NCBI RefSeq assembly: GCF_037975245.1
Contig: NC_092565.1
Span: 20,124,999-20,188,998, forward strand
From: Apostichopus japonicus
Taxonomy: Eukaryota > Echinodermata > Holothuroidea > Aspidochirotida > Stichopodidae
Length of the DNA stretch: 64,000 nucleotides
Direction: 5' to 3'
Made by a program: the position numbers and the translations under genes. Positions within the stretch are counted from its first letter, which is position 1; each line of letters opens with the position of its first letter. Below, piece by piece: positions 1 to 64,000 of this stretch. The notes below the pieces were generated by a model, which worked only from the letters and a program-made list of their open reading frames with translations, ran no database searches and had not been told where the DNA came from.

Positions 1-835
1 CTACCAGGCATGTATGGCTATTTTTGCACCTTCTAATGAACCAATGGAGAGTCCTGAACAGTGAGTTATCAACTTATTTCCTCTCAACCCTTACAAAACA
101 ATCACTTGATAATATATATTGATGAACACAACAATTTCTCAAATTTTACAATTCAAAGCAGGTTGAGGTTTATACATCGACTATGAAAGTGTGCTCTACT
201 AAACTAGTATTGGAAAGAATGAGAACCACCCCAACTTTTGAATGATCCCTTCAGACAATAATATGAGGAACTGTCGATGTGCATTCTGTGCACGTCTCTC
301 AACTTCAAAGCACTTCTGGTATTTAGCAAGTTACGTCAAAATTCTGCATCTTTTCCAATGTTAATGAATTACATCTTTCCAAAACAAGAAACCTATGTAT
401 CTTAAAGGTGGTCAACTATTTTCTTTAATGATGTCATACCTCTGAATAACTTAAATCCACAACGAAATTTTATTTGACTCATCTACCCCATCTATCAATT
501 GCCAGGAAAATGAGCGATGACAAAATTAAATCAAGTCTACAAGATAAAATAAGATGCAACATTTTTTTTGGGGGGGGGGAATCTAAAAGATTCACAATGT
601 TTGGGAGGGATATTCCCTCCTAGTTCATGTACTAATTAAATGTAGATTGAAAGGTGTCATCGGGACAGGGTACAACACTTTCAGAACATTCAGCTCTACT
701 AGCCAGTCTTCATTTTACATCATAAATATTTTTTAAATTTGCTTGTTCTAAGCAAACTGAACCAATCTCTACTGAACACATGTATTACATGAAGACTTTT
801 TTGGAAAAGAAACAAAATCCTCTGAAATGACTCAC
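1..835. other. CLINT1 intron sequence, no exon seen
   Basis: This lies downstream of the last visible CLINT1 exon. It is AT-rich with a T8-G10 run near 562-579. I looked on the minus strand for the next CLINT1 exon (family residues following GFRYSE) and did not find it. Confidence 0.5.
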
Positions 836-964
836 TGTAACCAGAAGACCCCACTCCGGACAATCCTACAAATTTGTCTTTAGCTTTACGAGACTTTTTC
901 CTCTCTGAACGTAGCCTCTCGTCGTCCTGAATGAAGTCGATAAGGTCCCGAACTTTTGATCGTA
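836..964 (-). CDS. CLINT1: CLINT1 coding exon 4 (end of ENTH domain)
   Basis: Acceptor TTTCAG and donor GTGAGT. Encodes VRSKVRDLIDFIQDDERL and the following Lys/Arg-rich stretch. It is the last exon visible before the left edge. Confidence 0.88.
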
Positions 965-3900
965 CTGAAACCAGAGAAGACATCAAAGGTGTATAAAATT
1001 TCTCACCAAAATAATACTTATACAGAGAGATTTCTGCCGATTTGCTTTTGCTTTAAGGACACCCTTGGTCAATATCTGCAATAACTTTTTTTGGGGGAGC
1101 CTGAAAATTCTTCACGTCACAGATTAAAAAAAAGAGAAAATCTGGAAAACTTGGACATAATTACAGAATTGAATCATGATTTGATGGGTCAACGGTTGAA
1201 TGATAATGCCCTCTTCATCTTACCATTATTTCCTTGGTCTCGATTGAATTCATCTGTGCAGGTGTAGCTTTCCAAACTTTTTAGATCATAGAGATGCTCC
1301 CTGGCGCTGGTCACAACCCTTTCAGAACCGTTGAGTATAAGATAGGATAAAAGAAGAAGTGACTGGAAGGAGAACAAAAATGATATATCATGTCAAACTT
1401 TGAAATTAATTTTAACATTTTTAACTACAGTGCAACTTATGACTCATACTTTGTGGTTTTCATAAGTATAATATGACAAAATATGTGACATTTTACAATT
1501 TTGCTTTACATTGCATGCAAAATTATGTAAGGGAAAGATATACAGTGTTCATACTGTAGGAAAAGATATCAACTCTTATTCTATGGGGCATTCCGGTTTT
1601 CCAATCTAAAACTGCACATTTGGCCTTAGAACTAAGTTTTCCGTATGTTTTTCAACAAAAATGAAACTTCCAAGGCATACAACATATTTGTCTCCAATTT
1701 AGATCTTCAATAAAACAATACAAAACTGATCAAAGTCTACATTATATGGGGTACAATATTCTAGGTTCAAAGACTGCCAATCACATATCAAATAAAAACG
1801 AGACTGAATTTTTTAAAAATATTTTGCAATGCAATGGCAGGAAGACCTCTACAGTACTTCCAAAAAATAAAATAAAAATAACACCCCCAAAATAGATACT
1901 GTATATATAGTTATATATTATTATACTTTTTTAAAATATGTTTTTCATATATATTTAGATTCCATTTTCTTCATATACTTTTGTGCAATTGCCTTATTAC
2001 AGAACAGTACTGCATTCAATGCAAATTTTAGTGTACCATTGAGCCTGTTAACAAAATGATGTTAAGAAAATGACATAGCACAGTATTTAGAGAATATCAA
2101 TATTGTTCCTTGGTCACCATGGAGGTAATGACTTTACTGAAATTCCATGTGTGTACTGTAGGTACTGTACTGAGGGAAGTGTGCCAATGGAGTCTGGCTG
2201 CTGCTGTTACTACTGTATGTTCATTCTTGTTTTGAAATGTCATCTGCCCAATTTTGAACATTACCCTAAACTCTCTTGCTTATGAACTAAACTTAAGTTA
2301 CCTGTACCTATCTCAATTATGCCATTTGCACTTTCACTCTCAAGCTACAGTAGTCTATAAATAGTCCCCCCCCCCCTTCCCACACACACACATGATACAT
2401 ATTATTTACTAGAGGATCATTAACTGTTCCTCGGTCACAATGGAGGTAACAAATCTTGACTTGAAAATAATCTTCAGAATAAGACAAAAAGTGGATAAAA
2501 AGGATTAGATACTGTATAACAATGAAAGTAGTGGGTCACTGTGGGTGATTTGAGAAGTTTTCAATAATATGTTGAAAGTTCACAAACAAATAAACAATGA
2601 AAATATCTGCATTAAAGTGACCATGGACAAGACAAACACAGTACACAACAAGTCTATTCTGAAACCTGTGACTCTAGAATACTTGGCTATTGTAATTCAT
2701 CAAACCCCCATTATATGCCATGCATTACAGGCCACAGGGAATTCCGAGATCTACATGGAATCTTTAGTATACAACCAGCTTACAACAGACTTAAAATACA
2801 CTAAGAGGATTTTATCTGAGCTTTGGTTCAAATGCAAATGAATATGTGATGTGCAACACTGCTATAGTATTTTGACACATCAAGCAGGGAAATGCTTCAG
2901 ATCATATGGTACTTGATGCAAGATATTTGTTTTCATCTTGACAAAATAACTGAATGTAGATTTTCTACTGCACCTACAGTAAGTCGATCACTACACTAGT
3001 ACACCAACTCCTGCACACAATTAATTTTAGTGCACCCTGATGTGATATATATTGTTTGATACTACTCCGGTTTTTAACAAGAATCAATGCAGTTCCTGCA
3101 CTGGGGCAGTTCATACATTTATTATGCGACCATACAGTAGATATTTGAATATTACCACTATGTGCCACCTAATTTCAAAAGTTTTTCAAACCATTTCATT
3201 TCAAACCTTTAAACTGTATATTGTCATTAAATACCATTTATTCTTGTAATATACTTTTCAAACATAGGGCACTGCATTTCTAGTATAAGCTTTTTAGCCA
3301 GGTTGGACATGCATGTCAGTTAGGATAAAACTTAGTATAGGGAAGATCACATCTACAGTAGGTAAACATTAATGTAACTTTTTTATGTCAAATGAACTCT
3401 GTAACATGAAATTTGCCATTATGGACCCATCAGGCAATACTACAATAATGCAGCCATATATATATTCTTTCTCACTACACTGAATGAAAAATTGTTATCA
3501 AATATCACTATATTCAAGCAATGCAGATATTTTTGTCCATTCAAAAATAGATTTCTGATGGGCTTGTTTTTCATGAAAATGCATTACTGTATCATTGTTG
3601 TTTGTCCTTCTGTCAAACCTACCTCCCACATTTGCAACATACCTCTCAGGAAGCCAAGTTAACACACCAGGGAATAACTTGGTCATAGTTCAAAAGGAGT
3701 AATAAAGCGTTCTTGGCAAATACAGTCATGTAGTCATAAGCAGTGAAGCCCATACATGTACAAGAAGGTGGTAAACAATTTCTACTTTTCTGAGAAAGCA
3801 GGACTTAATATACCTTGGCTTTTTTCTTTTTTTTCTCAGTTTGAGATTTCAATACAGAGCTGAAAAAAGTTGTTACTGATTACTGAAAAATATAACTACA

Positions 3901-6475
3901 TCTGAAGCGACTCTGGACACCTTTTTCGAAACAAAATGAAGATTCCCCCTGAAGTTTGACGGGTCGATGATGGCTTAAGCAACTGTTAAGAACTTTGAAA
4001 TAAAATATCAGCCAAACATGTTCCTTGCCATCTTAATGGTTTATAAAGTAAAATGCATCCAACTTTATAGTGCCTCCTAATGAACACTGCCAGTAATCTC
4101 ATGACTTTATGAACCGTACCCTGTGATGGAATTTGTCTATACAAGATTCAAGGATGCCAAACATCTTTGGCACGTTATATAGCTGTTTGAGGCCAAACAT
4201 CAAAACAACTGTTCAAGTTTTTGGACTGAATTTCAAGATGTAGAGTGTATTCCCAAGGAACTGGTGCAAAGATGCATTCTTGTTTCACAGATTTCTCCCT
4301 CTGAAATACAGAATCCAAATGAAAGCTAAAAAAAAAACTTTTGAGATTCTCTATCTGTCAGGTACTCTTGGAAGGAGGGCATTTTAGTTTCATGATTATA
4401 TATTCTCACTTAAGGTAAGACTTGGTAGGTTTCGTACAATTCGTGGTCAGTGGTGCACTTGTGGTCAGTGAGCCTTTACGGTCTCCTCAAGATGTGAACT
4501 ACTGTAATCTCCACAGTCCACACTATTCTTGAGTGGGGAAAGCTACTCATATAAACAAAGAAAAGAAATTTAAGAAACAAACGTTTATTTCTATCTGGGG
4601 TGTTTGAATGCAAGACATACCTTGTATACTCTTCTCCAATTCTTCTTATTATCCTGTAACATTCTTTTCCATAGCATACCCATAACTTCTGGGAAATGTT
4701 CATAGGTATAGGTTTCTTTAGAAATTTCAGCCATCAGACTTCCATGTGGTCCCCACTGCTCATCGTTGGTGGCCTCACGGACTTTAGCTTCTACTTCTGT
4801 GTAATTCATGACAATGTTGGTGCTAAAACAATTGAAGAGATTTATAAACAAAGGTTATGAATATGAGAAAACTTATTTGAAAGACAAACATAATTTATAA
4901 AGCCTTAAGGCTAAATAGAAACCAAGGCATACCTAAAGTATTACACAAGTTTACACCCAAAAGGTAACTAAAAAGTTATATTCTCAGCTGATAAGTTTTA
5001 TATTTGATGAAAAGGAGCAAAGAAATTTCAATTTTTTCCATAAATATTTTGCACTGTAATTTGTTTATAATTTACCAGTCAGTTATCTGTTGTGGACTTA
5101 CTTGCATATAAATTTTGAAATTAACTTATGAATTAGAAAAAATTCTCCTTTTTTCTTTCATACAATAAAAGGAAATTATAACTAGAGGTAGTCCTCCATC
5201 CTAACACCCATAAATGAAACCAAAATTAAAGCAAACACATAAATTAACAGCAAACAAGGCAGCAAGTGACAAAGTATGTGAGCCAAAATGCTGCAGAAAC
5301 TCAGCAATTTTGTAAACTTTGCCTTAGATCAGCTATACTCACTAGAAGCAATCAATAACTGACAATTATGGATCAAGTAAAAAGATATGCAACGATTCAC
5401 AACCTTATGTCATGAGCGTTAATGTAATGTAATAGATCATGGAAAGCGAGCCTTTGTATTGTAGAGATCATAGTCTAGTTCCCTCTATAGTTTCCACCAT
5501 TCAACCCTTTGAGATGTGTTCCATACCTTTACATTCCTGTCATAGTAATTAATTACTATGACAAAGCATGTGAGCAAAAATGCTGCATGATTTTCCAGCA
5601 ATCCAGGGTTTAAACTTTGAAGGTTTCATGATCAACAGTGTGGTAACATGAAACCTACATGCATAATTTCAAGATATGCCTAATCGAACAATCAGAACAA
5701 TAAATTAATGATCCAGAGTGCACAAAACAATTGGAAAAGAGGCTCAGAACTTGTCTTTATCACATTACGGTGTGATTTTTATAACATTCAGTTCCCTTTA
5801 CTAACTAGGGCCTACATCGTGAACAAATGTTATGTGCATATGCCAGCACGTTTGGTGTTAGGTATTTGCTGATCAGCACTACATTTTCATTATCTTATTT
5901 GTCTGTCTCTAAATATTACATAGACTTTTTCAGCTAAAGGTGTATGTTAGGTTGTGAGATCTCATTTTTTCATTTTAAATGAGGTAACTTTGCCTCCCAG
6001 TGAGATTGTTGACATAGCCTTAACTTACTTTTGAGTCTTACTGTTAGGCTAAGTTTACTCTTGAATTATGTGCTAGCATTGCAATTCACCTTGCTCACAA
6101 CAAGTTCAATACTAATCTCATTTTGTTTATTGGAGTACATTTAATTCAACACTTCGATCATTAAAACGCTCGGTTCAAACGTATTGACCAAATAAATAGC
6201 TGGCCACGTAGATTAAGGTATGTGTAAATGCTTAGGCTAAATACTGCTGAATTAGTAGTAGTGCAATATTGGTTATAGTAGTGTAGTAGCAGTACGTGTT
6301 ATCTCAGGCCTAGTGTTATAGTTATTGCTACACAAGTTTTACGTTGACTGCCTTCCAAAGGGGGCCGAGCCAATAATTATTCAAGCCCTACTGCATTCAG
6401 GCTTATCAGCCGTTCTGGTATACGCCCATCAAAAAATACTCACACTTTGTCACTCATTTCACGTAAACGGAACAT
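836..6475 (-). CDS. CLINT1: Clathrin interactor 1 (epsinR), N-terminal ENTH-domain exons; 3' part beyond window
   Basis: Four coding exons, read right to left (6475-6444, 4822-4621, 1362-1224, 964-836), join in phase and give about 167 residues. The product matches the N-terminus of CLINT1/epsinR/enthoprotin, an ENTH-domain adaptor that binds phosphoinositides and clathrin/AP-1 in trans-Golgi-endosome transport. Visible motifs include MNYTEVEAKVREATND, WGPHGSLM, KKNWRRVYK, LNGSERVV, SAREHLYDL and the basic stretch ERKKSRKAKDK. The ATG at 6475 is chosen because the 18 residues from it to MNY align without gaps to the family N-terminus; an in-frame ATG further upstream (6634) remains possible. 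Family members are about 600 residues, so most of the disordered clathrin-binding tail is missing to the left. The last exon ends with a GTGAGT donor, so the gene continues. The identification is strong; exon edges are inferred. Confidence 0.9.
1224..1362 (-). CDS. CLINT1: CLINT1 coding exon 3 (ENTH domain)
   Basis: Acceptor CTTCCAG and donor GTAAGA. Encodes SLLLLSYLILNGSERVV through NRDQGNN plus one base (G), which exon 4 completes to GTA (Val). Confidence 0.9.
1363..4620 (-). other. CLINT1 intron 2
   Basis: A 3.3-kb AT-rich intron. Its only notable features are a C-run next to (CA)n near 2367-2392, two similar ~25-bp segments at about 2102 and 2426 (TGTTCCT.GGTCAC.ATGG), and many TACTGTA/TACAGTA heptamers between about 1850 and 3600. 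The short ORFs here have no recognisable similarity. Confidence 0.6.
4621..4822 (-). CDS. CLINT1: CLINT1 coding exon 2 (ENTH helices)
   Basis: Acceptor TTTTAG and donor GTATGT. Encodes TNIVMNYTEVEAK through KKNWRRVYK, the first half of the ENTH domain, and ends in phase 0. Confidence 0.9.
4823..6443 (-). other. CLINT1 intron 1
   Basis: A 1.6-kb intron with no coding exon seen. It holds a perfect 26-bp palindrome at 5538-5563 and a diverged direct repeat (about 5268-5320 and 5559-5620) sharing GTGAGC.AAAATGCTGCA. Confidence 0.6.
5538..5563. repeat. Perfect 26-bp palindrome with TAATTAATTA core
   Basis: The arm TGTCATAGTAATT is followed directly by its exact reverse complement. The centre TAATTAATTA is a double homeodomain-type core. 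It sits in CLINT1 intron 1; function is unknown. Confidence 0.7.
6444..6475 (-). CDS. CLINT1: CLINT1 coding exon 1
   Basis: Encodes MFRLREMSDK plus two bases of a Val codon. The donor is GTGAGT, and the split codon GT|C is completed by exon 2. Confidence 0.8.
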
Positions 6476-6707
6476 TGCTGCTTGGACATTCATCTTGAAT
6501 GCCTCTACTTTCCACACAGCCAAAAATAAAATCGTTCGATTACTTCTTTGAGAAGATTCCTGTGGATTTAAGAGTGTTGCTCTCTGTGTTTTCGATTTAG
6601 CGCTAGTGTCAAGACGGTGACGTATAACATTCACGGTACTATTTCATACCGCTAGTACCGTACCTAGCCTCAGGCCACTAAAGTAACAACGTTCTGTGTC
6701 ACTAGAA

Positions 6708-6715
6708 ACCGGAAG
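6708..6715. promoter_or_regulatory. ETS/GABP-type motif in CLINT1 promoter
   Basis: ACCGGAAG lies about 235 bp upstream of the chosen CLINT1 start codon, close to a GGGCGG box. Such motifs are common near housekeeping transcription starts. The assignment rests on motif match and position only. Confidence 0.35.
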
Positions 6716-7617
6716 CAAGTTTGTTGTCTACTGTTTGACTATTGGGCGGGAGTATTGCGCAATATTTGCAAGACATGCAGATCTGAGAAATGAGATAGGC
6801 CCAGGTCATCAGAAACTGAACTGATTATCCATATAAACGTTTCATTTTGAGTGAGTGATATTAGCTCATATTTTACCTGTTTTCTCTTACGTTATTGATT
6901 GACTCCTCAGATAAATATTTCTTCCGCCTAAAGCTAGGTCTACTCTAACGTAACGTTTATTTAGAGTAGACCTAACAATAATTTGGTTGCCTCTGACTCA
7001 GTCTAAGTTCTGGTTAACAACATGTTGCATAGGCCTAACTTCCCTAAGTTAGGCTAACGTTCAATAATCTTCTAAGTCACCATTACTACAAAGCTCAGAA
7101 GTTTCAAGGGTCTAAGGCAATCATGAAAAGATGTTAGCCGAACTGCCAGCCAATATATCGTATAGTGACCAGATGTCACTGACTTTGGGGGGACAGTGTA
7201 TTGGGGACAGTGAAGATAAATGTATGTTGACCAGTTACAGAGTTGTTGACAATTGACAATTCACTTGTGGCTTTGATGTGCCAATGAGGCTTCTTCGCAG
7301 GAGGATCTAAAATACATACATACATTACAGTCCCTGTACGTGTTTGATGATGTGACCCAAATTACACGTACTCATGTCCCTTGTAAGTTGTAGTTGTTCC
7401 TTTACAAATATCCCCTTGAAATTGTTGGGAAAATTCCTGAATATTTTGTATTAATTTTTTTGGCCTCCTCTAGTTTATGATTGTGTATAATCATAATTAT
7501 AATTCATTCACTAGGCAAAATTGATTCATGATAATGTCGGCTCCACAGCCCAAGCTAAAATGTAACAGTTAACTCATTGTTTGACAAATTCTAACTCAAC
7601 AAAACTGTTATTTTATT

Positions 7618-7903
7618 GGCCGTGGCTATTCTTACGACGAGTCGTAACAATTATTTATAAACTAGTCTTACGACAAAGGCAAATTCAAGCGCAGTAAAGT
7701 AAATAAAGCAACTGCGCATGTAGTAGGGGTAACCCTAACCCTAAACATAACCCTAAACCTCAATCCTAACCCTTACCCAAACCCTAACCGTAAATTATTG
7801 TTTCTCCTCGTCGTAAAAATAGTACTCCTGGTCATGAAAATAGCAACTGCGCATGCGTAGTCGGGGATTATTCTTACGACTAGTCGTAACAATAGCCACT
7901 TTG
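7618..7903 (-). mobile_element. MULE-like non-autonomous TIR element, copy 1, with internal telomere-like tract
   Basis: The element begins GGCCGTGGCTATT and ends AATAGCCACTTTG, with inverted termini built around GTGGCTATT.TTACGAC. It is flanked by an exact 9-bp duplication, tattttatt, at 7609-7617 and 7904-7912. The interior holds a degenerate CCCTAA array at about 7728-7795 and two GCATG-type segments (AACTGCGCATG). No ORF is present. Copy 2 at 15882-16153 lies in the opposite orientation, so the minus sign here is relative to copy 2. A 9-bp duplication fits Mutator-like transposases; that family assignment is an inference. Confidence 0.85.
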
Positions 7904-8161
7904 TATTTTATTGGCTAGTACAACAATAGAGCGCAACACAAATGACATCCAATCCCAGTTAGCTTGATAAACTTGTAATACAAATTACCTATGTGGTACG
8001 GTCTGCCATTGATCGATTAAGTACACCAATTGTCTATCATGTAACTGAAAATAAAACTCATAATGCTAGTCTCCATTTTCTGTGTGGGTTCCATTGTCTT
8101 ACAAGTTCATCTCTGTTACACTAGTTTGATATACATGTATTTTGCAGGTCCAAGCCCTAAA

Positions 8162-8310
8162 ATGAAGTCAACAAACAATGCTGTGAGATGTAGCTTACAG
8201 CTCCTACAGCTGAGCACTCCAATTGGTCCAGTGAAAGTGACAGGATGTGATCAAGGAATTCACGAAATAAAACTGACACCAACAGACAAAGCTCCCTGTG
8301 GTAAATTAAG
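8162..8310 (+). CDS. MGMT: MGMT coding exon 1 (N-terminal domain)
   Basis: The start ATG lies 14 bases after a TTTTGCAG acceptor-like site. The exon encodes 49 residues, including TGCDQGIHEIKL. The donor GTAAAG splits an Arg codon AG|A. Confidence 0.85.
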
Positions 8311-11300
8311 GTAAAGATAAGTACTACCTCATATATTGTGTCCTTCAAGCTACTGATTTGTTTGTTACCTACTATCTCTTGCCTCTCGATGAACATTTTT
8401 AGTTTGTTTATCAATGTCAGAGAAAATGTTTTAGGATAATTTTCAAAGAGATCAATGAGTTTAGGCCCACAAAAGTTCATAGAAACATCATACACTTAGG
8501 TTCAGCCGATTTTGCATATAAGAACTGTGGTGGAAATTGCTATTGTTGCATTAGCTTATAATCATTTTAGATATGTTTGGATGGGAGAGACATTTTCATA
8601 ACATTGACTTGAAACATCTTTATGTTTGGTTGTGTGGAAAGTTACTGTACATCAATGTCACATCACTTTTAAATACCAACTGATTGGGTAGTCATTCAAT
8701 TCTTGCCGTTATGAAAAGATTACATGTAGATATCAATGTATGGTCATATGAAAAAAAGGGTTGCTTGGAACATTCATTATTTGAAAGTGTTTGTACACAT
8801 TATTAGTAAGCTCTGAGGTTGTCCAATGCAGACTATAACACTTATAGCTAGAATTCTAAACCCAGAGTTCTATGGCATACCTTGAAAGCAGTCCCAGTTT
8901 GATCAGCTAAAACTATGCAGGATCTATGTTATTTTATGCTGTTTTACTTATTTTATTTTTTATTTATGTTTAATTTATTTAAAATATTTAAGACTGTAGG
9001 CTTTGGTGTTAGTTATATGGAGGATTTTGGACATGTTTGTTGTGAACTGGTGACAGTATGTAAACACATCAGGTATGCATTTGTTTTGCAGGAGACCTTG
9101 CTGAAAGGTCTTCAGTACTACTTTTGGCCGGAATAGGTTGGCATCCTAAAATTACTGAAAGTTCCCAAAATACTTTCCTGTAGGTTCTGGCATTACAAGT
9201 TATTTCTAGACATTGAGAAATGTCCAAAGAGACAATTAAATGTCTCCGAGAGGAAGAATAGGAAATGAGTTAAATTAAATCAAATGTTGAAGTTTGAGCA
9301 TGCGTGACCGTTATTTGACTTTCTAGCATATTAGAGCCAGTGCTGTTCATGGTTGTATACAACCTTAGGCTACCGTTTCATCATTTTCTGAATAATGTTC
9401 AATCTTGCCACAATGTTACTGTGAACCTAATTGAAAATTTTGAAAAGTGAAAATTCTGTCTACCGACACATATTCCTACCCGCCCAATCTCCTTGTACAG
9501 GTCTGCAATATATATCCTTGCTGATGGAAAGCATTATTTTGTTACTATTTGTGTATTGCATTCTGGTAAATATGAGCTGATTTTTATACATTTCTGAATT
9601 GATTTGTTGTCAATGTGTATTTTACATTCATTCATTTCAAAGACAATTCTTGGTTAATTATATTAGGGAGACCTCAGATGTCAGCAGATGGTCTCATTGC
9701 TAAACAAATAAACATTCCTTAATAGATTATGAATACTGATGTAAGTCATTTAAATTGATACCCAGATCTGTAACTATAGATGGTGAGGAGAGGAAGCAAG
9801 ATCTTTCTGGACCTTTGAAGGAGTGCTTAGGATGGCTGGAATCATTCTTTAAAGATGCAAGCAGCATCGCATCCTTGCCCCTCCCTCCACTACACATGAC
9901 TGGAATAAAGTCAGGTAAGAGATAAGAGCCGAACACTCTGAGAATACCAATTCATTGGGAAAGAGAGAAATGGGGAGGTAGGATGGGGCTTGTAAAATAG
10001 TTAAAAAAGTGAGGACCATAGGCCGGGAGTGACCCCAAACAGTGATGAGAGCTTGGGGGGGGTATGTATTTATTCAGAAACATCAGTTTCAATGGGTTTA
10101 TATATCCCAGAGTGGTAATAGTGTGTGTGAGTTGGGAGAGGTTTGGTAACAAGTTAGAGCTTAGAAGGAACCTAGTTGAGCATCTTAGGTAGGAACTGGG
10201 ACAGGAGTTAACTTTCTCAGAAATTTATTGGCACCTCTCCCTGAAGAATACTGTCTAACATTAACACCCTGCAGGTCTCCTAATTATTCGTACGGTCAGA
10301 ACTACCAGGAGAGTGTTTGGTCAACTTTTAGCAATCACTAGCATACCCAAACATGAAAGACGGTGCTGATGACCTTACATGCACAGTTGGCTCTTTTAGG
10401 ATAGAGATTCGGTCTTTTATCTGCAATTCATTTCATAATTTTTTTCTAAATCTGTTTCTGTATCATCTAGTAAATATGGCATTCATACAAAAAAACAAAA
10501 CCCTGAAAGCTTTTTTCTGAGATCAACTTCTTTGATACACAGGTTCGTTTATGGACAAAGTACTTCATTCATTGGACGACATTGTGCCTGTGGGAAAGAC
10601 TATCACTTACAAAAATCTTGCTATCGAAATGGAGAATCCGAGGGCTGCGAGGGCTGTTGGTTTGGCAATGGCTAGAAACCCATTACCTATTGTGATCCCG
10701 TGTCACAGGGTGACAAGTTCAGACGGGACTTTAAACAAGTACATTTCCGGTGTTTGCGTAAAACGTTGGCTTCTTGAACATGAAGGAGCAATTTGAAAAC
10801 TTTTCCAAAATTGTTCTGACTATCATCAAACTTTAACTTTCATAGATAAAGCATTCCCGCTAAAACTAAATTGGAATGTGAGAGTTTACGGCTTCTAGCA
10901 TATCAAGGCTCTTTATTTATTATTTCGTAGTTCATCCTCATAGTTGCACATGACCTTCCGAGGTAGAAGATAGATTTAACTATCGGTCTGTAATGTTAAA
11001 ACTCGGTTCATGGAACTCCAGCTCTGTGGAAAGAACGTCCCATCAAACCATACCAATACTTTATATCTCCAGATACATTTGTCAGCAAAGTCTTACACAC
11101 ATTGGCACATGATATTCCTGCTGGCGAGACCATTTCCTACGGAGGACTGGCCGAGAAGGTTGGCAACCCAAAAGCATGTCGTGCTGTTGGCATGGCGATG
11201 AGAATTAACCAAGTCCCTTTAGTGGTGCCTTGTCACAGAGTGGTCAACAGCGACGGTTCCCTCGGTAACTACATGTCTGGAAAAGGCGTCGCTATTAAGA

Positions 11301-11341
11301 AATTTCTTCTCGATCACGAAGGTGCCAAAGTGGAGACTTGA
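8162..11341 (+). CDS. MGMT: O6-methylguanine-DNA methyltransferase with two alternative catalytic last exons
   Basis: Exons 8162-8310 and 9766-9914 join in phase to either of two terminal exons: 10543-10796 (183-aa product) or 11073-11341 (188-aa product). MGMT repairs O6-alkylguanine by transferring the alkyl group to its own active-site Cys, in the nucleus. The N-terminal part keeps the zinc ligands expected from the human protein: the Cys ten residues before the SP/TP turn, the Cys of TGCDQG, the His of GIHEI and the His of PPLHM. Both last exons carry PCHRV with the acceptor Cys, the helix-turn-helix Arg (A/C-RAVG) and a Tyr in TIxY. Exon 3a is followed by no AATAAA before exon 3b, whereas 3b is followed by a canonical signal, so alternative splicing of one transcription unit is the simplest reading. 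A second gene missing its 5' exons would be the alternative. Confidence 0.88.
8311..9765 (+). other. MGMT intron 1
   Basis: AT-rich intron; no further exon or recognisable element was seen. Confidence 0.6.
9766..9914 (+). CDS. MGMT: MGMT coding exon 2
   Basis: Acceptor ACCCAG and donor GTAAGA. Encodes SVTIDGEERK through LPPLHMTGIKS, equivalent to the linker and AWLNAYF region of the human enzyme. It ends one base into a codon, so both downstream catalytic exons fit. Confidence 0.85.
9915..10542 (+). other. MGMT intron 2
   Basis: Contains a G-rich stretch (about 9955-10065) and nothing else recognised. Confidence 0.6.
10543..10796 (+). CDS. MGMT: MGMT catalytic exon 3a (proximal)
   Basis: Acceptor ATACACAG. 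Encodes 83 residues from SFMDKVLHSL, with PRAARAVGLAM, IPCHRV and WLLEHEGAI, then TGA. The glycine two residues before the conserved Tyr in other MGMTs (GNY) is replaced here (NKY). No polyadenylation signal is evident before exon 3b. Confidence 0.88.
11073..11341 (+). CDS. MGMT: MGMT catalytic exon 3b (distal)
   Basis: Acceptor TCTCCAG, same phase as exon 3a. Encodes TFVSKVLHTL through LLDHEGAKVET, with PKACRAVGMAM and VPCHRV, and keeps the GNY motif. It is roughly half identical to exon 3a, so the duplication is old and both copies stayed intact. Confidence 0.88.
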
Positions 11342-12035
11342 TTCGTGGTTTATAGCGACGAGTCAGATACACAACAGGAGAGTTCCAACAACTCAGAGCT
11401 GTATATAGGTTTATATGAAACCATCCATATAACGAACAGTACTGTACTATTTATATCAAACAGTATGCATTAGAACTATTGTAATAGAATTATTTACATG
11501 TTCAAGTTTTCTAATGGACATTTTCTTAGATCTTCATTAATTTAACAAAAGTTAGCTTTGCTTTATACAACAGATGTGACCATGCTCTCATAGAGCAAAA
11601 TGTGATTAGAAATCAGTACAAAATACCAAAATCTAGATCTCACTCTGTGTAGTTTGGTCGTTGGGATGCTAAAGATTTACTCGCCTCAAAAAGCAGACAC
11701 ACACTTGAAAAGCGTGGAATGCTCCATGCTGGTTCTGATTGTTCTACAGAGAAGCGATGATGTATAAAGTATTTTTAATCTTTCTAAAGATAGTCTCAGA
11801 TTGTCTTCCAATTTTGCTACATGTTTTGCTTTTCTCTTCAGTCATTATATGTATTCCTTGCAGTAGTGCTAAGAACAATTGTTGTCAAAAATTTCACTGA
11901 AATAAAAGAGGAAAATGTGACTTTGTACTGGTTGGTTTTTTTTTCTTGTCCAATGTGCCATTATTTGTGCAAATAAAGATGAACAAGTCATGAAAACATG
12001 CTGTATGCATTTCATTTCCAAATGTTTGGATTTTT
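11342..12035 (+). other. MGMT 3' untranslated and downstream region
   Basis: Non-coding. AATAAA at 11901-11906 is followed by a GT-rich stretch (TGTGACTTTGTACTGGTTGG), a good cleavage context. A second AATAAA lies at 11972-11977. Confidence 0.6.
11901..11906 (+). terminator. Polyadenylation signal of MGMT (exon 3b form)
   Basis: Canonical AATAAA followed within 40 bases by a G/T-rich element, 560 bases after the exon 3b stop codon. Confidence 0.6.
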
Positions 12036-12080
12036 GATTCCTTGGCGTTAGCCGTAGGAATCTATGCGGTCATGACTGCG

Positions 12081-12116
12081 TGTGTATGTGTGTGTGTGTG
12101 TCTGTGTGTGTGTGTG
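12081..12116. repeat. (TG)n microsatellite
   Basis: Interrupted TG dinucleotide tract inside the 12036-12840 element. Confidence 0.9.
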
Positions 12117-12121
12117 ACGCC

Positions 12122-12277
12122 AAGCTTGAAATTAGGTTTTCTCAGCAATCCCAAGGTCGATTGATCTCATTCTTGGTACATAGGTTACCCATCATGAGTA
12201 GACGATCCCTATTTATTTTGGTGCTAATATCATGAATATTAATGAGTGGGCGGGGCTTAGAGTGATTTTCAACAAAT
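12122..12277 (+). repeat. Direct repeat unit A (~156 bp)
   Basis: Starts AAGCTTGAAATTAGG and ends TTTTCAACAAAT. It is nearly identical to 12423-12579, with one clear difference at GGTCGATT/GGTGGATT. Each copy ends with the ATGAATATTAATGAGTGGG-type box. Confidence 0.9.
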
Positions 12278-12422
12278 GTCAATATCTTCGCAACCGTAAG
12301 TTCAATTTTCATGGAACTTGGTTTGGTGGTACAAGAGGAAAGTCCTCTATATGAATATGGTGACAGTTTGTCCAATCTCATTATTATTCATGAGGGGCGG
12401 GGCTAAGTTGTTTTTCGCAAAA

Positions 12423-12579
12423 AAGCTTGAAATTAGGTTTTCTCAGCAATCCCAAGGTGGATTGATCTCATTCTTGGTACATAGGTTACCCATCATGAGT
12501 AGACGATCCCTATTTATTTTGGTGCTAATATCATGAATATTAATGAGTGGGCGGGGCTTAGAGTGATTTTCAACAAATC
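12423..12579 (+). repeat. Direct repeat unit B (~157 bp)
   Basis: Second copy of the 12122-12277 unit, offset by 301 bp. The near-identity implies recent duplication or gene conversion. Confidence 0.9.
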
Positions 12580-12587
12580 TTCAGTAT

Positions 12588-12644
12588 GACCCGGCCAGGA
12601 GTCGAACCCCTAACCTTCCAGCTGCAAGTCGGAATTCTACCCCA
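12588..12644 (-). repeat. tRNA-like (SINE-type) fragment with perfect B box
   Basis: Read on the minus strand, this has an anticodon-arm-like segment, then GGTTCGACTCC (an exact polymerase III B box) and an acceptor-like GGCCGGGTC. The 5' half of a tRNA (D arm, 5' acceptor strand) is missing, so it is not a functional tRNA gene. It may be a SINE relic inside the larger repeat. Confidence 0.55.
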
Positions 12645-12840
12645 ATACTATTAATAAGGGGGCATGAATATTAATGAGTGGTAGAGCTTAAAGCAAATTC
12701 TTTAAAATATCAATTTGTTCATCAAACTTGAGCTGATAGCAAGGAACAACATTTGTGTTGATGCTACATTAATATTCATAAAAGGTCGGAACCAAGTGTA
12801 CACAATGAACCTACAGTAATATTTAGATGCCAAGGAATCT

Positions 12841-13539
12841 CAAAACCTCTTGGTTTTCTTGTTATGTTTGCATTCAAGAAACAAAATCAGATAGGTAACT
12901 ACCCTTATCCGCCAACTACAAGTTCTGCTTGACGAATGGTTGTACTGTTTTCAAAAGTAGTGGATTTTGTAGAGGTTTAAGGGTGCTTATCTCCAAAAAA
13001 TGCAGCTAAGATATTTGATATTTCTAAAAGCTTACATAGTATAAACCAAACAACAGAGATAAATGTAAGATCTGAAAAGGTGCCTAAATGTGCAATGGTT
13101 TCCAGTGGTGTCCTAGTATCGTAGTACATTGTAAGCAACAGTAATACAGTATGCTTTCACTTCTTATCTTGCAATGCTACCTCTCTGTCAAAGGATTAAC
13201 TCTGGTTGTTAGGGATGTAGAATTCTTAGTGTTATGATACATCTCTTTAATACAAAATGACACTTTAAAAACAAAATTATTTTGTAGCTGAGTATCAAAT
13301 ATGGTTTTATAATCCAAGACAGTAAAAAGATATGACCAACTCACTTTATTAAAATTTGAGAAATATTTATTTTTTTAAGAATGAACCGTTTTAAACAAAG
13401 AAATCCACAGACAAAGAATCCATGATCCAAGCAACACTTGATTTCCACTTCTTATGACAAATTTTAGGACATCAATTTTCTGTCCATAACTTTGCATTTA
13501 TATTAAAGAAGAAAATATTTTTTAGGTCATCCCCAAAAG
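12841..13539. other. Convergent intergenic stretch between MGMT and MRPS26
   Basis: No gene seen. The left part is unremarkable AT-rich sequence; the right part holds the MRPS26 3'UTR and its candidate polyadenylation signal. Confidence 0.6.
13345..13350 (-). terminator. Candidate polyadenylation signal of MRPS26
   Basis: TTTATT on the plus strand (AATAAA on minus), 190 bases past the stop codon and followed on the minus strand by GTGAGTTGGT. An alternative TTTATT lies at 13366-13371. Confidence 0.45.
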
Positions 13540-13746
13540 TCAGGCTGTCTCTGTTTTTTCTTGTGGCTCATTCTGTTGTCTCTCTTTCTGTTCAAGCCTT
13601 TCTTTTAATTCAGTCCAAGCAGTATTTTCTGGTAAAGTGAATTTCCCGTTTTTATCGATTCCAAATAAATAACTTTTCTCCTCTGCTAGGGCAGCTTCTA
13701 TATTTTCATCCAAGTTTTCCAAGGTGATGTAAGATTTGCTGGCCTC
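13540..13746 (-). CDS. MRPS26: MRPS26 exon 4 (C-terminus)
   Basis: Acceptor TGTTTCAG. Encodes EASKSYITLENLDENIEAAL through a Gln/Glu-rich end, then TGA at 13542-13540. Confidence 0.88.
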   Translation of the reverse strand, partial: EASKSYITLENLDENIEAALAEEKSYLFGIDKNGKFTLPENTAWTELKERLEQKERQQNEPQEKTETA

Positions 13747-16533
13747 CTGAAACAAGAAAAAAAGAAAGAAAAACTGATCACAAGAGTCTGGTATAATTAA
13801 TTTAAGTCTCAATGTAGTGGATCATATTTGATTACCAAAATCCACTCAATGGAAGATTGATTTAGGAATACTATTTATTTGTTTTGTCCTGGAACGGAAT
13901 CAAATTTTCTTGAAGTACCAAACATCAGATGGGTAAACTTTGCAACAGACTGAAAATATTTTAATTTTTTTTGGGGGGGGGGGTGGTGTTAAGGTTATGC
14001 AACAAGCAGCTCTAGAACAGAATATCATCAACACCTGAACCATTTTATCACCACTTTTGTTACATTTTCACTTGTTTCATTCATCACCATCCAACCAACA
14101 CTACCATTTGTTTGGTGACCCTTAAAGTCGGTATCCCTTCTAGTTGCCCCTTCTCCTCTTGCTTCAAACTATTTCTCCTTCGATGACATACATCATCAAA
14201 GTTCTACATTATGAAAGAAATATAGTATTTTGTACGTGTCTGTAGCTGAATTCAGCTACCCTTGAGATGGGTTTGATTCTTAACTTGAACTTGACACAAA
14301 CTTACTCAATCTCTGCCTCAAAGTTTAAGAATAGGTTCTTATCTTTGATTGTGACACTGTGGACTTGACAACAACATTTAAACTTATTTACCTTCTCTTT
14401 CTTGACGAGCTCCTCCAGCTCTGCCAGCCATGCTGCCTCTTCTTTCTCAATCTGAATCAATGCCTGCAGTTTCTCTTCCTCTTCACGCTTTGCTTCCTCT
14501 CGGAGCCGTGCTTCCCTGTGGAAGAAAATTGAATTCCCATCACAGAGTCTTTTACTCCTGAATGACAGACAGTAGCTCACAAGGGAGTATTATGGTTCAA
14601 ATGAGACTAACAAATTTCATGGCTCAGAAAGTTTGCATTAATCCATTTAAGATGCCTTCCAAATTCAAATGATTACAAGTCCTGGAATTGACTATACAGT
14701 CAACTTCACGCTGCTACTGGTATCTTCCGTTTAGCCTTTTTAACTTCGAGTCCAAATGTAATATGAATTACTTAGTCTTCCAAAGGTTGCCATGGATGAT
14801 CAAGACTAGTGTGTGAAGATAATCCCTTAAACTCATTCTTGTTGTATTTAGAAACCATTTTTGGCTTTTAAACTTACCACATACTGCTGGTTGTATCAAT
14901 TGATGCATTAATTAGCTAACAGTTGGTGATCAAAGTATCATCAAATGTTATTTACAAATATATAAGTAGGAAAGGGAACACACTGTGTTTACTTTCCACT
15001 GACTGCACACAGCAATCGGAAATTCATCACTGACGTTACTATTCAACTTTCAAACCAAAGAGTGACTGAAAGTTTCTTAATCACCAGGATTTCATCACAT
15101 CTGATAAATATAAATCTTGATGCATAATCCATGCTGAAGTAATTACAGATAACAATCGACAAGATAAATCAAACTATACGAGAATTATCTCCAAATTTAC
15201 CTCAATTGCCTGGTTTTTGCATTTTCTTCTGTATTCCAAAGTAGAAGCTTTTGCCATTCTTCTTCATCCTTCCTACTCTGCTCCTCAAGTGATACACCAG
15301 CAGCGGTCTCTTTGTTCTTACGTCGATGATCTTGGATACAATGAGATCTGCAAACAAAGAATGGATGAAACCGTACAATACTGTTTTTCCTTCTTGGGTC
15401 TAGAATTCTAAAATTTCCAGCCGAAAGCTAAAAAAATGTCTGTGCATATTATGTAAGTTGCTAGCTAAAATCAAATTCTCATTTTTATTTTTCTTAACTT
15501 AATACAAAAGCATCATCACTTTTGCCCTGTTAAAGTAATGCAAGTGTCTTCTGAGCCTTGCCAAGTTATAACTTGCAGCATCTTTACTTGTATGGGGGTT
15601 TTAATGTGACTATTAAAGAAGATAAATACAAACGCTTTGAAACATAAGGGCAAATAACAACTGGCATCAACTTAAAACATGTATAACACATATAATAAAC
15701 ATTTATACTCAATAATTATTTTCATTGCTAAATCCACTTCAGTCAGGTGTTGGGTGAAGGGTTGATGGCATCTCAGTAATGAGTGTTGCTTTATAGCCAT
15801 GGTATTCAAAGATGGGGCCTATTTTAGGGTTGCCAAAAAAATTGCTGTGTCTCGCCCAAAAGTTTGGAAGGAAAAAAGGAACAAAGTGGCTATTCTTACG
15901 ACTATTCGTAAGAATTATTTCCGATTACGCATGCGCAGTTGCTATTTTTATGACAGGAGTACTATTTTTACGACCAGGAGTAACAATAATTTCCGGTTAG
16001 TGTTAGGGTTAGGATTGGGGTTAAAGTTAGGGTTAGGGTTACCCCTACAACATGCGCAGTTGCTTTATTTACTTTACTGCGCTTGAATTCGCCTTTGTCG
16101 TAAGAATAGTTTATAAATAATTCTTACGACTAGTCGTAAGAATAGCCACGGCCAAAAAGGAAGTGTCTCACTTTTCAACCAATGCCATGGTTATCCTTGG
16201 TAATGAACATAAATTCAACATAGGCCTCAGCAGCCTTTCCAAAATGAGGTATTTCATTACTAACCTTATAGCATTAATAAGAATGTTATACTCGTCCCAC
16301 TTCTCCAGGGAAAATTTGTATTCTGCTGGGTCAATTGGTGTTGGAACTCTCACCCTCCCGATTTTCGACTTGGCTATTGGGTCGGTTCTTCTCTTTCGCC
16401 ATCTCACTGTTTGATAAACGCAACCTGTCTGTAAAACAGGTTCGTTTGTGCATTGTGGTATGAACCTACACAAAGATGTTTTGAATGCTTGAAACATTTT
16501 GTTACCCAAGTCCAAGGTTCCGTGGAAAATCAC
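13540..16533 (-). CDS. MRPS26: Mitochondrial small ribosomal subunit protein mS26
   Basis: Four exons (16533-16265, 15347-15201, 14515-14392, 13746-13540) join in phase to a 248-residue product, or 236 if translation begins at the second Met (codon at 16497). mS26 is a metazoan-type structural protein of the mitochondrial 28S ribosomal subunit. The diagnostic block is KRRTDPIAKSKIGRV followed by PIDPAEY, as in family members (TRHDPLAKSKIERV, VDPAEF). The middle is a long charged helix (EARLREEAKREEEEKLQ) and the C-terminus has SYITLENLDENIEAAL, matching FITRENLEARVEAAL. The N-terminus after Met13 is Arg/Ser-rich and lacks acidic residues until position 17 or so, compatible with a mitochondrial targeting peptide. 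The human protein is 205 residues. The gene is head to head with CCT7. Confidence 0.9.
13747..15200 (-). other. MRPS26 introns 2 and 3 (around exon 3)
   Basis: Intron 3 is 13747-14391 and contains a T-run followed by G10 near 13963-13982. Intron 2 is 14516-15200. Nothing else was recognised. Confidence 0.6.
14392..14515 (-). CDS. MRPS26: MRPS26 exon 3 (charged helix)
   Basis: Acceptor TCCACAG and donor GTAAAT. Encodes an Arg/Glu/Lys-rich helix, REARLREEAKREEEE through ELVKKEK, ending in phase 0. Confidence 0.88.
15201..15347 (-). CDS. MRPS26: MRPS26 exon 2
   Basis: Acceptor TTTGCAG and donor GTAAAT. Encodes SHCIQDHRRKNKE through WNTEENAKTRQL; the W-N-x-x-E-N run matches WNQAENRRL of the family. 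Confidence 0.85.
15348..16264 (-). other. MRPS26 intron 1
   Basis: Contains copy 2 of the TIR element (15882-16153), whose right end lies 111 bp from exon 1. Confidence 0.65.
15882..16153 (+). mobile_element. MULE-like non-autonomous TIR element, copy 2
   Basis: Begins CAAAGTGGCTATTCTTACG and ends AATAGCCACGGCC. It is flanked by an exact 9-bp duplication aaaaaggaa (15873-15881 and 16154-16162). The inverted termini match over about 35 bp with few mismatches; each contains the palindrome-like TTACGACTAGTCGTAA. The interior holds TTAGGG-type repeats at about 15996-16045. It is inverted relative to copy 1. The element lies in an MRPS26 intron and has no ORF of its own. Confidence 0.88.
16265..16533 (-). 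CDS. MRPS26: MRPS26 exon 1 (presequence and DPIAKSK motif)
   Basis: Donor GTTAGT. Two Met codons (16533 and 16497) could start translation; the second gives a more typical targeting peptide. Ends AG|, completed to Arg by exon 2. Confidence 0.82.
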
Positions 16534-16984
16534 TGACTCAAGTCTTCAGTAAATTGTCCTGATTGTACGTTCAAATTGAAAAGTCCAATAGAAATAACAC
16601 ATTTGGCCTACATCCCCATACATCAGTCTCTGTTAATGACTATGAGCGCTTGTTAGAACCTGTAAAAATGTGTGTCGTGTGAGGTCACTGATCTTTCTTT
16701 CTCAGGTGACAAAATCACATGGACAGAGTATTGCTGCCCTACAATCTTCTGCAAATGATTGAATTATGCATTCTATGATATAACTATTTGTTCAAACTAT
16801 TTTCCATATTCAGATCCCATTTAATCAGTTTATAGGTATTTTAAATATTTTTATTAAATATTTATGCTTTATACGTTATTCCTTTGGACTTTCTGTTTGT
16901 GTATTATCGTAATCACATTTTGTACCTCGCAACTAGTTACTAGAATATTCTCGGTTGCCTAGTGAGGTCAGCGAACGCCCAAAA
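16534..16984. promoter_or_regulatory. Shared head-to-head promoter region of MRPS26 and CCT7
   Basis: Only 451 bp separate the outermost MRPS26 start codon and the CCT7 start codon, so both transcription starts must lie here. No TATA box is obvious at either side. A heat-shock-type GAATATTC sits near the CCT7 start. Confidence 0.65.
16943..16950. promoter_or_regulatory. Candidate heat-shock element (GAA-TA-TTC) upstream of CCT7
   Basis: GAATATTC is an exact nGAAnnTTCn inverted pair, 35 bp before the CCT7 ATG. A third unit is imperfect. CCT genes are known HSF targets in other animals; occupancy here is inferred. Confidence 0.35.
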
Positions 16985-16990
16985 ATGATG
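16985..16990 (+). CDS. CCT7: CCT7 coding exon 1 (Met-Met only)
   Basis: ATGATG followed directly by the donor GTAAGA. CCT7 proteins begin MM followed by a splice junction in vertebrates as I recall, and phase 0 fits exon 2. Confidence 0.75.
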
Positions 16991-19900
16991 GTAAGATATC
17001 CGTTTGCATCTTGTTCTTTTACTTAACAATAAATATATCAAACATGACTTAAGTGATAATTCTTATTTAACTTTATTCTGTGTTGCATTTTTACCTACAA
17101 AATAAAGCTTCTTCTTAAGTAAACGCTAACGTAAATTTCACGTGCCTTGTTCTCGTAACCCGTACCAAACAAGTAGAGGCCTAACTAAAGTACCGTTATT
17201 TGCTAGTACAGCTAATACTACTTACTAACGTTAGGCATTAACTTCATTGTTACTGTTAGGCTGTACCAACAGCGATTCGACTGAATTTCATCTCCACATA
17301 TGAAGATAATGTTTTGTAGGAGGCCATTTCGAATGGCCTCCTACAACACAAATCATAACATGGTGTTCCACAGAGATGAGCTTGCCTAATATCAGACCTA
17401 ACAGACTTGTTGGTAGGCCTCAAGTCCCCGCAGGGAAATAATTAGATAGGGCTAGGCTATAGTTATTACTTCATAAAGACCATTGAGAATGACGCATCTT
17501 CCTAACAGTAACACAGTACCAGTATACAGGAGTTGTAGTGGCGAATGGCAGTAGTTGGGAGGGGGAAATAGTTTTTGAGTCTGAGCCTCAGTGGAGCAGG
17601 TAAAAAAATAATAAGTAAAAGCAACTTGTGACTCTAGCCTACCCGCAAAAAATACTTAGTAAAAGGCAGGGTATTCTATAATAGCACCTAACAATGAAAT
17701 ATTCTTTTGATATGTTTAACTTTAAACAGAGAAATGTTATTTGACTGTCACATGAAAGGAGTGTTTGAAGAAATTGAAAAATTGACCAAACTCAGAACCG
17801 GTTATCAAACCATCACAGTTGATCAGTTATATGACATGTCCGCAATTGTTTTCAAGGTGTATTATTTTCAGAACACACATGTTGTAACTTCCATAAAGCC
17901 AAGGCCTATGTTGGAATCCCTCAACTTTTCCATAAAAATTAATACCTGTTCCAAATTATTATTACCTGGTGTGGAAAACCCTAATGATTCTATAAAAATT
18001 GTTCAAATTAGTGAAGAGGTAACACAGTTTTGTGTAATCTTCCATTAAATCAATTGGTTATAGTTTCTTCCTTCATGTCAAAATCAGTGTTTAAAAGTTG
18101 ATGGAAATGGTGTTTGATTAAGTACATTGTTTACCGTTGTATGTGCATACTGTAGTATAGCCTATGCAATCTCACTTCTTGTGTTAATACTTTCAAACAC
18201 TATCAACGTTGTCCAAATCATTTAGAAGGCAATTTTTATACATTCATCAAAAGACACTTACCTGACTTCTCGCAAGAACTTACAAGAAGGTGTGATAATT
18301 AAGACATCTGGTCACATTCTGTTATGAACCAACTATAAATTTCACCTCCAATGCAAGGACAGGTCCCACAGGCTTAATGTAGAATGGTTGGGAGATTCCA
18401 TATAGGACAGCCTAGGTCTAGGCTACCCTTGCTTGCATTCAACGATAGTTTATACCATTTCCAAAAGGCTCAGTGAATGAACTAAATGCTAAGCTTAACT
18501 CAGATGTGAAGTTTGTACTCAAAATTTAGAAAAGGCCTGGTCTTGGCTTAATTCAAATAAGGTGAGTCAACATGCACAATGGCCCCATCTAGGATTATTT
18601 GTATCCATATCCAATCATTGACATTAGTATCAAGTGAGGTAATCTAAGCTTTAATTTATGTAGGTTTTTGTAAAATTTGGACAACATTCTTAACCTGTTT
18701 TGGGAAAACGAGCGTTATTTAGGGTGTTACAATATAAGAGGCACTGTATGCTGAACAATATAAATATGTACTTCACAAGAGATACTTGCTTAATGTTACC
18801 CATCAGGAGAGTTAAATGTTGCATGTTAATCTCATTTGCATGTTTATTTCTATACTTTGTAAATTGTGGCCAAAGCTCATATTCTCCTGATCGTATTTCT
18901 TCTTGTAGCGTCCACAAATAATCGTACTGAAGGAGGGAACAGAGGCTTCCCAGGGGACATCGCAGGTAGTCAGTAACATCAATGCCTGCCAGGTGGTAGC
19001 TGAAGCTGTCCGCACAACCCTGGGTCCGAGGGGAATGGATAAACTCATGGTTGATGGAAATGGTAAGGAAAACCTTATTGCAAGTGAGAATGGTAGAATC
19101 CATTTCGAACTGCAAACATGACTAATTTTTTAGCCAAGGAGCTAGCTAACCCTGTATTAACATGCTGTCTGCTCTAATATTTTACAAGGCTTATCAGAAC
19201 TATTGTGCATATTGCTCGAATGGAATATCTATATTTTAAAGACGCTGAAACACAAAGAACAATTTAGACTATACGGAAACAACAGTAGGCTAATATCCAT
19301 AATATCTAATAATGTAAATTAAAATATGTAAGAAAGAAAGTGGAAGAAATTTGCAGGGACACATCTTCATGGTCAAGTCACCTGGAGGAAAAAGAAACTA
19401 GCCCCTAACAACAAGCCCACCCCTCCCATCTCCTCCTGTCTACCCTGTCCCCCCACACATACACACCAAAAACTGTGTATTCCATTAAAGTAAGAGGAAA
19501 GTGATATGGAAACCTTAATTTACATCTCATACCAGTTCCAGCCGATATGGGCACAAAGCTCCACATGACTACGTTATTTCCAGTGGTGGAATGGAAGAAC
19601 TCTGTCTAGATGTGAGAATTTATACTTATGGTTCATTCTGTTGGTTTGATATCAAAGATCACAGAGTTCAGATAGTCAAGTTTTCTTCCAAATTGGTTGA
19701 GATCATATGTGAAATCAAACCTGCAGTTTGTCATGGGCCATGATAAACATTTATCCCTAATGGTTAAGCCATGAACAGTACATTGAGTTTATCTTAAGAA
19801 CCATTTTGATGAAGCTTCTGGAAAAATAATGTAAGATTTTCACAAAGCATGATCTCACTTATGTTACCAGTCGGCTAATTAAGACACATAACATGCCTTT

Positions 19901-22900
19901 TCAGCGCCCTATTGTCGTGCATATCTATAATAGTCATGAGCCATTTGCTGAGTTAAGGATATGTATGCCTTACTTCTTTTTAATGGTGCACAAAGTTTTA
20001 TTTCCAAATAACACAATGGAAACGCTTTTTCCTCACCCTCAGGAAAAGCAACAATATCGAATGATGGCGCTACCATCGTAAAGCTCCTTGACGTGGTCCA
20101 CCCCGCAGCAAAGACGCTTGTGGAAATAGCAAAATCACAAGATGCAGAGGTAAAATAACATTCCAGATATGAACCACCTCACTTATTTCAAATTGTTTTA
20201 TCTTATTTGCTCAGGAGACAGAAACGAACCGTTTTAGAGGTGACAGTCTCATGTACAAAGCTTTTTTAATAGCTGAATGCATTTTCAAATGTAGTGTAGC
20301 ACGTTCCAGATGTGTTGGTGTTTTATTCATGACATACTCATAGTATATGAAGGTTCTGCTCACAGGAAACAGCTATAGATCTTTGCATTTGTGTAGCAAT
20401 TCCAAGATAAAGCAAATTCAGCTGTCAATTTGCAAAACATGGTGGGGATGAAAAACTACTCCAAAGCTGAGAACAGTCTTGTCGTAAATTATTCATGATT
20501 TAATGGTGCTATCAATAGGCTGCCATTTTGTCAATTCATGATGTCATAGTACCAGGTGGAAGTGGGAAAACCATTTAAATTTAAAGATAAAATGAAATAA
20601 TGTTAATAAAAACAACATTGCCAATATCACTGGGATCGTATTAAAAAAAATTAACATTTTAGAATCAGCATTGGTAATATCTTTCTCTACCATTGGAAAA
20701 ATGCATTAAATACAAGCTAAATCACTAAAACATTCAAGCATAAGTGACTGGATATGTCATAGTTATACTAAAGACAAGTTTCAGGCCATTAAAACCGTGA
20801 TATATGTCAAAGCGGATTACAAAATTTTAGCTGTTTCACATGAGCTAATGATGATAGGTTGGCTGCTCTGTGTTTCACCAGATTTATAATTATTGCTAAC
20901 TGATCGATCGATCGATCACACTATACAGGTGAGACTGTTATTTCTAGTTATTTCTAGTTTAGCAACATTTACCAGTCCCACTGTGAATTGTGAGTGAATT
21001 GAATATCAAAAAGCTGTTATATGTCATCGATAAATAGACAACCTGTCTCTATCAGGTATTTTTGTTTTTCTTTAAAGGTAAACTTGTATTATCTTTGATA
21101 TACTAATAACCTACTTTTCTTCCCCCCACACTATAGGTTGGTGACGGTACCACTACGGTGACAATGCTAGCCGCTGAGCTCTTGAAGCAAGTCAAGACAT
21201 TCGTTGAAGACAATGTTCACCCGCAAGTTATCGTCAGAGCATACCGCAAAGCCACTCAGTTAGCATTGGAGAAAATTGATGAAATTGCATTTAGTATCCC
21301 TAGAGAAAACCTAGTGTAAGTATCTGACTTGAAGTTTGAGTACCCTGCTGGTTTGGTAATGTCAAAGTTTAGCAAGCAACCTATCCATTGCAAAGCCTGG
21401 CCATGCCTTCCCCTCCCCCACCCCCACCCAAAAAAAAATTAAGGAAAAAGAGAACTTTCACTTAAGCCAGTGATGCATTCTTCGCACTGCTTGCACCCCT
21501 TCAAGCAACTTGACCAAAAAGTTCAATAAAAAGCCAGTAGGTTACAAGGAAAGTCAGAAATGAAGGCAGAGCTTGCTTTAGAGACTGAAAAGATATAAGC
21601 ACCCCCTTAGACACATAAAGGCAGCATTGCCAGAAATGGGGTGGGGGACACACGACTCCCTTCCATCCCACCCCTGGACTGCAAGTTTGACACCCAGTCT
21701 GTGAAAGGGACAAAGTACTTCCTATTGTCTGACATATTCATTCTTTAATCCTGCTTTTGTAGAGAGCACAGACAGTTACTGCAGAAGTGTGCGGCAACGA
21801 CGCTGAGCTCCAAACTAGTCGCCGGGCAGAAGGACTTCTTTGCCAAGATGGTGGTAGATGCAGTCAGCATGCTGGACGAACTTTTACCTCTTAACATGAT
21901 CGGCATCAAGAAAGTACAGGGTGGAGCATTAGAGGTAGATACCAACATTTGTCTCATTTCAAGCAGATTTGATTACTTAAACATTGTTCCAATAATTCCA
22001 TTGGAGTCGGTATTGCCTAAAGGATTGGCTTTCAATTGTAGCTGGAAAAATGAGGTGGATTTAGATGAGATTTTTGTGTTCATTATTGTACTACATTGGG
22101 CTTAAATAGCTGATTATTGTACTCTTCATGGGCTTAATTAGCTGATTATTGTACTCTTCATGGGCTTAATTAGCTGATTTGGTCAAATGATTGATGGGGG
22201 TTGGGACTGGAACCTTGTAGAGGTACAAAATGGTGTGATGATAGTTAAGATTATGCAGCATCACTTAAAACACATCTCAAAAATTTAGATAATGTTTAAA
22301 TTTCATCCATGAGCAGTATCAGAAAACTTAACAGTTTTCAAACCTACATACAGGCATTAATATTTTCCTTGTCTATGCTGTTGACCCTATTACAGGCCCA
22401 AAAAATAATAGCAATGCATTGGACACAAGAAGTGTGTACCATCCAATTAACATGGAAAATTAAGGCACGATTAGAACATAAGGAACAATTTGAAAATCTT
22501 TTACAAAAGTATAGCCACGTGATGTAGTAAACTCAAAAGAGTTACTGGTACAAGCTTTTTCATTGATGCTAGGAAACTGGTTAAATACATTCTGTTATTC
22601 ATTTTGTAAGGATTCTTCAGACCACACATACCAATGTTTTGCAAATTAAATTTGATCTTTCGACAATAACAAAAATTAGAACAAGCAAATAAACACAAAG
22701 GGCTTAAATAAGAAGAAAAAATGCAGCAGGATTTCATTGTTATTGTTTGTTACTTTTCTTTTACCGTTTCTAGGAATCCAGATTGATCGCCGGTGTAGCT
22801 TTTAAGAAAACGTTTTCCTATGCAGGTTTTGAGATGCAAAGAAAGAAATATTTAAAACCCAAAATAGCACTACTTAATGTTGAACTTGAACTGAAGGCTG

Positions 22901-25900
22901 AGAAGGCAAATGCGGAGGTCAGAGTGGACAGTGTAGAGGTGAGTAGAGTCATCGTTTCCATCGGTTACTCTGTTTCTTTCCTTCTAAACATTGCTGCTGC
23001 TTCTCCATTTCCCAGACTCCTTGTAACACTCCTCCTGGGCACTCTGGAGAGAGATGAGTGGAATAGACGAGACCCAACATATGGGATGTTTGTCTTCTGT
23101 GGGGGGGGGGGGGGGTTTAGCTTTTAGATATGTTTGGTGCAAAACCAGTCTTTGGTTGTGAAAGAGATTTGAATTTAGAAATGTGCTGCAATATATTGAA
23201 TCATTCCTCTGAATGCCTTTTTATGGAATGTGTCGATAGGGACCAGGCAGTTACGTGTGATGGACCCAAGGAGGTAGGGAATACTCTGTGTGTTCAAACT
23301 TTGTGAAGTAGCTTTGAAGGCTCTGACTTCATTAAATGCTGTGGTTCCCATGTACAAAACTGCTGTTCGTCTTTGCACTCGTGTAGCATTTTGCATAGCA
23401 TTTTGGGAAGCAGTACCGGAAAAAGTACTCCCTGTGTGGTTCTTACAGGGCCAACAGGTCATAAGTGACTCAGAAGTACTTCCTGGCCCTCATAGAGTTT
23501 AAAAGAAACCCCATAATATGACAATGTTGTTTTGTTGCAGTTCTGAAGCGCTTTGCTTGGCTCTTCTGTTATAATTCTTGTAATGTCAGATCTCTCTGTT
23601 AAGTCTGTGTATTGCACATATTTACTATCTGAGCTGAATCCATGTTACGGTTATGAATAAGAGTCTGTCCCATTCATTGTCGACCCTGTGAACTCTAGCA
23701 TACAAACAGCTCCTGCATCAGAAAATCAATGGCCATGACCAGGCTAGGCAATACCTATATATTTCTACATGTTGTGTTTTCTTTATGAACTCTTTTAGGA
23801 AAAACTTGCATCTAAACTGTTATAGTTTATTGTTCACCCTGCTTTTTGTGTCCATGATGTCCATTCAGACAAAGAGGAGATCTTAAATGAAGAATCTGTT
23901 TACCCATGATGACATTTGAAGTACTCTGTCCATGCATCTATTAAGAGAATGGGGAAAAAACATGTTCCAACTAATGATTTTTCATTTTTTCTCTATTTTA
24001 GGAATATCAAAACATTGTAGATGCAGAATGGACAATTCTGTACGATAAACTCGATGCCATCGTGCAGAGCGGTGCGAAGGTTGTGCTTTCCAAGCTTCCT
24101 ATTGGTGATGTTGCTACACAGTATTTTGCTGATAGGTGAGTTATTTTTTTTTTATTTGCTTCTGTTAATCAACTTTTGGTTCCTTTGTCTTCCCAAGTAG
24201 TCATCAATGCCACATTCATCATTTTCATCATTTATATAACCAAAATATCTTTCTTCACTGTCAAAACTATATTGAGGGGGGTGGGGTGGGGGGCTGTGAT
24301 GTCTCAACAATCGCATAACCATGATGCTTCTTGCCCTTTAAAAAGACCTACTTTTTCCCCCTTTTATTCCTGTGTACAAAAGCTCTTATGTACATGTTTG
24401 CACTGGTATAGAAATTTAACCATTTGGCATATCATTTTGTGATGTGGTACAGTATAAAATTATTTCCTGATTGTGGTCAAGCGTTGTTCTCTTTGTATCC
24501 ATCTGAAAGGTTTGAGTTGTTCCAACAAACAAAATTTCCTACAACGAGAGAAGTTTGCAATGTCTATCTGAGCTATATTTACAAAACTCCTGTGTCATGA
24601 AGATTAAGAAAGCACTGGGTTAAAAACAGGGCAACGGCTCATGCCCTATTCAGGTGGTACTTTGACGGCCATTGTTTTTGTTCTCAAAACACTGTTATTG
24701 TTTACACTCTAAAGTATAAATTGCTTAAACTTTGTGAAATAAATAAAATCTAGCAGAAATTACCTTTGTCATAATAATAGGCCTTGTCTGTAGTAAAAGA
24801 GATCACGCCATCACGGTAGTAGAGATCCATAGTTCGTGTAGATGATGGAAATCAGAGTGAGGCTTTCCAATTTGAAACTCATGTGAGCTAAAGTTTGCCA
24901 AATCTCCCATTGATTTTGACTTTGAAAGCTTGATGTTATAGTTGAAGGCTAACTAACCTATGCTAATTTGAAAAAAAGAAAAGATGAATAATATATTATG
25001 TGAGGATTTTTTTTAAATGATGCCCACAGGATAAAACCGTTGTCGTAGCAAGTATATACCACTCGATGGTTAAAATTCAGGAAAAAATTCCCCCTTTTCC
25101 ATGGAAACACCATCCAATCAATACTTTGATATAGCTTTGCTTTTTGATTTTTACTTTTTCTTTTTTCTTTTATGATATATTACAATAGATTATTTCTAAT
25201 TCACCTTGAATGGTGAGACGGTAGTCTCATGTGAGGATAGGTTACCTTAGGGACATCAAATTATTTAACATTGAAACTTAAAATGTATGTATATATGTGC
25301 ATAAATAAAAAAAAATTAAGAAGGAAGTTAGTAAGCAATCATGATCAGGAAAGTTTCTGTTTTTTTGAGAAGAGAATGCTTCAACAACAGTTTTATGGTT
25401 CAGAATAGGAAAGAGCCAACTTTGAAATGAAATGTCATGTCGGATATATAGACAAAGTTTGAAAACATGACGGTGCTCAAATCGCTAGAGATTAGATCCC
25501 CTGGTTCTTCATATGTCCTTTTTTAAGGGACCAGGGGAGAGGTAATGGAAACACTTATCTTGGACCAGCTGAGGTTTAAGATATCCACATGAGTCAACCA
25601 CAGATTTGTTGCCATAATTCTGTCAGGTGTTACGATTGTGGTAGATTGACCCTGGTCCAGCATGAGGGATTACCTGTGACCGTTCTGGTCACAAATCTTC
25701 CCGTTATCTTGTCTAGACCAGGAACCATTCCCATTGAGAGTTGGTCCTTTGTCTGCCTTCATGGCAAGCTATTGATACGGGCCTTAGTTTTGGGGATGGA
25801 CATTTAAATCTCATTTTCAATGAAACTGCTGGAGGGTGAGGTATTAGATTGGATTTTTTGTCTTACCTTGATCCGCAGGAAACTGATTTAATTTACCAAT

Positions 25901-28900
25901 TATTGCTGTAATTTATCACGATTATTATCATTTGTGATGAAGAAATTTTGTTTAAAGTTTAAATATGAAGTTAGGAGAAAGAGGGGGGGCGGGGAATTAT
26001 GCCCCTCGATGGCCTTTTGTCAAGGTTCAATTTATACAGAGGGAAGAAGAAAAGGCTAAATCTCTGGCAGTCTGCAATTCTGCGGCTAACTCCTGCAACT
26101 CTTTCTTCGCCTTTATAGAGTAGAGTAGTTTATTTGCTTCTGACGTGTATTTGCAGAACTATTTGACCAAAGTTTCAAGTAAAAGTGTAAAGCAGGTCGA
26201 TTTTTCCGTGCATTCACACTTTCATGAAGTGCATATGAACATTGCTAGTAATTCCCACTACACCCTTCACCATGACAAGAGACAGTGCCAATGGAAATGT
26301 GTCAAAAAATCTGTTATTTTGTACAAACAAAACACCTTTTAGCTCACATGACTACCTTAAAGGTCTCTCGGCTACCTCCCAGGGGTCGTGAAGGATATGA
26401 GCATATCACACTGCGACATAACAGTATGCAGCTGCTCACTCTCTCTTGTTACTATTCCCAGGGACCTCTTCTGTGCGGGAAGAGTGCCAGAAGAGGACTT
26501 GAAGCGTACCATGCAGGCCTGTGGGGGCGCCATCCAAACATCCGTGCAATCCATGACAGACGACGTCCTCGGTATGTGCGAGATATTCGAAGAGGAACAA
26601 ATAGGAGGCGAAAGGTGAGAAAGTTGTACGTGTGTGGTTGTCAACGTTGCTGTGATTTTTGTGGAAGGTGTCGAAGGGGAAGGTGTAAGTGGGAAGGATT
26701 CCCACACAGGTGAAATGTCATGGGCTACTCTTAAGATGGCTACACATTGCATAAAGTGTCAACATGTAACGGTCACTAGAGCATTACTTGTGAAAGAGAA
26801 GTTTTACTTCCAAGGAATGAAAAAAAAGAAGAAGAAGAATACTTTAAACCATCGTATTAGTAACTTACAAATTTGAATACAGGAATGGTACTATTTACAG
26901 AACCAAAAATCAATGTTAAAAGGTTGCTCAATTGAAAATAATTTCCACTCTTCTGTCTTCCCTTTCGGGGGGAAAAATATCAAGAGTTTCCATTTAGAAA
27001 ACATTGTGTTTACATTTTCATTGTATGATTCCGTTTACAGTACCTGTTGTTGATCTTTGCTGTTGTATTGCACTCTTGCAATTTTGTAATGCCTACTAAA
27101 TAAGATGCTGACTATAAGACTAGCTCCTGTGGTAATGTCTGTCTTACTCAGGTGATCTGTTCTAAGCTTTTAGGATTCCAGCCACATGAGTCAACCACAG
27201 ATTTGTTGCCATAATTCTGTCTGGTGTTACGATTGTGGTAGATTGACCCTGGTCCAGCATGAGGGATTACCTGCGACCGTTCTGGTCACAAATCTTCCCG
27301 TTATCTTGCCTAGACCAGGAACCATTCCCATTGAGAGTTGGTCCTTTGTCTGCCTTCATGGCAAGCTATTGATACGGGCCTTAGTTTTGGGGACGGACAA
27401 CTGTTGTTCTGTTTTGTTATATTTAACCGAGCAGGAGTCCGGTGTGCTGTACTTGCTTAGAGCAACTGGACTGCTGATATTAAGCAAGGTATTAAACCCT
27501 AGTTAGGGTTCTGCTCAAGCAGCTTTTAATTATATGCTGTTATGCAGGGTATCTTTAAAGTAATTGCTGTTGTATCAGACTCCAGGGCCTGACATAAATG
27601 CTTTCTTTCTGGCCAAAGGCAAGTGGATATTGCATCGGACGTGTAGCATTCGCTCATGACTAGTCCTCTGGGCCTGTCAATGTTTACTGCAGCAAATTTG
27701 AGAAAAGCAAATTAAAGATATTAACTAATGCAACCCCAGTTTGATCATGATGGCCTTGCAAAGATTGATCTCTCAGTAGATGAGACCATCAAGAACCCAA
27801 CGTCACAAAGTAAGGACAAGTGAGCTAAATATAAAACCGCAGGATGTTTGTCAGATGCGTTTTATCACTTTTGTCGGTACGTCTTTCTTGATCATTCTTT
27901 TGATTTTTTGTTGTTGCAGGTTCAATCTCTTCACAGGTTGTCCACAAGCCAAGACATGCACCCTGATACTCCGAGGTGGAGCTGAACAGTTTATAGAAGA
28001 GACCGAGAGATCCCTCCACGATGCCATCATGATCGTCAGGAGGGCCATCAAGAACGATGCCGTAGTAGCAGGTATGTTGCATGTTCAGTGGTGTCACCAC
28101 CGTGGTGACCGCTCCCCCCCTACCACCACCACCCCATGTCATGGGCTACTAAGTCGTCAAGAGGCGGCTACTACATTTTCTCAGTCGAATCATAGTAAAC
28201 CAGTAAAATATCATTGTATGGTCACAGAAAACATATTGTTACAAGGATTTGTTTTTTTGGGAACACATTGTGTGTTAAATATAATACACATATTTTTCAA
28301 AAGGATTTAAGTAAACCAAAACCTTCAGGTAGTAGCCTTACTTTGAAGTTTTGTAATTGTTTTCTTTTTTGGAGTTTTAAAGTAAACCGTTAAAATGAAA
28401 GGAAAAACTTGGTTTTTCGCTGTATAAGATTCATTTACACAGATGTTAATAGAAGAGACTTGCAATATTTAACGAAGGGCAAAATGTAAGATTTTCCAGA
28501 AAAAGAAAGCTGAAGAAAACTGCATTTTCTTTAACGAACAGACTTGTTACATTTTAATGAAATCTTACCTGATAAACTTTGGCCTTTGCCTCTTTTATTA
28601 ACACTAATGTGGACTCAGAAACAAGCGAAACATAAAACCAAATACATTTGTTGAACTTTGCCGATGAAGACCAAACCCGAACGTGTATTGGAAAGGCGGT
28701 CAAAATTTATGTGGTGTTGTTTGTTTGGAAGTAAAGTTAAAGATCTTATACTTTACCCCGACGATTTCTTGTCAAAGCTCTGACACTGATCTGTATGGAA
28801 TCCTTGGAGAGTCAATTACCTTGTTGGTTTCAGGTGTTGTCCTACTTGAAGTAGGATATTGAGTTTAATTCTCTTTTTTTTTTTCATTTCAAACACTTTC

Positions 28901-31900
28901 TTGTCCACGGTGATGAACTTGCCTTATAATAACAAGATAAGGTTTTCCTTTCCTTAAATCGAGAGAAAACCAAAAAAAAAGGGGGGGGGGGGATGTTGAA
29001 TTATTCATCTTCATGTGGGAATTTCTTAGTTGTGGTTTGAATGTGATTAACCACAATGTCGATGAAGCTGAATGTTGGACAAGTTTCCCAGAGTGGAACT
29101 TTGCCCATAAAGTATTCTTAACTTTTGTGGGTCAAATGGGAAAAAAAAGGCGAATAAATTGTTACCTCGACTTCTTGTAAGTTTGATAAATTTCTGTGAT
29201 TCTTTGTTGGCAATCTACGAAAAAAAATGGTGGGAATATTGCAAATTCCCAACCAAATTATAGATAGATGCTTTAAGGCTACTGATAATCTTAATTAGCC
29301 GAGCCAGACAATTTTGCCCTGTCGGTGGATTGAAAATTTTAATCTATCTTTTGGACGATGGCGAAAGAAGTTTATAGGTTGCAGCAAAACTTCTTTGTAT
29401 CTTGTATTTAAAGAGTTGTTATTAAGCGTAAACGTACCTCAAGATCAGTATTAAATTCTGAGAGAAACATTCTCAAAAAGTGTGTCAAAGTCTTTTACCT
29501 CCAAACCCAATAATGATGAGCTGTCTGTTTTAGTGTGAGGAACATTGTCAAACCGGTTTAATTAAACTTTGTATGTATTGTGAACAATACTGCCGCGTAT
29601 AAGCCGTAAATTGATGCGCTTCGAGGTACCGTTGGGATTTGCGGTTTGTCTCGTTAATCGAGATGAGCAGTGACGTTAGTCGATGTTCCTCTGGACAGAG
29701 ATGGCCTGTTTTGTATCTGCCGTGCTCAAAACGTTATTTCATTAGATGTTTCTGGGGGATTTGGGGTCTCATCTATTACATAGGTTTGACACACATTTCT
29801 TGAGAGTTCATCACTGTTCTGTTTGTTCAGACGTGTAAATTAGGGTGCACTTTGAAGATTTGAAAGTAAAAAAATATGTCTGTCGATGGCCCTACATTTC
29901 AATTGGTTCTAATTTGTGTGAAGGTGCACCCAAGTCGTATGACCTGTGATAGAATGTTTATAAGTGACCTTGTTGGGGTTCTGTATAAAGCTAGATTAGT
30001 GATGTTCTAGGGCAGCGTGTCCTTGTTAATGATTGCCCATATGTCTTCAGATATGTTGTGTTGTGAAGGGGGGGGGGTGCAGGGTAGGGAAGGGTTTTGA
30101 GTTTATGAGGTGTTCTGAAAAAAAACCCAGAAACCATAGCCTTCATGTTGTGAGTACATTGGGTAGAGAATACATGTGAAAGCCAATGTATTATAATGAA
30201 TTCTTAGAGATTACTATCAAGTTTAAGGAACTTACAAGGCAAACTGTAATTATGGTAAGAAACCAAGGTTTGGCATAAGATGTATCCTTGCCTAGTTTAT
30301 ATATCAGTTCCATCCCTGCCTGGTTCCTTTCAATCCCCCCCCCCCACCCACCTCTTCCCTCCATTCTGCACCCTCCCCTTTATCTTTCTCACTCTCTCAA
30401 TATTCTTATTGTTCTCTTTCTTAGTTGAAACAGTTAGAAAGAGAATCAAAGCTCATGTTTTGTTTTTTTTTTCATTTCAGGCGGTGGTGCTATTGAAATG
30501 GAGATCAGTAAATATCTTCGAGATGTGTCGAGGACGATTCCCGGTAAACAGCAGATCCTGATTGGTGCCTACGCCAAGGCCCTGGAGATCATTCCTCGCC
30601 AGTTGTGTGATAACGCTGGCTTTGACGCCACCAACATTCTCAACAAACTGAGGCAGAAACATGCCCAAGGTAAGTGGCGGGCGGTAAGGAGAATCTCCCA
30701 CTGTAATTAAAACTAATTTCCAATCCTCTGTCTTCCCTTTCGGGAGGGGGGGTGGGGGAATATCAGAGTTTACATTTAGAAAACTTTCTGTTTACATTTT
30801 AATTGTAAAAAAAAAAGTTTACAGTACCTGTGGTTGATCTTTGCTGTTGTACTGCACTCTTGCAATATTGTAATGCCTACTAAATAAGATGCTGACTTTA
30901 AGACTAGCTCCTGTGGTAATGTCTGTCTTACTCAGGTGATCTGCTCTTAGCTATTAGGATTCCAGCCACATGAGTCAACCACAGATTTGTTGCCATAATT
31001 CTGTCTGGTGTTACGATTGTGGTAGATTGACCCTGGTCCAAGCATGAGGGATTACCTGCGACCGTTCTGGTCGCAAATCTTCCCGTCATCTTGCCTAGAC
31101 CAGGAACCATTCCCATTGAGAGTTGGTCCTTTGTCTGCCTTCATGGCATCTATTGATATGGGCCTTAGTTTTGGGGACGGACAGCTGTTGTTCTGTTTTC
31201 TTATATTTTTTGTTATATTTAACCAATAATGTCCCGTATGATGGTCTAGACTTGTCAGGGGTTCTAAATGAAATGAAATTTTCTATGGTGACCAGAAAGA
31301 GGTATTAGTTGTAGCAAAGAGCCTGAAAGAAGCTAAATCTCACTCTAGGGTAGACTAGGGTAGGACTGTAAGGTGTCCAAGGCTACATACCTGATTGCTG
31401 CATTATTGCTGGCCAATCTTATTTTCAGGCCAGATTGAAATCTTTTCTGAAGGGAATTAGCTAGAGGCTTCCCTTTAAGAGATCTGTTGTAATATAGCAC
31501 CTTTTTCTGTGATTGGTAGTATTGAACAGATTTGTTAGTACTTTCATCTGTAAGTACAACACAGAAATGGAAAAACAACAGGTCTTCTGAGTATGATGGA
31601 CATTGTTATGATTTAAATCAGCGGTCTGGAAACTTAAGACCTATGACCTGGGAGATTCCATGAGCCACAACCCACCAGACCCCCCCTCCCCCCACCCATC
31701 ACAATCCATGCTCAGAATGCATGAATTCTAGTTTGGACTGGACGTCACCAAGCTTTGTAAACTTGTTTTATGATGTCTGGAAATTCCCAAAAGACCCACC
31801 AAAATTTGTTCTGTGACCTTTTCTTGGGTCATGCCCCATAGTGTGTGGATCATTGATAAAATACAAGCCCTTGACCAGTGGAAGTAGCAAAAGTATGCTA

Positions 31901-32200
31901 TATTAGAATGACATTGCAGAATAAAGCTCCAATGTCCTGTTTATTGAAAGCTTTACCTTTCTGTTCTCATTAGGGGCCAAGTGGTACGGTGTAGATATCA
32001 ACAAGGAGGACGTAGCTGATAATCTGGAAGCCTGCGTCTGGGAGCCTTCAATCGTCAAGAAAAACGCCCTGACCGCAGCCTCAGAGGCAGCTTGCCTCGT
32101 GCTCTCCGTAGACGAGACCATCAAGAACCCAAAGTCACAAAATACAGACAACAGACCAGCCCCTGCACCCATGGGACGGGGTAGAGGAAGACCAATGTAG
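16985..32200 (+). CDS. CCT7: T-complex protein 1 subunit eta (CCT7), complete, 11 coding exons
   Basis: The exons are 16985-16990, 18909-19062, 20043-20149, 21137-21315, 21763-21934, 22774-22938, 24002-24135, 26462-26614, 27920-28071, 30481-30669 and 31974-32200. They total 1638 nt (545 residues; human CCT7 has 543) with phase preserved at every junction. CCT7 is one of eight subunits of the cytosolic TRiC/CCT chaperonin that folds actin, tubulin and WD-repeat proteins using ATP. Visible motifs are LGPRGMDKL and ISNDGATI (nucleotide-binding), VGDGTTTVT with the conserved Asp, the apical segment [35 protein letters not shown] and WYGVDI. The C-terminus is Gly/Arg-rich (GRGRGRPM). Introns 7, 8 and 10 each host an H/ACA snoRNA copy. 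Confidence 0.97.
17314..17346. repeat. Perfect 15-bp inverted repeat with 3-base centre
   Basis: The arm TTGTAGGAGGCCATT and its exact complement flank TCG. Weaker complementarity continues outward for about 15 bases each side. Possible RNA hairpin or cruciform in CCT7 intron 1. Confidence 0.7.
17707..18048 (+). other. Unrecognised open frame inside CCT7 intron 1
   Basis: A 113-codon frame. Within it, an acceptor-like TTTAAACAG (ending near 17730) and a donor-like AAG|GTGTAT (near 17857) would bound an exon encoding about 42 residues beginning [19 protein letters not shown] do not recognise a family and see no companion exons. It may be a chance frame or a relic. Confidence 0.15.
18909..19062 (+). 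CDS. CCT7: CCT7 exon 2
   Basis: Acceptor TTGTAG and donor GTAAGG. Encodes [17 protein letters not shown] through [14 protein letters not shown]. Confidence 0.93.
19063..20042 (+). other. CCT7 intron 2
   Basis: AT-rich intron with a C-rich patch at 19420-19455. No element was recognised. Confidence 0.6.
20043..20149 (+). CDS. CCT7: CCT7 exon 3
   Basis: Acceptor CCTCAG. Encodes [18 protein letters not shown] through AKSQDAE. Donor GTAAAA. Confidence 0.93.
20150..21136 (+). other. CCT7 intron 3
   Basis: Contains a (GATC)4 tract at about 20902-20917 and a short TTATTTCTAG duplication at about 20939-20958. An ATGATGA...CTGA pair at 20846-20904 resembles C and D boxes but has no terminal stem. 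Confidence 0.55.
21137..21315 (+). CDS. CCT7: CCT7 exon 4 (GDGTT ATPase motif)
   Basis: Acceptor CTATAG and donor GTAAGT. Encodes [16 protein letters not shown] through FSIPRENL. Confidence 0.95.
21316..21762 (+). other. CCT7 intron 4
   Basis: 447 bp with a C/A-rich patch; nothing recognised. Confidence 0.6.
21763..21934 (+). CDS. CCT7: CCT7 exon 5
   Basis: Acceptor TTGTAG and donor GTAGAT. Encodes [18 protein letters not shown] through [12 protein letters not shown]. Confidence 0.93.
21935..22773 (+). other. CCT7 intron 5
   Basis: Contains a 32-bp tandem repeat (22098-22180); otherwise unremarkable. Confidence 0.6.
22098..22180 (+). repeat. 32-bp tandem repeat, 2.6 copies
   Basis: Units start GGGCTTAA(A/T)TAGCTGATT at 22098, 22130 and 22162, the third partial. 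Units 1 and 2 differ at one base, implying recent slippage. Confidence 0.9.
22774..22938 (+). CDS. CCT7: CCT7 exon 6 (apical domain)
   Basis: Acceptor TTCTAG and donor GTGAGT. Encodes [19 protein letters not shown] through AEVRVDSVE. Confidence 0.94.
22939..24001 (+). other. CCT7 intron 6
   Basis: Contains a G14 run at about 23101-23114. A more complex stretch at 23200-23500 has several short inverted repeats (for example CCCTGT...ACAGGG) and is open on both strands. No family was recognised. Confidence 0.5.
24002..24135 (+). CDS. CCT7: CCT7 exon 7
   Basis: Acceptor ATTTTAG and donor GTGAGT. Encodes [17 protein letters not shown] through [10 protein letters not shown]. Confidence 0.94.
24136..26461 (+). 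other. CCT7 intron 7 (hosts snoRNA copy 1)
   Basis: A 2.3-kb intron. Its one recognised element is the U19-type H/ACA RNA at 25585-25805, about 660 bases before exon 8. Confidence 0.65.
25585..25805 (+). ncRNA. SNORA74: U19/SNORA74-type H/ACA snoRNA, copy 1 (CCT7 intron 7)
   Basis: A 221-nt unit ending ACA plus three bases. Hairpin 1 has lower stem CCACA/TGTGG, left guide GAGTCA, upper stem ACC-ACAGA/TCTGT-GGT and right guide GTTAC. These pair with UGACUC and GUAAC and leave the UA of 28S rRNA GUAAC-UA-UGACUC unpaired. The 3' hairpin has lower stem CCATTCCC/GGGGATGG directly before ACA, left guide GAGAGT, upper stem GGTCC/GGGCC and right guide TAGTT. These pair with ACUCUC and AACUA and select the next-but-one U. 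Such a pair of guides defines U19 (human) and snR191 (yeast). A third, internal hairpin is closed by CCTGGTC/GACCAGG. No perfect H box (ANANNA) follows hairpin 1; AGATTG is close. This copy keeps every lower-stem pair. Confidence 0.85.
26462..26614 (+). CDS. CCT7: CCT7 exon 8
   Basis: Acceptor TTCCCAG and donor GTGAGA. Encodes [18 protein letters not shown] through FEEEQIGGE. Confidence 0.94.
26930..27433 (+). repeat. Intron-to-intron duplicated segment carrying snoRNA copy 2
   Basis: Matches 30703-31229 along its length, including TCTGTCTTCCCTTTCGGG, TGCTGTTGTA.TGCACTCTT and GACTAGCTCCTGTGGTAATG upstream of the snoRNA and about 30 bp after it. Copy 1 in intron 7 lacks these flanks. Confidence 0.85.
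27182..27402 (+). ncRNA. SNORA74: U19/SNORA74-type H/ACA snoRNA, copy 2 (CCT7 intron 8)
   Basis: 221 nt, over 90% identical to copies 1 and 3 by eye, with both guide pairs unchanged (GAGTCA/GTTAC and GAGAGT/TAGTT). It ends ACA-ACT. It differs from copy 1 in one arm of the internal hairpin (GCGACC...GGTCAC, leaving a C-A mismatch). It also has an A-C mismatch in the 3' closing stem (GGGGACGG). Confidence 0.85.
27920..28071 (+). CDS. CCT7: CCT7 exon 9
   Basis: Acceptor TTGCAG and donor GTATGT. Encodes [20 protein letters not shown] through [11 protein letters not shown]. Confidence 0.94.
28072..30480 (+). other. CCT7 intron 9
   Basis: A 2.4-kb intron without a snoRNA copy. Between about 28570 and 29760 the sequence is less repetitive than its surroundings, with TAATTA-type cores (GGTTTAATTAAAC near 29555). 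It could be a conserved non-coding block, but that cannot be tested here. Confidence 0.45.
30481..30669 (+). CDS. CCT7: CCT7 exon 10
   Basis: Acceptor ATTTCAG and donor GTAAGT. Encodes [18 protein letters not shown] through [12 protein letters not shown]. Confidence 0.95.
30703..31229 (+). repeat. Intron-to-intron duplicated segment carrying snoRNA copy 3
   Basis: Partner of 26930-27433. It differs by small indels in the poly-G and T-rich parts and by a duplicated TATATTT block at the right end. Confidence 0.85.
30966..31186 (+). ncRNA. SNORA74: U19/SNORA74-type H/ACA snoRNA, copy 3 (CCT7 intron 10)
   Basis: 221 nt, ending ACA-GCT. Both guide pockets are unchanged. In the internal hairpin this copy has GCGACC...GGTCGC where copy 1 has GTGACC...GGTCAC: a compensatory U-A to C-G exchange that keeps the stem. 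One single-base insertion (CCAAGCATG) and one deletion (GGCATC) rule out protein coding. Confidence 0.85.
31974..32200 (+). CDS. CCT7: CCT7 exon 11 (C-terminus)
   Basis: Acceptor TCATTAG. Encodes [18 protein letters not shown] through GRGRGRPM, then TAG. Confidence 0.94.
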
Positions 32201-35200
32201 TTACCCCTAGAGGCTAGATGTCTTGTTTCTTTGTGTGTAATAATAGCCTGTAAGTTTATGTGTCGTGTAGCAGTGGGGCCCAGTGTGATGTTGCGCTTTG
32301 GCCTAGTTTATGCTTTTATGAATTGACGAAGGTCATTCGCTGGAAGTTCGATACATCTGTAGGACAGTTGACATACGTCCATGCATCAGTTGCTATCCTC
32401 TCCATTGTCTTTTCCTGGGAGATGGCATTTAAGAGCAAGAACTACTTTAGAGAACCCTTTCTGCAGTACTGTACATAAATGATAACCATCCCTCATTACT
32501 AACAGGACCTAGGAATTGGACAGTTCAGTACATTTTGGGAATCGTATTGGATATGACTGTCAGGTTACCTGAATTACACAGATAACGAAATGTATCTCTA
32601 AGAGGCACTGAATATTATTGTTAGTAATCTCTTGGGGGTGAGAGTAAGCACCGGCTTGGATGCCAAGAATTAGATCATTTGAAGCTTTACTAGACAAACA
32701 AAACAGAGATATCTGACCAGTGGTGTAGGATACTAATACATTAGTTAATGCTGTTACTACTGACCGTTCCTTTTCTGTAGAAAGATTGAGTACAATGAAG
32801 ATTGGGTAAGGATTGGGATAAGGTAACAAGGAGAGGAGGGAACAGTATGTGTTGTTGTGTGAGGAGTTGCAAGGGGGAGGGGGAGGGGAGATACTTTTCA
32901 TTGAAGTTAATTGTCTTGCATGCACCTATACCTTTCACTTCTCTTATTCTGAAGTTGCTTTGATCAATTTCTAGTTCTGATCTTAACTCTCCATTATTCC
33001 AGAGCAAGACTCAAACATTTGTCATATTTGATGTGTATCCAAGTTGTACAACACAAGAGGGATTTATCGGGAATATATTTCTGTCACTTAGTTACTGCTG
33101 TCCTCCATCAGCATTTCATAGTAACAGTCAAACCAAACCTGGAGCTGAAACAGTGTAACAAGCACACTGCCAGTAGTGTCTGCTGCCCCCACACACATGA
33201 AAAAGACCATTGTTCAAGGGGGTAGAAAGCAAGCAAAACTCACCCTCAATGCCAACACTTGCAACATTGCAATAGTTACCGTTAAATTTGGCTGGAAGTG
33301 GGAGAACAGTCGTGCCCCTTTAATAGCCACAAACTCTACCTGAATCTTCTCTCAGTGCTAAGTTACTGATTCAGCCCATCACAGGTAAAGACACCACCAA
33401 GCAGATACTTCTGTTATGTTTGGAATATGTTTGAAAATACTACAAGGTATACTAGCATTATATGACTATCATTTCCTCATTTGTAGGGCAACAAGTGGCA
33501 CTTAACCATCATCTTCATCATTATGGAGTTGGAAACCACATTTAGAATTATTGCATCCTTTCTAAGTTTTCTCATCCCTTCTTTTTCTTCTCCCCACCTT
33601 GTGTGTTAATAGGATCTCTGTTGACTACCTCACTAATCCATAAACTTTTTATAACTTTATTATATGTTTGCAAAATATACTGCATCCCTTCATAATTAAT
33701 AATACCTTTATACAACAGGTAAGAGCTAGCTAGGTACCTGTGTATGGTGCATGTACTCTTAAAAGAGATTACTATACAAAAGTTTTCTGCTATTAAAATC
33801 CTAGTTGGTTGAAAGTTATATTAAAAACTACAACGATGAGTTAATTATCAAAGTACGGGAGGAGAAGTAAGACAAGTCGTTGCCTTCAGAGTGTATTCGT
33901 GTCTTGCGCTAGACGCATAAATATATACCTTTTGGCCACTTTGTCTTACCACCTCTCCAGATATCCCTTTACAAAATTTGCATTGAAAAGATCTCTTTTC
34001 CTACGATTGACTTCCCAACCAAAGTAAAAGGTGAACAGTGAATGTGAGGTAAACTCGGTTATGTGCTCGATGCTCTGATGTATCTGGAGGCAAATTTTTA
34101 TTTACCGTTTTGAAAGCAGCATTCCTTTACGTGGATTATTTTCACGGTTGATACGAAGATGGGGTACCAACAATAATTTGATGATTACGCTCGTGGGTTG
34201 CAACAGCTGTGAAGATTACCTCTTTGTTTCTTGGTTAGCTAAGAAGCTAACACTGGGAAAGTCCTGCTTCACTGATCTTCCCAGAAAGCCCTAATGGCAT
34301 TAATTTCTGCCTCGATTTGGTTGGCTGCAAATTAAGTGTGGAGGCTGAAATCATGTCACCAAGTTTGAAAATTATCTTTGAACAATGTAAATAAAACCGT
34401 CATCGCTGGCCTTTCTATTAGCCTTTGTAACACGAGCTATGGCGTCTAAGGGGAATCTGTATTAAGGTGTGTGGCAGAAAAAGGGAAAAGTTCTTGTAAA
34501 CGCAAAAACCAAATTAAATTTCTCCTGGTGGTAATTCGTTTACCTTTCTGAGGTCTCTTTTGATGCCAAGAAATTAAGTTCAGAATTCTTTCTTTGGTGG
34601 CAAGTCTTGCTAGATGAGAAAAACCCTTTGAACGAAAAAGAACAAAACACAGTTTGAGTGTTGAAAGATAATGGAACAAAACAATCTGTGGGTCTCTTTT
34701 CTTTCTCTCTCACTGTTCTCTCTCTGTGACAGAAATTGGCAAAACAATTACTTTGAAAAGTGTACACTAGAATTAACTCTGCAAATTAAAGGTGAAAGTG
34801 TTGAGGTGAAAACTCACAATGTTGGGTCCTCCTGCTGAATATTCATATAAATTGTTTTATGTGTTTGCCATGTAACACTTGCATACATACATAAATTGTC
34901 ATAAAAGAGCCTTGTCTGATTCTGCATAGTTAGTATAAGGGTATTGCCTAGGCCTTAAAACACTGGCAACAGAAGATATATACCAAGACAAGCATATCTG
35001 GATAAACAGGTTGGGCTGATATTGTAGTCATTAGCTGGGTATTACTAGTTACCACAGCCTTGTTGCATCTCTGTGAGTGAAACAAAACTACTTTTGATAT
35101 TTAAGTTTGTGGAATGTTGCTTTTATCGTCATGTTACTGATATAAACAACATAGTTTGGGGGTTTTAAGTAGACTGTCCGTGATGTTTAGTAAAGAAATG

Positions 35201-36131
35201 CAGCACAGCTGTTTGAGTTCTGAATCTGAGATCCATGTGACGTTAAAATCTCAAGTATGCAATGTTTGCTTTAATAGTAACCCTGTCATGCATTACTCAG
35301 AATTTGTGGGTAAAACATAACTTTGCTTAACTTTAAGAACTTCATAATGCTGAATTTTTTTTTATCAACAGTGTGTATCATATTACAGTTGTCCTTAGTA
35401 GAAATGTATGTGGCATTCAAGTTAAGATTTTCTATCTCAGTTAAATACCTTTGGAGTTTAATATTAGACTTTTCTATCACTTGAGACACAGTGGACTGCT
35501 CTGAATTCTTTGAAGGACTGGTGTAGTCAAACTGTACATGGCTAGTGGAAGCTCTGTGATTGGTTGGAATAGAATAACACTTGGTATCTGACTCAATGAT
35601 AGAATTCCATAATATTGTGGATATTCATTAGCTAGTCGAGTTTAATTTTGACTATTGAAGTTAACTTTACCATGTGATTATAGAATATCAATATGAAAAC
35701 CACCAAATATTGGGCCACACAACGTTCAGAACTGAGAGTGGAGTTCAATCTCTCTCTCATGAAAAATGTACTCATTTTACCTTGACATGTTGGAAGAATC
35801 TATGAACGGGTCTTTAAATTTCATCAGTTGCGATCGTCTTTGTGAGTAAATTCTCTGCAGATTTGCTTAAATTGCCAACCAAATGTGATTAAAAGTATTT
35901 TTAACTGTTACTGTAAGATGTGCCTGTGGGGTGAGGTAGAGACATGAATGATAGATGTTTGAGATTATCTGGAAATTAGACAAGACTACATGAATTAACA
36001 ACTAGAAATGACTGAAAAACAAATCAAATATGGCTGCCCTGTCATTGAGTATCGGATTGTTGACTTGGAAGGCGTGGACTCCTCAGCTTTCCGAACTTAC
36101 ACAGGTTTTGGTTAAACCACTCCAGTGTTGT

Positions 36132-36345
36132 GTGTCCACCAAATGTGTAATTATATTATGACATTAAAAAGCCTGTTCATGCATTGGAATTGTGAGAGGT
36201 CTTTTCAAAATGAAGTGCAGGTTTAAATTACACTGCAGTTGATTGTGTTTGTGTCCACCAAATGTTTTTGTGTAATAATATTATAAAAAAATAATTGCAG
36301 GTTTATGCATTGGAATTCCAAAATGAAGTTAAAGTTTAAATATAA
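36132..36345 (+). repeat. Diverged ~119-bp tandem duplication
   Basis: GTGTCCACCAAATG, GCATTGGAATT and AAAATGAAGT each recur in the same order with an offset of about 119 bp. Confidence 0.7.
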
Positions 36346-36792
36346 TAGAATCATCTTTCCTTTATTCAATAATTGGATTGTAATATTTGACAAAATCAGT
36401 AGGTTTGGCCTCTTTTTTTTTCTTTCTCATGTGGCCTCATTCATAGCTAAATTCAGTAAGGAAAGCAGGAAGGCTTAATTGTGCTTTGGATTTTATAATG
36501 TATTGACAGGATTACACCAGGAAAGCTTTGACAACCTCGTCATGTGGTAGGACTTACAAAGATTCTCAAATCTATGACGTGAAACTGAATGGGAAAACGG
36601 TTGCTTTGTAAACTGTGCTTGTCTAAAGTTATAGTGACTTTCCCCTTGTTTGGAAGTAAATGAGGATTACCATATGAAGTTTAAAATGCTAAGTCAATTC
36701 TCCTTACTCTTGTTTGAACTAATTCTTGTCCGACTCTGTACCTCCCATTGAGAGTAAGATGACCTTTGTTGTCGAGTAAGTGATATTTTTCT

Positions 36793-36821
36793 GTGACCGA
36801 CGGTCGCTAACGCTCGGTCAC
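36793..36821. repeat. CpG-rich inverted repeat GTGACCGA/TCGGTCAC
   Basis: Exact 8-bp arms around a 13-base CpG-rich loop, in an otherwise AT-rich background. Confidence 0.65.
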
Positions 36822-39800
36822 TGTTGTTTGACATCTTCTTTAACATTTTGTACAAAATTACTGTGTTGTGCGAATAATTTTTTGTATGCATTCAAGTCAA
36901 GAAAAGTAAAATATTAAAAGAAAAAAAAATTCAGAACGTTGTGCCTGACTGAATATTTTAATTTGCCAATATTTTAAGGGGTAAATCGGGCCTCCGTGAT
37001 GGAATATGAAATTAGGAATGTTATGTAAAGAGTTGCTGTCGTCTAGACTTCAGTGGCCCATGGCCACTTCTGGAAACCTCCTAAACTGCGGCTAGTATTA
37101 AACTTGGGCGAGTAATCAGGAGAAAAGTTTCATTAGTAAACCGTTAAGGGAGTACTTCTAACTACTGCTGAAAGGGGCGATGCCTTGATGTTATTTGATA
37201 AAATCGATCAATCATCTTTTACAAGTAGGATGGGCTGGAGAACTTTTGGCGAGGCCTATGCACTTTGCTTCACTTTGTATGATAGGTCAATCACTTTAAT
37301 AACCTCGTTTTGCTCTCTATTTTTCCCCCTTCCACATTTAGACTTGAGAAGTTACTTGAAATTCAAGAATATGGAAAACTTTGAGAATATTAGGGGAAAC
37401 TTTCAGAGTCTGCAAGAAACACAATTTTCTTCTTCATGTAAAACATTATCATCGAACAGATGATACAAACGATTGAACCGAATGAAAATGAAGCAAGCAG
37501 CTTCATGGTAGTCGACATCTGAATTTCTCTCACTACTTGGTTTGTTGATAAAACGCCAAGGTCATCAATATTTCACATTGCTTAATCCATGGATAGTGAG
37601 CTTTTGTCACTGTCTGGCCCTTTGCTCCAACCATTGTTTTTCTGTGGTCCTCATAGAAACTTAATTGAGAATCCCACCCTCCCCCCCCCCCCCTTGAAAA
37701 AGATTGGTACGTACATGAGGAGAATAAGATGCTCTAAATAAGGTAATACAAAAATATAAAAGTGAAATTTTTAGCATAGTTTGGGGGCAAAATCAGATGA
37801 TTATTTAACACTTTCTGCAATTAGAACAACAAATCAAACAATACAGTTGGTGATTTTTTTTTTTCTCCTTTTTTTTTCATACTTAGACTTCACAACATGA
37901 TTCATGTAAGTTATACTTAATAAAAAAAAATGAAAACAAAACTTTTTTTTAAATAGATAAACACTTGAAAAAACAGCTACTCTTTGTTTAGGTGGACAAA
38001 TATCACTTAACATGCACTTAAAAATTGTGGACCATAGTGTAAACAACTAGAAAGATTTCACCCTTATACATATGATGTGAACTAATCCATCACAAAGAAG
38101 ATATGGTGACCCAAAAAAAGAAAATGAGAACGGAGACATCTTAATGTACACATCTGAACAAAACTTTCAACAGATTTTTAAAGTACTCATAGAAATATAT
38201 ACAATGTTATTAATATATATTTATCATAAATACAGCCAAAAACGAATTTTTTCTAAAAAGGAGAATTTTCCAAATAAATTACCTTAAAATTGTGTAGATG
38301 GTTTTTATACCAGTAATAAAAATGGTTGGCAAGATGAAATAGACCGTAATCATAAAAATTACAGAACATTGTTAATACACATAAACATTTACAGAGTGCA
38401 GTCTAAAGGGTGCTATTTACCAACACATCCTGCTTTCACTCATTAAGACTAGCTAATTTTATCTTCACCCATTCCATGCCCCCTCTCTTCCTATATTTCA
38501 TCTCCCTGTCTTCCGACCCCCCTCCCCCCCTTCCTTGCTACCGTGAATTGAATTGTGATGTCCCTTTCCTTTTTGCAGGGAATGATGGTTATTGAAAATG
38601 GTCAAAGCCACATGAATGTTACTTCACCATAGGGCTGAAACTAGTACCAAACAGCCTCCCCCTCCATTTCCCCTTCCTACCCCCTCCCTACCCCTCCCTT
38701 CCCCTCTTGCCTGACAGATGTACCTGGACCCACTTACACCAGTTCTCAATGGACAACTACTGAATACAAATCTTCCCTAAAATACAATTTACACACTTTA
38801 CTGAAAAGGTAAATAACATTTCAAAAAATTCTAAAACCAAAAGTATTGAATACTAAAGTGAATACAAAAAGGCAATAATACTGCCTTGTTTTCTTACTCT
38901 TGACATTTAACTACGGTACACAGTTTGTCTCGTCAATCACATCGTTACTATTTAAAGAAAGCTTAATTGAAATTACTGTGCATTATACATGTTTGTCTAA
39001 CGGTATACTAGAACGAATAATAATTTCCTGAGCTAGAAAATCTGGACAGAGTAAAATGGGAATCAAAACTTCAATCTTTTTCCTCTTTTTTTTCCTAATG
39101 AAAACAATTGAATTTTACAGAGACAATGTGTCCAAACAATTTATCTTGTTAAACATTACTATTCTTGCTAAAATATGGTGCATTTTATATCTATTTATTC
39201 TTCTTATTCCTTTGTGTTGTTTATTAATTTTTTTATTTTTGCTCGGATATTGGGGAGAATGACAAAACCATTCTCAGAATGTATAAACACGATAGAGAAC
39301 TTTCAGAAAGAAATTTCCCTTCCTTGGTGGACGATGTTTAACCATGGGAGTATTATCCAGACATTTGGTGAACAGCGCCCTTTCTTTTGCCTCGCGATGA
39401 TGACATTTACACCATCTTGCAATTTTTCAACGTGTATACAGTGTCTTGACCTTGGTAAATTGAGAATATGTAAATGAGATGCAACATGAGTCAGGAACAT
39501 CTGTGTACTTAGGGGCAACCTGTTAAATGTTAACCTAAATATATTTTTTTTGTCATTTCAACCAACGAGGGACCCGACAGACTAGAACTCCCAAAAGTTT
39601 ATTCAAATATCGTCGTTTTATAAGCGATGACCCAAAAATAATTTGTTCTACCCTCATAGCTTAATACTGACCCTCTTTACTGACCCCCTAAACCCACGAT
39701 CGGAAGTATGCCTGAATGGCCGCGATTGCAGTCGTTGAGCCAAAGCAAGAAGTAAAGAAGGAGACTTAAACCTGAGGATCAGAGGCAAAAAAAATAAATA

Positions 39801-42298
39801 ACTAAATAAAATAACAGGCTTTATAGTATGGAGTGAGAAGAAATTTTAACTGAGTTCATTTCATGTTTCCAAACTGAGTCATACCCCAAGAGAGATCATG
39901 TCTTGGGGGAAAATGAAATTGGACACTTGATCAAGCCGATTCCTCGGGAGTGACTCCAAAGCGTAATTAAGGATGGCTCGAAAGGCAGTCATGTGGGAAA
40001 TAACGTTTGCACGGATCCCCCAAACTGGCTAATTGTCACTTTGAGGATTTCGAGGGGGAAACTGGTCATTGTTGTCAGGATAGTTTGTGCTGGCCAAAAA
40101 TAATATAAACCAATGAGGAGGTGATATTATTTATGACCATGACCTAACTGGCCTTCTAGTTGATCTCAGTAAATCATAATCATAATATAAGAAAAACAGG
40201 TTTCTATGTTTGACGATAAATAACAACAACAACAAAATGACAAGGCTTAAGTCTGTTTCTGAAGAAATTCAATCTTCTCTTTCTAAAGGCTGCATTTCTA
40301 CCACGATTTAAACTCACAGAAAGGGAGTCAACTTTGTATGTTCACTTACTAACCCCAATTGGTTGACATTAATAATGAAGTGACCACTTGCAAGCTTTGT
40401 TTTTGTATGAAAAGACTACTTTTGTTTTGGGCAGAATACAACCAATGTATACATTGGATACATAAAAACATTGCTATGGGTAATCTATTGAACAACCACA
40501 AGCATATGTTTCAAAATTCTTCAATTTTGATGATGATTTCTCTGGTGATTCTTTGCAAATTTCTTGTTATGAGAAGAGATCCTAAAACCACTTATACCAA
40601 ATGTCTGCAGTATCAGTCAACATATTAAATGACAAAATACCAGACTGGATTTGCTTTTCAACCCCCCCCCCCACACTCCTAATGGAAGGAAGGGGGGTTA
40701 TTTCTTATTGATAAGAGATACACAGTGTAGAAGACTTTTTGATAAAAATGTCGTCCAGCAGGCCAAAGAACCTTTGCATCCAATAACAAGGCAGATATAT
40801 GAATGTGAACTTCTACTTTCTTTAACTACCCTGTAAATTACGCTTTGGACTATTTTGAATTCCGTTCAGTATCAAGCACTGAATGTTGTTACAATGCAGT
40901 TGCGAGAATATTTTGTGCAAATGTGACCGTAATATCACAATGCCAAAGGTCACCATTTGTACGTTGCAGATACCATCAGACTAAGGTTGAGTTTCCCTTT
41001 ATCAGAAAGGTAATTTCAGTCCACATTAGATTTGGGATGTACCCTCCTAGAAGTGTGCTTATATTCTTATACTTATGTACATTGGCCATCTCAAAATAAA
41101 CAGACTGTTCATTGAAACTTAAACACTGTCTGTCCCAGGTTGGCAAGCATTGGTATATTCTTGAAAAGCTGAGGAGAATAAACTCTAATGCCATTCAGAA
41201 ACAACTTCATCTTCTTGTCACAACAACACCACCCCCACCCCCATCCCACCTATACCCCACTCTCTTTGAATGTTTCATTCAATGATCAACGACTTTCATC
41301 CCAATTTATAATAAATAAGTTGATGAAAAATCCCTTGATCATTCAATGTCGTCCAACCCACAGTACTAGAAATATAATAGTTACTACCGGCCATGAAACT
41401 CTACGCTACATTAAAGTAACAGTTTCATCAAGACTAAAGGTATCTTGTTAATTAGAGCATCAGCAAGAGAGATCGACTGTAATTTGAAAAGGATGGTACA
41501 AATCCCACCAACCCACTTAAAAGAATTTAAATAAATACCTCTTCATTTATATAATCCTCATTCAAGGTAAAAAATAAAATCTTCCAGCACATTTCAAAAC
41601 CCCTCTTTGTTTTATAACATGAAGGAAGAGAAACTTGTCCTTTCTCCAACAACAACAACAACAACCCATTCCCATTGTTTTACAAAGACTTATTTCACCA
41701 TAATTGATCAAGACATATATATCAAGAATTTATGATCCGAGTACAAAAGAAAAGAGAAAAAATAAAACGAAAAAACGAAAAAAACAAAACAAAATTGATA
41801 ACAAATCTTTCAAGAAGATATTAATCAATATTGTCAATAGAAGTAGATCAGGCTTGAGTTAATCGGTGGGTAGATTCGTTAAAAATTCTTCATTTCTTTC
41901 ATAGTCGACATCTTCCTTCGGTTTTAAAGCATCTCTCCACTTTTTTTCCCCCTCGCTCTTTCTCTCTCTCCTTAATAAACAAAGCTGGAAGGAGTTCATA
42001 CTTCATTTCCCAAATCACCGAACGATTCTTTTCGAACTCAACCATATCATCGACTGCCGAGACAGAAGACATACTCTGGATGAGTTCTCGTCTAAAACAA
42101 ATATTCTTCTCCCGATGGCAAAAAATGTCCACAACTTAAACATCTTCCATCAAATGACCATTGTCATCTGCAAAAAGCAAATAAGTTTTTTTTAATTTTT
42201 TTTATTGTCTTTTTGATTTGTAAACCAAAAAGGACACAATATCGCGGGGAGGCTGCCGTCACGACTACTAAAATCCTCTTGTGCGATTTCCATGTTTG

Positions 42299-42317
42299 TG
42301 CTGCTGCTGCTGCTGCT
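42299..42317. repeat. (CTG)6 microsatellite in EBF 3'UTR
   Basis: On the EBF strand it reads (CAG)6, about 60 bases after the proposed stop codon. Confidence 0.85.
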
Positions 42318-42376
42318 ATACTGTACAGTGTCCGGAGTAGGGACCAGGTCGTGAACGTCAGTCACAACCAACTAGT

Positions 42377-52662
<10,286 letters not shown>

Positions 52663-54344
52663 TCATCTACTATAGCAATTAACTTATCCATTATACATTT
52701 CAAAAGAGTGCAAAAGTGTCAGAAAGTGGTAACTTTTCTCTTTTTACCTTGTTATACATATTTTAACCAAGAACTCGGCCATTATTGCATATTGCCTGTC
52801 TTTCTGTTAACCCAAAGGCATAAAAGAGTGTCACTTCAGGAGGCAGCCTCTTCATGTGACAATACAGTCGCATCAAAACTCTACGGAATGTTGGAAAGCT
52901 CTTTTTCAATCAGCATGTTACCTGTTGATAACCCTAATGTACCACCAATGATTGTGTTTGAAATTTAACACAAAAGGGAACAGTAATTAAGATTGAAGGG
53001 TCAAGGAAGGGAAGGGGGTGGAAGGAGGGGAAAGAGTGAGGGAATGAGTGGTAAAGTTCATCTGTTAAAACAATTAGGTTATGACTTCCTTTAACACTTG
53101 ATTTGAAAAGAAGCAAAAAATGAGAAATGGACAACTTTGCAGGATTTTGACCTCAGAGAAATTTGAGGACAACAGGTCTGATGAAGGGATGTGACCCACT
53201 TACCCTTCTCCACCCACTCTCTTCCCCCACCATCTACTACCTGACCCCCAACACTCTCCCACCACAAAAAAATAATCAAACCACATGTATGTAATCCATT
53301 TTCTTTTTCAATCTTGGTATGAGATCAGACGAACGAACTTCAAGTAATGCTAGACTGATTCATGCCAACCTGTACGAAACATTAAACAATCTTGAAAATC
53401 CTTCCTTCCACAAACCATGTCATCTTAAAAATGTGTCATGTCATACTCTACCACCTGGACCAACCACCCCCAAAGGATCCTTGTATATCTAAATTCAAAC
53501 ACACTCAACCACCTGAACAACCAATCCCAGTTTCACCACCACCACTACCACCCCCACTCCCTCCCCCACACCCACCACCATCACCACCACTACTGTTTGT
53601 TGAGGACAAATATTACTGGTACACACAGCTTCTTTTTTTTATGCTCTCTCTCTCTCTTTCAAATCTCAACCTATTCAGTCTGACCAAAATAGCTCAGGGG
53701 CATAAGTTAGCAATCAGTGATTAGTCGACCCCAAGTCATTTGCAGCCGTTTGCACAGTATAGAATACCCTTAATCCGACTAATGCAGCCCTGCCAAGACA
53801 AGAATGACAGTCGGCTACAATGAAGCCAGGAAATATCAAATTATACTGATCAATTGACAGAGAGTAGCCTGCAAACATCGTCATATCTTGCTAGCTACCA
53901 TACATTAAACTGATGAAAAATCTCAAAATGCCTCAAGCTTGTTTAGTTTCTTTGTTCATTTTCTTTCAATTTTTCTCGTATCTTTAGAGAAATGGGTGAT
54001 TTCCTTTACTCTGCTGTTTACACTTCTGGCTGGGAGCCCCGAGCTATGTGTGTTATAAATTGTCACATCATATATATACTCTCAATGATGTTACCACAAG
54101 CAAAACAGGGTAAAAATAGCAGAAAAAAACATTAAAAAAATAAGGGGGTCTTCATATTAGCAATGTTCTGACAGTTATATGTACACAAAAAACAAGATTT
54201 TAAGTCATGGACAATTCCCAATTATTGGATTTGACTACTAATGATGTTAATTACACAACTCTCATTAGGTTATGAGGCTCTTAAGAGGCTCACAGAATTA
54301 ACTGAAAAGAGCAAAAGTACAACAAGTTCATGATAAGAGAAGAC

Positions 54345-54720
54345 CCCAGTACCACTAACCAATGCACATCAAGGTCACTGCAGTGTCATGATAAAACAAA
54401 GTATAGTCCTGCGGTACTTGAAGCCCCTAACCCCCCCCCCTCCCCCATAGTGTAATGTAGTATCTGTGTAGTATCTATAGATCTATAGATCTTATTACTA
54501 CTGACCAAGCACATCAAGGTCACTGTAGTGTCATTATAAAATAAAATATAGCCATGCAGTACTTGAAGCCCCTCCCCACCCCCACCCCTTAGTGTAATGT
54601 ACTATCTATCTTACCTATAGATCCTATTACTACTGACCAAGCACATCAAGGTCACTGCAGTGTCATGATAAAACAAAGTACAGCCATGCAGTATTTGAAC
54701 CCCCACCCTCCCCTCCTGTA
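54345..54720 (+). repeat. Tandem repeat, ~132-145-bp units, 2.7 copies
   Basis: GCACATCAAGGTCACTG recurs at about 54364, 54509 and 54641. Each occurrence is followed by GTGTCAT.ATAAAA, a variable C-rich run and TAGTGTAATGTA.TATCT. Copies differ by 5-10%. Confidence 0.85.
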
Positions 54721-57700
54721 GTATCATGTTAACAAGAAAACAAGGGGCCATATTACTAGAAAATCTGAGAATTGGGGGTATGCCCTGAACTACTTGGAGA
54801 TTATCTGGTGGGGTGGGGGAAGGGTTTAGACTGAAATCACTTATGAGTCATCTAGTGATGGGGTATGATGTGATCTTGTCTGGTGATTGGGTAATAGTAA
54901 TGCTTGAACCCATACAGAGACACTTTGGGTAATGGTAATGTAAGGTTTTGGTAATGGGTTAATATTAGAACTCCTTTGGAAACAATCTCGTTTTGGTGGG
55001 GCGGGGGGGGGGGGTGGGAGACTGGATGTAGGCAACAGTACATATAGGAAACACTTAAAAGCAAGTCAGATCAAAATTAATGATATTTACTTAAAGTGTT
55101 CAGAGTCATTTACAGAAATAAACATGGAAACTGGGAGAGAAACTTACTTCAAATGATGAAAACCCTTTTAAGCAGGTAACATCTGAGGATGCATGTTGAA
55201 CCTATTTAAAGGTTTGGGAATTTATGTCAGTTAATGAAGAGTTTGCATCAATCTTTTTTTTTTCATTGATTTGTTTTGGTTTAGGGTATACCTTTAATCA
55301 TCCCATAGTTTTCTTGCATTTTTTTCTTCAGTGTGTTCTCCTTTCACCTCAGGTTGCTAATTTATTCTTTGAATTTTTTATTTTTTTTCTTGTTAAAAAC
55401 CAAACAATATGTTAAATCCCACTGGTTATTTAATCAGATATTAATTAATATTTAATATTAATTGACTACCTGTGTCTGACTTTCTGTAATTAATTACTTA
55501 CTCTTATTAGAATACACATTTTAAAACAATATCCTATGGGACTATAAGTACGTTCCAGACCGCTAATTAAATATGAATATGAATGTTCTTGAATTTTTCA
55601 AGACTAATACTCTTTCTGTCCTTTTTTTCTTCTTACCCAAGTTAATATGAAGGTAATTTCAATTATTGCAATGACATTAGTATATAGCTGCAATATGACA
55701 AAGATATAACATTGTACATGATTAGAGGAAATACCTAAAATCAATTGTTGTAGTATTTATATTCAATTCCATTCCTAGAACTATAATTATTACCAATATT
55801 TTTTTATTATTAGTTACTTTGCATTTTTTTTACAACTCAGAAACCCCACCCAATACTTTAAAAACAGGACTGCTATCATGATGTCCATTCTTTCATTACA
55901 TCTGGCTTCCACTGAAGGTATTATCCCAGCTAGAACAATGTAATTATGCATCAATGTGAAAGACTTAGGAAGCAACCTATTCACTATTAAACAACCTTTT
56001 GAATCAGGTAAACACTTGCTAATCTACTCCATTTTGACAAAAAATTATTTGCCAACGTACTTTGGTATCATTAGCACGGTCATATAATTGAATAAAAGAG
56101 CTAGAAATAAGGCAACCTCACTTTTCTAACTCCCTGTTCCTCCCTCCCTCCCTCCCTCCTCCCACCCACCCCCGCCATCCCTATCCCACTCAGAATTCAC
56201 AGAAGGAGGCTTCATTTAGTGACACCACCTCACTGAAAAATGCAATAAGTACAGCTTTGCATACACTTCAGAAAACAATAGCAAGAGCAAAAAAAGAAGA
56301 GGCAAATAGGCAAACTTAAAAAGAAAGAGGAAGAGAGATGATAGCTTTTTGATGGATTTGTTTGACTTCCCTTGTGGGGGACGTTGTATCATTCTGATTG
56401 TTAAATTCAAAGTATTACTCTTATCCTAGATTTATTTGCACCTGACTGGAGACAGTGCCTTGGGAAGGATTGTTTTAATGTCAGTTCCGATCTGGATCCA
56501 CACCCTTCTGATTGATGCTGACAATTCCCTAGATTCTAAGAGCACATGCATCAAAATGAAGCTAGCCGACTGTATCATGATCATCATCACCATCATCCTT
56601 GACTGGGATATTATAAGAAAGAGGGGGGGGGATAAGGTCCGAGGGTCCGCCGCATCGATGCTCAATGACCCTCTCAGTTCAACATGATGACCTCATTTCA
56701 TTATGTAATGTTCTTGATATATATATTGCGCATAAAATATATACATATTCATGAGGGGTGTGTGTTTTGGGTATGTGATTTACTTCTTTTTCTCTTGTTT
56801 GTTCCATTTTGATAAAACTTTTTCCCTTTTCAAATGTTTTCAAATGTCAATAGGCGAAAAGGTAAATAGAAGAAATACTTACAGGTATCACAAATATCAC
56901 AAAAATCTAAAATGTGTCAATATGCTAGAAAATCTTTACAGAAATTTTTTGTGAAGTCATAATAATCATACCAGAGGACAGGATCTCTTTAGGCTAAGGG
57001 CAAAAACTGAACAAAATTATATAAAGCAGTGCTCACATTTGTTCTAGGTTGTAAACTTTGACCAAGTTCTGAAATATTCACATAGATATCCCTCAGATTA
57101 AATACAAGTTATCTGTGGTTACAGTGATTAATGCTAGAAAGTATACAAGAAAGGCCAAAATTGGTCACAAATAATTAAAATATTTTTTTCTTTTTACTGC
57201 CAATATCACACAGTTGTCTCTTCTGACCCTTCTTAATATTCGGGGGGAGGGAGGGGGGGGGGAATGGACGAGGGAAAGGGTCGGGATGGGAGAAGATGAG
57301 ACAATAACCAAAGTTTTATCTGTCTTTTACGGCCTCTATCAGAACAGTTCTAACTCACTAATTAAGGACATAATGGTCTCTTTGACCCTCCTCAGAAAAT
57401 TTCATCTATTTTAGAAAAAAATACCGATTTGGTTAAAACTACAAGTGGGTTGAACAATCAATGAGAAATCATAAATATTTAGATATTCATGATTACTTGT
57501 AAAATCGTGACTTGTAAAATAAAAAAATTCCAAAACTTAATAGACAACCTGGTGGCAAATTTAGCCGCAGTTCACAATCCGCTCTTCGTACTTTTGACTA
57601 AAGTCAACCAATGGTTTCCCAGAGCACAACTCATTTAAACCTATCTCGCTGTAGCTTACACAGACGCAATTGCCCCCAATTGAAACTTATACCCAGTCAA

Positions 57701-60700
57701 AATAATTTGGAACATTGAACACGATTGAGAATATTAAATTTAAAAATGCACTACAATCCACAAATGTTATGCAAAGTTCACACTTACAAAAAACAAGTTA
57801 AAATTGATGAAATAGAAGAGAATATTGTCATTGAGAGAAACTTTTCATCATCCTCTTTTTATTTATTTTTTATCTTTTATTATTTTTTGCTCTTTCTTTT
57901 CTTATCCACTTTTTTTTTATTTATTTTTTTTAATATTCTTTTGCTCTTTTATCAAAAATTCTTTATTTTCTTGTTTAAAGGTTTGCTATAAAAATTCAAA
58001 AAAAAAGACATTGATGGAAAGAAAGTTTACTTTGGAGACTTGGCTTCTGCAACGGCTCCCCGGTGACTGAATGATTGTGTTGCCGTAATGAAAACGAATC
58101 AGCTAACTTGCAGTTCAATAATTGTATTCCATACCGCTGGGACTGCTTGACACTTTACAGTATTCAAACTTGATTTTCCATTTACATAATTCTGAGGCTA
58201 AACTTACTATGATGAGGGAAAGATTGCATGTATTTTTAATAGGGTGCAGTTTTCTTCATATGTTTGTTTTGTTTTCTTCTGTTGTTTTCTTCTTTTTTTT
58301 TCCGGTTTCAGTAACTAGTCCTCAAATTTTCCAGAGATGGAAAAAAAAAGACTTCGTTCTAGGTTAGTGTCATGTAAAGAATAATATCTTTGTCACATTT
58401 TCCTCCTGATAGAAGATGGAAAATACTCAGCGAGTAGCTTTTATTAACCAAAAATTGCCCGCTTTTTGCTTAAATATTGGTTCTTGTTGACTGTTTACTT
58501 CCAACATTTTGGTACTGTTTGCTGTATCTTCCTAATATGTTTTGTTTAACTTGATAAAGGCTTTCAGTTTAGTCTACATTACTAAAGGTTCTTCCAGTCA
58601 ATCGGGGAGGGGGGAGGCTCTCCAACCACGCCTAAAGTCATATCCGTTCTATCTAGTTCCCTGAAACTTCCATGAAAGTTGCAGTTTACAATTGCAGATC
58701 ATTACTGCACCATTAGTTGATCACTTGTATTATAAATACAACTTCCGCTCGTTCGTTATGACTGAAGAGGAGATTTTTATTTTGAAACTTATTTTTTAAA
58801 GTTTCAAGTCAGGCTTTCTGTTTTCAGACCTAAACTTGTGTTTTTTTTTAATTGACATTTCGGCCAAACTGCATAAACTTTAAACCTTTAAACTAGTCAA
58901 TCACCCACCACATCTGTGTGCAATTAAGTTTGCCTTGCATACAGGCAGGTTGCATGAGAGCTTTACTTTGATTCAGAGATCTGTAAACACTATAGATCAC
59001 ATGTTTTACGACCGATTAAACAGCGCCCTCTGTCGGGCCCTGTTAAATAGCTGCTACTGTACGTGTACTTAAAATGCCGATATTACGGACTGGGTTAACT
59101 AGGAAGAGAAGAAAATAGCTAAACAGTTTGATCTCATCTAGAACATTTTAAAGATTTTTGAAAACCTCTTAATTTTCCATTAAGACTTTTATTTATTGCC
59201 ACAATGTGATGTTACTGTATATATATATTTATATATCACAAGTGCACTATTCACCACCCTTGCATACACCCCTAGCCAGTTATTTGGATTTTACAGTCAA
59301 ACCCCCCCCCCACACACTTCTAAAAAAAAATAAAAAAACACACTTATTGATAGAAATATATCACCTTCCTGAGCGACGACCATATAACCAAAGTTGCTAA
59401 TATTTTGAGAAAACAAAAGTTTTACTACACGATTCAAAGGAAGCCATCGACTGCTTACAATAAAAGTAAAGATATGATATACACATTATTGGTCAAAAAT
59501 TTCAGAAAATTTTAATCTTTCCATGCAGAAGCCACGGCTGCTGATATTCAAACAAATAGATCGTAACCACTTTTAGCTTAGTGATGCACAGAGAGTTGTA
59601 AAACTTGTTATTTTGTTTTCAATTTACTAGCTGGAATGTGGTCGTCATACCTAACCTTCAGTCGTACGCCTGTAAATTTACTCCACGTGTTCAATTAATT
59701 TTGCAACCGCTGAGAGAATTGATCCTCAAACATCTAATCATGCAGACAGTAGGAATTTCAATATTCCACTTCTTCAGTCATCAAAATCCTATTTAAAAGC
59801 CTATCCAACTAAGCCCAGAAATTTTATCCCCGACTAAATAATTTTGCATCCCTAATAGCAGTTTTATGTGACAGAAGAAAAGTGCTTGTATTGATTTTGT
59901 TCACCGAGAGCTATTTTGTCTCTTCTCGCTTCCCATTGCGAAGATCGGTGTATGCATGCTCTGAGCCATTACCGGATTGTAAAATGGTATAAAACTACCT
60001 TACCAAGTTGATACAACCATTTAGGTGAATAGTAACTGGGAAAAACTGAAGGGGGGAAAAAAAAAGCTTGGAAGATTCCAAAATTGGTTGGGCAGATGGC
60101 ATGGAGAGAGCTGATGATAAACCCAAATCTCAGAAGCATGAAAGGAAATCACTATGCTTGAATGCCCAGATAATTTTGGGCTTTGCAGCTAGCTGATCAG
60201 TAGAACAAATAATGCCTTCGAGCCAACGCACTCAAATTGTAAATATCTGTTTCGGTTCCGTGCCTCTCGGCAAAGCGTCAATAATTCAGATCCATTTCCA
60301 TGCATAAGATATGACTGGCACTGTCGTCAAATATTCATGCCAAGTAAGTTAGATTTGCTGCGAGTCCAAGCGGAACTTTTGAAATTAAAGCAAGACGGAT
60401 TTTTTCACAGCATTCCTGGGCACGGCGTACGACCGGTCTAAGCTTGTTACGGCTGTCAGTCGCAAAATAATGAAACGAATGAAGGAAATCAGGATTCGTT
60501 TAAAGAAATTGGAATTACGACAAATATGACCCGCATGCGGGGAGAAATCGTTGACGTTTTGACATGAGTTATGACGACCCTTCTCACCATGCTTGGAATG
60601 TTGCTATTGCAAAAAGTGTTGTATCTTACCAATATTATTAAACAGTGAGAAATGTATATGCAAATTACTGATCACTATGTATAGGAGTTTCTTTGTAGTA

Positions 60701-61806
60701 ATGGTAAACAAACAGTTCCTACCAATAAACTTATTATAAACTACTCTTTGTGCCTTATCAGTATAGCTGATAAAGTAACTTCAAAGTAAAGAGAGAAAAA
60801 AAAACTTCTCTTCAAAAGAAATTTGGAATTATGACACAATGACCAGCATGGAGAGGAATTTTTGATGTTTTGAGTTAGAAAAAGAGGAAAAAGAACTTCT
60901 CTTCACACAAATTACAAGTACTGAATGATTGTAAATTTTTGATTGTATACTTCCAAACTAAATATATGTCTTTTGCCCGACCAAAAACTATCATAAACTT
61001 TACTGAGCGGACAAGAAATTAGCAAATCTGGTTGGTGAATCTACGGATGATAGTCCGGTTTCGGTTGGAATTAAGTAGAGTTTAGTCAGACCTGGCTTAA
61101 ATATACAATCTGGAAAGATTACATGCTAAATTCAACTCTAGTTAGAGAAAAGAAATGCAGTTTTAAAAGTTCTAGCAGAAATACGAAAGAAAGCTACTAT
61201 GTTCAGGAAAAGCTAAAGATTCAGGTAACTTTTAAAAGGAAGTTTAATAAAAACGGACTCTTGAGATTATTCTTAAAGACAGCATGGAGTTGATGGTGGA
61301 GGAAGGTTGGGGTATGGGGGGGAGGGGAGGTAGGATTGAAAATGGCCCACTAAGTATTAGGGTCACTGTGGTGGCCATTATAAGGCTATTCTAGACTTCT
61401 TTAATATTTGGAGGTAATATTAGAGAACTTCCATGCTGAATGGATGAAGAAGGAAAGAAAGATGTCTCAAATAATACTAAAAAACATTAAGATTACATCT
61501 TCCATTTCATTCACTAACCTTCTCAACAATTTGTATGGTCTTCTCATGTACATCGAATGATGTCAGCATGAATTACAGAACATCTTGAATCGTCTACAAT
61601 GGTACTTTTATTAGTCTTTCGTATAAACCCTGACGAGTAACTATTGATCGTAACAAACTTCGTTCAATGATTCCAATGAAGCAAACTTGTAACTATTTTA
61701 ATCCCTTTCAAATACATTAATTGAACAGGGTTTCACTAACCAATCTTCGGTCACACGGATTATCTTCATATTTCCCAACACCCATCCATTTTTCTGCTTC
61801 CATTTT

Positions 61807-61911
61807 TCATCTTATCTTTTCCGCATCCTCTTTTCTTGAGAGCTCAGAGAGAGAAGGAGGGCATACTACAGCAAGGAGCAGCAGACCGACGACAGCCAAA
61901 GCTAGTTGCAT
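61807..61911 (-). CDS. Possible small secreted peptide or signal-peptide exon
   Basis: A 34-residue minus-strand ORF starts MQLALAVVGLLLLAVVC, a textbook hydrophobic signal sequence, followed by PPSLSELSRKEDAEKIR and TGA. An in-frame TGA lies three codons upstream, so this ATG is the real start of the frame. About 210 bases upstream on the same strand is TTTATATGAG, TATA-like, in a CpG-containing context. I cannot name a family, and the ORF may equally be chance or the first exon of a longer gene lying within the EBF intron on the same strand. Confidence 0.25.
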   Translation of the reverse strand: MQLALAVVGLLLLAVVCPPSLSELSRKEDAEKIR

Positions 61912-64000
61912 GATCAATCACACAGACTGTAGTAATCTCAACCGCTTGGTTGACGATTGAATCCTGCATCCCCAAAATCATCAATTTTTACCGTAATGCA
62001 TCAGTGAAGCAACAAACTGGAAATTGAGCAAACTAGCCAAGACGCGACTAGATACCGAGACTTGTAAAGGGAGCAAGAAGAGTCTAGGGGAGCGGGAGAT
62101 AGAGCGTTGCATAGGATCTCATATAAATATTGTAAGAAACATTACCGCAATGTACGCAGCAGCTAACACGTACTGCCGTGATACTTGTAGAAACGAGCAA
62201 GGATATTGCGGGACCACTTCGACTACGCAGTTACGGGTACCCAAAATGGCATCCTATGTCAATTGGGGTTTGGGTACCATGGATGACGGGACTGAATCCA
62301 TCTACTAGCTAACCACAAACCGACTATTAACATTATTGGTCAAAAAACAATCAAAACTGCAATCAGACTGTTTTGGGGCATTTTATCCTAACATTTTGGC
62401 CATAGAGGGATTTGAACTATTATCTCAACAATGAGTTTCTTAAGATCCAAATTTTGTATATGTGGTGATTCTTATCAGTGAATTTTAAAAAACTTCTCAT
62501 ACTGTATCTTGGTGGTAGCTACATTTGTGGGTTTCATTTCTTGCAATGCATGTCTCTTATTTCTTATGTTATTTCTTACTTTATTTAAGTATTTATTAAT
62601 ATATGTTCCTGTGATGGGTCCTGTTTGTCATGACAGTTATGATAATTATGTAAGCCAACATACACGTCGACTAATATACAATAGTTCTTCTTGGGTTTAC
62701 TGGTCTGAAAACATTCTTGTTGAAAAGACAAAGACATCCTTCCATCATGGTCAATATTCCTACCATTTACCTAATACTATGACCCATTTATTAAAACTTA
62801 ACCCATTGTGTTACAATTCCACATATTATCATACTAGATTTATTTCCACCTGACAATAAAAATGTATTTATCTGCCATACCCATGGCACATAAAGGGGCA
62901 ATCTTGTTTTGCAGGGGAAAATAATGTAAAATCATATAATGATACAGTCAGCACATTCAAACTATCCCCTGTGAGATCCGAAGCAGGATCAACAACTATA
63001 AATCGTATCATGTTTTTAGAAAACAGATTTTATACATTAAAAAATCCTTCAAACGTTAAATGTGACATATCCAACACCTATATGTCAAAAATATAAAATT
63101 GTGAAACTTTAGGAGCAAAGTTGTGTTTCTTCTTAATTTATTCATTTGCAAGTTACTATGCAGATGTAGGTTCAGTAAATAACAATGAATCTCTTCACAT
63201 AGTCTGATCAACTAAATTCTCCTTAACCACTGTCATTTATGAGTAATCACACTCTATGATAAATTTAATTTAGTTCTTTCCTTAACTACTTTTTGCTTAC
63301 ACTTCTTTTTACTTTTTCGTTTTTATTCTGAATCATTTTGTCCACGTCATGTGAGCATATGACTGACACAGTCATTAATTTTGCAGACCGATTAAATCTC
63401 TCTTTTTTTCCCCCTTCTGCTTGCTTGTTGCAACTATACCTTTCTTTCTTAATTTCAACCTAAATATAACCATCTCCTGTCCACATCCAAGGTAGCTCAT
63501 CTTAGAGGGATTTTTAACTTCCCCAAAAGAAAAAAAACAGGGAATCCCTTCAAGTTAATGACTTCTTTACCTATCATGAATACAGAAGAGAAAACAACAA
63601 ATGCCTCAGAAAACAAAAAAATAACCTGAGATATACATTTTAACTCTGTTACTGATCTTTCTTTCAAAAATGTAAAAAGCCGTAAGAAACCAACAAAACA
63701 GATTTGGAAAGCATTACCAGTATTTTATTATCCTCCTACTTTATCGCTGATTTACAACCGTCGTGATGAAAAGTGACTGTCACCATCCTTCATCGCAAGA
63801 CATGGTTTTCTCTTATTTCAACCTCGTGAAATTCTGAAAAAGAAATCCTTCTCAAAAAATTCAAGGGGATACATGCCCAAAAAAATATGACTGGAAATAA
63901 GGAAGGGCATGAAGAAAAAAAAAAAAATTGCTTGCCGTGAAGGAATTGTCGATTGAAAGCGATCAGGAGTAATGAAAATCTATGATTTCCTTGCAAAGCA

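Follow-up and report, generated by a model that had tools for sequence, protein, structure and literature searches.

Helix 69 of 28S rRNA is an inter-subunit bridge at the decoding site of the ribosome, and its segment bearing the two uridines of interest here is, we assume, GUAACUAUGACUCUC. We take human 28S positions 3741 and 3743 to be the sites of U19 and yeast 25S positions 2258 and 2260 to be equivalent to the two uridines fitted here, while yeast snR191 is presumably an independent gene. Yeast snR191 is the listed guide for 25S 2258 and 2260 in helix 69 (PMC8307265), and pseudouridine is listed in human 28S at 3741 and 3743 with a value of 100 each (PMC6182160). The site of the R2 retrotransposon, which adjoins the 28S target stretch, is termed well conserved across eukaryotes (PMC3774820). 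Human SNORA74A derives from the U19H transcript, about 2% of which encodes MATR3 (PMC3766210). Introns 1 and 9 of chicken TCP1 and intron 3 of CCT6A host H/ACA snoRNAs (PMC2653536), but these are related to ACA29, ACA20 and ACA28 rather than to U19, and they are housed in genes other than CCT7. The occurrence of snoRNA paralogs in separate introns of one host is a known pattern (PMC2653536, PMC8178906), and intragenic duplication is described as a standard vertebrate route to such paralogs (PMC2653536). The growth of H/ACA families in human is attributed to retrotransposition, which other vertebrates are believed to lack (PMC8178906). As judged by titles and the beginnings of abstracts, we found no report of CCT7 as a snoRNA host among the open-access papers listed, and the excerpt of PMC3511168 mentions neither SNORA74 nor snR191, CCT or chaperonin.

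Within the 64-kb stretch of DNA that was analysed (hereafter the window), three units of 221 nt each lie in the introns of CCT7, all in the sense orientation relative to the gene (Table 1), and each of them is very probably a U19/SNORA74-type H/ACA snoRNA that is expressed from the CCT7 introns and serves as a two-site guide for helix 69. The RNA type itself is already known; of interest are the host gene and the spread of the copies inside it, and new are a block common to copies 2 and 3 and its putative direction of transfer, read from a fossil of exon 11. The host is the protein-coding CCT7, in contrast to the U19H transcript of human SNORA74A. The likeness to yeast snR191, as a guide for two presumably equivalent uridines of helix 69, is one of listed sites (PMC8307265). 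Here one H/ACA guide is present in three copies in one gene, apparently through two processes, whereas most human H/ACA families are spread over more than one host (PMC8178906).

The exons of CCT7 were set by eye and checked by script, which yielded a single 545-aa open frame interrupted by ten introns, all of them GT..AG; exon 1, merely ATGATG, is the least certain of the 11 exons. The gene encodes T-complex protein 1 subunit eta, the name borne by all 11 distinct PDB sequences that matched it at E ≤1e-200. Among the best 120 of 6,933 homologs, the closest named ones are echinoderm CCT7 proteins, with identities of 86% for Patiria, 85% for Strongylocentrotus, 85% for Diadema, 84% for Lytechinus and 84% for Anneissia, and the top match reaches 94%. 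We take the DNA to come from an echinoderm. An earlier note on this DNA had placed three 221-nt units in introns 7, 8 and 10, each ending in ACA plus three bases; the coordinates and the CCT7 exon model agree on the placement, and the terminal ACA with its three bases is seen in all three units. Copies 1, 2 and 3 end 656, 517 and 787 nt before the 3′ splice sites of introns 7, 8 and 10, respectively. The further statement, which makes CCT7 the host of U19 for this lineage, holds within the 64-kb window, and other U19 copies may lie elsewhere in the genome.

Table 1. Features of the CCT7 locus (positions within the window)
Feature	Position	Strand	Remarks
CCT7 host gene	16985..32200	+	11 coding exons, 545 aa
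CCT7 intron 7	24136..26461	+	contains copy 1
CCT7 intron 8	26615..27919	+	contains copy 2
CCT7 intron 10	30670..31973	+	contains copy 3
Probable SNORA74/U19-type H/ACA snoRNA copy 1, CCT7 intron 7	25585..25805	+	RF00090 36.6 bits, model positions 1-201; fold z -3.57
Probable SNORA74/U19-type H/ACA snoRNA copy 2, CCT7 intron 8	27182..27402	+	RF00090 33.0 bits; fold z -1.59, weakest
Probable SNORA74/U19-type H/ACA snoRNA copy 3, CCT7 intron 10	30966..31186	+	RF00090 35.0 bits; fold z -3.58
Copy 1 5′ hairpin guide pocket, GAGTCA 25591 + GTTAC 25629	25591..25633	+	fits U after GUAAC, 28S helix 69
Copy 1 3′ hairpin guide pocket, GAGAGT 25736 + TAGTT 25785	25736..25789	+	fits U two bases on
Copy 1 hinge TAGATTGAC with H-box-like AGATTG	25642..25650	+	minimum-energy folds
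Duplicated block enclosing copy 2, intron 8	26930..27424	+	91.3% over 506 columns to 30705-31208
Matching block enclosing copy 3, intron 10	30705..31208	+	pairs with 26930-27424
CCT7 exon 11 fossil (50 nt) in intron 8	27770..27819	+	88% to 32102-32151 of exon 11

All three copies matched the Rfam family RF00090 (SNORA74/U19) over its full length, model positions 1–201, with E-values of 1e-5, 3.1e-5 and 1.1e-4 for copies 1, 3 and 2 when the whole window was searched, and of 9.6e-7 to 1.1e-5 when 6 kb was searched. The window holds four Rfam matches at E ≤0.5, three of which are RF00090 at precisely the three units, and the fourth is Ocean-VII at chance level (E 0.2). The units are like RF00090 in their full-length alignment, three hairpins, ACA and both guide pockets. 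They are unlike it in their length, which exceeds the 201-position model by 20 nt, in an H box that is one base off, and in a score (33.0–36.6 bits) that falls short at about half of the curated cut-off of 71 bits, a threshold that serves automatic annotation and is not a biological trait of U19, although missing it weakens the formal assignment. An Rfam scan of the 64-kb window at the gathering threshold gave no match; a default scan is silent on the three copies because their scores lie far below 71 bits, and the copies are therefore regarded as diverged members of U19. The covariance-model comparison with U19/SNORA74 that the earlier note had proposed thus came out positive by E-value for all three copies, yet under the curated cut-off. 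At least in this genome window, the default Rfam cut-off overlooks U19-type RNAs.

The guide elements are placed almost identically in the three units. In every copy GAGTCA starts at unit position 7, GTTAC at 45 and TAGTT at 201, while a one-base insertion in copy 3 moves GAGAGT to unit position 153 from 152 in copies 1 and 2. In the RNA, GAGUCA/GUUAC and GAGAGU/UAGUU border the upper stems of the first and last hairpins; by reverse complement, the 5′ pocket pairs with GUAAC-(U)-A-UGACUC and the 3′ pocket with AACUA-(U)-G-ACUCUC. The reading that both pockets occur in every copy and select the U after GUAAC and the U two bases later was confirmed by the sequence in 3/3 copies, the letters of the 28S target being those of the earlier note and general knowledge rather than of this species' own 28S. 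In H/ACA RNAs the ACA lies about 14–16 nt from the pocket, and here 15 nt separate the first T of TAGTT from the ACA, which is followed by 3 nt, in all three copies. When both strands of the 64-kb window were scanned, a pattern of the 3′ pocket plus ACA occurred only at the three units, and a looser 5′-pocket pattern occurred at the three units and at one minus-strand site. A pattern scan of viral contigs returned 0 matches, and a tRNA scan of the 64-kb window returned 0 genes. Computed without the three bases behind the ACA, copies 1 and 2 are identical at 214/218 positions (98.2%), copies 2 and 3 in 213/219 columns (4 substitutions and 2 single-base gaps), and copies 1 and 3 in 209/219 columns (8 substitutions and 2 gaps). 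None of the 12 columns that vary across the three copies falls inside a guide element.

The minimum-energy fold of each copy, as well as that of the consensus, runs from a 5′ hairpin through a hinge and a middle hairpin to a 3′ hairpin and the ACA, and this three-hairpin layout with its extra middle hairpin agrees with the structure line of the RF00090 model. The fold z-scores in Table 1 were taken against 200 shuffles, of which 0/200 folded equally well or better for copy 1, 14/200 for copy 2 and 0/200 for copy 3. The centroid structure of copy 1 is consistent with the minimum-energy 5′ hairpin; in copies 2 and 3 the centroid has other pairs in the 5′ hairpin and takes up hinge bases, so the 5′ pocket is no firm prediction in these two copies. 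One pair of the middle hairpin is U-A, C.A and C-G in copies 1, 2 and 3, respectively, and the two-sided change from U-A to C-G supports the middle stem, as a single case among three sequences that carries no statistic. The foot of the 3′ hairpin is paired in copy 1 and has an A.C mismatch in copies 2 and 3. The hinge letters TAGATTGAC are identical in all three copies, and their H box reads AGATTG (AGAUUG in the RNA) against the consensus ANANNA, its final base being off in 3/3 copies. Two ANANNA words occur in each unit, at unit positions 3 and 131/132, both off the hinge; the latter was considered as an alternative H box and rejected, as it lies in a stem.

From the sequence, the gene, the model match, the fold, the pocket fit and the duplication blocks we infer the following course of expression, RNP assembly, modification and dose. 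The units would be transcribed along with CCT7, freed from the spliced introns and bound by the dyskerin/NOP10/NHP2/GAR1 core, whereupon the 5′ pocket would direct pseudouridylation of one uridine of 28S helix 69 and the 3′ pocket that of the other. With three copies, one guide would most likely be supplied at a higher dose or more robustly, and a lineage that has all of them in a chaperonin gene lends itself to a natural experiment on the importance of guide dose. The copies in CCT7 also bear on the movement of H/ACA guides from intron to intron in non-mammals.

Copies 2 and 3 are enclosed by matching blocks of introns 8 and 10, and intron 8 additionally holds a fossil of exon 11 (Table 1), which translates in frame for 17 residues and then meets a stop. 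Because this fossil sits in intron 8, the direction is read as from intron 10 and exon 11 into intron 8, and copying in this direction would be the simplest account of copies 2 and 3. Copy 2 would have arrived with the gene's own 3′ end, from intron 10 to part of exon 11, inserted into intron 8, and the transferred piece would later have lost its middle.

Copy 1 presents a different picture. Its likeness to copy 2 begins with the first base of the RNA and ends with the ACA, exactly 218 nt in all, whereas the flanks are unrelated, with 0 upstream bases in common. Since copy 1 is 98% identical to copy 2 just over the RNA and has no common flank, it apparently arose by a process other than block duplication, and its sequence would fit either copying at the level of RNA or conversion among copies of greater age. 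An inverted-repeat element was also considered as the carrier of copy 1 and rejected: intron 7 has two imperfect AT-rich pairs, neither of which encloses the copy. Retroposition of a mature or near-mature snoRNA, rather than duplication of DNA, would account for an identity of 98.2% that is bounded by the RNA itself, and human H/ACA copies are thought to be mostly retroposed (PMC8178906); it would have placed an exact-boundary copy in intron 7. However, the 3′ flank of copy 1 has no poly(A) tail, and its flanks have no target-site duplication above chance, the best match, TTTAA, being equalled or beaten in 1095/3000 random placements, whereas a target-site duplication and a poly(A) tail are both described for the snoRNA retrogenes of rhesus (PMC2832892). 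Moreover, of the three bases that follow the ACA in copy 1, the first two are unlike those of both other copies, and the chicken study suggests that snoRNA retroposition may have begun in mammals (PMC2653536). On this evidence we hold retroposition to be a reasonable candidate, although somewhat on the improbable side. Nearly even chances can be given to copy 1 being old, with gene conversion and selection having preserved its likeness to copy 2: conversion ends where homology ends, which here is the edge of the RNA, and 1,597 bases separate the starts of the two copies, which lie in one gene. Against this, the 91% block round copies 2 and 3 is recent enough to make conversion dispensable at least for that duplication. 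We only tentatively propose, and rather doubt, that one H/ACA guide in a non-mammal, an echinoderm, was multiplied inside one host gene in two ways, by duplication of the 3′ end of the gene and by an RNA-level copy with exact boundaries. The latter, if true, would be a process known from reports on mammals and called into doubt for other vertebrates.

It is highly improbable that the three units are a chance repeat or a mobile element with a snoRNA-like fold. A repeat family would likewise give three similar interspersed units, but it would leave aside the full-length match to a single snoRNA family, the presence of both guide pockets and the sense orientation of all units in the introns of one gene; nor does the window contain a further RF00090 match at E ≤0.5 or a further 3′-pocket pattern. 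A chance origin was rejected on the model E-values and the pattern counts. Taking the units as U19-type snoRNAs, we consider it unlikely that only one or two of them are functional, with copy 2, and perhaps copy 3, being a decaying duplicate. The C.A in the middle stem of copy 2, the A.C at the foot of its 3′ hairpin and its z-score of -1.59, against -3.57 and -3.58 in the other copies, point to such decay, whereas the guide elements, ACA and hinge letters of copy 2 are all intact. The substitutions between copies 2 and 3 speak on both sides. Compared with the nearest 149 upstream bases, which carry 7/149, the 4/217 within the RNA are not clearly fewer (p 0.13), which would leave room for decay; compared with the whole upstream block, which carries 24/251, the RNA is more conserved (p 3e-4), and selection has likely acted on both copies 2 and 3.

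Upstream of the chaperonin gene CCT7, on the opposite strand, lies an ORF matching mitochondrial ribosomal protein S26 (MRP-S26). A second minus-strand ORF, rich in glutamate and lysine, has a single Pfam match, to Baculo_LEF5 (E 0.001), which falls short of the Pfam cut-off, and this ORF is possibly a further exon of the MRP-S26 gene.

Coding matches and tandem repeats in the window
Feature	Position	Strand	Detail
6-O-methylguanine DNA methyltransferase domain exon	11000-11341	+	Pfam PF01035
MRP-S26 ORF	13540-13821	-	Pfam match
Charged ORF	14302-14589	-	Baculo_LEF5
Interstitial telomere-like GGTTAG repeat	15995-16041		7.8 units, imperfect; upstream of CCT7
Tandem repeat, 32-bp unit	22082-22179		3.1 copies; CCT7 intron 5
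COE1/EBF helix-loop-helix domain	48107-48442	-	weak match, under Pfam cut-off

Within CCT7 itself, intron 8 carries a 50-nt fossil of exon 11 (27770-27826), whose reading frame continues through 17 residues before a TGA closes it; this TGA forms part of a donor-like word, GTGAGC. By eye, we also noted a perfect 9-base inverted repeat (25497-25538; arms 25497-25505 and 25530-25538), shorter than the length required by the repeat tool and situated 46 bases upstream of copy 1 of the U19/SNORA74-type H/ACA snoRNA.
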